NCBI GenBank assembly: GCA_963920705.1
Contig: CAWUCO010000251.1
Coordinates: 620,001-684,000, forward strand
Direction of reading: 5' to 3'
DNA: 64,000 nucleotides
Source: Odiellus spinosus
Taxonomy: Eukaryota; Arthropoda; Arachnida; Opiliones; Phalangiidae
This document shows positions 1 to 64,000 of the stretch, piece after piece. The first letter of the stretch is position 1. Every line of letters begins with the position of its first letter. The notes beneath the pieces are model-generated. The model was not told the DNA's origin and did not search any database. It saw nothing but the letters and a program-made list of their open reading frames with translations. Made by a program: the position numbers and the translations under genes.

Positions 1-3000
1 CGAATGACTTTGGTTTTGTCTAAATTGCAAAATTGTGACAAATATAAAATTGGTTAAAATTAAGCAAAAACACTTAAAAATCCAAGATTATTGGATTCAA
101 ATGGACACAAAACTTTTGATTTTAAAGCGATTTAGACAAAATTAAGACCACTCGAAAGACCAAATTTTGGTCTATCTAAAAAACAAGAGTTTTGGAAAAT
201 CCGTTGAAAAACATGGAAAATATTACCAATTGAAAAAACATCTAATATCAAAAAGCGAATTTTTAAAATCTGAAATTTGACTATTTTGATATTGTATGGT
301 TTCTTGAATTGGCCATATCTTTCTTGTTTTTTAACGGATTTTTGAAAACTCTTATTATTTAGACTGTCCATTAATTGCTCTTTCGAATGACTTTGGTTTT
401 GACTAAATTGCCAAAACGTGACAAATATAAAATTGGTTAAAATTAAGCAAAAACGCTTTAAAATCCAAGATTATTGGATTCAAATGGACACAAAACTTTT
501 GATTTTTGAGCGATTTAGAAAAAATTAAGACCACTCGAAAGAGCAAATATTGGTCTATCTAAAAAACAAGAGTTTTGGAAAATCCGTTGAAAAACCTGGA
601 AAATATAGCCAATTCATAAAACATCTAATATCAAAAAGCGAATTTTTAAAATCTGAAATTTGACTATTATGATATTGTATGATTTTTTGAATTGGCCATA
701 TTTTTTCTTGTTTTTCAACGGATTTTTGAAAACTCTTATTATTTAGAATGTCCATTAATTGCTCTTTCGAATGACTTTGGTTTTGTCTAAATTGTTAAAT
801 TGTGACAAATATAAAATTGGTTAAAATTAAGCAAAAACACTTAAAAATCCAAGATTATTGGATTCAAATGGACACAAAACTTTTGATTTTAAAGCGATTT
901 AGACAAAATTAAGACCACTCGAAAGACCAAATTTTGGTCTATCTAAAAAACAAGAGATTTGGAAAATCCGTTGAAAAACATGGAAAATATTACCAATTGA
1001 AAAAACATCTAATATCAAAAAGCGAATTTTTAAAATCTGAAATTTGACTATTTTGATATTGTATGGTTTCTTGAATTGGCCATATCTTTCTTGTTTTTTA
1101 ACGGATTTTTGAAAACTCTTATTATTTAGACTGTCCATTAATTGCTCTTTCGAATGACTTTGGTTTTGACTAAATTGCCAAAACGTGACAAATATAAAAT
1201 TGGTTAAAATTAAGCAAAAACGCTTTAAAATCCAAGATTATTGGATTCAAATGGACACAAAACTTTTGATTTTTGAGCGATTTAGAAAAAATTAAGACCA
1301 CTCGAAAGAGCAAATATTGGTCTATCTAAAAAACAAGAGTTTTGGAAAATCCGTTGAAAAACATGGAAAATATGGCCTATTCAAAAAACATCTAATATCA
1401 AAAAGCGAATTTTTAAAATCTGAAATTTGACTATTTTGATATTGTATGATTTCTTGAGTTGGCCATATTTTTCTTGTTTTTCAACGGATTTTTGAAAACT
1501 CTTATTATTTAGACTGTCCATTAATTGCTCTTTCGATGACTTTGGTTTTGTCTAAATTGCCAAAACGTGACAAATATAAAATTGGTTAAAATTAAGCAAA
1601 AACGCTTAAAAATCCAAGATTATTGGATTCAAATGGACACAAAACTTTTGATTTTAAAGCGATTTAGACAAAATTAAGACCACTCGAAAGACCAAATTTT
1701 GGTCTATTTAAAAAACAAGAGTTTTGGAAATCCGTTGAAAAACATGGAAAATATGGCCAATTTAAAAAATATCTAATATCAAAAAGCGAATTTTTAAAAT
1801 CTGAAATTTGACTATTTTCATATTGTATGATTTCTTGAATTGGCCATATTTTTCTTGTTTTTCAACGGATTTTTGAAAACTCTTATTATTTAGAATGTCC
1901 ATTAATAGCTCTTTCGATGACTTTGGTTTTGTCTAAATTGCCAAAACGTGACAAATATAAAATTGGTTAAAATTAAGCAAAAACGCTTAAAAATCCAAGA
2001 TTATTGGATTCAAATGGACACAAAACTTTTGATTTTAAAGCGATTTAGACAAAATTAAGACCACTCGAAAGATAAAATTTTGGTCTATTTAAAAAACAAG
2101 AGTTTTGGAAATCCGTTGAAAAACATGGAAAATATGGCCAATTTAAAAAACATCTAATATCAAAAAGCGAATTTTTAAAATCTGAAATTTGACTATTTTG
2201 ATATTATATGATTTCTTGAATTGGCCATATTTTTCTTGTTTTTCAACGGATTTTTGAAAACTCTTATTATTTAGAATGTCCATTAATTGCTCTTTCGATG
2301 ACTTTGGTTTTGTCTAAATTGCCAAAACGTGACAAATATAAAATTGGTTAAAATTAAGCAAAAACGCTTAAAAATCCAAGATTATTGGATTCAAATGGAC
2401 ACAAAACTTTTGATTTTAAAGCGATTTAGACAAAATTAAGACCACTCGAAAGACCAAATTTTGGTCTATTTAAAAAACAAGAGTTTTGGAAATCCGTTGA
2501 AAAACATGGAAAATATGGCCAATTTAAAAAACATCTAATATCAAAAAGCGAATTTTTAAAATCTGAAATTTGACTATTTTGATATTGTATGATTTTTTGA
2601 ATTGGCCATATTTTTCTTGTTTTTCAACGGATTTTTGAAAACTCTTATTATTTAGACTGTCCATTAATTGCTCTTTCGAATGACTTTGGTTTTGTCTAAA
2701 TTGCAAAATTGTGACAAATATAAAATTGGTTAAAATTAAGCAAAAACACTTAAAAATCCAAGATTATTGGATTCAAATGGACACAAAACTTTTGATTTTA
2801 AAGCGATTTAGACAAAATTAAGACCACTCGAAAGACCAAATTTTGGTCTATCTAAAAAACAAGAGTTTTGGAAAATCCGTTGAAAAACATGGAAAATATT
2901 ACCAATTGAAAAAACATCTAATATCAAAAAGCGAATTTTTAAAATCTGAAATTTGACTATTTTGATATTGTATGGTTTCTTGAATTGGCCATATTTTTCT

Positions 3001-6000
3001 TGTTTTTTAACGGATTTTTGAAAACTCTTATTATTTAGACTGTCCATTAATTGCTCTTTCGAATGACTTTGGTTTTGACTAAATTGCCAAAACGTGACAA
3101 ATATAAAATTGGTTAAAATTAAGCAAAAACGCTTTTAAAATCCAAGATTATTGGATTCAAATGGACACAAAACTTTTGATTTTTGAGCGATTTAGAAAAA
3201 ATGAAGACCACTCGAAAGAGCAAATATTGGTCTATCTAAAAAACAAGAGTTTTGGAAAATCCGTTGAAAAACATGGAAAATAGGGCCTATTCAAAAAACA
3301 TCTAATATCAAAAAGCGAATTTTTAAAATCTGAAATTTGACTATTTTGATATTGTATGATTTCTTGAATTGGCCATATTTTTCTTGTTTTTCAACGGATT
3401 TTTGAAAACTCTTATTATTTAGACTGTCCATTAATTGCTCTTTCGAATGACTTTGGTTTTGTCTAAATTGCCAAAACGAGACAAATATAAAATTGTTGAA
3501 AATTAAGTAAAAACGCTTAAAAATCCAAGATTATTGGATTCAAATGGACACAAAACTTTTGATTTTAAGCGATTTAGACAAAATTAAGACCACTCGAAAG
3601 AGCAAATATTGGTCTATCTAAAAAACAAGAGTTTTGGAAAATCCATTGAGAAACATGCAAAATATGGCCAATTCAAAAAACATCTAATATCAAAAAGCGA
3701 ATTTTTAAAATCTGAAATTTGACTATTTTGATATTGTATGGTTTCTTGAATTGGCCATATTTTTCTTGTTTTTCAACGGATTTTTGAAAACTCTTATTAT
3801 TTAGACTGTCCATTAATTGCTCTTTCGATGACTTTGGTTTTGTCTAAATTGCCAAAACGTGACAAATATAAAATTGGTTAAAATTAAGCAAAAACGCTTA
3901 AAAATCCAAGATTATTGGATTCAAATGGACACAAAACTTTTGATTTTAAAGCGATTTAGACAAAATTAAGACCACTCGAAAGACCAAATTTTGGTCTATC
4001 TAAAAAACAAGAGTTTTGGAAAATCCGTTGAAAAACATGGAAAATATGGCCAATTCAAAAAACATCTAATATCAAAAAGCGAATTTTTAAAATCTGAAAT
4101 TTGACTATTTTGATATTGTATGATTTTTTGAATTGGCCATATTTTTCTTGTTTTTCAACGGATTTTTGAAAACTCTTATTATTTAGACTGTCCATTAATT
4201 GCTCTTTCGAATGACTTTGGTTTTGTCTAAATTGCAAAATTGTGACAAATATAAAATTGGTTAAAATTAAGCAAAAACACTTAAAAATCCAAGATTATTG
4301 GATTCAAATGGACACAAAACTTTTGATTTTAAAGCGATTTAGACAAAATTAAGACCACTCGAAAGACCAAATTTTGGTCTATCTAAAAAACAAGAGTTTT
4401 GGAAAATCCGTTGAAAAACATGGAAAATATTACCAATTGAAAAAACATCTAATATCAAAAAGCGAATTTTTAAAATCTGAAATTTGACTATTTTGATATT
4501 GTATGGTTTCTTGAATTGGCCATATTTTTCTTGTTTTTTAACGGATTTTTGAAAACTCTTATTATTTAGACTGTCCATTAATTGCTCTTTCGAATGACTT
4601 TGGTTTTGACTAAATTGCCAAAACGTGACAAATATAAAATTGGTTAAAATTAAGCAAAAACGCTTTAAAATCCAAGATTATTGGATTCAAATGGACACAA
4701 AACTTTTGATGTTTGAGCGATTTAGAAAAAATTAAGACCACTCGAAAGAGCAAATATTGGTCTATCTAAAAAACAAGAGTTTTGGAAAATCCGTTGAAAA
4801 ACATGGAAAATATGGCCTATTCAAAAAACATCTAATATCAAAAAGCGAATTTTTAAAATCTGAAATTTGACTATTTTGATATTGTATGATTTCTTGAATT
4901 GGCCATATTTTTCTTGTTTTTCAACGGATTTTTTAAAACTCTTATTATTTAGACTGTCCATTAATTGCTCTTTCGAATGACTTTGGTTTCGTCTAAATTG
5001 CCAAAACGAGACAAATATAAAATTGTTGAAAATTAAGTAAAAACGCTTAAGAATCCAAGATTATTGGATTCAAATGGACACAAAACTTTTGATTTTAAGC
5101 GATTTAGACAAAATTAAGACCACTCGAAAGAGCAAATATTGGTCTATCTAAAAAACAAGAGTTTTGGAAAATCCATTGAGAAACATGGAAAATATGGCCA
5201 ATTCAAAAAACATCTAATATCAAAAAGCGAATTTTTAAAATCTGAAATTTGACTATTTTGATATTGTATGATTTCTTGAGTTGGCCATATTTTTCTTGTT
5301 TTTCAACGGATTTTTGAAAACTCTTATTATTTAGACTGTCCATTAATTGCTCTTTCGATGACTTTGGTTTTGTCTAAATTGCCAAAACGTGACAAATATA
5401 AAATTGGTTAAAATTAAGCAAAAACGCTTAAAAATCCAAGATTATTGGATTCAAATGGACACAAAACTTTTGATTTTAAAGCGATTTAGACAAAATTAAG
5501 ACCACTCGAAAGACCAAATTTTGGTCTATTTAAAAAACAAGAGTTTTGGAAATCCGCTGAAAAACATGGAAAATATGGCCAATTTAAAAAACATCTAATA
5601 TATAAAAGCGAATTTTTAAAATCTGAAATTTGACTATTTTGATATTGTATGATTTCTTGAATTGGCCATATTTTTCTTGTTTTTCAACGGATTTTTGAAA
5701 ACTCTTATTATTTAGACTGTCCATTAATTGCTCTTTCGAATGACTTTGGTTTTGTCTAAATTGCCAAAACGTGACAAATATAAAATTGGTTAAAATTAAG
5801 CAAAAACGCTTAAAAATCCAAGATTATTGGATTCAAATGGACACAAAACTTTTGATTTTAAAGCGATTTAGACAAAATTAAGACCACTCGAAAGACCAAA
5901 TTTTGGTCTATCTAAAAAACAAGAGTTTTGGAAAATCCGTTGAAAAACATGGAAAATATGGCCAATTCAAAAAACATCTAATATCAAAAAGCGAATTTTT

Positions 6001-9000
6001 AAAATCTGAAATTTGACTATTTTGATATTGTATGATTTTTTGAATTGGCCATATTTTTCTTGTTTTTCAACGGATTTTTGAAAACTCTTATTATTTAGAC
6101 TGTCCATTAATTGCTCTTTCGAATGACTTTGGTTTTGTCTAAATTGCAAAATTGTGACAAATATAAAATTGGTTAAAATTAAGCAAAAACACTTAAAAAT
6201 CCAAGATTATTGGATTCAAATGGACACAAAACTTTTGATTTTAAAGCGATTTAGACAAAATTAAGACCACTCGAAAGACCAAATTTTGGTCTATCTAAAA
6301 AACAAGAGTTTTGGAAAATCCGTTGAAAAACATGGAAAATATTACCAATTGAAAAAACCTCTAATATCAAAAAGCGAATTTTTAAAATCTGAAATTTGAC
6401 TATTTTGATATTGTATGGTTTCTTGAATTGGCCATATTTTTCTTGTTTTTTAACGGATTTTTGAAAACTCTTATTATTTAGACTGTCCATTAATTGCTCT
6501 TTCGAATGACTTTGGTTTTGACTAAATTGCCAAAACGTGACAAATATAAAATTGGTTAAAATTAAGCAAAAACGCTTTAAAATCCAAGATTATTGGATTC
6601 AAATGGACACAAAACTTTTGATGTTTGAGCGATTTAGAAAAAATTAAGACCACTCGAAAGAGCAAATATTGGTCTATCTAAAAAACAAGAGTTTTGGAAA
6701 ATCCGTTGAAAAACATGGAAAATATGGCCTATTCAAAAAACATCTAATATCAAAAAGCGAATTTTTAAAATCTGAAATTTGACTATTTTGATATTGTATG
6801 ATTTCTTGAATTGGCCATATTTTTCTTGTTTTTCAACGGATTTTTTAAATTTCTTTTTATTTAGACTGTCCATTAATTGCTCTTTCGAATGACTTTGGTT
6901 TTGTCTAAATTGCCAAAACGAGACAAATATAAAATTGTTGAAAATTAAGTAAAAACGCTTAAAAATCCAAGATTATTGGATTCAAATGGACACAAAACTT
7001 TTGATTTTAAGCGATTTAGACAAAATTAAGACCACTCGAAAGAGCAAATATTGGTCTATCTAAAAAACAAGAGTTTTGGAAAATCCATTGAGAAACATGG
7101 AAAATATGGCCAATTCAAAAAACATCTAATATCAAAAAGCGAATTTTTAAAATCTGAAATTTGACTATTTTGATATTGTATGATTTCTTGAGTTGGCCAT
7201 ATTTTTCTTGTTTTTCAACGGATTTTTGAAAACTCTTATTATTTAGACTGTCCATTAATTGCTCTTTCGATGACTTTGGTTTTGTCTTAATTGCCAAAAC
7301 GTGACAAATATAAAATTGGTTAAAATTAAGCAAAAACGCTTAAAAATCCAAGATTATTGGATTCAAATGGACACAAAACTTTTGATTTTAAAGCGATTTA
7401 GACAAAATTAAGACCACTCGAAAGACCAAATTTTGGTCTATTTAAAAAACAAGAGTTTTGGAAATCCGCTGAAAAACATGGAAAATATGGCCAATTTAAA
7501 AAACATCTAATATATAAAAGCGAATTTTTAAAATCTGAAATTTGACTATTTTGATATTGTATGATTTCTTGAATTGGCCATATTTTTCTTGTTTTTCAAC
7601 GGATTTTTGAAAACTCTTATTATTTAGACTGTCCATTAATTGCTCTTTCGAATGACTTTGGTTTTGTCTAAATTGCCAAAACGTGACAAATATAAAATTG
7701 GTTAAAATTAAGCAAAAACACTTAAAAATCCAAGATTATTGGATTCAAATGGACACAAAACTTTTGATTTTAAAGCGATTTAGACAAAATTAAGACCACT
7801 CGAAAGACCAAATTTTGGTCTATCTAAAAAACAAGAGTTTTGGAAAATCCGTTGAAAAACATGGAAAATATGGCCAATTCAAAAAACATCTAATATCAAA
7901 AAGCGAATTTTTAAAATCTAAAATTTGACTATTTTGATATTGTATGATTTTTTGAATTGGCCATATTTTTCTTGTTTTCCAACGGATTTTTGAAAACTCT
8001 TATTATTTAGACTGTCCATTAATTGCTCTTTCGAATGACTTTGGTTTTGTCTAAATTGCAAAATTGTGACAAATATAAAATTGGTTAAAATTAAGCAAAA
8101 ACACTTAAAAATCCAAGATTATTGGATTCAAATGGACACAAAACTTTTGATTTTAAAGCGATTTAGACAAAATTAAGACCACTCGAAAGACCAAATATTG
8201 GTCTATCTAAAAAACAAGAGTTTTGGAAAATCCGTTGAAAAACATGGAAAATATGGCCTATTCAAAAAACATCTAATATCAAAAAGCGAATTTTTAAAAT
8301 CTGAAATTTGACTATTTTGATATTGTATGATTTCTTGAGTTGGCCATATTTTTCTTGTTTTTCAACGGATTTTTGAAAACTCTTATTATTTAGACTGTCC
8401 ATTAATTGCTCTTTCGATGACTTTGGTTTTGTCTAAATTGCCAAAAAACGTCACAAATATAAAATTGGTTAAAATTAAGCAAAAACGCTTAAAAATCCAA
8501 GATTATTGGATTCAAATGGACACAAAACTTTTGATTTTAAAGCGATTTAGACAAAATTAAGACCACTCGAAAGACCAAATTTTGGTCTATTTAAAAAACA
8601 AGAGTTTTGGAAATCCGTTGAAAAACATGGAAAATATGGCCAATTTAAAAAACATCTAATATATAAAAGCGAATTTTTAAAATCTGAAATTTGACTATTT
8701 TGATATTGTATGATTTCTTGAATTGGCCATATTTTTCTTGTTTTTCAACGGATTTTTGAAAACTCTTATTATTTAGACTGTCCATTAATTGCTCTTTCGA
8801 ATGACTTTGGTTTTGTCTAAATTGCCAAAACGTGACAAATATAAAATTGGTTAAAATTAAGCAAAAACGGTTAAAAATCCAAGATTATTGGATTCAAATG
8901 GACACAAAACTTTTGATTTTAAAGCGATTTAGACAAAATTAAGACCACTCGAAAGACCAAATTTTGGTCTATTTAAAAAACAAGAGTTTTGGAAATCCGT

Positions 9001-10000
9001 TGAAAAACATGGAAAATATGGCCAATTTAAAAAACATCTAATATCAAAAAGCGAATTTTTAAAATCTGAAATTTGACTATTTTGATATTGTATGATTTCT
9101 TGAATTGGCCATATTTTTCTTGTTTTTCAACGGATTTTTGAAAACTCTTATTATTTAGACTGTCCATTAATTGCTCTTTCGAATGACTTTGGTTTTGTCT
9201 AAATTGCCAAAACGTGACAAATATAAAATTGGTTAAAATTAAGCAAAAACACTTAAAAATCCAAGATTATTGGATTCAAATGGACACAAAACTTTTGATT
9301 TTAAAGCGATTTAGACAAAATTAAGACCACTCGAAAGACCAAATTTTGGTCTATCTAAAAAACAAGAGTTTTGGAAAATCCGTTGAAAAACATGGAAAAT
9401 ATGGCCAATTCAAAAAACATCTAATTTCAAAAAGCGAATTTTTAAAATCTGAAATTTGACTATTTTGATATTGTATGATTTCTTGAATTGGCCATATTTT
9501 TCTTGTTTTTCAACGGATTTTTGAAAACTCTTATTATTTATACAGTCCATTAATTGCTCTTTCGAATGACTTTGGTTTTGTCTAAATTGCCAAAACGTGA
9601 CAAATATAAAATTGGTTAAAATTAAGCAAAAACGCTTAAAAATCCAAGATTATTGGATTCAAATGGACACAAAACTTTTGATTTTTAAGCGATTTAGACA
9701 AAATTAAGACCACTCGAAAGAGCAAATATTGGTCTATCTAAAAAACAAGAGTTTTGGAAAATCCGTTGAAAAGCCTGGAAAATATGGCCAATGCAAAAAA
9801 CATCTAATATAAAAAAAGCGAATTTTTAAAATCTGAAATTTGACTATTTTGATATTGTATGATTTCTTGAATTGGCCATATTTTTCTTGTTTTTCAACGG
9901 ATTTTTGAAAACTCTTATTATTTAGACTGTATATTAATTGCTCTTTCGATGACTTTGGTTTTGTCTAAATTGCAAAATTGTGACAAATATAAAATTGGTT
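1..10000. repeat. Left domain: 2-, 4- and 5-monomer higher-order repeats
   Basis: Marker variants recur at multi-monomer steps. The 'accaattgaaaaaac' type monomer lies near 210, 977, 2886, 4417 and 6329, i.e. steps of 767, about 1,909, 1,531 and 1,912 bp. The linker marker 'aacgagacaaat' followed by 'aattgttgaaaattaagt' occurs near 3476, 5006 and 6918 (steps 1,530 and 1,912). The pair 'aatccgctgaaaaac' near 5552 and 7466 repeats at about 1,913 bp. The 1,912-bp steps are a 4-monomer unit plus one extra monomer. This domain also carries 'ggaaatccgttg' (one A lost) and 'ccaatttaaaaaac' variants that are rare further right. Unit edges are approximate. Confidence 0.75.
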
Positions 10001-10379
10001 AAAATTAAGCAAAAACACTTAAAAATCCAATATTATTGGATTCAAATGCACACAAAACTTTTGATTTTAAAGCGATTTAGACAAAATTAAGACCACTCGA
10101 AAGACCAAATTTTGGTCTATCTAAAAAACAAGAGTTTTGGAAAATTAGTTGAAAAACATGGAAAATATGGCCAATTCAAAAAACATCTAATATCAAAAAG
10201 CGAATTTTTAAAATCTGAAATTTGACTATTTTGATATTGTATGATTTCTTGAATTGGCCATATTTTTCTTGTTTTTCAACGGATTTTTGAAAACTCTTAT
10301 TATTTAGACTGTCCATTAATTGCTCTTTCGAATGACTTTGGTTTTGTCTAAATTGCCAAAACGTGACAAATATAAAATT

Positions 10380-12640
10380 GGTTAAAATTTAGCAAAAACG
10401 CTTAAAAATCCAAGATTATTGGATTCAAATTGGCACAAAACTTTTGATTTTTAAGCGATTTAGACAAAATTAAGACCACTCGAAAGAGCAAATATTAGTC
10501 TATCTAAAAAACAAGAGTTTTGGAAAATCCGTTGAAAAACATGGAAAATATGGCCAATTCAAAAAACATCTAATAACAAAATGCGAATTTTTAAAATCTG
10601 AAATTTGACTATTTTGATATTGTATGATTTCTTGAATTGGCCATATTTTTCTTGTTTTTCAACGGATTTTTGAAAACTCTTAATATTTAGACTGTATATT
10701 AATTGCTCTTTCGATGACTTTGGTTTTGTCTAAATTGCAAAATTGTGACAAATTTAAAATTGGTTAAAATTAAGCAAAAACACTTAAAAATCCAATATTA
10801 TTGGATTCAAATGGACACAAAACTTTTGATTTTAAAGCGATTTAGACAAAATTAAGACCACTCGAAAGACCAAATTTTGGTCTATATAAAAAACAAGAGT
10901 TTTGGAAAATTAGTTGAAAAACATGGAAAATATGGCCAATTCAAAAAACATCTAATATCAAAAAGCGAATTTTTAAAATCTGAAATTTGACTATTTTGAT
11001 ATTGTATGATTTCTTGAATTGGCCATATTTTCCATGTTTTTCAACGGATTTTTGAAAACTCTTATTATTTAGACTGTCCATTAATTCCTCTTTCGAATGA
11101 CTTTGGTTTTGTCTAAATTGCAAAATTGAGACAAATATAAAATTGGTTAAAATTAAGCAAAAACGCTTAAAAATCCAAGATTATTGGATTCAAATGGACA
11201 CAAAACGTTTGATTTTAAAGCGATTTAGACAAAATTAAGACCACTCGAAAGACCAAATTTTGGTCTATATAAAAAACAAGAGTTTTGGAAAATTAGTTGA
11301 AAAACATGGAAAATATGGCCAATTCAAAAAACATCTAATATCAAAAAGCGAATTTTTAAAATCTGAAATTTGACTATTTTGATATTGTATGATTTCTTGA
11401 ATTGGCCATATTTTCCATGTTTTTCAACGGATTTTTGAAAACTCTTATTATTTAGACTGTCCATTAATTGCTCTTTCGAATGAATTTGGTTTTGTCTAAA
11501 TTGCCAAAATGTGACAAATATAAAATTGGTTAAAATTAAGCAAAAACGCTTAAAAATCCAAGATTATTGGATTCAAATGGACAAAAACTTTTGATTTTTA
11601 AGCGATTTAGACAAAATTAAGACCACTCGAAAGACCAAATTTTGGTCTATCTAAAAAACAAGAGTTTTGGAAAATCCGTTGAAAAGCCTGGAAAATATGG
11701 CCAATTCAAAAAACATCTAATATCAAAAAGCGAATTTTTAAAATCTGAAATTTGACTATTTTGATATTGTATGATTTCTTGAATTGGCCATATTTTTCTT
11801 GTTTTTCAACGGATTTTTGAAAATTCTTATTATTTAGACTGTCCATTAATTCCTCTTTCGAATGACTTTGGTTTTGTCTAAATTGCAAAATTGAGACAAA
11901 TATAAAATTGGTTAAAATTTAGCAAAAACGCTTAAAAATCCAAGATTATTGGATTCAAATGGGCACAAAACTTTTGATTTTTAAGCGATTTAGACAAAAT
12001 TAAGACCACTCGAAAGAGCAAATATTAGTCTATCTAAAAAACAAGAGTTTTGGAAAATCCGTTGAAAAACATGGAAAATATGGCCAATTCAAAAAACATC
12101 TAATAACAAAATGCGAATTTTTAAAATCTGAAATTTGACTATTTTGATATTGTATGATTTCTTGAATTGGCCATATTTTTCTTGTTTTTCAACGGATTTT
12201 TGAAAACTCTTAATATTTAGACTGTATATTAATTGCTCTTTCGATGACTTTGGTTTTGTCTAAATTGCAAAATTGTGACAAATTTAAAATTGGTTAAAAT
12301 TAAGCAAAAACACTTAAAAATCCAATATTATTGGATTCAAATGGACACAAAACTTTTGATTTTAAAGCGATTTAGACAAAATTAAGACCACTCGAAAGAC
12401 CAAATTTTGGTCTATATAAAAAACAAGAGTTTTGGAAAATTAGTTGAAAAACATGGAAAATATGGCCAATTCAAAAAACATCTAATATCAAAAAGCGAAT
12501 TTTTAAAATCTGAAATTTGACTATTTTGATATTGTATGATTTCTTGAATTGGCCATAGTTTCCATGTTTTTCAACGGATTTTTGAAAACTCTTATTATTT
12601 AGACTGTCCATTAATTGCTCTTTCGAATGAATTTGGTTTT
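10380..12640. repeat. 4-monomer repeat, 1,530-bp shift
   Basis: Private variants are shared at a shift of 1,530 bp: 'aaaatttagcaaaaacg' near 10386 and 11916, 'aataacaaaatgcg' near 10573 and 12103, and 'gacaaatttaaaattgg' near 10747 and 12277. They are followed in both copies by 'tctatataaaaaac' and 'aaaattagttgaaaaac'. At the right end the match switches to a 1,148-bp (3-monomer) shift, seen from 'ccaaaatgtgac' and 'atggacaaaaac' near 11.5 kb and 12.65 kb. The copies therefore differ in length by exchange within the array. Confidence 0.75.
10913..11045. repeat. Example of a monomer with arms made identical ('ccatg' subfamily)
   Basis: Here 32 bp of left arm (10913-10944) and right arm (11014-11045) are exact reverse complements. 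The usual right arm reads 'tatttttcttgttttt'; this subfamily reads 'tattttccatgttttt', two substitutions that both restore pairing with 'aaaaacatggaaaata' of the left arm. Copies of 'ttccatgttttt' are seen near 11031, 11414, 12561, 14091, 16003, 16769, 19067, 19831, 21747, 22511, 24427, 37441 and 45098. They cluster between 11 and 24.5 kb, and the two later ones belong to the 7.66-kb duplication. Confidence 0.85.
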
Positions 12641-13099
12641 GTCTAAATTGCCAAAATGTGACAAATATAAAATTGGTTAAAATTAAGCAAAAACGCTTAA
12701 AAATCCAAGATTATTGGATTCAAATGGACAAAAACTTTTGATTTTTAAGCGATTTAGACAAAATTAAGACCACTCGACAGACCAAATTTTGGTCTATCTA
12801 AAAAACAAGAGTTTTGGAAAAGCCGTTGAAAAGCCTGGAAAATATGGCCAATTCAAAAAACATCTAATATCAAAAAGCGAATTTTAAAAATCTGAAATTT
12901 GACTATTTTGATATTGTATGATTTCTTGAATTGGCCATATTTTTCTTGTTTTTCAACGGATTTTTGAAAACTCTTAATATTTAGACTGTATATTAATTGC
13001 TCTTTCGATGACTTTGGTTTTGTCTAAATTGCAAATTTGTGACAAATATAAAATTGGTTAAAATTAAGCAAAAACGCTTAAAAATCCAAGATTATTGGA

Positions 13100-16000
13100 T
13101 TCAAATGGTAACAAAACTTTTGATTTTTAAGCGATTTAGACAAAATTAAGACCACTCGAAAGACCAAATTTTGGTCTATCTAAAAAACAAGAGTTTTGGA
13201 AAATCCGTTGAAAAGCCTGGAAAATATGGCCAATTCAAAAAACATCTAATATCAAAAAGCGAATTTTTAAAATCTGAAATTTGACTATTTTGATATTGTA
13301 TGATTTCTTGAATTGGCCATATTTTTCTTGTTTTTCAACGGATTTTTGAAAATTCTTATTATTTAGACTGTCCATTAATTGCTCTTTCGAATGACTTTGG
13401 TTTTGTCTAAATTGCAAAATTGAGACAAATATAAAATTGGTTAAAATTAAGCAAAAACGCTTAAAAATCCAATATTATTGGATTCAAATGGACACAAAAC
13501 TTTTGATTTTAAAGCGATTTAGACAAAATTAAGACCACTCGAAAGAGAAAATATTGGTCTATTTAAAAAACAAGAGTTTTGGAAAATCCGTTGAAAAACC
13601 TGGAAAATATGGCCAATTCAAAAAACATCGAATATCAAAAAGCGAATTTTTAAAATCTGAAATTTGACTATTTTGATATTGTACGATTTCTTGAATTGGC
13701 CATATTTTTCTTGTTTTTCAACGGATTTTTGAAAACTCTTATAATTTAGACTGTCCATTAATTGCGCTTTCGAATGAATTTGGTTTTGTCTAAATTGCCA
13801 AAACGTGACAAATATAAAATTGGTTAAAATTAAGCAAAAACGCTTAAAAATCCAAGATTATTGGATTCAAATGGACACAAAACTTTTGATTTTTAAGCGA
13901 TTTAGACAAAATTAAGACCACTCGAAAGACCAAATTTTGGTCTATCTAAAAAACAAGAGTTTTGGAAAATCCGTTGAAAAACATAGAAAATATGGCCAAT
14001 TCAAAAAACATCTAATATCAAAAAGCGAATTTTTAAAATCTGAAATTTGACTATTTTGATATTGTATGATTTCTTGAATTGGCCATATTTTCCATGTTTT
14101 TCACGGATTTTTGAAAACTCTTATTATTTAGACTGTCCATTAATTGCTCTTTCGAATGACTTTGGTTTTGTCTAAATTGCAAAATTGAGACAAATATAAA
14201 ATTGGTTAAAATTAAGCAAAAACGCTTAAAAATCCAATATTATTGGATTCAAATGGACACAAAACTTTTGATTTTAAAGCGATTTAGACAAAATTAAGAC
14301 CACTCGAAAGAGAAAATATTGGTCTATTTAAAAAACAAGAGTTTTGGAAAATCCGTTGAAAAACCTGGAAAATATGGCCAATTCAAAAAACATCGAATAT
14401 CAAAAAGCGAATTTTTAAAATCTGAAATTTGACTATTTTGATATTGTACGATTTCTTGAATTGGCCATATTTTTCTTGTTTTTCAACGGATTTTTGAAAA
14501 CTCTTATAATTTAGACTGTCCATTAATTGCGCTTTCGAATGAATTTGGTTTTGTCTAAATTGCCAAAACGTGACAAATATAAAATTGGTTAAAATTAAGC
14601 AAAAACGCTTAAAAATCCAAGATTATTGGATTCAAATGGACACAAAACTTTTGATTTTTAAGCGATTTAGACAAAATTAAGACCATTCGAAAGACCAAAT
14701 TTTGGTCTATCTAAAAAACAAGAGTTTTGGAAAATCCGTTGAAAAACATGGAAAATATGCCCAATTCAAAAAACATCTAATATCAAAAAGCGAATTTTTA
14801 AAATCTGAAATTTGACTATTTTGATATTGTATGATTTCTTGAATTGGCCATATTTTTCTTGTTTTTCAACGGATTTTTGAAAACTCTTAATATTTAGACT
14901 GTATATTAATTGTTCTTTCGATGACTTTGGTTTTGTCTAAATTGCAAAATTGTAACAAATATAAAATTGGTTAAAATTAAGCAAAAACGCTTAAAAATCC
15001 AAGATTATTGGATACAAATGGTAACAAAACTTTTGATTTTTAAGCGATTTAGACAAAATTAAGACCACTCGAAAGACCAAATTTTGGTCTATCTAAAAAA
15101 CAAGAGTTTTGGAAAATCCGTTGAAAAGCCTGGAAAATATGGCCAATTCAAAAAACATCTAATATCAAAAAGCGAATTTTTAAAATCTGAAATTTGACTA
15201 TTTTGATATTGTATGATTTCTTGAATTGGCCATATTTTTCTTGTTTTTCAACGGATTTTTGAAAATTCTTATTATTTAGACTGTCCATTAATTGCTCTTT
15301 CGAATGACTTTGGTTTTGTCTAAATTGCAAAATTGAGACAAATATAAAATTGGTTAAAATTAAGCAAAAACGCTTAAAAATCCAATATTATTGGATTCAA
15401 ATGGACACAAAACTTTTGATTTTAAAGCGATTTAGACAAAATTAAGACCACTCGAAAGAGAAAATATTGGTCTATTTAAAAAACAAGAGTTTTGGAAAAT
15501 CCGTTGAAAAACCTGGAAAATATGGCCAATTCAAAAAACATCGAATATCAAAAAGCGAATTTTTAAAATCTGAAATTTGACTATTTTGATATTGTACGAT
15601 TTCTTGAATTGGCCATATTTTTCTTGTTTTTCAACGGATTTTTGAAAACTCTTATAATTTAGACTGTCCATTAATTGCGCTTTCGAATGAATTTGGTTTT
15701 GTCTAAATTGCCAAAACGTGACAAATATAAAATTGGTTAAAATTAAGCAAAAACGCTTAAAAATCCAAGATTATTGGATTCAAATGGACACAAAACTTTT
15801 GATTTTTAAGCGATTTAGACAAAATTAAGACCACTCGAAAGACCAAATTTTGGTCTATCTAAAAAACAAGAGTTTTGGAAAATCCGTTGAAAAACATAGA
15901 AAATATGGCCAATTCAAAAAACATCTAATATCAAAAAGCGAATTTTTAAAATCTGAAATTTGACTATTTTGATATTGTATGATTTCTTGAATTGGCCATA

Positions 16001-17560
16001 TTTTCCATGTTTTTCAACGGATTTTTGAAAACTCTTATTATTTAGACTGTCCATTAATTGCTCTTTCGAATGACTTTGGTTTTGTCTAAATTGCAAAATT
16101 GAGACAAATATAAAATTGGTTAAAATTAAGCAAAAACGCTTAAAAATCCAATATTATTGGATTCAAATGGACACAAAACTTTTGATTTTAAAGCGATTTA
16201 GACAAAATTAAGACCACTCGAAAGAGAAAATATTGGTCTATTTAAAAAACAAGAGTTTTGGAAAATCCGTTGAAAAACCTGGAAAATATGGCCAATTCAA
16301 AAAACATCGAATATCAAAAAGCGAATTTTTAAAATCTGAAATTTGACTATTTTGATATTGTACGATTTCTTGAATTGGCCATATTTTTCTTGTTTTTCAA
16401 CGGATTTTTGAAAACTCTTATAATTTAGACTGTCCATTAATTGCGCTTTCGAATGAATTTGGTTTTGTCTAAATTGCCAAAACGTGACAAATATAAAATT
16501 GGTTAAAATTAAGCAAAAACGCTTAAAAATCCAAGATTATTGGATTCAAATGGACACAAAACTTTTGATTTTTAAGCGATTTAGACAAAATTAAGACCAC
16601 TCGAAAGACCAAATTTTGGTCTATCTAAAAAACAAGAGTTTTGGAAAATCCGTTGAAAAACATAGAAAATATGGCCAATTCAAAAAACATCTAATATCAA
16701 AAAGCGAATTTTTAAAATCTGAAATTTGACTATTTTGATATTGTATGATTTCTTGAATTGGCCATATTTTCCATGTTTTTCACGGATTTTTGAAAACTCT
16801 TATTATTTAGACTGTCCATTAATTGCTCTTTCGAATGACTTTGGTTTTGTCTAAATTGCAAAATTGAGACAAATATAAAATTGGTTAAAATTAAGCAAAA
16901 ACGCTTAAAAATCCAATATTATTGGATTCAAATGGACACAAAACTTTTGATTTTAAAGCGATTTAGACAAAATTAAGACCACTCGAAAGAGAAAATATTG
17001 GTCTATTTAAAAAACAAGAGTTTTGGAAAATCCGTTGAAAAACCTGGAAAATATGGCCAATTCAAAAAACATCGAATATCAAAAAGCGAATTTTTAAAAT
17101 CTGAAATTTGACTATTTTGATATTGTACGATTTCTTGAATTGGCCATATTTTTCTTGTTTTTCAACGGATTTTTGAAAACTCTTATAATTTAGACTGTCC
17201 ATTAATTGCGCTTTCGAATGAATTTGGTTTTGTCTAAATTGCCAAAACGTGACAAATATAAAATTGGTTAAAATTAAGCAAAAACGCTTAAAAATCCAAG
17301 ATTATTGGATTCAAATGGACACAAAACTTTTGATTTTTAAGCGATTTAGACAAAATTAAGACCATTCGAAAGACCAAATTTTGGTCTATCTAAAAAACAA
17401 GAGTTTTGGAAAATCCGTTGAAAAACATGGAAAATATGCCCAATTCAAAAAACATCTAATATCAAAAAGCGAATTTTTAAAATCTGAAATTTGACTATTT
17501 TGATATTGTATGATTTCTTGAATTGGCCATATTTTTCTTGTTTTTCAACGGACTTTTTAA
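13100..17560. repeat. Mosaic of 2-, 5- and 7-monomer repeats
   Basis: A distinctive monomer type with 'gaaagagaaaatattgg', 'aacatcgaatatc', 'gtacgatttc' and 'attgcgctttcg' occurs five times, with its 'gaaagagaaa' at 13541, 14306, 15454, 16220 and 16985 (steps 765, 1,148, 766, 765). The stretch 13,140-14,090 matches 15,053-16,003 at a 1,913-bp shift. The stretch from 14,102 ('ttttcacggatt', one A lost) to about 14,870 matches 16,781 to about 17,550 at 2,679 bp and includes 'accattcgaaag' (14682 and 17361) and 'aatatgcccaattc'. No single unit length explains the block. Confidence 0.75.
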
Positions 17561-18010
17561 AATTCTTATTATTTAGACTGTCCATTAATTGCTCTTTCGA
17601 ATGACTTTTGTTTTGTCTAAATTGCAAAATTGAGACAAATATAAAATTGGTTAAAATTAAGCAAAAACGCTTAAAAATCCAAGATTATTGGATTCAAATG
17701 GTAACAAATCTTTTGATTTTTAAGCGATTTAGACAAAATTAAGACCACTCGAAAGACCAAATTTTGGTCTATCTAAAAAACAAGAGTTTTGGAAAATCCG
17801 TTGAAAAGCCTGGAAAATATGGCCAATTCAAAAAACATCTAATATCAAAAAGCGAATTTTTAAAATCTGAAATTTGACTATTTTGATATTGTATGATTTC
17901 TTGAATTGGCCATATTTTTCTTGTTTTTCAACGGACTTTTTAAAATTCTTATTATTTAGACTGTCCATTAATTGCTCTTTCGAATGACTTTTGTTTTGTC
18001 TAAATTGCAA
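17540..18010. repeat. Adjacent near-identical monomers (383-bp shift)
   Basis: Two neighbouring right arms share the rare string 'cggactttttaaaattc' with 'gacttttgttttg' and 'gcaaaattgagac'. The same arm type recurs near 18690 and 21370. Most neighbouring monomers in the window differ more from each other than from monomers several units away, so this looks like a recent single-monomer duplication. Confidence 0.6.
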
Positions 18011-18574
18011 AATTGAGACAAATATAAAATTGGTTAAAATTAAGCAAAAACACTTAAAAATCCAATATTATTGGATTCAAATGGACACAAAACTTTTGAT
18101 TTTAAAGCGATTTAGACAAAATTAAGACCACTCGAAAGACCAAATTTTGGTCTATCTAAAAAACAAGAGTTTTGGAAAATCCGTTGAAAAGCCTGGAAAA
18201 TATGGCCAATTCAAAAAACATCTAATATCAAAAAGCGAATTTTTAAAATCTGAAATTTGACTATTTTGATATTGTATGATTTCTTGAATTGGCCATATTT
18301 TTCTTGTTTTTCAACGGATTTTTGAAAATTCTTATTATTTAGACTTTCCATTAATTGCTCTTTCGAATGACTTTGATTTTGTCTAAATTGCAAAATTGAG
18401 ACAAATATAAAATTGGTTAAAATTAAGCAAAAACGCTTAAAAATCCAATATTATTGGATTCAAATGGACACAAAACTTTTGATTTTAAAGCGATTTAGAC
18501 AAAATTAAGACCACTCGAAAGACAAAATTTTGGTCTATCTAAAAAACAAGAGTTTTGGAAAATCCGTTGAAAAA

Positions 18575-21202
18575 CCTGGAAAATATGGCCAATTCAAAAA
18601 ACATCTAATATCAAAAAGCGAATTTTTAAAATCTGAAATTTGACTATTTTGATATTGTATGATTTCTTGAATTGGCCATATTTTTCTTGTTTTTCAACGG
18701 ACTTTTTAAAATTCTTATTATTTAGACTGTCCATTAATTGCTCTTTCGAATGACTTTTGTTTTGTCTAAATTGCAAAATTGAGACAAATATAAAATTGGT
18801 TAAAATTAAGCAAAAACACTTAAAAATCCAATATTATTGGATTCAAATGGACACAAAACTTTTGATTTTAAAGCGATTTAGACAAAATTAAGACCACTCG
18901 AAAGACCAAATTTTGGTCTATCTAAAAAACAAGAGTTTTGGAAAATCCGTTGAAAAACGTGGAAAATATGGCCAATTCAAAAAACATCTAATATCAAAAA
19001 GCGAATTTTTAAAATCTGAAATTTGACTATTTTTATATTGTATGATTTCTTGAATTGGCCATATTTTCCATGTTTTTCAACGGATTTTTGAAAACTCTTA
19101 TTATTTAGACTGTCCATTAATTGCTCTTTCGAATGAATTTGGTTTTGTCTAAATTGCCAAAACGTGACAAATATAAAATTGGTTAAAATTAAGCAAAAAC
19201 GCTTAAAAATCCAAGATTATTGGATTCAAATGGACACAAAACTTTTGATTTTTAAGCGATTTAGACAAAATTAAGACCACTCGAAAGAACAAATATTTGT
19301 CTATCTAAAAAACAAGAGTTTTGGAAAATCCGTTGAAGAGCCTGGAAAATATGGCCAATTCAAAAAACATCTAATATCAAAAAGCGAATTTTTAAAATCT
19401 GAAATTTGACTATTTTGATATTGTATGATTTCTTGAATTGGCCATATTTTTCTTGTTTTTCAACGGATTTTTGAAAATTCTTATTATTTAGACTTTCCAT
19501 TAATTGCTCTTTCGAATGACTTTGGTTTTGTCTAAATTGCAAAACTGTGACAAATATAAAATTGGTTAAAATTAAGCAAAAACACTTAAAAATCCAATAT
19601 TATTCGATTCAAATGGACACAAAACTTTTGATTTTAAAGCGATTTAGACAAAATTAAGACCACTCGAAAGACCAAATTTTGGTCTATCTAAAAAACAAGA
19701 GTTTTGGAAAATCCGTTGAAAAACGTGGAAAATATGGCCAATTCAAAAAACATCTAATATCAAAAAGCGAATTTTTAAAATCTGAAATTTGACTATTTTG
19801 ATATTGTATGATTTCTTGAATTGGCCATATTTTCCATGTTTTTCAACGGATTTTTGAAAACTCTTATTATTTAGACTGTCCATTAATTGCTCTTTCGAAT
19901 GAATTTGGTTTTGTCTAAATTGCCAAAACGTGACAAATATAAAATTGGTTAAAATTAAGCAAAAACGCTTAAAAATCCAAGATTATTGGATTCAAATGGA
20001 CACAAAACTTTTGATTTTTAAGCGATTTAGACAAAATTAAGACCACTCGAAAGACCAAATATTGGTCTATCTAAAAAACAAGAGTTTTGGAAAATCCGTT
20101 GAAAAACATGGAAAATATGGCCAATTCAAAAAACATCTAATATCAAAAAGCGAATTTTTAAAATCTGAAATTTGACTATTTTGATATTGTATGATTTCTT
20201 GAATTGGCCATATTTTTCTTGTTTTTCAACGGATTTTTGAAAATTCTTATTATTTAGACTGTCCATTAATTGCTCTTTCGAATGACTTTGGTTTTGTCTA
20301 AATTGCAAAATTGAGACAAATATAAAATTGGTTAAAATTAAGCAAAAACGCTTAAAAATCCAAGATTATTGGATTCAAATGGACACAAAACTTTTGATTT
20401 TTAAGCGATTTAGACAAAATTAAGACCACTCGAAAAAGCAAATATTGGTCTATTTAAAAAACAAGAGTTTTGGAAAATCCGTTGAAAAACCTGGAAAATA
20501 TGGCCAATTCAAAAAACATCTAATATCAAAAAGCGAATTTTTAAAATCTGAAATTTGACTATTTTGATATTGTATGATTTCTTGAATTGGCCATATTTTT
20601 CTTGTTTTTCAACGGATTTTTGAAAACTCTTATTATTTAGACTGTCCATTAATTGCTCTTTCGAATGACTTTGGTTTTGTCTAAATTGCCAAAACGTGAC
20701 AAACATGAAATTGGTTGAAATGAAGCTAAAACGCTTAAAAATCAAACATTATTGGATTCAAATGGAAACAAAACATTTGATTTTTAAGCGATTTAGACAA
20801 AATCAACACGTATCGAAAGAGCAAATATTGGTCTATCTAAAAAACAAGAGTTTTGGAAAATCCGTTGAAAAACATGGAAAATATAACCAATTCAAAAAAC
20901 ATCTAATATCAAAAAGCGAATTTTTAAAATCTGAAATTTGACTATTTTGATATTGTATGGTTTCTTGAATTGGCCATATTTTTCTTGTTTTTCAACGGAT
21001 TTTTGAAAACTCTTATTATTTAGACTGTATATTAATTGCTCTTTCGATGACTTTGGTTTTGTCTAAATTGCAAAATTGTGACAAATATAAAATTGGTTAA
21101 AATTAAGCAAAAACGCTTAAAAATCCAAGATTATTGGATTCAAATGGACACAAAACTTTTGATTTTTAAGCGATTTAGACAAAATTAAGACCACTCGAAA
21201 GA
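18575..21202. repeat. 7-monomer higher-order repeat, copy 1 (2,680-bp spacing)
   Basis: This matches 21,255-23,882 at a constant 2,680-bp shift. Private variants shared by both copies include 'gactatttttatattg' (19024 and 21704), 'tattcgattc' (19601 and 22281), 'gaacaaatatttgtc' (near 19287 and 21967), 'gttgaagagcctgg' (near 19335 and 22015) and 'gacaaacatgaaattgg' (20698 and 23378). The first mismatches bounding the block are at 18574/21254 and 21203/23883. I found no difference at the sites compared, but did not align every base. Confidence 0.88.
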
Positions 21203-21254
21203 CCAAATTTTGGTCTATCTAAAAAACAAGAGTTTTGGAAAATCCGTTGAAAAG

Positions 21255-23882
21255 CCTGGAAAATATGGCCAATTCAAAAAACATCTAATATCAAAAAGCG
21301 AATTTTTAAAATCTGAAATTTGACTATTTTGATATTGTATGATTTCTTGAATTGGCCATATTTTTCTTGTTTTTCAACGGACTTTTTAAAATTCTTATTA
21401 TTTAGACTGTCCATTAATTGCTCTTTCGAATGACTTTTGTTTTGTCTAAATTGCAAAATTGAGACAAATATAAAATTGGTTAAAATTAAGCAAAAACACT
21501 TAAAAATCCAATATTATTGGATTCAAATGGACACAAAACTTTTGATTTTAAAGCGATTTAGACAAAATTAAGACCACTCGAAAGACCAAATTTTGGTCTA
21601 TCTAAAAAACAAGAGTTTTGGAAAATCCGTTGAAAAACGTGGAAAATATGGCCAATTCAAAAAACATCTAATATCAAAAAGCGAATTTTTAAAATCTGAA
21701 ATTTGACTATTTTTATATTGTATGATTTCTTGAATTGGCCATATTTTCCATGTTTTTCAACGGATTTTTGAAAACTCTTATTATTTAGACTGTCCATTAA
21801 TTGCTCTTTCGAATGAATTTGGTTTTGTCTAAATTGCCAAAACGTGACAAATATAAAATTGGTTAAAATTAAGCAAAAACGCTTAAAAATCCAAGATTAT
21901 TGGATTCAAATGGACACAAAACTTTTGATTTTTAAGCGATTTAGACAAAATTAAGACCACTCGAAAGAACAAATATTTGTCTATCTAAAAAACAAGAGTT
22001 TTGGAAAATCCGTTGAAGAGCCTGGAAAATATGGCCAATTCAAAAAACATCTAATATCAAAAAGCGAATTTTTAAAATCTGAAATTTGACTATTTTGATA
22101 TTGTATGATTTCTTGAATTGGCCATATTTTTCTTGTTTTTCAACGGATTTTTGAAAATTCTTATTATTTAGACTTTCCATTAATTGCTCTTTCGAATGAC
22201 TTTGGTTTTGTCTAAATTGCAAAACTGTGACAAATATAAAATTGGTTAAAATTAAGCAAAAACACTTAAAAATCCAATATTATTCGATTCAAATGGACAC
22301 AAAACTTTTGATTTTAAAGCGATTTAGACAAAATTAAGACCACTCGAAAGACCAAATTTTGGTCTATCTAAAAAACAAGAGTTTTGGAAAATCCGTTGAA
22401 AAACGTGGAAAATATGGCCAATTCAAAAAACATCTAATATCAAAAAGCGAATTTTTAAAATCTGAAATTTGACTATTTTGATATTGTATGATTTCTTGAA
22501 TTGGCCATATTTTCCATGTTTTTCAACGGATTTTTGAAAACTCTTATTATTTAGACTGTCCATTAATTGCTCTTTCGAATGAATTTGGTTTTGTCTAAAT
22601 TGCCAAAACGTGACAAATATAAAATTGGTTAAAATTAAGCAAAAACGCTTAAAAATCCAAGATTATTGGATTCAAATGGACACAAAACTTTTGATTTTTA
22701 AGCGATTTAGACAAAATTAAGACCACTCGAAAGACCAAATATTGGTCTATCTAAAAAACAAGAGTTTTGGAAAATCCGTTGAAAAACATGGAAAATATGG
22801 CCAATTCAAAAAACATCTAATATCAAAAAGCGAATTTTTAAAATCTGAAATTTGACTATTTTGATATTGTATGATTTCTTGAATTGGCCATATTTTTCTT
22901 GTTTTTCAACGGATTTTTGAAAATTCTTATTATTTAGACTGTCCATTAATTGCTCTTTCGAATGACTTTGGTTTTGTCTAAATTGCAAAATTGAGACAAA
23001 TATAAAATTGGTTAAAATTAAGCAAAAACGCTTAAAAATCCAAGATTATTGGATTCAAATGGACACAAAACTTTTGATTTTTAAGCGATTTAGACAAAAT
23101 TAAGACCACTCGAAAAAGCAAATATTGGTCTATTTAAAAAACAAGAGTTTTGGAAAATCCGTTGAAAAACCTGGAAAATATGGCCAATTCAAAAAACATC
23201 TAATATCAAAAAGCGAATTTTTAAAATCTGAAATTTGACTATTTTGATATTGTATGATTTCTTGAATTGGCCATATTTTTCTTGTTTTTCAACGGATTTT
23301 TGAAAACTCTTATTATTTAGACTGTCCATTAATTGCTCTTTCGAATGACTTTGGTTTTGTCTAAATTGCCAAAACGTGACAAACATGAAATTGGTTGAAA
23401 TGAAGCTAAAACGCTTAAAAATCAAACATTATTGGATTCAAATGGAAACAAAACATTTGATTTTTAAGCGATTTAGACAAAATCAACACGTATCGAAAGA
23501 GCAAATATTGGTCTATCTAAAAAACAAGAGTTTTGGAAAATCCGTTGAAAAACATGGAAAATATAACCAATTCAAAAAACATCTAATATCAAAAAGCGAA
23601 TTTTTAAAATCTGAAATTTGACTATTTTGATATTGTATGGTTTCTTGAATTGGCCATATTTTTCTTGTTTTTCAACGGATTTTTGAAAACTCTTATTATT
23701 TAGACTGTATATTAATTGCTCTTTCGATGACTTTGGTTTTGTCTAAATTGCAAAATTGTGACAAATATAAAATTGGTTAAAATTAAGCAAAAACGCTTAA
23801 AAATCCAAGATTATTGGATTCAAATGGACACAAAACTTTTGATTTTTAAGCGATTTAGACAAAATTAAGACCACTCGAAAGA
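21255..23882. repeat. 7-monomer higher-order repeat, copy 2
   Basis: Second copy of the 2,680-bp unit, separated from the matched part of copy 1 by about 50 bp of ordinary monomer sequence. It carries the same monomer order, including the last unit with 'aatcaacacgtatcg' and an open plus-strand frame at 23376-23621, and the right arm 'tgtatattaattgc' with 'tcgatgac'. Such agreement over about 2.6 kb implies a recent duplication or an assembly duplication. Confidence 0.88.
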
Positions 23883-26800
23883 GCAAATATTGGTCTATCT
23901 AAAAAACAAGAGTTTTGGAAAATCCTTTGAAAAACATGGAAAATATGGCCAATTCAAAAAACATCTAATATCCAAAAGCGAATTTTTAAAATCTGAAATT
24001 TGACTATTTTGATATTGTAAGATTTCTTGAATTGGCCATATTTTTCTTGTTTTTCAACGGATTTTTGAAAACTCTTATTATTTAGACTGTCCATTAATTG
24101 CTCTTTCGAATGACTTTGGTTTTGTCTAAATTGCAAAATTGAGACAAATATAAAATTGGTTAAAATTAAGCAAAAACGCTTAAAAATCCAAGATTATTGG
24201 ATTCAAATGGACACAAAACTTTTGATTTTAAAGCGCTTTAGACAAAATTAAGACCACTCGAAAGACCAAATATTGGTCTATCTAAAAAACAAGAGTTTTG
24301 GAAAATCCGTTGAAAAACATGGAAAATATGGCCAATTCAAAAAACATCTAATATCAAAAAGCGAATTTTTAAAATCTGAAATTTGACTATTTTGATATTG
24401 TATGATTTCTTGAATTGGCCATATTTTCCATGTTTTTCAACGGATTTTTGAAAACTCTTATTATTTAGACTGTCCATTAATTGCTCTTTCGAATTAATTT
24501 GGTTTTGTCTAAATTGCCAAAACGTGACAAATATAAAATTGGTTAAAATTAAGCAAAAACGCTTAAAAATCCAAGATTATTGGATTCAAATGCACACAAA
24601 ACTTTTGATTTTTAAGCGATTTAGACAAAATTAAGACCACTCGAAAGATCAAATATTGGTCTATCTAAAAAACAAGAGTTTTGGAAAATCCGTTGAAAAA
24701 CATGGAAAATATGGCCAATTCAAAAAACATCTAATATCAAAAGCGAATTTTTAAAATCTGAAATTTGACTATTTTGATATTGTATGATTTCTTGAATTGG
24801 CCATATTTTTCTTGTTTTTCAACGGATTTTTGAAAACTCTTAATATTTAGACTGTATATTAATTGCTCTTTCGATGACTTTGGTTTTGTCTAAATTGCAA
24901 AATTGTGACAAATATAAAATTGGTTAAAATTAAGCAAAAACGCTTAAAAATCCAAGATTATTGGATTCAAATGGTAACAAAACTTTTGATTTTTAAGCGA
25001 TTTAGACAAAATTAAGACCACTCGAAAGACCAAATTTTGGTCTATCTAAAAAACAAGAGTTTGGAAAATCCGTTGAAAAGCCTGGAAAATATGGCCAATT
25101 CAAAAAACATCTAATATCAAAAAGCGAATTTTTAAAATCTGAAATTTGACTATTTTGATATTGTATGATTTCTTGAATTGGCCATATTTTTCTTGTTTTT
25201 CAACGGATTTTTGAAAACTCTTATTATTTAGACTGTCCATTAATTGCTCTTTCGAATGACTTTGGTTTTGTTTAAATTGCAAAAATGTGACAAATATAAA
25301 ATTGGTTAAAATTAAGCAAAAACACTTAAAAATCCAAGATTATTGGATTCAAATGGACACAAAACTTTTGATTTTTAAGCGATTTAGACAAAATTAAGAC
25401 CACTCGAAAGAGCAAATATTGGTCTATCTAAAAAACAAGAGTTTTGGAAAATCCGTTGAAAAACATGGAAAATATGGCCAATTCAAAAAACATCTAATAT
25501 CAAAAAGCGAATTTTTAAAATCTGAAATTTGACTATTTTGATATTGTATGATTTCTTGAATTGGCCATATTTTTTTTGTTTTTCAACGGATTTTTGAAAA
25601 CTCTTAATATTTAGACTGTATATTAATAGCTCTTTCGATGACTTTGGTTTTGTCTAAATTGCAAAATTGTGACAAATATAAAATTGGTTAAAATTAAGAA
25701 AAAACTCTTAAAAATCCAATATTATTGGATTCAAATGGACACAAAACTTTTGATTTTAAAGCGATTTAGATAAAATCAACACGTATCGAAAGAGCAAATA
25801 TTGGTCTATCTAAAAAAGAAGAGTTTTGGAAAATCCGTTGAAAAGCCTGGAAAATATGGCCAATTCAAAAAACATCTAATATCAAAAAGCGAATTTTTAA
25901 AATCTGAAATTTGACTATTTTGATATTGTATGATTTCTTGAATTGGCCATATTTTTCTTGTTTTTCAACGGATTTTTGAAAACTCTTATTATTTAGACTG
26001 CCCATTAATTTCTCTTTCGAATGACTTTGGTTTTGTCTAAATTGCAAAATTGAGACAAATATAAAATTGGTTAAAATTAAGCAAAAACGATTAAAAATCC
26101 AAGATTATTGGATTCAAATGGCCACAAAACTTTTGATTTTAAAGCGATTTAGACAAAATTAAGACCACTCGAAAGACCAAATTTTTGTCTACCTAAAAAA
26201 CAAGAGTTTTGGAAAATCCGTTGAAAAACATGGAAAATATGGCCAATTCAAAAAACATCTAATATCAAAAAGCGAATTTTTAAAATCTGAAATTTGACTA
26301 TTTTGATATTGTATGATTTCTTGAATTGGCCATATTTTTCTTGTTTTTCAACGGATTTTTGAAAACTCTTATTATTTAGACTGTCCATTAATTGCTCTTT
26401 CGAATGAATTTGGTTTTGTCTAAATTGCAAAATTGAGACAAATATAAAATTGGTTAAAATTAAGCAAAAACGCTTAAAAATCCAAGATTATTGGATTCAA
26501 ATGGACACAAAACTTTTGATTTTTAAGCGATTTAGACAAAATTAAGACCACTCGAAAGAGCTAATATTAGTCTATCTAAAAAAAAGAGTTTTGGAAAATC
26601 CGTTGAAAAACATGGAAAATATGGCCAATTCAAAAAACATCTAATATCAAAAAGCGAATTTTTAAAATCTGAAATTTGACTATTTTGATATTGTATGATT
26701 TCTTGAATTGGCCATATTTTTCTTGTTTTTCAACGGATTTTTGAAAACTCTTAATATTTCGACTGTATATTAATTGCTCTTTCGATGACTTTGGTTTTGT

Positions 26801-29800
26801 CTAAATTGCAAAATTGTGACAAATATAAAATTGGTTAAAATTAAGCAAAAACGCTTAGAAATCCAAGATTATTGGATTCAAATGGTAACAAAACTTTTGA
26901 TTTTTAAGCGATTTAGACAAAATTAAGACCACTCGAAAGAGCAAATATTGGTCTATCTAAAAAACAAGAGTTTTGGAAAATCCGTTGAAAAGCCTGGAAA
27001 ATATGGCCAATTCAAAAAACATCTAATATCAAAAAGCTAATTTTTAAAATCTGAAATTTGACTATTTTGATATTGTATGATTTCTTGAATTGGCCATATT
27101 TTTCTTGTTTTTCAACGGATTTTTGAAAACTCTTATTATTTAGACTGTCCATAAATTGCTCTTTCGAATGACTTTGGTTTTGTCTAAATTGCAAAATTGA
27201 GACAAATATAAAATTGGTTAAAATTAAGCAAAAACGCTTAAAAATCCAAGATTATTTGATTCAAATGGACACAAAACTTTTGATTTTTAAGCGATTTAGA
27301 CAAAATTAAGACCACTCGAAAGAGCAAATATTGGTCTATCTAAAAAACAAGACTTTTGGAAAATCCGTTGAAAAACATGGAAAATATAGCCAATTCAAAA
27401 AACATCTAATATCAAAAAGCGAATTTTTAAAATCTGAAATTTGACTATTTTGATATTGTATGATTTCTTGAATTGGCCATATTTTTCTTGTTTTTCAACG
27501 GATTTTTGAAAACTCTTATTATTTAGACTGTCCATTAATTGCTCTTTCGAATGACTTTGGTTTTGTCTAAATTGCAAAATTGAGACAAATATAAAATTGG
27601 TTAAAATTAAGCAAAAACGCTTATAAATCCAAGATTATTGGATTCAAATGGACACAAAACTTTTGATTTTTAAGCGATTTAGACAAAATTAAGACCACTC
27701 GAAAGAGCAAATATTGGTCTATCTAAAAAACAAGAATTTTGGAAAATCCGTTGAAAAGCCTGGAAAATATGGCCAATTCAAAAAACATCTAATATCAAAA
27801 AGCGAATTTTTAAAATCTGAAATTTGACTATTTTGATATTGTATGATTTCTTGAGATGGCCATATTTTTCTTGTTTTTCAACGGATTTTTGAAAACTCTT
27901 ATTATTTAGACTGTCCATTAATTGCTCTTTCGAATGACTTTGGTTTTGTCTAAATTGCAAAATTGAGACAAATATAAAATTGGTTAAAATTAAGCAAAAA
28001 CGCTTAAAAATCCAAGATTATTTGATTCAAATGGACACAAAACTTTTGATTTTTAAGCAATTTAGACAAAATTAAGACCACTCGAAAGAGCAAATTTTGG
28101 TCTATCTAAAAAACAAGAGTTTTGGAAAATCCGTTGAAAAACATGGAAAATATGGCCAATTCAAAAAACATCTAATATCAAAAAGCGAATTTTTAAAATC
28201 TGAAATTTGACTATTTTGATATTGTATGATTTCTTGAATTGGCCATATTTTTCTTGTTTTTCAACGGATTTTTGAAAACTCTTATTATTTAGACTGTCCA
28301 TTAATTGCTCTTTCGAATGAATTTTGTTTTGTCTAAATTGCCAAAACGTGACAAATATAAAATTGGTTAAAATTAAGCAAAAACGCTTAAAAATCCAAGA
28401 TTATTGGATTCAAATGGACACAAAACTTTTGATTTTTAAGCGATTTAGACAAAATTAAGACCACTCGAAAGACCAAATATTGGTCTATCTAAAAAACAAG
28501 AGTTTTGGAAAATCCGTTGAAAAACATGGAAAATATGGCCAATTCAAAAAACATCTAATATCCAAAAGCGAATTTTTAAAATCTGAAATTTGACTATTTT
28601 GATATTGTATGATTTCTTGAATTGGCCATATTTTTCTTATTTTTCAACGGATTTTTGAAAACTCTTAATATTTAGACTGTCCATTAATTGCTCTTTCGAT
28701 GACTTTGGTTTTGTCTAAATTGCAAAATTGTGACAAATATAATATTGGTTAAAATTAAGCAAAAATACTTAAAAATCCAAGATTATTGGATTCAAATGGA
28801 CACAAAACTTTTGATTTTAAAGCGATATAAACAAAATTAAGACCACTCGAAAGAGCAAATTTTGGTCTATCTAAAAAGCAAGAGTTTTGGAAAATCCGTT
28901 GAAAAACATGGAAAATATGGCCAATTCAAAAAACATATAATATCAAAAAGCGAATTTTTAAAATCTGAAATTTGACTATTTTGATATTGTATGATTTCTT
29001 GAATTGGCCATATTTTTCTTGTTTTTCAACGGATTTTTGAAAACTCTTATTATTTAGACTGTCCATTAATTGCTCTTTCGAATGACTTTGGTTTTGTCTC
29101 AATTGCAAAATTGAGACAAATATAAAATTGGTTAAAATTAAGCAAAAACGCTTAAAAATCCAAGATTATTGGATTCAAATGGACACAAAACTTTTGATTT
29201 TTAAGCGATTTAGACAAAATTAAGACCACTCGAAAGACCAAATATTGGTCTATCTAAAAAACAAGAGTTTTGGAAAATCCGTTGAAAAACATGGAAAATA
29301 TGGCCAATTCAAAAAACATCTAATATCAAAAAGCAAATTTTTAAAATCTGAAATTTGACTATTTTGATATTGTATGATTTCTTGAATTGGCCATATTTTT
29401 CTTGTTTTTCAACGGATTTTTGAAAACTCTTATTATTTAGACTGTCCATTAATTGCTCTTTCGAATGACTTTGGTTTTGTCTAAATTGCAAAATTGAGAC
29501 AAATATAAAATTGGTTAAAATTAAGCAAAAACGCTTATAAATCCAAGATTATTGGATTCAAATGGACACAAAACTTTTGATTTTTAAGCGATTTAGACAA
29601 AATTAAGACCACTCGAAAGAGCAAATTTTGGTCTATCTAAAAAACAAGAGTTTTGGAAAATCCGTTAAAAAACATGGAAAATATGGCCAATTCAAAAAAC
29701 ATCTAATATCAAAAAGCGAATTTTTAAAATCTGAAATTTGACTATTTTGATATTGTATGATTTCTTGAATTGGCCATATTTTTCTTGTTTTTCAACGGAT

Positions 29801-31249
29801 TTTTGAAAACTCTTATTATTTAGACTGTCCATTAATTGCTCTTTCGAATGACTTTGGTTTTGTCTAAATTGCAAAATTGAGACAAATATAAAATTGGTTA
29901 AAATTAAGCAAAAACGCTTAAAAATCCAAGATTATTGGATTCAAATGGACACAAAACTTTTGATTTTTAAGCGATTTAGACAAAATTAAGACCACTCGAA
30001 AGACCAAATATTGGTCTATCTAAAAAACAAGAGTTTTGGAAAATCCGTTGAAAAACATGGAAAATATGGCCAATTCAAAAAACATCTAATATCAAAAAGC
30101 GAATTTTTAAAATCTGAAATTTGACTATTTTGATATTGTATGATTTCTTGAATTGGCCATATTTTTCTTGTTTTTCAACGGATTTTTGAAAAGTCTTATT
30201 ATTTAGACTGTCCATTAATTGCTCTTTCGAATGAATTTTGTTTTGTCTAAATTGCCAAAACGTGACAAATATAAAATTGGTTAAAATTAAGCAAAAACGC
30301 TTAAAAATCCAAGATTATTGGATTCAAATGGACACAAAACTTTTGATTTTTAAGCGATTTAGACAAAATTAAGACCACTCGAAAGAGCAAATATTAGTCT
30401 ATCTAAAAAACAAGAGTTTTGGAAAATCCGTTGAAAAACATGGAAAATATGGCCAATTCAAAAAACATCTAATATCAAAAAGCGAATTTTTAAAATCTGA
30501 AATTTGACTATTTTGATATTGTATGATTTCTTGAATTGGCCATATTTTTCTTATTTTTCAACGGATTTTTGAAAACTCTTAATATTTAGACTGTCCATTA
30601 ATTGCTCTTTCGATGACTTTGGTTTTGTCTAAATTGCAAAATTGTGACAAATATAATATTGGTTAAAATTAAGCAAAAATACTTAAAAATCCAAGATTAT
30701 TGGATTCAAATGGACACAAAACTTTTGATTTTAAAGCGATTTAGACAAAATTAAGACCACTCGAAAGAGCAAATTTTGGTCTATCTAAAAAACAAGAGTT
30801 TTGGAAAATCCGTTGAAAAACATGGAAAATATGGCCAATTCAAAAAACATATAATATCAAAAAGCAAATTTTTAAAATCTAAAATTTGACTATTTTGATA
30901 TTGTATGATTTCTTGAATTGGCCATATTTTTCTTGTTTTTCAACGGATTTTTGAAAAGTCTTATTATTTAGACTGTCCATTAATTGCTCTTTCGAATGAC
31001 TTTGGTTTTGTCTAAATTGCAAAATTGAGACAAATATAAAATTGGTTAAAATTAAGCAAAAACGCTTAAAAATCCAAGATTATTGGATTCAAATGGACAC
31101 AAAACTTTTGATTTTTAAGCGATTTAGACAAAATTAAGACCACTCGAAAGAGCAAATATTGGTCTATCTAAAAAACAAGAGTTTTGGAAAATCCGTTGAA
31201 AAGCCTGGAAAATATGGCCAATTCAAAAAACATCTAATATCAAAAAGCA
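23883..31249. repeat. Satellite zone with weaker higher-order structure
   Basis: These are about 19 monomers of mixed subfamilies. A partial 5-monomer relation (1,914 bp) is visible: 'atataatattggtt' with 'aaaaatacttaaaaatcc' near 28738 and 30652, and 'cttatttttcaacgg' near 28636 and 30550. Intervening markers differ (for example 'gaccaaatattggtc' versus 'gagcaaatattagtc'), so the copies are older or patchy. Private changes such as 'gagctaatattagtc' and a 2-bp loss in 'ctaaaaaaaagag' (26.57 kb) mark single monomers. No gene or insertion was seen. Confidence 0.7.
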
Positions 31250-32782
31250 AATTTTTAAAATCTGAAATTTGACTATTTTGATATTGTATGATTTCTTGAA
31301 TTGGCCATATTTTTCTTGTTTTTCAACGGATTTTTGAAAACTCTTATTATTTAGACTGTCCATTAATTGCTCTTTCGAATGACTTTGGTTTTGTCTAAAT
31401 TGCAAAATTGAGACAAATATAAAATTGGTTAAAATTAAGCAAAAACGCTTAAAAATCCAAGATTATTTGATTCAAATGGACACAAAACTTTTGATTTTTA
31501 AGCGATTTAGACAAAATTAAGACCACTCGAAAGAGCAAATTTTGGTCTATCTAAAAAACAAGAGTTTTGGAAAATCCGTTGAAAAACATGGAAAATATGG
31601 CCAATTCAAAAAACATCTAATATCAAAAAGCGAATTTTTAAAATCTGAAATTTGACTATTTTGATATTGTATGATTTCTTGAATTGGCCATATTTTTCTT
31701 GTTTTTCAACGGATTTTTGAAAACTCTTATTATTTAGACTGTCCATTAATTGCTCTTTCGAATGAATTTGGTTTTGTCTAAATTGCCAAAACGTGACAAA
31801 TATAAAATTGGTTAAAATTAAGCAAAAACGCTTAAAAATCCAAGATTATTGGATTCAAATGGTAACAAAACTTTTGATTTTTAAGCGATTTAGACAAAAT
31901 TAAGACCACTCGAAAGAGCAAATATTGGTCTATCTAAAAAACAAGAGTTTTGGAAAATCCGTTGAAAAGCCTGGAAAATATGGCCAATTCAAAAAACATC
32001 TAATATCAAAAAGCGAATTTTTAAAATCTGAAATTTGACTATTTTGATATTGTATGATTTCTTGAATTGGCCATATTTTTCTTGTTTTTCAACGGATTTT
32101 TGAAAACTCTTATTATTTAGACTGTCCATTAATTGCTCTTTCGAATGACTTTGGTTTTGTCTAAAGTGCAAAATTGAGACAAATATAAAATTGGTTAAAA
32201 TTAAGCAAAAACGCTTAAAAATCCAAGATTATTGGATTCAAATGGACACAAAACGTTTGATTTTTAAGCGATTTAGACAAAATTAAGACCACTCGAAAGA
32301 GAAAATATTGGTCTATCTAAAAAACAAGAGTTTTTGAAAATCCGTTGAAAAACATGGAAAATATGGCCAATTCAAAAAACATCTAATATCAAAAAGCGAA
32401 TTTTTAAAATCTGAAATTTGACTATTTTGATATTGTATGATTTCTTGAATTGGCCATATTTTTCTTGTTTTTCAACGGATTTTTGAAAACTCTTATTATT
32501 TAGACTGTCCATTAATTGCTCTTTCGAATGACTTTGGTTTTGTCTAAATTGCAAAATTGAGACAAATATAAAATTGGTTAAAATTAAGCAAAAACGCTTA
32601 AAAATCCAAGATTATTGGATTCAAATGGACACAAAACTTTTGATTTTTAAGCGATTTAGACAAAATTAAGACCACTCGAAAGAGCAAATATTGGTCTATC
32701 TAAAAAACAAGAGTTTTGGAAAATCCGTTGAAAAGCCTGGAAAATATGGCCAATTCAAAAAAACATCTAATATCAAAAAGCG
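31250..32782. repeat. 4-monomer unit, copy 1 (1,533 bp)
   Basis: The unit length is 4 x 383 + 1, the extra base being an A in 'ttcaaaaaaacatc' at the end of the unit. Shared markers at exact 1,533-bp steps are 'gattatttgattc' (31461, 32994, 34527), 'ctaaagtgcaaaattg' (near 32162, 33695, 35228) and 'aaaacgtttgatttttaag' with 'gtttttgaaaatcc' (first two copies only). The left boundary is set by 'agcaaattttt' at 31249, where the next copy has 'agcgaattttt'. Confidence 0.87.
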
Positions 32783-34315
32783 AATTTTTAAAATCTGAAA
32801 TTTGACTATTTTGATATTGTATGATTTCTTGAATTGGCCATATTTTTCTTGTTTTTCAACGGATTTTTGAAAACTCTTATTATTTAGACTGTCCATTAAT
32901 TGCTCTTTCGAATGACTTTGGTTTTGTCTAAATTGCAAAATTGAGACAAATATAAAATTGGTTAAAATTAAGCAAAAACGCTTAAAAATCCAAGATTATT
33001 TGATTCAAATGGACACAAAACTTTTGATTTTTAAGCGATTTAGACAAAATTAAGACCACTCGAAAGAGCAAATTTTGGTCTATCTAAAAAACAAGAGTTT
33101 TGGAAAATCCGTTGAAAAACATGGAAAATATGGCCAATTCAAAAAACATCTAATATCAAAAAGCGAATTTTTAAAATCTGAAATTTGACTATTTTGATAT
33201 TGTATGATTTCTTGAATTGGCCATATTTTTCTTGTTTTTCAACGGATTTTTGAAAACTCTTATTATTTAGACTGTCCATTAATTGCTCTTTCGAATGAAT
33301 TTGGTTTTGTCTAAATTGCCAAAACGTGACAAATATAAAATTGGTTAAAATTAAGCAAAAACGCTTAAAAATCCAAGATTATTGGATTCAAATGGTAACA
33401 AAACTTTTGATTTTTAAGCGATTTAGACAAAATTAAGACCACTCGAAAGAGCAAATATTGGTCTATCTAAAAAACAAGAGTTTTGGAAAATCCGTTGAAA
33501 AGCCTGGAAAATATGGCCAATTCAAAAAACATCTAATATCAAAAAGCGAATTTTTAAAATCTGAAATTTGACTATTTTGATATTGTATGATTTCTTGAAT
33601 TGGCCATATTTTTCTTGTTTTTCAACGGATTTTTGAAAACTCTTATTATTTAGACTGTCCATTAATTGCTCTTTCGAATGACTTTGGTTTTGTCTAAAGT
33701 GCAAAATTGAGACAAATATAAAATTGGTTAAAATTAAGCAAAAACGCTTAAAAATCCAAGATTATTGGATTCAAATGGACACAAAACGTTTGATTTTTAA
33801 GCGATTTAGACAAAATTAAGACCACTCGAAAGAGAAAATATTGGTCTATCTAAAAAACAAGAGTTTTTGAAAATCCGTTGAAAAACATGGAAAATATGGC
33901 CAATTCAAAAAACATCTAATATCAAAAAGCGAATTTTTAAAATCTGAAATTTGACTATTTTGATATTGTATGATTTCTTGAATTGGCCATATTTTTCTTG
34001 TTTTTCAACGGATTTTTGAAAACTCTTATTATTTAGACTGTCCATTAATTGCTCTTTCGAATGACTTTGGTTTTGTCTAAATTGCAAAATTGAGACAAAT
34101 ATAAAATTGGTTAAAATTAAGCAAAAACGCTTAAAAATCCAAGATTATTGGATTCAAATGGACACAAAACTTTTGATTTTTAAGCGATTTAGACAAAATT
34201 AAGACCACTCGAAAGAGCAAATATTGGTCTATCTAAAAAACAAGAGTTTTGGAAAATCCGTTGAAAAGCCTGGAAAATATGGCCAATTCAAAAAAACATC
34301 TAATATCAAAAAGCG
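32783..34315. repeat. 4-monomer unit, copy 2 (1,533 bp)
   Basis: This is a second full copy with the same four monomer types in the same order. The only difference noticed against copy 1 is 'ttggacatattttt' near 34370, where copy 1 has 'ttggccatattttt'. The frame-shifting extra A near 34290 is shared with the one near 32757, showing that the insertion predates the duplication. Confidence 0.87.
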
Positions 34316-35320
34316 AATTTTTAAAATCTGAAATTTGACTATTTTGATATTGTATGATTTCTTGAATTGGACATATTTTTCTTGTTTTTCAACGGATTTT
34401 TGAAAACTCTTATTATTTAGACTGTCCATTAATTGCTCTTTCGAATGACTTTGGTTTTGTCTAAATTGCAAAATTGAGACAAATATAAAATTGGTTAAAA
34501 TTAAGCAAAAACGCTTAAAAATCCAAGATTATTTGATTCAAATGGACACAAAACTTTTGATTTTTAAGCGATTTAGACAAAATTAAGACCACTCGAAAGA
34601 GCAAATTTTGGTCTATCTAAAAAACAAGAGTTTTGGAAAATCCGTTGAAAAACATGGAAAATATGGCCAATTCAAAAAACATCTAATATCAAAAAGCGAA
34701 TTTTTAAAATCTGAAATTTGACTATTTTGATATTGTATGATTTCTTGAATTGGCCATATTTTTCTTGTTTTTCAACGGATTTTTGAAAACTCTTATTATT
34801 TAGACTGTCCATTAATTGCTCTTTCGAATGAATTTGGTTTTGTCTAAATTGCCAAAACGTGACAAATATAAAATTGGTTAAAATTAAGCAAAAACGCTTA
34901 AAAATCCAAGATTATTGGATTCAAATGGTAACAAAACTTTTGATTTTTAAGCGATTTAGACAAAATTAAGACCACTCGAAAGAGCAAATATTGGTCTATC
35001 TAAAAAACAAGAGTTTTGGAAAATCCGTTGAAAAGCCAGGAAAATATGGCCAATTCAAAAAACATCTAATATCAAAAAGCGAATTTTTAAAATCTGAAAT
35101 TTGACTATTTTGATATTGTATGATTTCTTGAATTGGCCATATTTTTCTTGTTTTTCAACGGATTTTTGAAAACTCTTATTATTTAGACTGTCCATTAATT
35201 GCTCTTTCGAATGACTTTGGTTTTGTCTAAAGTGCAAAATTGAGACAAATATAAAATTGGTTAAAATTAAGCAAAAACGCTTAAAAATCCAAGATTATTG
35301 GATTCAAATGGACACAAAAC
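34316..35320. repeat. 4-monomer unit, partial copy 3
   Basis: This follows copies 1 and 2 through the 'aagtgcaaaattg' linker but has 'aagccaggaaaat' instead of 'aagcctggaaaat' near 35035. It stops matching at 35321, where copy 2 has the 'acaaaacgtttg' variant. From 34,629 onward this copy is also the left part of the 7.66-kb duplication, which carries the 'aagccagg' variant again near 42692. The order of events can be read: 4-monomer amplification first, then the 20-monomer duplication. Confidence 0.8.
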
Positions 35321-38300
35321 TTTTGATTTTTAAGCGATTTAGACAAAATTAAGACCACTCGAAAGAGCAAATTTTGGTCTATCTAAAAAACAAGAGTTTT
35401 GGAAAATCCGTTGAAAAACATGGAACATATAGCCAATTCAAAAAACATCTAATATCAAAAAGCGAATTTTTAAAATCTGAAATTTGACTATTTTGATATT
35501 GTATGATTTCTTGAATTGGCCATATTTTTCTTGTTTTTCAACGGATTTTTGAAAACTCTTATTATTTAGACTGTCCATTAATTGCTCTTTCGAATGAATT
35601 TTGTTTTGTCTAAATTTCCAAAACGTGACAAATATAAAATTGGTTAAAATTAAGCAAAAACGCTTAAAAATCCAAGATTATTGGATTCAAATGGACACAA
35701 AACTTTTGATTTTTAAGCTATTTAGACAAAATTAAGACCACTCGAAAGAGCAAATATTGGTCTATCTAAAAAACAAGAGTTTTGGAAAATCCGTTGAAAA
35801 GCCTGGAAAATATGGCCAATTCAAAAAACATCTAATATCAAAAAAGCGAATTTTTAAAATCTGAAATTTGACTATTTTGATATTGTATGATTTCTTGAAT
35901 TGGCCATATTTTTCTTGTTTTTCAACGGATTTTTGAAAACTCTTAATATTTAGACTGTATATTAATTGCTCTTTCGATGACTTTGGTTTTGTCTAAATTG
36001 CAAAATTGTGACAAATATAAAATTGGTTAAAATTAAGCAAAAACGCTTAAAAATCCAAGATTATTGGATTCAAATGGACACAAAACTTTTGATTTTTAAG
36101 CGATTTAGACAAAATTAAGACCACTCGAAAGAGCAAATATTGGTCTATCTAAAAAACAAGAGTTTTGGAAAATCCGTTGAAAAACATGGAAAATATGGCC
36201 AATTCAAAAAACATCTAATATCAAAAAGCGAATTTTTAAAATCTGAAATTTGACTATTTTGATATTGTATGATTTGTTGAATTGGCCATATTTTTCTTGT
36301 TTTTCAACGGATTTTTGAAAACTCTTATTATTTAGACTGTCCATTAATTGCTCTTTCGAATGACTTTGGTTTTGTCTAAATTGCAAAATTGAGACAAATA
36401 TAAAATTGGTTAAAATTAAGCAAAAACGCTTAAAAATCCAAGATTATTGGATTCAAATGGCCACAAAACTTTTGATTTTAAAGCGATTTAGACAAAATTA
36501 AGACCACTCGAAAGACCAAATTTTTGTCTACCTAAAAAACAAGAGTTTTGGAAAATCCGTTGAAAAACATGGAAAATATGGCCAATTCAAAAAACATCTA
36601 ATATCAAAAAGCGAATTTTTAAAATCTGAAATTTGACTATTTTGATATTGTATGATTTCTTGAATTGGCCATATTTTTCTTGTTTTTCAACGGATTTTTG
36701 AAAACTCTTTTTATTTAGACTGTCCATTAATTGCTCTTTCGAATGAATTTGGTTTTGTCTAAATTGCCAAAACGTGACAAATATAAAATTGGTTAAAATT
36801 AAGCAAAAACGCTTAAAAATCCAAGATTATTGGATTCAAATGGACACAAAACTTTTGATTTTTAAGCGATTTAGACAAAATTAAGACCACTCGAAAGAGC
36901 AAATAATGGTCTATCTAAAAAACAAGAGTTTTGGAAAATCCGTTGAAAAGCCTGGAAAATATGGCCAATTCAAAAAACATCTAATATCAAAAAGCGAATT
37001 TTTAAAATCTGAAATTTGACTATTTTGATATTGTATGATTTCTTGAATTGGCCATATTTTTCTTGTTTTTCAACGGATTTTTGAAAACTCTTAATATTTA
37101 GACTGTATATTAATTCCTCTTTAGATGACTTTGGTTTTGTCTAAATTGCAAAATTGTGACAAATATAAAATTGGTTAAAATTAAGCAAAAACACTTAAAA
37201 ATCCAATATTATTGGATTCAAATGGACACAAAACTTTTGATTTTAAAGCGATTTAGATAAAATCAACACGTATCGAAAGAGCAAATATTGGTCTATCTAA
37301 AAAACAAGAGTTTTGGAAAATCCGTTGAAAAGCCTGGAAAATATGGCCAATTCAAAAAACATCTAATATCAAAAAGCGAATTTTTAAAATCTGAAATTTG
37401 ACTATTTTGATATTGTATGATTTCTTGAATTGGCCTTATTTTCCATGTTTTTCAACGGATTTTTGAAAACTCTTATTATTTAGACTGTCCATTAATTGCT
37501 CTTTCGAATGAATTTGGTTTTGTCTAAATTGCAAAATTGAGACAAATATAAAATTGGTTAAAATTAAGCAAAAACGCTTAAAAATCCAAGATTATTGGAT
37601 TCAAATGGACACAAAACTTTTGATTTTTAAGCGATTTAGACAAAATTAAGACCACTCGAAAGAGCAAATATTAGTCTATCTAAAAAACAAGAGTTTTGGA
37701 AAATCCGTTGAAAAACATGGAAAATATGGCCAATTCAAAAAACATCTAATATCAAAAAGCGAATTTTTAAAATCTGAAATTTGACTATTTTGATATTGTA
37801 TGATTTCTTGAATTGGCCATATTTTTCTTGTTTTTCAACGGATTTTTGAAAACTCTTATTATTTAGACTGTCCATTAATTGCTCTTTCGAATGACTTTGG
37901 TTTTGTCTAAATTGCAAAATTGAGACAAATATAATATTGGTTAAAATTAAGCAAAAACGCTTAAAAATCCAAGATTATTGGATTCAAATGGACACAAAAC
38001 TTTTGATTTTAAAGCGATTTAGACAAAATTAAGACCACTCGAAAGACCAAATTTTGGTCTACCTAAAAAACAAGAGTTTTGGAAAATCCGTTGAAAAAGA
38101 TGGAAAATATGGCCAATTCAAAAAACATCTAATATCAAAAAGCGAATTTTTAAAATCTGAAATTTGACTATTATGATATTGTATGATTTCTTGAATTGGC
38201 CATATTTTTCTTGTTTTTCAACGGATTTTTGAAAACTCTTATTATTTAGACTGTCCATTAATTGCTCTTTCGAATGAATTTTGTTTTGTCTAAATTGCCA

Positions 38301-41300
38301 AAACGTGACAAATATAAAATTGGTTAAAATTAAGCAAAAACGCTTAAAAATCCAAGATTATTGGATTCAAATGGACACAAAACTTTTGACTTTTAAGCTA
38401 TTTAGACAAAATTAAGACCACTCGAAAGAGCAAATTTTGGTCTATCTAAAAAACAAGAGTTTTGGAAAATCCGTTGAAAAACATGGAAAATATGGCCAAT
38501 TCAAAAAACATCTAATATCAAAAAGCGAATTTTTAAAATCTGAAATTTGACTATTTTGATATTGTATGATTTCTTGAATTGGCCATATTTTTCTTGTTTT
38601 TCAACGGATTTTTGAAAACTCTTAATATTTAGACTGTATATTAATTGCTCTTTCGATGACTTTGGTTTTGTCTAAATTGCAAAATTGTGACAAATATAAA
38701 ATTGGTTAAAATTAAGCAAAAACGCTTAAAAATCCAAGATTATTGGATTCAAATGGTAACAAAACTTTTGATTTTTAAGCGATTTAGACAAAATTAAGAC
38801 CACTCGAAAGAGCAAATTTTGGTCTATCTAAAAAACAAGAGTTTTGGAAAATCCGTTGAAAAACATGGAAAATATGGCCAATTCAAAAAAAATCTAATAT
38901 CAAAAAGCGAATTTTTAAAATCTGAAATTTGACTATTTTGATATTGTATGATTTCTTGAATTGGCCATATTTTTCTTGTTTTTCAACGGATTTTTGAAAA
39001 CTCTTATTATTTAGACTGTCCATTAATTGCTCTTTCGAATGACTTTGGTTTTGTCTAAATTGCAAAATTGAGACAAATATAATATTGGTTAAAATTAAGC
39101 AAAAACGCTTAAAAATCCAAGATTATTGGATTCAAATGGACACAAAACTTTTGATTTTAAAGCGATTTAGACAAAATTAAGACCACTCGAAAGACCAAAT
39201 TTTGGTCTACCTAAAAAACAAGAGTTTTGGAAAATCCGTTGAAAAACATGGAAAATATGGCCAATTCAAAAAACATCTAATATCAAAAAGCGAATTTTTA
39301 AAATCTGAAATTTGACTATTATGATATTGTATGATTTCTTGAATTGGCCATATTTTTCTTGTTTTTCAACGGATTTTTGAAAACTCTTATTATTTAGACT
39401 GTCCATTAATTGCTCTTTCGAATGAATTTTGTTTTGTCTAAATTGCCAAAACGTGACAAATATAAAATTGGTTAAAATTAAGCAAAAACGCTTAAAAATC
39501 CAAGATTATTGGATTCAAATGGACACAAAACTTTTGACTTTTAAGCTATTTAGACAAAATTAAGACCACTCGAAAGAGCAAATTTTGGTCTATCTAAAAA
39601 ACAAGAGTTTTGGAAAATCCGTTGAAAAACATGGAAAATATGGCCAATTCAAAAAACATCTAATATCAAAAAGCGAATTTTTAAAATCTGAAATTTGACT
39701 ATTTTGATATTGTATGATTTCTTGAATTGGCCATATTTTTCTTGTTTTTCAACGGATTTTTGAAAACTCTTATTATTTAGACTGTCCATTAATTGCTTTT
39801 TCGAATGACTTTGGTTTTGTCTAAATTGCAAAATTGAGACAAATATAAAATTGGTTAAAATTAAGCAAAAACGCTTAAAAATCCAAGATTATTGGATTCA
39901 AATGGACACAAAACTTTTGATTTTTAAGCTATTTAGACAAAATTAAGACCACTCGAAAGAGCAAATTTTGGTCTATCTAAAAAACAAGAGTTTTGGAAAA
40001 TCCGTTGAAAAACATGGAAAATATGGCCAATTCAAAAAACATCTAATATCAAAAAGCGAATTTTTAAAATCTGAAATTTGACTATTTTGATATTGTATGA
40101 TTTCTTGAATTGGCCATATTTTTCTTGTTTTTCAACGGATTTTTGAAAACTCTTATTATTTAGACTGTCCATTAATTGCTCTTTCGAATGAATTTTGTTT
40201 TGTCTAAATTTCCAAAACGTGACAAATATAAAATTTTTTAAAATTAAGCAAAAACGCTTAAAAATCCAAGATTATTGGATTCAAATGGACACAAAACTTT
40301 TGATTTTTAAGCTATTTAGACAAAATTAAGACCACTCGAAAGAGCAAATATTGGTCTATCTAAAAAACAAGAGTTTTGGAAAGTCCGTTGAAAAGCCTGG
40401 AAAATATGGCCAATTCAAAAAACATCTAATATCAAAAAGCGAATTTTTAAAATCTGATATTTGACTATTTTGATATTGTATGATTTCTTGACTTGGCCAT
40501 ATTTTTCTTGTTTTTCAACGGATTTTTGAAAACTCTTAATATTTAGACTGTATATTAATTGCTCTTTCGATGACTTTGGTTTTGTCTAAGTTGCAAAATT
40601 GTGACAAATATAAAATTGGTTAAAATTAAGCAAAAACGCTTAAAAATCCAAGATTATTGGATTCAAATGGTAACAAAACTTTTGATTTTTAAGCGATTTA
40701 GACAAAATTAAGACCACTCGAAAGAGCAAATTTTGGTCTATCTAAAAAACAAGAGTTTTGGAAAATCCGTTGAAAAACATGGAAAATATGGCCAATTCAA
40801 AAAAAATCTAATATCAAAAAGCGAATTTTTAAAATCTGAAATTTGACTATTTTGATATTGTATGATTTCTTGAATTGGCCATATTTTTCTTGTTTTTCAA
40901 CGGATTTTTGAAAACTCTTATTATTTAGACTGTCCATTAATTGCTCTTTCGAATGACTTTGGTTTTGTCTAAATTGCAAAATTGAAACAAATATAAAATT
41001 GGTTAAAATTAAGCAAAAACGCTTAAAAATCCAAGATTATTGGATTCAAATGGACACAAAACTTTTGATTTTAAAGCGATTTAGACAAAATTAAGACCAC
41101 TCGAAAGACCAAATTTTGGTCTACCTAAAAAACAAGAGTTTTGGAAAATCCGTTGAAAAACATGGAAAATATGGCCAATTCAAAAAACATCTAATATCAA
41201 AAAGCGAATTTTTAAAATCTGAAATTTGACTATTATGATATTGTATGATTTCTTGAATTGGCCATATTTTTCTTGTTTTTCAACGGATTTTTGAAAACTC

Positions 41301-41722
41301 TTATTATTTAGACTGTCCATTAATTGCTCTTTCGAATGACTTTGGTTTTGTCTAAATTGCAAAATTGAGACAAATATAAAATTGGTTAAAATTAAGCAAA
41401 AACGCTTAAAAATCCAAGATTATTGGATTCAAATGGACACAAAACTTTTGATTTTAAAGCGATTTAGACAAAATTAAGACCACTCGAAAGAGAAAATATT
41501 GGTCTATCTAAAAAACAAAAGTTTTGGAAAATCCGTTGAAAAACATGGAAAATATGGCCAATTCAAAAAACATCTAATATCAAAAAGCGAATTTTTAAAA
41601 TCTGAAATTTGACTATTTTGATATTGTATGATTTCTTGAATTGGCCATATTTTTCTTGTTTTTCAACGGATTTTTGAAAACTCTTATTATTTAGACTGTC
41701 CATTAATTGCTCTTTCGAATGA
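34629..41722. repeat. 20-monomer segmental duplication, copy 1 (7,657-bp spacing)
   Basis: About 7.1 kb matches 42,286-49,379 at a constant 7,657-bp shift. Private variants present once in each copy are 'tggaacatatagcc' (35421/43078), 'tatcaaaaaagcg' with an extra A (near 35837/43494), 'gatttgttgaattgg' (near 36270/43927), 'ttcctctttagatgac' (37114/44771), 'ggccttattttccatg' (near 37433/45090) and 'gaaaaagatggaaaat' (near 38093/45750). The bounding mismatches are 34628/42285 and 41723/49380. The constant spacing means no net indel between copies. Confidence 0.9.
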
Positions 41723-42486
41723 CTTTGGTTTTGTCTAAATTGCAAAATTGAAACAAATATAAAATTGGTTAAAATTAAGCAAAAACGCTTAAAAATCCAA
41801 GATTATTGGATTCAAATGGACACAAAACTTTTGATTTTAAAGCGATTTAGACAAAATTAAGACCACTCGAAAGACCAAATTTTGGTCTACCTAAAAAACA
41901 AGAGTTTTGGAAAATCCGTTGAAAAACATGGAAAATATGGCCAATTCAAAAAACATCTAATATCAAAAAGCGAATTTTTAAAATCTGAAATTTGACTATT
42001 ATGATATTGTATGATTTCTTGAATTGGCCATATTTTTCTTGTTTTTCAACGGATTTTTGAAAACTCTTATTATTTAGACTGTCCATTAATTGCTCTTTCG
42101 AATGACTTTGGTTTTGTCTAAATTGCAAAATTGAGACAAATATAAAATTGGTTAAAATTAAGCAAAAACGCTTAAAAATCCAAGATTATTGGATTCAAAT
42201 GGACACAAAACTTTTGATTTTAAAGCGATTTAGACAAAATTAAGACCACTCGAAAGAGAAAATATTGGTCTATCTAAAAAACAAAAGTTTTGGAAAATCC
42301 GTTGAAAAACATGGAAAATATGGCCAATTCAAAAAACATCTAATATCAAAAAGCGAATTTTTAAAATCTGAAATTTGACTATTTTGATATTGTATGATTT
42401 CTTGAATTGGCCATATTTTTCTTGTTTTTCAACGGATTTTTGAAAACTCTTATTATTTAGACTGTCCATTAATTGCTCTTTCGAAT
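40975..42486. repeat. 2-monomer tandem duplication (766 bp) inside the 20-monomer block
   Basis: The stretch 40,975-41,720 matches 41,741-42,486. Shared markers are 'attgaaacaaatat' (near 40982 and 41748), 'gactattatgatattg' (near 41228 and 41994) and 'gagaaaatattgg' with 'aacaaaagttttgg' (near 41491 and 42257). The corresponding place in copy 2 of the large block (48.6-49.4 kb) has only one such dimer. The dimer therefore either doubled after the large duplication or marks its junction. Confidence 0.8.
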
Positions 42487-45400
42487 GAATTTGGTTTTGT
42501 CTAAATTGCCAAAACGTGACAAATATAAAATTGGTTAAAATTAAGCAAAAACGCTTAAAAATCCAAGATTATTGGATTCAAATGGTAACAAAACTTTTGA
42601 TTTTTAAGCGATTTAGACAAAATTAAGACCACTCGAAAGAGCAAATATTGGTCTATCTAAAAAACAAGAGTTTTGGAAAATCCGTTGAAAAGCCAGGAAA
42701 ATATGGCCAATTCAAAAAACATCTAATATCAAAAAGCGAATTTTTAAAATCTGAAATTTGACTATTTTGATATTGTATGATTTCTTGAATTGGCCATATT
42801 TTTCTTGTTTTTCAACGGATTTTTGAAAACTCTTATTATTTAGACTGTCCATTAATTGCTCTTTCGAATGACTTTGGTTTTGTCTAAAGTGCAAAATTGA
42901 GACAAATATAAAATTGGTTAAAATTAAGCAAAAACGCTTAAAAATCCAAGATTATTGGATTCAAATGGACACAAAACTTTTGATTTTTAAGCGATTTAGA
43001 CAAAATTAAGACCACTCGAAAGAGCAAATTTTGGTCTATCTAAAAAACAAGAGTTTTGGAAAATCCGTTGAAAAACATGGAACATATAGCCAATTCAAAA
43101 AACATCTAATATCAAAAAGCGAATTTTTAAAATCTGAAATTTGACTATTTTGATATTGTATGATTTCTTGAATTGGCCATATTTTTCTTGTTTTTCAACG
43201 GATTTTTGAAAACTCTTATTATTTAGACTGTCCATTAATTGCTCTTTCGAATGAATTTTGTTTTGTCTAAATTTCCAAAACGTGACAAATATAAAATTGG
43301 TTAAAATTAAGCAAAAACGCTTAAAAATCCAAGATTATTGGATTCAAATGGACACAAAACTTTTGATTTTTAAGCTATTTAGACAAAATTAAGACCACTC
43401 GAAAGAGCAAATATTGGTCTATCTAAAAAACAAGAGTTTTGGAAAATCCGTTGAAAAGCCTGGAAAATATGGCCAATTCAAAAAACATCTAATATCAAAA
43501 AAGCGAATTTTTAAAATCTGAAATTTGACTATTTTGATATTGTATGATTTCTTGAATTGGCCATATTTTTCTTGTTTTTCAACGGATTTTTGAAAACTCT
43601 TAATATTTAGACTGTATATTAATTGCTCTTTCGATGACTTTGGTTTTGTCTAAATTGCAAAATTGTGACAAATATAAAATTGGTTAAAATTAAGCAAAAA
43701 CGCTTAAAAATCCAAGATTATTGGATTCAAATGGACACAAAACTTTTGATTTTTAAGCGATTTAGACAAAATTAAGACCACTCGAAAGAGCAAATATTGG
43801 TCTATCTAAAAAACAAGAGTTTTGGAAAATCCGTTGAAAAACATGGAAAATATGGCCAATTCAAAAAACATCTAATATCAAAAAGCGAATTTTTAAAATC
43901 TGAAATTTGACTATTTTGATATTGTATGATTTGTTGAATTGGCCATATTTTTCTTGTTTTTCAACGGATTTTTGAAAACTCTTATTATTTAGACTGTCCA
44001 TTAATTGCTCTTTCGAATGACTTTGGTTTTGTCTAAATTGCAAAATTGAGACAAATATAAAATTGGTTAAAATTAAGCAAAAACGCTTAAAAATCCAAGA
44101 TTATTGGATTCAAATGGCCACAAAACTTTTGATTTTAAAGCGATTTAGACAAAATTAAGACCACTCGAAAGACCAAATTTTTGTCTACCTAAAAAACAAG
44201 AGTTTTGGAAAATCCGTTGAAAAACATGGAAAATATGGCCAATTCAAAAAACATCTAATATCAAAAAGCGAATTTTTAAAATCTGAAATTTGACTATTTT
44301 GATATTGTATGATTTCTTGAATTGGCCATATTTTTCTTGTTTTTCAACGGATTTTTGAAAACTCTTTTTATTTAGACTGTCCATTAATTGCTCTTTCGAA
44401 TGAATTTGGTTTTGTCTAAATTGCCAAAACGTGACAAATATAAAATTGGTTAAAATTAAGCAAAAACGCTTAAAAATCCAAGATTATTGGATTCAAATGG
44501 ACACAAAACTTTTGATTTTTAAGCGATTTAGACAAAATTAAGACCACTCGAAAGAGCAAATAATGGTCTATCTAAAAAACAAGAGTTTTGGAAAATCCGT
44601 TGAAAAGCCTGGAAAATATGGCCAATTCAAAAAACATCTAATATCAAAAAGCGAATTTTTAAAATCTGAAATTTGACTATTTTGATATTGTATGATTTCT
44701 TGAATTGGCCATATTTTTCTTGTTTTTCAACGGATTTTTGAAAACTCTTAATATTTAGACTGTATATTAATTCCTCTTTAGATGACTTTGGTTTTGTCTA
44801 AATTGCAAAATTGTGACAAATATAAAATTGGTTAAAATTAAGCAAAAACACTTAAAAATCCAATATTATTGGATTCAAATGGACACAAAACTTTTGATTT
44901 TAAAGCGATTTAGATAAAATCAACACGTATCGAAAGAGCAAATATTGGTCTATCTAAAAAACAAGAGTTTTGGAAAATCCGTTGAAAAGCCTGGAAAATA
45001 TGGCCAATTCAAAAAACATCTAATATCAAAAAGCGAATTTTTAAAATCTGAAATTTGACTATTTTGATATTGTATGATTTCTTGAATTGGCCTTATTTTC
45101 CATGTTTTTCAACGGATTTTTGAAAACTCTTATTATTTAGACTGTCCATTAATTGCTCTTTCGAATGAATTTGGTTTTGTCTAAATTGCAAAATTGAGAC
45201 AAATATAAAATTGGTTAAAATTAAGCAAAAACGCTTAAAAATCCAAGATTATTGGATTCAAATGGACACAAAACTTTTGATTTTTAAGCGATTTAGACAA
45301 AATTAAGACCACTCGAAAGAGCAAATATTAGTCTATCTAAAAAACAAGAGTTTTGGAAAATCCGTTGAAAAACATGGAAAATATGGCCAATTCAAAAAAC

Positions 45401-48400
45401 ATCTAATATCAAAAAGCGAATTTTTAAAATCTGAAATTTGACTATTTTGATATTGTATGATTTCTTGAATTGGCCATATTTTTCTTGTTTTTCAACGGAT
45501 TTTTGAAAACTCTTATTATTTAGACTGTCCATTAATTGCTCTTTCGAATGACTTTGGTTTTGTCTAAATTGCAAAATTGAGACAAATATAATATTGGTTA
45601 AAATTAAGCAAAAACGCTTAAAAATCCAAGATTATTGGATTCAAATGGACACAAAACTTTTGATTTTAAAGCGATTTAGACAAAATTAAGACCACTCGAA
45701 AGACCAAATTTTGGTCTACCTAAAAAACAAGAGTTTTGGAAAATCCGTTGAAAAAGATGGAAAATATGGCCAATTCAAAAAACATCTAATATCAAAAAGC
45801 GAATTTTTAAAATCTGAAATTTGACTATTATGATATTGTATGATTTCTTGAATTGGCCATATTTTTCTTGTTTTTCAACGGATTTTTGAAAACTCTTATT
45901 ATTTAGACTGTCCATTAATTGCTCTTTCGAATGAATTTTGTTTTGTCTAAATTGCCAAAACGTGACAAATATAAAATTGGTTAAAATTAAGCAAAAACGC
46001 TTAAAAATCCAAGATTATTGGATTCAAATGGACACAAAACTTTTGACTTTTAAGCTATTTAGACAAAATTAAGACCACTCGAAAGAGCAAATTTTGGTCT
46101 ATCTAAAAAACAAGAGTTTTGGAAAATCCGTTGAAAAACATGGAAAATATGGCCAATTCAAAAAACATCTAATATCAAAAAGCGAATTTTTAAAATCTGA
46201 AATTTGACTATTTTGATATTGTATGATTTCTTGAATTGGCCATATTTTTCTTGTTTTTCAACGGATTTTTGAAAACTCTTAATATTTAGACTGTATATTA
46301 ATTGCTCTTTCGATGACTTTGGTTTTGTCTAAATTGCAAAATTGTGACAAATATAAAATTGGTTAAAATTAAGCAAAAACGCTTAAAAATCCAAGATTAT
46401 TGGATTCAAATGGTAACAAAACTTTTGATTTTTAAGCGATTTAGACAAAATTAAGACCACTCGAAAGAGCAAATTTTGGTCTATCTAAAAAACAAGAGTT
46501 TTGGAAAATCCGTTGAAAAACATGGAAAATATGGCCAATTCAAAAAAAATCTAATATCAAAAAGCGAATTTTTAAAATCTGAAATTTGACTATTTTGATA
46601 TTGTATGATTTCTTGAATTGGCCATATTTTTCTTGTTTTTCAACGGATTTTTGAAAACTCTTATTATTTAGACTGTCCATTAATTGCTCTTTCGAATGAC
46701 TTTGGTTTTGTCTAAATTGCAAAATTGAGACAAATATAATATTGGTTAAAATTAAGCAAAAACGCTTAAAAATCCAAGATTATTGGATTCAAATGGACAC
46801 AAAACTTTTGATTTTAAAGCGATTTAGACAAAATTAAGACCACTCGAAAGACCAAATTTTGGTCTACCTAAAAAACAAGAGTTTTGGAAAATCCGTTGAA
46901 AAACATGGAAAATATGGCCAATTCAAAAAACATCTAATATCAAAAAGCGAATTTTTAAAATCTGAAATTTGACTATTATGATATTGTATGATTTCTTGAA
47001 TTGGCCATATTTTTCTTGTTTTTCAACGGATTTTTGAAAACTCTTATTATTTAGACTGTCCATTAATTGCTCTTTCGAATGAATTTTGTTTTGTCTAAAT
47101 TGCCAAAACGTGACAAATATAAAATTGGTTAAAATTAAGCAAAAACGCTTAAAAATCCAAGATTATTGGATTCAAATGGACACAAAACTTTTGACTTTTA
47201 AGCTATTTAGACAAAATTAAGACCACTCGAAAGAGCAAATTTTGGTCTATCTAAAAAACAAGAGTTTTGGAAAATCCGTTGAAAAACATGGAAAATATGG
47301 CCAATTCAAAAAACATCTAATATCAAAAAGCGAATTTTTAAAATCTGAAATTTGACTATTTTGATATTGTATGATTTCTTGAATTGGCCATATTTTTCTT
47401 GTTTTTCAACGGATTTTTGAAAACTCTTATTATTTAGACTGTCCATTAATTGCTTTTTCGAATGACTTTGGTTTTGTCTAAATTGCAAAATTGAGACAAA
47501 TATAAAATTGGTTAAAATTAAGCAAAAACGCTTAAAAATCCAAGATTATTGGATTCAAATGGACACAAAACTTTTGATTTTTAAGCTATTTAGACAAAAT
47601 TAAGACCACTCGAAAGAGCAAATTTTGGTCTATCTAAAAAACAAGAGTTTTGGAAAATCCGTTGAAAAACATGGAAAATATGGCCAATTCAAAAAACATC
47701 TAATATCAAAAAGCGAATTTTTAAAATCTGAAATTTGACTATTTTGATATTGTATGATTTCTTGAATTGGCCATATTTTTCTTGTTTTTCAACGGATTTT
47801 TGAAAACTCTTATTATTTAGACTGTCCATTAATTGCTCTTTCGAATGAATTTTGTTTTGTCTAAATTTCCAAAACGTGACAAATATAAAATTTTTTAAAA
47901 TTAAGCAAAAACGCTTAAAAATCCAAGATTATTGGATTCAAATGGACACAAAACTTTTGATTTTTAAGCTATTTAGACAAAATTAAGACCACTCGAAAGA
48001 GCAAATATTGGTCTATCTAAAAAACAAGAGTTTTGGAAAGTCCGTTGAAAAGCCTGGAAAATATGGCCAATTCAAAAAACATCTAATATCAAAAAGCGAA
48101 TTTTTAAAATCTGATATTTGACTATTTTGATATTGTATGATTTCTTGACTTGGCCATATTTTTCTTGTTTTTCAACGGATTTTTGAAAACTCTTAATATT
48201 TAGACTGTATATTAATTGCTCTTTCGATGACTTTGGTTTTGTCTAAGTTGCAAAATTGTGACAAATATAAAATTGGTTAAAATTAAGCAAAAACGCTTAA
48301 AAATCCAAGATTATTGGATTCAAATGGTAACAAAACTTTTGATTTTTAAGCGATTTAGACAAAATTAAGACCACTCGAAAGAGCAAATTTTGGTCTATCT

Positions 48401-49379
48401 AAAAAACAAGAGTTTTGGAAAATCCGTTGAAAAACATGGAAAATATGGCCAATTCAAAAAAAATCTAATATCAAAAAGCGAATTTTTAAAATCTGAAATT
48501 TGACTATTTTGATATTGTATGATTTCTTGAATTGGCCATATTTTTCTTGTTTTTCAACGGATTTTTGAAAACTCTTATTATTTAGACTGTCCATTAATTG
48601 CTCTTTCGAATGACTTTGGTTTTGTCTAAATTGCAAAATTGAAACAAATATAAAATTGGTTAAAATTAAGCAAAAACGCTTAAAAATCCAAGATTATTGG
48701 ATTCAAATGGACACAAAACTTTTGATTTTAAAGCGATTTAGACAAAATTAAGACCACTCGAAAGACCAAATTTTGGTCTACCTAAAAAACAAGAGTTTTG
48801 GAAAATCCGTTGAAAAACATGGAAAATATGGCCAATTCAAAAAACATCTAATATCAAAAAGCGAATTTTTAAAATCTGAAATTTGACTATTATGATATTG
48901 TATGATTTCTTGAATTGGCCATATTTTTCTTGTTTTTCAACGGATTTTTGAAAACTCTTATTATTTAGACTGTCCATTAATTGCTCTTTCGAATGACTTT
49001 GGTTTTGTCTAAATTGCAAAATTGAGACAAATATAAAATTGGTTAAAATTAAGCAAAAACGCTTAAAAATCCAAGATTATTGGATTCAAATGGACACAAA
49101 ACTTTTGATTTTAAAGCGATTTAGACAAAATTAAGACCACTCGAAAGAGAAAATATTGGTCTATCTAAAAAACAAAAGTTTTGGAAAATCCGTTGAAAAA
49201 CATGGAAAATATGGCCAATTCAAAAAACATCTAATATCAAAAAGCGAATTTTTAAAATCTGAAATTTGACTATTTTGATATTGTATGATTTCTTGAATTG
49301 GCCATATTTTTCTTGTTTTTCAACGGATTTTTGAAAACTCTTATTATTTAGACTGTCCATTAATTGCTCTTTCGAATGA
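42286..49379. repeat. 20-monomer segmental duplication, copy 2
   Basis: Second copy of the block. No difference from copy 1 was found at any private site compared, including linker variants such as 'aaattttttaaaattaag' (near 40230/47887) and 'tgtctaagttgc' (near 40583/48240). The homogeneity over about 7 kb, in an array where unrelated monomers differ by several percent, implies a recent event or a collapsed/duplicated assembly path. The copies are separated by about 560 bp that belongs to the internal 766-bp duplication. Confidence 0.9.
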
Positions 49380-50171
49380 ATTTTGTTTTGTCTAAATTTC
49401 CAAAACGTGACAAATATAAAATTTTTTAAAATTAAGCAAAAACGCTTAAAAATCCAAGATTATTGGATTCAAATGGACACAAAACTTTTGATTTTTAAGC
49501 TATTTAGACAAAATTAAGACCACTCGAAAGAGCAAATATTGGTCTATCTAAAAAACAAGAGTTTTGGAAAGTCCGTTGAAAAGCCTGGAAAATATGGCCA
49601 ATTCAAAAAACATCTAATATCAAAAAGCGAATTTTTAAAATCTGATATTTGACTATTTTGATATTGTATGATTTCTTGACTTGGCCATATTTTTCTTGTT
49701 TTTCAACGGATTTTTGAAAACTCTTAATATTTAGACTGTATATTAATTGCTCTTTCGATGACTTTGGTTTTGTCTAAGTTGCAAAATTGTGACAAATATA
49801 AAATTGGTTAAAATTAAGCAAAAACGCTTAAAAATCCAAGATTATTGGATTCAAATGGTAACAAAACTTTTGATTTTTAAGCGATTTAGACAAAATTAAG
49901 ACCACTCGAAAGAGCAAATTTTGGTCTATCTAAAAAACAAGAGTTTTGGAAAATCCGTTGAAAAACATGGAAAATATGGCCAATTCAAAAAAAATCTAAT
50001 ATCAAAAAGCGAATTTTTAAAATCTGAAATTTGACTATTTTGATATTGTATGATTTCTTGAATTGGCCATATTTTTCTTGTTTTTCAACGGATTTTTGAA
50101 AACTCTTATTATTTAGACTGTCCATTAATTGCTCTTTCGAATGACTTTGGTTTTGTCTAAATTGCAAAATT
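47843..50171. repeat. 4-monomer tandem repeat at the right end of the 20-monomer block (1,531-bp shift)
   Basis: The stretch 47,843-48,640 matches 49,374-50,171. It includes 'gaattttgttttgtc', 'ctaaatttccaaaacg', 'aaattttttaaaattaag', 'ggaaagtccgttg', 'ctgatatttgac', 'ttgacttggccat' and 'ctaagttgcaaaattg'. The second copy starts within a few bases of where the 7,657-bp match ends (49,379), so the array switches from one parent alignment to the other at this point. This marks a recombination junction inside a monomer right arm. Confidence 0.82.
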
Positions 50172-52847
50172 GAGACAAATATAAAATTGGTTAAAATTAA
50201 GCAAAAACGCTTAAAAATCCAAGATTATTGGATTCAAATGGACACAAAACTTTTGATTTTAAAGCGATTTAGACAAAATTAAGACCACTCGAAAGACCAA
50301 ATTTTGGTCTACCTAAAAAACAAGAGTTTTGGAAAATCCGTTGAAAAACATGGAAAATATGGCCAATTCAAAAAACATCTAATATCAAAAAGCGAATTTT
50401 TAAAATCTGAAATTTGACTATTATGATATTGTATGATTTCTTGAATTGGCCATATTTTTCTTGTTTTTCAACGGATTTTTGAAAACTCTTATTATTTAGA
50501 CTGTCCATTAATTGCTCTTTCGAATGAATTTTGTTTTGTCTAAATTGCCAAAACGTGACAAATATAAAATTGGTTAAAATTAAGCAAAAACGCTTAAAAA
50601 TCCAAGATTATTGGATTCAAATGGACACAAAACTTTTGACTTTTAAGCTATTTAGACAAAATTAAGACCACTCGAAAGAGCAAATATTGGTCTATCTAAA
50701 AAACAAGAGTTTTGGAAAATCCGTTGAAAAGCCTGGAAAATATGGCCAATTCAAAAAACATCTAATATCCAAAAGCGAATTTTTAAAATCTTAAATTTGA
50801 CTATTTTGATATTGTATGATTTCTTGAATTTGCCATATTTTTCTTGTTTTTCAACGGATTTTTGAAAACTCTTATTATTTAGACTTTCTAATAATTGCTC
50901 TTTCGAATGACTTTGGTTTTGTCTAAATTGCCAAAACGTGACAAATATAAAATTGGTTAAAATTAAGCAAAAACGCTTAAAAGTCCAAGATTATTGGATT
51001 CAAATGGACACAAAACTTTTGATTTTTAAGCTATTTAGACAAAATTAAGACCACTCGAAAGACCAAATTTTATTCTATCTAAAAAATTAGAGTTTTGGAA
51101 AATCCGTTGAAAAACATGGAAAATATGGCCAATTCAAAAAACATCTAATATCAAAAAGCGAATTTTTAAAATCTGAAATTTGACTATTTTGATATTGTAT
51201 GATTTCTTGAATTGGCCATATTTTTCTTGTTTTTCAACGGATTTTTGAAAACTCTTAATATTTAGACTGTCCATTAATTGCTCTTTCGATGACTTTGGTT
51301 TTGTCTAAATTGCAAAATTGTGACAAATATAAAATTGGTTAAAATTAAGCAAAAACACTTAAAAATCTAAGATTATTGGATTCAAATGGACACAAAACTT
51401 TTGATTTTAAAGCGATTAAGACAAAATTAAGACCACTCGAAAGACCAAATTTTGGTCTATCTAAAAAAACAAGAGTTTTGGAAAATCCGTTGAAAAACAT
51501 GGAAAATATGGCCAATTCAAAAAACATCTAATATCAAAAAGCGAATTTTTAAAATCTGAAATTTGACTATTTTGATATTGTATGATTTCTTGAATTGGCC
51601 ATATTTTTCTTGTTTTTCAACGGATTTTTGAAAACTCTTATTATTTAGACTGTCCATTAATTGCTCTTTCGAATGAATTTGGTTTTGTCTAAATTGCCAA
51701 AACGTGACAAATATAAAATTGGTTAAAATTAAGCAAAAACGCTTAAAAATCCAAGATTATTGGATTCAAATGGTAACAAAACATTTGATTTTTAAGCGAT
51801 TTAGACAAAATCAACACGTATCGAAAGAGCAAATTTTATTCTATCTAAAAAACAAGAGTTTTGGAAAATCCGTTGAAAAACCTGGAAAATATGGCCAATT
51901 CAAAAAACATCTAATATCAAAAAGCAGATTTTTAAAATCTGAAATTTGACTATTTTGATATTGTATGATTTCTTGAATTGGCCATATTTTTCTTGTTTTT
52001 CAACGGATTTTTGAAAACTCTTATTATTTAGACTGTCCATTAATTGCTCTTTCGAATGACTTTGGTTTTGTCTAAATTGCCAAAACGTGACAAATATAAA
52101 ATGGGTTGAAATGAAGCTAAAACGCTTAAAAATCAAACATTATTGGATTCAAATGGACACAAAACATTTGATTTTTAAGCGATTTAGACAAAATTAACAC
52201 GTATCGAAAGAGCAAATATTGGTCTATCTAAAAAACAAGAGTTTTGGAAAATCCGTTGAAAAACATGGAAAATATAGCCAATTCAAAAAACATCTAATAT
52301 CAAAAAGCGAATTTTTAAAATCTGAAATTTGACTATTTTGATATTGTATGATTTCTTGAATTGGCCACATTTTTCTTGTTTTTCAACGGATTTTTGAAAA
52401 CTCTTATTATTTAGACTGTCCATTAATTGCTCTTTCGAATGACTTTGGTTTTGTCTAAATTGCCAAAACGTGACAAATATAAAATTGGTTAAAATTAAGC
52501 AAAAACGCTTAAAAATCCAAGATTATTGGATTCAAATGGACACAAAACTTTTGATTTTTAAGCGATTTAGACAAAATTAAGACCACTCGAAAGAGCAAAT
52601 ATTAGTCTATCTAAAAAACAAGAGTTTTGGAAAATCCGTTGAAAAACATGGAAAATATGGCCAATTCAAAAAACATCTAATATCAAAAAGCGAATTTTTA
52701 AAATCAGAAATTTGACTATTTTGATATTGTATGATTTCTTGAATTGGCCATATTTTTCTTGTTTTTCAACGGATTTTTGAAAACTCTTAATATTTAGACT
52801 GTCCATTAATTGCTCTTTCGATGACTTTGGTTTTGTCTAGATTGCAA
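50172..52847. repeat. Transition zone of diverged monomers
   Basis: About seven monomers lie here. The first resembles the 38-39 kb types ('gactattatgatattg', 'ttgacttttaagctattt'). It is followed by units with private changes: 'gactttctaataattgc' (50.88 kb), 'attttattctatc' with 'aaaaaattagag' (51.07 kb), 'gcgattaagac' (51.41 kb) and an extra A in 'ctaaaaaaacaag' (51.46 kb). At 51.8 and 52.2 kb the 'aacacgtatcg' left-arm haplotype appears; the 52.2-kb copy keeps TAA ('aattaacacg'). No higher-order unit was found and no gene. Confidence 0.7.
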
Positions 52848-55800
52848 AATTGTGACAAATATAAAATTGGTTAAAATTAAGCAAAAACACTTAAAAATCC
52901 AAGATTATTGGATTCAAATGGACACAAAACTTTTGATTTTAAAGCGATTAAGACAAAATTTAGACCACTCGAAAGACCAAATTTTGGTCTATCTAAAAAA
53001 CAAGAGTTTTGGAAAATCCGTTGAAAAACATGGAAAATATGGCCAATTCAAAAAACATCTAATATCAAAAAGTGAATTTTTAAAATCTGAAATTTGACTA
53101 TTTTGATATTGTATGATTTCTTGAATTGGCCATATTTTTCTTGTTTTTCAACGGATTTTTGAAAACTCTTATTATTTAGACTGTCCATTAATTGCTCTTT
53201 CGAATGAATTTGGTTTTGTCTAAATTGCCAAAACGTGACAAATATAAAATTGGTTAAAATTAAGCAAAAACGCTTAAAAACCCAAGATTATTGGATTCAA
53301 ATGGTAACAAAACATTTGATTTTTAAGCGATTTAGACAAAATCAACACGTATCGAAAGAGCAAATATTGGTCTATCTAAAAAACAAGAGTTTTGGAAAAT
53401 CCGTTGAAAAACATGGAAAATATGGCCAATTCAAAAAACATCTAATATCAAAAAGCGAATTTTTAAAATCTGAAATTTGACTATTTTGATATTGTATGAT
53501 TTCTTGAATTGGCCATATTTTTCTTGTTTTTCAACGGATTTTTGAAAACTCTTATTATTTAGACTGTCCATTAATTGCTCTTTCGAATGACTTTGGTTTT
53601 GTCTAAATTGCCAAAACGCGACAAATATAAAATTGGTTAAAATTAAGCAAAAACGCTTAAAAATACAAGATTATTGGATTCAAATGGACACAGAACTTTT
53701 GATTTTTAAGCGATTTAGACAAAATTAAGACCACTCGAAAGAGCAAATATTGGTCTATCTAAAAAACAAGAGTTTTGGAAAATCCGTTGAAAAGCCTGGA
53801 AAATATGGCCAATTCAAAAAACATCTAATATCAAAAAGCGAATTTTTAAAATCTGAAATTTGACTATTTTGATATTGTATGATTTCTTGAATTGGCCATA
53901 TTTTTCTTGTTTTTCAACGGATTTTTGAAAACTCTTATTATTTAGACTGTCCATTAATTGCTCTTTCGAATGACTTTGGTTTTGTCTAAATTGCAAAATT
54001 GTGACAAATATAAAATTGGTTAAAATTAAGCAAAAACACTTAAAAATCCAAGATTATTGGATTCAAATGGACACAAAACTTTTGATTTTAAAGCGATTTA
54101 GACAAAATTAAGACAACTCGAAAGACCAAATTTTGGTCTATCTAAAAAACAAGAGTTTTGGAAAATCCGTTGAAAAACATGGAAAATATGGCCAATTCAA
54201 AAAACATCTAATATCCAAAAGCGAATTTTTAAAATCTGAAATTTGACTATTTTGATATTGTATGATTTCTTGAATTTGCCATATTTTTCTTGTTTTTCAA
54301 CGGATTTTTGAAAACTCTTATTATTTAGACTGTCCATTAATTGCTCTTTCGATGACTTTGGTTTGTCTAAATTGCAAAATTGTGACAAATATAAAATTGG
54401 TTAAAATTAAGCAAAAACGCTTAAAAATCCAAGATTATTGGATTCAAATGGACACAAAACTTTTGATTTTTAAGCGATTTAGACAAAATTAAGACCACTC
54501 GAAAGAGAAAATATTGGTCTATCTAAAAAACAAGAGTTTTGGAAAATCCGTTGAAAAACATCGAAAATATGGCCAATTCAAAAAACATCTAATATCCAAA
54601 AGCGAATTTTTAAAATCTGAAATTTGACTATTTTGATATTGTATGATTTCTTGAATTGGCCATATTTTTCTTGTTTTTCAACGGATTTTTGAAAACTCTT
54701 ATTATTTAGACTGTCTATTAATTGCTCTTTCGAATGACTTTGGTTTTGTCTAAATTGCCAAAACGTGACAAATATAAAATGGGTTGAAATGAAGCTAAAA
54801 CGCTTAAAAATCAAACATTATTGGATTCAAATGGACACAAAACATTTGATTTTTAAGCGATTTAGACAAAATCAACACCTATCGAAAGAGCAAATATTGG
54901 TCTATCTAAAAAACAAGAGTTTTGGAAAATCCGTTGAAAAACCTGGAAAATATGGCCAATTCAAAAAACATCTAATATCAAAAAGCAAATTTTTAAAATC
55001 TGAAATTTGACTATTTTGATATTGTATGATTTCTTGAATTGGCCATATTTTTCTTGTTTTTCAACGGATTTTTGAAAACTCTTATTATTTAGACTGTCCA
55101 TTAATTCTCTTTCGAATGACTTTGGTTTTGTCTAAATTGCAAAATTGAGACAAATATAAAATTGGTTAAAATTAAGCAAAAACGCTTAAAAATCCAAGAT
55201 TATTGGATTCAAATGGACACAAAACGTTTGATTTTTAAGCGATTTAGACAAAATTAAGACCACTCGAAAGAGAAAATAGTGGTCTATCTAAAAAACAAGA
55301 GTTTTTGAAAATACGTTGAAAAACATGGAAAATATGGCCAATTCAAAAAACATCTAATATCAAAAAGCGAATTTTTAAAATCTGAAATTTGACTATTTTG
55401 ATATTGTATGATTTCTTGAATTGGCCATATTTTTCTTGTTTTTCAACGGATTTTTGAAAACTCTTATTATTTAGACTGTCCATTAATTGCTCTTTCGAAT
55501 GAATTTTGTTTTGTCTAAATTTCCAAAACGTGACAAATATAAAATTGGTTAAAATTAAGCAAAAACGCTTAAAAATCCAAGATTATTGGATTCAAATGGA
55601 CACAAAACTTTTGATTTTAAAGCGATTTAGACAAAATTAAGACCACTCGAAAGAGAAAATATTGGTCTATCTAAAAAACAAAAGTTTTGGAAAATCCGTT
55701 GAAAAACATGGAAAATATGGCCAATTCAAAAAACATCTAATATCAAAAAGCGAATTTTTAAAATCTGAAATTTGACTATTTTGATATTGTATGATTTCTT

Positions 55801-56291
55801 GAATTGGCCATATTTTTCTTGTTTTTCAACGGATTTTTGAAAACTCTTATTATTTAGACTGTCCATTAATTGCTCTTTCGAATGAATTTTGTTTCGTCTA
55901 AATTTCCAAAACGTGACAAATATAAAATTTTTTTAAAATTAAGCAAAAACGTTTAAAAATCCAAGATTATTGGATTCAAATGGACACAAAACTTTTGATT
56001 TTTAAGCTATTTAGACAAAATTAAGACCACTCGAAAGAGCAAATATTGGTCTATCTAAAAAACAAGAGTTTTGGAAAGTCCGTTGAAAAGCCTGGAAAAT
56101 ATGGCCAATTCAAAAAACATCTAATATCAAAAAGCGAATTTTTAAAATCTGATATTTGACTATTTTGATATTGTATGATTTCTTGAATTGGCCATATTTT
56201 TCTTGTTTTTCAACGGATTTTTGAAAACTCTTAATATTTAGACTGTATATTAATTGCTCTTTCGATGACTTTGGTTTTGTCTAAATTGCAT
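52848..56291. repeat. 9-monomer tandem duplication, copy 1 (3,444 bp)
   Basis: This matches the next 3,444 bp throughout. Shared private markers are 'aaaatttagaccactcg' (near 52954/56398), 'acgcttaaaaacccaag' (near 53270/56714), 'acgcgacaaat' with 'aaaatacaag' and 'gacacagaac' (53.62-53.70 and 57.06-57.14 kb), 'agacaactcg' (near 54111/57555), 'gactttggtttgtc' (near 54354/57798), 'aacaccta' (near 54873/58317), 'ttaattctctttcg' with two bases lost (near 55099/58543) and 'tttgtttcgtc' (near 55888/59332). One difference was noticed: 'aaatccaag' near 52898 versus 'aaattcaag' near 56342. Confidence 0.9.
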
Positions 56292-59200
56292 AATTGTGAC
56301 AAATATAAAATTGGTTAAAATTAAGCAAAAACACTTAAAAATTCAAGATTATTGGATTCAAATGGACACAAAACTTTTGATTTTAAAGCGATTAAGACAA
56401 AATTTAGACCACTCGAAAGACCAAATTTTGGTCTATCTAAAAAACAAGAGTTTTGGAAAATCCGTTGAAAAACATGGAAAATATGGCCAATTCAAAAAAC
56501 ATCTAATATCAAAAAGTGAATTTTTAAAATCTGAAATTTGACTATTTTGATATTGTATGATTTCTTGAATTGGCCATATTTTTCTTGTTTTTCAACGGAT
56601 TTTTGAAAACTCTTATTATTTAGACTGTCCATTAATTGCTCTTTCGAATGAATTTGGTTTTGTCTAAATTGCCAAAACGTGACAAATATAAAATTGGTTA
56701 AAATTAAGCAAAAACGCTTAAAAACCCAAGATTATTGGATTCAAATGGTAACAAAACATTTGATTTTTAAGCGATTTAGACAAAATCAACACGTATCGAA
56801 AGAGCAAATATTGGTCTATCTAAAAAACAAGAGTTTTGGAAAATCCGTTGAAAAACATGGAAAATATGGCCAATTCAAAAAACATCTAATATCAAAAAGC
56901 GAATTTTTAAAATCTGAAATTTGACTATTTTGATATTGTATGATTTCTTGAATTGGCCATATTTTTCTTGTTTTTCAACGGATTTTTGAAAACTCTTATT
57001 ATTTAGACTGTCCATTAATTGCTCTTTCGAATGACTTTGGTTTTGTCTAAATTGCCAAAACGCGACAAATATAAAATTGGTTAAAATTAAGCAAAAACGC
57101 TTAAAAATACAAGATTATTGGATTCAAATGGACACAGAACTTTTGATTTTTAAGCGATTTAGACAAAATTAAGACCACTCGAAAGAGCAAATATTGGTCT
57201 ATCTAAAAAACAAGAGTTTTGGAAAATCCGTTGAAAAGCCTGGAAAATATGGCCAATTCAAAAAACATCTAATATCAAAAAGCGAATTTTTAAAATCTGA
57301 AATTTGACTATTTTGATATTGTATGATTTCTTGAATTGGCCATATTTTTCTTGTTTTTCAACGGATTTTTGAAAACTCTTATTATTTAGACTGTCCATTA
57401 ATTGCTCTTTCGAATGACTTTGGTTTTGTCTAAATTGCAAAATTGTGACAAATATAAAATTGGTTAAAATTAAGCAAAAACACTTAAAAATCCAAGATTA
57501 TTGGATTCAAATGGACACAAAACTTTTGATTTTAAAGCGATTTAGACAAAATTAAGACAACTCGAAAGACCAAATTTTGGTCTATCTAAAAAACAAGAGT
57601 TTTGGAAAATCCGTTGAAAAACATGGAAAATATGGCCAATTCAAAAAACATCTAATATCCAAAAGCGAATTTTTAAAATCTGAAATTTGACTATTTTGAT
57701 ATTGTATGATTTCTTGAATTTGCCATATTTTTCTTGTTTTTCAACGGATTTTTGAAAACTCTTATTATTTAGACTGTCCATTAATTGCTCTTTCGATGAC
57801 TTTGGTTTGTCTAAATTGCAAAATTGTGACAAATATAAAATTGGTTAAAATTAAGCAAAAACGCTTAAAAATCCAAGATTATTGGATTCAAATGGACACA
57901 AAACTTTTGATTTTTAAGCGATTTAGACAAAATTAAGACCACTCGAAAGAGAAAATATTGGTCTATCTAAAAAACAAGAGTTTTGGAAAATCCGTTGAAA
58001 AACATCGAAAATATGGCCAATTCAAAAAACATCTAATATCCAAAAGCGAATTTTTAAAATCTGAAATTTGACTATTTTGATATTGTATGATTTCTTGAAT
58101 TGGCCATATTTTTCTTGTTTTTCAACGGATTTTTGAAAACTCTTATTATTTAGACTGTCTATTAATTGCTCTTTCGAATGACTTTGGTTTTGTCTAAATT
58201 GCCAAAACGTGACAAATATAAAATGGGTTGAAATGAAGCTAAAACGCTTAAAAATCAAACATTATTGGATTCAAATGGACACAAAACATTTGATTTTTAA
58301 GCGATTTAGACAAAATCAACACCTATCGAAAGAGCAAATATTGGTCTATCTAAAAAACAAGAGTTTTGGAAAATCCGTTGAAAAACCTGGAAAATATGGC
58401 CAATTCAAAAAACATCTAATATCAAAAAGCAAATTTTTAAAATCTGAAATTTGACTATTTTGATATTGTATGATTTCTTGAATTGGCCATATTTTTCTTG
58501 TTTTTCAACGGATTTTTGAAAACTCTTATTATTTAGACTGTCCATTAATTCTCTTTCGAATGACTTTGGTTTTGTCTAAATTGCAAAATTGAGACAAATA
58601 TAAAATTGGTTAAAATTAAGCAAAAACGCTTAAAAATCCAAGATTATTGGATTCAAATGGACACAAAACGTTTGATTTTTAAGCGATTTAGACAAAATTA
58701 AGACCACTCGAAAGAGAAAATAGTGGTCTATCTAAAAAACAAGAGTTTTTGAAAATACGTTGAAAAACATGGAAAATATGGCCAATTCAAAAAACATCTA
58801 ATATCAAAAAGCGAATTTTTAAAATCTGAAATTTGACTATTTTGATATTGTATGATTTCTTGAATTGGCCATATTTTTCTTGTTTTTCAACGGATTTTTG
58901 AAAACTCTTATTATTTAGACTGTCCATTAATTGCTCTTTCGAATGAATTTTGTTTTGTCTAAATTTCCAAAACGTGACAAATATAAAATTGGTTAAAATT
59001 AAGCAAAAACGCTTAAAAATCCAAGATTATTGGATTCAAATGGACACAAAACTTTTGATTTTAAAGCGATTTAGACAAAATTAAGACCACTCGAAAGAGA
59101 AAATATTGGTCTATCTAAAAAACAAAAGTTTTGGAAAATCCGTTGAAAAACATGGAAAATATGGCCAATTCAAAAAACATCTAATATCAAAAAGCGAATT

Positions 59201-59776
59201 TTTAAAATCTGAAATTTGACTATTTTGATATTGTATGATTTCTTGAATTGGCCATATTTTTCTTGTTTTTCAACGGATTTTTGAAAACTCTTATTATTTA
59301 GACTGTCCATTAATTGCTCTTTCGAATGAATTTTGTTTCGTCTAAATTTCCAAAACGTGACAAATATAAAATTTTTTTAAAATTAAGCAAAAACGTTTAA
59401 AAATCCAAGATTATTGGATTCAAATGGACACAAAACTTTTGATTTTTAAGCTATTTAGACAAAATTAAGACCACTCGAAAGAGCAAATATTGGTCTATCT
59501 AAAAAACAAGAGTTTTGGAAAGTCCGTTGAAAAGCCTGGAAAATATGGCCAATTCAAAAAACATCTAATATCAAAAAGCGAATTTTTAAAATCTGATATT
59601 TGACTATTTTGATATTGTATGATTTCTTGAATTGGCCATATTTTTCTTGTTTTTCAACGGATTTTTGAAAACTCTTAATATTTAGACTGTATATTAATTG
59701 CTCTTTCGATGACTTTGGTTTTGTCTAAATTGCATAATTGTGACAAATATAAAATTGGTTAAAATTAAGCAAAAAC
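56292..59776. repeat. 9-monomer tandem duplication, copy 2
   Basis: Directly abuts copy 1. The match at a 3,444-bp shift runs from 52,848/56,292 to 56,332/59,776, about 40 bp longer than one unit. The two copies are thus complete and head to tail, with the join inside the linker that carries 'ttgcataattgtgac' (56.29 and 59.73 kb). After 59,776 the array continues with a different monomer type ('caaaaacgctt' in place of 'caaaaacactt'). Confidence 0.9.
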
Positions 59777-61064
59777 GCTTAAAAATCCAAGATTATTGGA
59801 TTCAAATGGTAACAAAACTTTTGATTTTTAAGCGATTTAGACAAAATTAAGACCACTCGAAAGAGCAAATTTTGGTCTATCTAAAAAACAAGAGTTTTGG
59901 AAAATCCGTTGAAAAACATGGAAAATATGGCCAATTCAAAAAAAATCTAATATCAAAAAGCGAATTTTTAAAATCTGAAATTTGACTATTTTGATATTGT
60001 ATGATTTCTTGAATTGGCCATATTTTTCTTGTTTTTCAACGGATTTTTGAAAACTCTTATTATTTAGACTGTCCATTAATTGCTCTTTCGAATGACTTTG
60101 GTTTTGTCTAAATTGCAAAATTGAGACAAATATAAAATTGGTTAAAATTAAGCAAAAACGCTTAAAAATCCAAGATTATTGGATTCAAATGGACACAAAA
60201 CTTTTGATTTTAAAGCGATTTAGACAAAATTAAGACCACTCGAAAGACCAAATTTTGGTCTACCTAAAAAACAAGAGTTTTGGAAAATCCGTTGAAAAAC
60301 ATGGAAAATATGGCCAATTCAAAAAACATCTAATATCAAAAAGCGAATTTTTAAAATCTGAAATTTGACTATTATGATATTGTATGATTTCTTGAATTGG
60401 CCATATTTTTCTTGTTTTTCAACGGATTTTTGAAAACTCTTATTATTTAGACTGTCCATTAATTGCTCTTTCGAATGAATTTTGTTTTGTCTAAATTGCC
60501 AAAACGTGACAAATATAAAATTGGTTAAAATTAAGCAAAAACGCTTAAAAATCCAAGATTATTGGATTCAAATGGACACAAAACTTTTGACTTTTAAGGT
60601 ATTTAGACAAAATTAAGACCACTCGAAAGAGCAAATTTTGGTCTATCTAAAAAACAAGAGTTGGAAAATCCGTTGAAAAACATGGAAAATATGGCCAATT
60701 CAAAAAACATCTAATATCAAAAAGCGAATTTTTAAAATCTGAAATTTGACTATTTTGATATTGTATGATTTCTTGAATTGGCCATATTTTTCTTGTTTTT
60801 CAACGGATTTTTGAAAACTCTTAATATTTAGACTGTCCATTAATTGCTCTTTCGATGACTTTGGTTTTGTCTAGATTGCAAAATTGTGACAAATATAAAA
60901 TTGGTTAAAATTAAGCAAAAACACTTAAAAATCCAAGATTATTGGATTCAAATGGACACAAAACTTTTGATTTTAAAGCGATTAAGACAAAATTAAGACC
61001 ACTCGAAAGACCAAATTTTGGTCTATCTAAAAAACAAGAGTTTTGGAAAATCCGTTGAAAAACA
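59777..61064. repeat. Transition monomers
   Basis: Three to four monomers resemble the 46.4-47.3 kb types: 'caaaaaaaatctaatatc', 'gactattatgatattg' and 'cttttgacttttaag'. One has 'acttttaaggtatttag' near 60592 and a 2-bp loss in 'caagagttggaaaatcc' near 60655. Another repeats the 'ctagattgcaaaattgtg' and 'gcgattaagac' markers seen at 52.84-52.95 kb, so it is related to the monomer preceding the 9-monomer unit. No gene seen. Confidence 0.7.
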
Positions 61065-61270
61065 TGGAAAATATGGCCAATTCAAAAAACATCTAATATC
61101 AAAAAGCGAATTTTTAAAATCTGAAATTTGACTATTTTGATATTGTATGATTTCTTGAATTGGCCATATTTTTCTTGTTTTTCAACGGATTTTTGAAAAC
61201 TCTTATTATAATTAGACTGTCCATTAATTGCTCTTTCGAATGAATTTGGTTTTGTCTAAATTGCCAAAAC

Positions 61271-61306
61271 GTGACAAATATAAAATTGGTTAAAATTAAG
61301 CAAAAA
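61271..61306 (+). other. Linker of the monomer, with a TATA-like stretch
   Basis: This is the only part of the monomer that is not clearly in an inverted repeat. It is A+T rich and contains 'tataaaa' at 61279-61285, present in nearly every monomer. A TATA-like heptamer in DNA this AT-rich is expected often by chance, so promoter activity is not claimed. The linker holds useful subfamily markers: 'gtgaca', 'gagaca', 'gcgaca' or 'gaaaca' at its left end, and 'ggttaaaatt' versus 'ttttaaaatt' in the middle. Confidence 0.6.
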
Positions 61307-61365
61307 CGCTTAAAAATCCAAGATTATTGGATTCAAATGGTAACAAAACATTTGATTTTTAAGCG
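61307..61365. repeat. Small inverted repeat with nested alternative hairpin
   Basis: The segment begins with cgcttaaaaatc (61307-61318) and ends with its exact reverse complement gatttttaagcg (61354-61365): a 12-bp perfect stem with a 35-nt loop. Inside lies a second hairpin, aatccaa (61315-61321) and ttggatt (61327-61333), with a 5-nt loop. The two share 61315-61318, so they are mutually exclusive folds. Many monomers carry 'cacttaaaaatc' on the left or 'gattttaaagcg' on the right, which weakens the outer stem. These changes are not compensatory, so there is no evidence that the outer pairing is under selection. The inner stem is kept in most monomers. Confidence 0.85.
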
Positions 61366-61366
61366 A

Positions 61367-61643
61367 TTTAGACAAAATCAACACGTATCGAAAGAGCAAA
61401 TATTGGTCTATCTAAAAAACAAGAGTTTTGGAAAATCCGTTGAAAAACATGGAAAATATGGCCAATTCAAAAAACATCTAATATCAAAAAGCGAATTTTT
61501 AAAATCTGAAATTTGACTATTTTGATATTGTATGATTTCTTGAATTGGCCATATTTTTCTTGTTTTTCAACGGATTTTTGAAAACTCTTATTATTTAGAC
61601 TGTCCATTAATTGCTCTTTCGAATGACTTTGGTTTTGTCTAAA
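61367..61643. repeat. Long imperfect palindrome, about 277 bp, one per monomer
   Basis: The left arm starts at 'tttagac' (61367) and the right arm ends at 'gtctaaa' (61643). Reading the right arm backwards on the other strand reproduces the left arm in order: gacaaaa, tcgaaagagcaa, aagagtttt, aaaatccgttgaaaaaca, aaaatatggccaattcaa, aatatcaaaa, with the centre near 61505 in 'aaaatctgaaattt'. Over the 108 nt of arm from 'tttagac' to the 'ttcaaaaaa' element, 89 positions match (82%) without a gap. Beyond that the arms stay alignable with small gaps to the centre, so there is almost no spacer. The same architecture is seen in monomers across the window. The likely origin is an inverted duplication of a half-unit of about 140 bp; a transposon with long terminal inverted repeats is an alternative source. 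Confidence 0.93.
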
Positions 61644-61649
61644 TTGCAA
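61467..61649 (-). other. 60-codon antisense open frame in the satellite (not called a gene)
   Basis: This frame reads the right palindrome arm on the minus strand and overlaps the plus-strand frame tail to tail by 50 bp. It begins with TTG; its first ATG is codon 15. Equivalent 60-codon frames (63-80 codons in a few variants) occur in several dozen monomers. It contains the block NKSFQKSVEKQEKYGQFKK, matching NKSFGKSVEKHGKYGQFKK of the opposite strand, because both read the two arms of the same palindrome. No family was recognised. I consider it a by-product of the inverted repeat. Confidence 0.7.
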
Positions 61650-62980
61650 AAACGCGACAAATATAAAATTGGTTAAAATTAAGCAAAAACGCTTAAAAAT
61701 ACAAGATTATTGGATTCAAATGGACACAAAACTTTTGATTTTTAAGCGATTTAGACAAAATTAAGACCACTCGAAAGAGCAAATATTGGTCTATCTAAAA
61801 AACAAGAGTTTTGGAAAATCCGTTGAAAAGCCTGGAAAATATGGCCAATTCAAAAAACATCTAATATCAAAAAGCGAATTTTTAAAATCTGAAATTTGAC
61901 TATTTTGATATTGTATGGTTTCTTGAATTAGCCATATTTTTCTTGTTTTTCAACGGATTTTTGAAAACTCTTATTATTTAGACTGTCCATTAATTGCTTT
62001 TTCGAATGACTTTGGTTTTGTCTAAATTGCAAAATTGAGACAAATATAAAATTGGTTAAAATTAAGCAAAAACGCTTAAAAATCCAAGATTATTGGATTC
62101 AAATGGACACAAAACTTTTGATTTTAAAGCGATTGAGACAAAATTAAGACCACTCGAAAGAGCAAATTTTAGTCTATCTAAAAAACAAGAGTTTTGGAAA
62201 ATCCGTTGAAAAACATGGAAAATATGGCCAATTCAAAAACATCTAATATCAAAAAGCGAATTTTTAAAATCTGAAATTTGACTATTTTGATATTGTATGA
62301 CTTCTTGAATTGGCCATATTTTTCTTGTTTTTCAACGGATTTTTGAAAACTCTTATTATTTAGACTGTCCATTAATTGCTCTTTCGAATGACTTTGGTTT
62401 TGTCTAAATTGCAAAATTGAGACAAATATAAAATTGGTTAAAATTAAGCAAAAACGCTTAAAAATCCAAGATTATTGGATTCAAATGGACACAAAACTTT
62501 TGATTTTAAAGCGATTTAGACAAAATTAAGACCACTCGAAAGAGAAAATATTGGTCTATCTAAAAAACAAAAGTTTTGGAAAATCCGTTGAAAAACATGG
62601 AAAATATGGCCAATTCAAAAAACATCTAATATCAAAAAGCGAATTTTTAAAATCTGAAATTTGACTATTTTGATATTGTATGATTTCTTGAATTGGCCAT
62701 ATTTTTCTTGTTTTTCAACGGATTTTTGAAAACTCTTATTATTTAGACTGTCCATTAATTGCTCTTTCGAATGAATTTTGTTTTGTCTAAATTTCCAAAA
62801 CGTGACAAATATAAAATTTTTTAAAATTAAGCAAAAACGCTTAAAAATCCAAGATTATTGGATTCAAATGGACACAAAACTTTTGATTTTTAAGCTATTT
62901 AGACAAAATTAAGACCACTCGAAAGAGCAAATATTGGTCTATCTAAAAAACAAGAGTTTTGGAAAGTCCGTTGAAAAGCC

Positions 62981-64000
62981 TGGAAAATATGGCCAATTCA
63001 AAAAACATCTAATATCAAAAAGCGAATTTTTAAAATCTGAAATTTGACTATTTTGATATTGTATGATTTCTTGAATTGGCCATATTTTTCTTGTTTTTCA
63101 ACGGATTTTTGAAAACTCTTATTATAATTAGACTGTCCATTAATTGCTCTTTCGAATGAATTTGGTTTTGTCTAAATTGCCAAAACGTGACAAATATAAA
63201 ATTGGTTAAAATTAAGCAAAAACGCTTAAAAATCCAAGATTATTGGATTCAAATGGTAACAAAACATTTGATTTTTAAGCGATTTAGACAAAATCAACAC
63301 GTATCGAAAGAGCAAATATTGGTCTATCTAAAAAACAAGAGTTTTGGAAAATCCGTTGAAAAACATGGAAAATATGGCCAATTCAAAAAACATCTAATAT
63401 CAAAAAGCGAATTTTTAAAATCTGAAATTTGACTATTTTGATATTGTATGATTTCTTGAATTGGCCATATTTTTCTTGTTTTTCAACGGATTTTTGAAAA
63501 CTCTTATTATTTAGACTGTCCATTAATTGCTCTTTCGAATGACTTTGGTTTTGTCTAAATTGCAAAAACGCGACAAATATAAAATTGGTTAAAATTAAGC
63601 AAAAACGCTTAAAAATACAAGATTATTGGATTCAAATGGACACAAAACTTTTGATTTTTAAGCGATTTAGACAAAATTAAGACCACTCGAAAGAGCAAAT
63701 ATTGGTCTATCTAAAAAACAAGAGTTTTGGAAAATCCGTTGAAAAGCCTGGAAAATATGGCCAATTCAAAAAACATCTAATATCAAAAAGCGAATTTTTA
63801 AAATCTGAAATTTGACTATTTTGATATTGTATGGTTTCTTGAATTAGCCATATTTTTCTTGTTTTTCAACGGATTTTTGAAAACTCTTATTATTTAGACT
63901 GTCCATTAATTGCTTTTTCGAATGACTTTGGTTTTGTCTAAATTGCAAAATTGAGACAAATATAAAATTGGTTAAAATTAAGCAAAAACGCTTAAAAATC
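62981..64000. repeat. 5-monomer unit, copy 2, cut by the window edge
   Basis: This matches 61,065-62,084 to the last base of the window with no mismatch noticed in the marker regions, so the unit very likely continues beyond 64,000. The monomer just before it (62.8-62.98 kb) carries the 'aaattttttaaaattaag' and 'ggaaagtccg' haplotype of 47.9 and 49.4 kb, giving the breakpoint between two parental monomer orders. Confidence 0.8.

Follow-up and report, generated by a model that had tools for sequence, protein, structure and literature searches.

A palindromic 383-bp satellite DNA in which the inverted arms probably recombine and reverse parts of the arrays

In Tribolium madens, dyad symmetry of satellite DNA is found at three levels, namely in short repeats, in a palindrome-like sequence of ~600 bp in the satellite TmSat2, and in macro-dyads of up to 75 kb; a (peri)centromeric role is suggested by the authors, who also state that experimental evidence is missing (PMC13081366). 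Macro-dyads have been proposed to help specify centromeres. In addition, an origin of satellite DNA from the tandem units of a foldback element has been proposed for Tetris (PMC4079207).

The stretch of DNA analysed here, termed the window, comprises 64,000 bases and consists throughout of one satellite with a period of 383 bp, present in 167.2 copies at 95% matches (Tandem Repeats Finder; Table 1). In our preferred reading, which we hold to be probable, it represents a palindromic satellite in which the arms of the unit constitute a built-in inversion substrate, exchanging with each other and turning stretches of the array.

Table 1. Features of the window, with positions counted from its first base
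Feature	Position	Strand	Remarks
Satellite array	1..64000	+	167.2 copies with a period of 383 bp, all in one orientation; on contig C248, bases 620001-684000
Unit named in the preliminary description	61271..61653	+	phase arbitrary
Weak second dyad	61307..61365	+	12-bp inverted repeat 61307-61318 / 61354-61365; consensus 351-362 / 15-26
Large imperfect dyad	61355..61652	+	consensus 16-313, 298 bp; 120 of 146 aligned consensus pairs Watson-Crick
Left 18-bp inverted block AAAATATGGCCAATTCAA	61453..61470	+	consensus 114-131; elsewhere bounds a centre flip and hosts a strand switch
20-bp stretch with the lowest variation	61495..61514	+	consensus 156-175, on the dyad axis (about 61503/61504)
Right copy of the 18-bp block AAAATATGGCCAATTCAA	61540..61557	-	consensus 201-218

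Architecture and folding of the unit

The consensus was built from the 165 complete units of the window, 111 of which measure exactly 383 bp. Each unit is composed of a ~298-bp palindrome, the arms of which are ~80% alike, and an 85-bp spacer, and it is the entire unit that undergoes amplification and homogenisation. In an alignment of 166 units of the window, 114 are distinct and the mean difference between units is 3.9%. Adjacent units are not each other's nearest relatives: near-identical pairs (up to four differences) account for 0% of the pairs at a distance of one unit but for 14% at nine, 12% at 20 and at four, and 11% at five units, and the array therefore contains patchy higher-order repeats. 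Within the unit, consensus positions 299-318 (about 61638-61657 of the window) are hypervariable with 10% variation, and positions 309, 313 and 314 each carry two common alleles near 50:50. Two other identities of the repeat were rejected: for a structured RNA, Rfam returned microRNA models for 60000-64000, which score 20-29 bits where the cut-offs are 48-230, while for a prokaryotic or phage origin a search with two units yielded three records only, with short and weak matches. A viral-contig pattern search gave six hits.

A preliminary description of this DNA had depicted the unit as an imperfect palindrome of about 277 bp, with arms meeting at the centre, to which a second dyad of 59 bp was joined by nesting. 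The palindrome is real, but it spans ~298 bp, and its central ~60 bp pair poorly, so that the arms do not meet cleanly at the centre. In the unit at 61271..61653, the inverted arms (61358-61474 and 61536-61652, 117 nt each) are 81% complementary and are separated by 61 nt. The inverted segments, which make up 298 of the 383 bp, lie beyond chance: the dyad alignment score of the consensus is 340, compared with 68.9 ± 13.1 (largest 106) in 300 dinucleotide shuffles, and the folding check against shuffled controls that the preliminary description had suggested came out positive, the consensus folding as DNA at -100.0 kcal/mol versus -35.4 ± 4.0 in 200 shuffles (z = -16.2) and each of 165 units folding better than every one of its own ten shuffles. 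As for the second dyad, its perfect 12-bp inverted repeat is present but close to what chance provides, given that 2.65% of 2,000 shuffles produce one with a spacer no longer than 60; of 166 units in the window, 54 retain both arms intact (135 of 528 units in all); moreover, the two dyads overlap by ~11 bp instead of being nested. The least variable stretch of the unit among all 20-bp windows coincides with the axis of the large dyad and shows 0.5% mean variation versus 2.6% over the unit, which favours a role of the axis, although a 40-bp window centred on the axis only ranks 17th of 383 for low variation.

Pairing within the stem was followed through an alignment of 528 units, of which 389 are distinct; besides the window, it drew on another 23 loci, located on C248 and C107. 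Median variation amounts to 0.76% at stem, 1.14% at mismatched and 0.95% at unpaired positions, with means of 2.4%, 2.4% and 3.3%, respectively, and stem positions are no better conserved than mismatched ones in this alignment. At the paired sites of the distinct units, 2,086 single-sided changes are accompanied by 15 double changes, comprising four compensatory and 11 non-compensatory ones, while 26 of 59 minor alleles at mismatched sites would restore pairing, compared with 22.8 expected from the mutation spectrum. Hence, no sign of selection on base-pairing of the stem is seen in these 528 units, which form a young sample whose divergence of ~4% limits the test. In duplex DNA, extrusion of the 298-bp dyad would cost ~+180 kcal/mol because of its mismatches and poorly pairing centre, that of consensus 75-255 ~+100 kcal/mol, and that of a perfect palindrome constructed from the left arm +10 kcal/mol, all three figures being rough balances from nearest-neighbour values, before supercoiling energy. 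CENP-B-box-like sites number 0 in the window at up to one mismatch from the box consensus, with 3.0 expected by chance; a CENP-B box is not required in all lineages.

Array orientation and exchange between the arms

The genome search covered 443,074,358 bases in 286 contigs. A unit-specific 24-mer finds 74,061 matches at up to two mismatches, 36,267 on the plus and 37,794 on the minus strand (control, two and one), and the orientations of the satellite are thus nearly equal genome-wide. Provided that one match equals one unit, the ~74,000 units add up to ~28.4 Mb, a share of ~6.4% in 443 Mb, and the 383-bp repeat is a major satellite DNA of this eukaryote genome, which apparently belongs to an arthropod. 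Some of the long contigs, among them C6 (24.9 Mb), C8 and C18 (9.9 Mb), bear large arrays. On C18, other repeats are found at 1-300 (ATTTGAAAAACACG) and 1.15-1.30 Mb (GGTCGTTGCCAACAACTG...). Contig C1 starts with mixed TCAGG/TTAGG telomere-like repeats (74-413), with a strand change at about 160, and many short interstitial TTAGG runs are scattered along it. The mitochondrial contig C286 (L047) carries animal-type DNA, in which COII directly follows COI with no tRNA-Leu between them, an adjacency that we take to be the Limulus-type order and to be chelicerate- or myriapod-like, away from insects; several nuclear COI copies lie on C17. A beetle, to which the TCAGG repeats had pointed at first, was rejected in view of this gene order.

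In the stretches sampled, the array on C248 extends from ~263 kb to ~1,107 kb and is interrupted near 738 kb by one or more insertions. The single orientation of about 167 dyads emphasised in the preliminary description applies inside the window, but the array reverses 103 kb past the window's end: it reads in the plus direction up to 787,052 and in the minus direction from 787,061, and the join was mapped to the base and is free of N. At this point consensus 281 is connected to 191 via ~8 bp of filler, outside the 18-bp block (Table 1), and the junction has one copy in the genome. This single reversal links arms of about 523 and 320 kb. On both sides the array is flanked in mirrored fashion by a 22-bp satellite, TTTTTCATTTTTCAAGTCAAAC, at about 140-262 kb and 1,108-1,138 kb; a sample at 226 kb, amid the former stretch, is other DNA. 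Samples of 150-300 bp locate further reversals to within an interval, with four such intervals on C215, one on C168 and one on C18; samples this short may mislead where units are recombinant. The sample at C215:390001 (plus, 92.6%) was left out of the count because it lies inside a unit with a flipped centre. Two simple schemes were discarded, namely a fixed order of unique, plus, minus and unique DNA for all arrays, which is broken on C18 and C107, and C248 as one exact 1.23-Mb palindrome. The mirrored ends of this contig (L027 and L041; opposite orientation, 99.4% alike over 7.26 kb) hold open frames that resemble a Polinton/Maverick-type element; the ends may therefore represent a mobile repeat in two copies, and they do not prove that the flank is mirrored.

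Both arms of the dyad include the 18-bp block, in inverted orientation to each other, and 287 exact copies of it are present on the two strands of the window. At C215:399839-400219, a unit matches the consensus at 97.4% when positions 114-218 are inverted and at 92.2% in its plain form, while its neighbour is 98.7% identical to the plain consensus; the inverted centre is bounded by the block and its inverted copy. Among the best 40 candidates of a genome search with this unit, close copies lie on C215, units on C261, C27, C6, C59, C112, C104, C154, C97 and C197 reach 94-96% in direct and 78-81% in inverted orientation, and plain units of C215 match at 92% directly and 85-86% inverted. By these scores, the units on the nine further contigs appear to fit a flipped centre as well. 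The flip on C215, occurring many times in one array, is likely one event. The window itself yielded the conversion at 219/221 only, and no unit with a flipped centre.

Signatures of normal and recombinant units were counted genome-wide at up to one mismatch, whereby 30,520 normal left arms, 3,321 left-type centres on a right-type flank and 245 right-type centres on a left-type flank were obtained, with reversed controls at 0. A count of 4,679 sites at two mismatches was discarded because arm-converted normal units match as well at this threshold. Five of the 3,321 sites were read, all on C6. One of them (L159) shows a left arm with four right-arm states at 91, 92, 111 and 113, and thus a conversion tract. 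At four of the five sites the strand switches from minus to plus inside the 18-bp block without filler, and the break can be placed anywhere within it; private variants are common to these four sites, and they therefore probably go back to one event that was then amplified. Since the two recombinant classes are unequal in size, many of the 3,321 may be conversions like that of L159 and not flips or switches. Partner-arm states at both 219 and 221 occur in 16 units. Adjacent pairs of partner-arm states were observed 26 times, compared with 1.3 (largest 6) in 500 permutations; however, 16 of the 26 are the single allele 219/221 and adjacent changes to a third base, counted without permutation, also number 26, so that this linkage alone is no proof of conversion. 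In summary, the centre flip on C215 and the strand switch on C6 share one and the same 18-bp inverted block.

According to the preferred reading, the unit would have originated from an inverted duplication that became fixed and diverged, together with the 85-bp spacer. Exchange between the arms is what the sequences show, as arm-to-arm conversion, exact inversion of the centre and strand reversal of the array. The inverted blocks would pair within one unit or between units, thereby causing flips or switches and shaping the arrays; since most units carry the block in both directions, head-to-head pairing would be open to any two units, and arrays would invert piecemeal into mosaics of both orientations, including macro-dyads. 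Homologous recombination or template switching may be the route, and hairpins may form on single strands during replication or repair. The dyads of the unit leave recombination scars within one genome in the form of flipped centres, converted arms and a homologous strand switch, and the claim that palindromes inside units lead to array inversions is directly countable in long reads. Going further, the retained pair of 18-bp blocks might act as a recombination module of a self-inverting DNA, which flips centres, exchanges arms, turns arrays and builds macro-dyads here and perhaps in Tribolium; this extension is tentative and rather doubtful as a whole, but if it were true, the nearly invariant dyad axis would be a loop or protein contact of that reaction.

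A foldback transposon with satellite units

Outside the arrays, isolated copies of the satellite occur on C1-C5, and six of the eight fetched have one central reversal in common, from consensus 352 to 120. This reversal exists at 14 sites in the genome (13 without mismatch), all on contigs of at least 5 Mb by their coordinates. In the copies on C3 and C4, which were read to both ends, the surroundings of the reversal comprise an insert of 115 bp, 149-bp repeats in mirrored arrangement and terminal inverted repeats, and neither copy contains an open frame of more than 104 codons. The element on C3 measures 5,521 bp, its inverted arms with tandem 149-bp repeats are 98.9% identical over 1,446 bp, and it is 99.97% identical to the copy on C5 over 2.9 kb. 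It is flanked on both sides by a 9-bp target duplication, GTTTGGTTG; of the two copies examined in this respect (2 of 14), that on C4 shows no perfect duplication. Both terminal inverted repeats are present without mismatch in 13 of the 14 copies and one end in the remaining one. Five more copies of the terminal repeat, with one or two mismatches, lie elsewhere and have no satellite junction beside them. Exact motifs of the end (12 bases) and of the 149-bp repeat (16 bases) are absent from the window and from L015-L046.

The C3 element contains three different full-length units, which diverge from each other by 5-6%, and a fourth that is identical to one of them; units of the array differ by 4.4%. 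As the units in the element are as diverse as those of the array and the element copies are nearly identical, a recent capture of a diverse array is indicated; most likely, judging from these sequences, the element took up a piece of an array that was already diversified. A palindromic piece would accordingly have been captured by a foldback-type transposon and then spread to 14 chromosomal sites, which ties this highly abundant satellite to a foldback transposon of recent spread. At C7:12543801-12554542, an inverted pair of variant terminal repeats stands 10.7 kb apart with no satellite junction, and might represent a related element that is longer or autonomous. Two unrelated rearrangements, one near position 652 of L073 and one at position 3725 of the C4 element, have the same break at consensus 281 (...TTTGCTCTTTC), which constitutes a possible breakage hot spot, or chance.

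Competing explanations and described systems

The same observations can be accommodated differently. The satellite could be a passive relic, in which one ancient inverted duplication was fixed by homogenisation and the reversals arose from random breakage or assembly errors; indeed, assembly error within arrays may underlie reversals and flips. Almost no compensatory change is seen, few types of rearrangement occur in the sample, and the C248 junction carries filler and no block; being unique and located outside the block, this junction means that end joining makes reversals, too. On the other hand, the flip on C215 and the switch on C6 fall in the same 18-bp block without filler, and partner-arm states come in runs. 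We consider the relic unlikely. Still less probable, and indeed improbable in our estimate, is an origin of the satellite from the foldback transposon by amplification of tandem units in its arms into arrays, after the manner of Tetris (PMC4079207). The 14 sites with mirror-image units and the same central junction, the mismatch-free terminal inverted repeats (both in 13 copies, one end in another), the target duplication on C3 and the Tetris-like architecture (PMC4079207) all speak for such an origin, but units within the C3 element are as different from one another as those of the array while the element copies differ little, five further terminal-repeat copies stand without the junction, and the motifs of the end and the 149-bp repeat are missing from the window and L015-L046.

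A candidate (peri)centromeric satellite, whose dyad and macro-dyad mark chromatin via hairpin or cruciform, ranks between these two and is in our judgement quite unlikely. It draws on the strong single-strand folding, the large arrays of C6, C8, C18 and other long contigs, the macro-dyad of C248 with its mirrored 22-bp satellite on both sides, the least variable 20 bp on the dyad axis and the parallel in T. madens (PMC13081366). It is opposed by the cost of extrusion before supercoiling, by the near absence of compensatory change together with stem positions that are no more conserved than others, by a window devoid of CENP-B boxes, and by the unique inversion site of C248, as sites in T. madens are kept in thousands of copies (PMC13081366). 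The idea of a dyad- or cruciform-marked centromere voiced in the preliminary description thus stands with regard to single-strand folding and dyad symmetry at the scale of the array, and is not supported with regard to cruciform extrusion, to which both ~+180 kcal/mol before supercoiling and the four compensatory changes run counter. Taken together, the evidence seems to speak more for recombination between arms and turning of arrays than for a signal of the centromere or cruciform kind.

Among described repeats, the subtelomeric satellite HSR1 of hop has a unit of 383-385 bp (PMC12406709, PMC7274563) and was rejected as the identity of the present one, for the two differ in A+T content (61% against 73%), the mitochondrial DNA is of animal type here, and an HSR1 probe fails to match the window with three mismatches allowed. 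The 385-bp satellite of Trichogramma brassicae is nearly equal in unit length and contains inverted segments of 80 bp, while the 1061-bp satellite of Tribolium brevicornis has inverted segments of ~470 bp in its unit, both likenesses being by description (PMC13081366). Tetris of Drosophila virilis resembles the transposon described here as a non-coding foldback element with tandem repeats in inverted arms and target duplications of 8-10 bp, whose AT-rich repeat (TIR-220) is also found in satellite-like arrays (PMC4079207); unlike in Tetris, 14 element copies here face ~74,000 units, and the diversity of the units favours capture by the element over origin of the satellite from it.

The closest likeness, by description and not by alignment of sequences, is to TmSat2 of T. 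madens, in which ~300-bp inverted segments within 704 bp, compared with 383 bp here, form a long imperfect palindrome in the unit with strongly negative fold energy, and arrays reverse orientation as macro-dyads (PMC13081366). The arms of the C248 reversal measure about 523 and 320 kb, whereas the longest macro-dyads of T. madens measure 75 and 26 kb; likewise, the C248 junction exists in one copy, and one junction allele of C6 at four of five sampled sites, whereas INV_2 of T. madens was analysed at 6,428 sites (PMC13081366). Exchange of arms at an inverted block is seen here and does not feature in the T. madens account as available to us (PMC13081366), nor was a precedent for it within a satellite unit found in the portions of the literature searched, which is no proof of novelty. 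Overall, a satellite with a long dyad inside its unit is of a kind already known from TmSat2 and T. brevicornis, and Tetris is the precedent for its foldback element.
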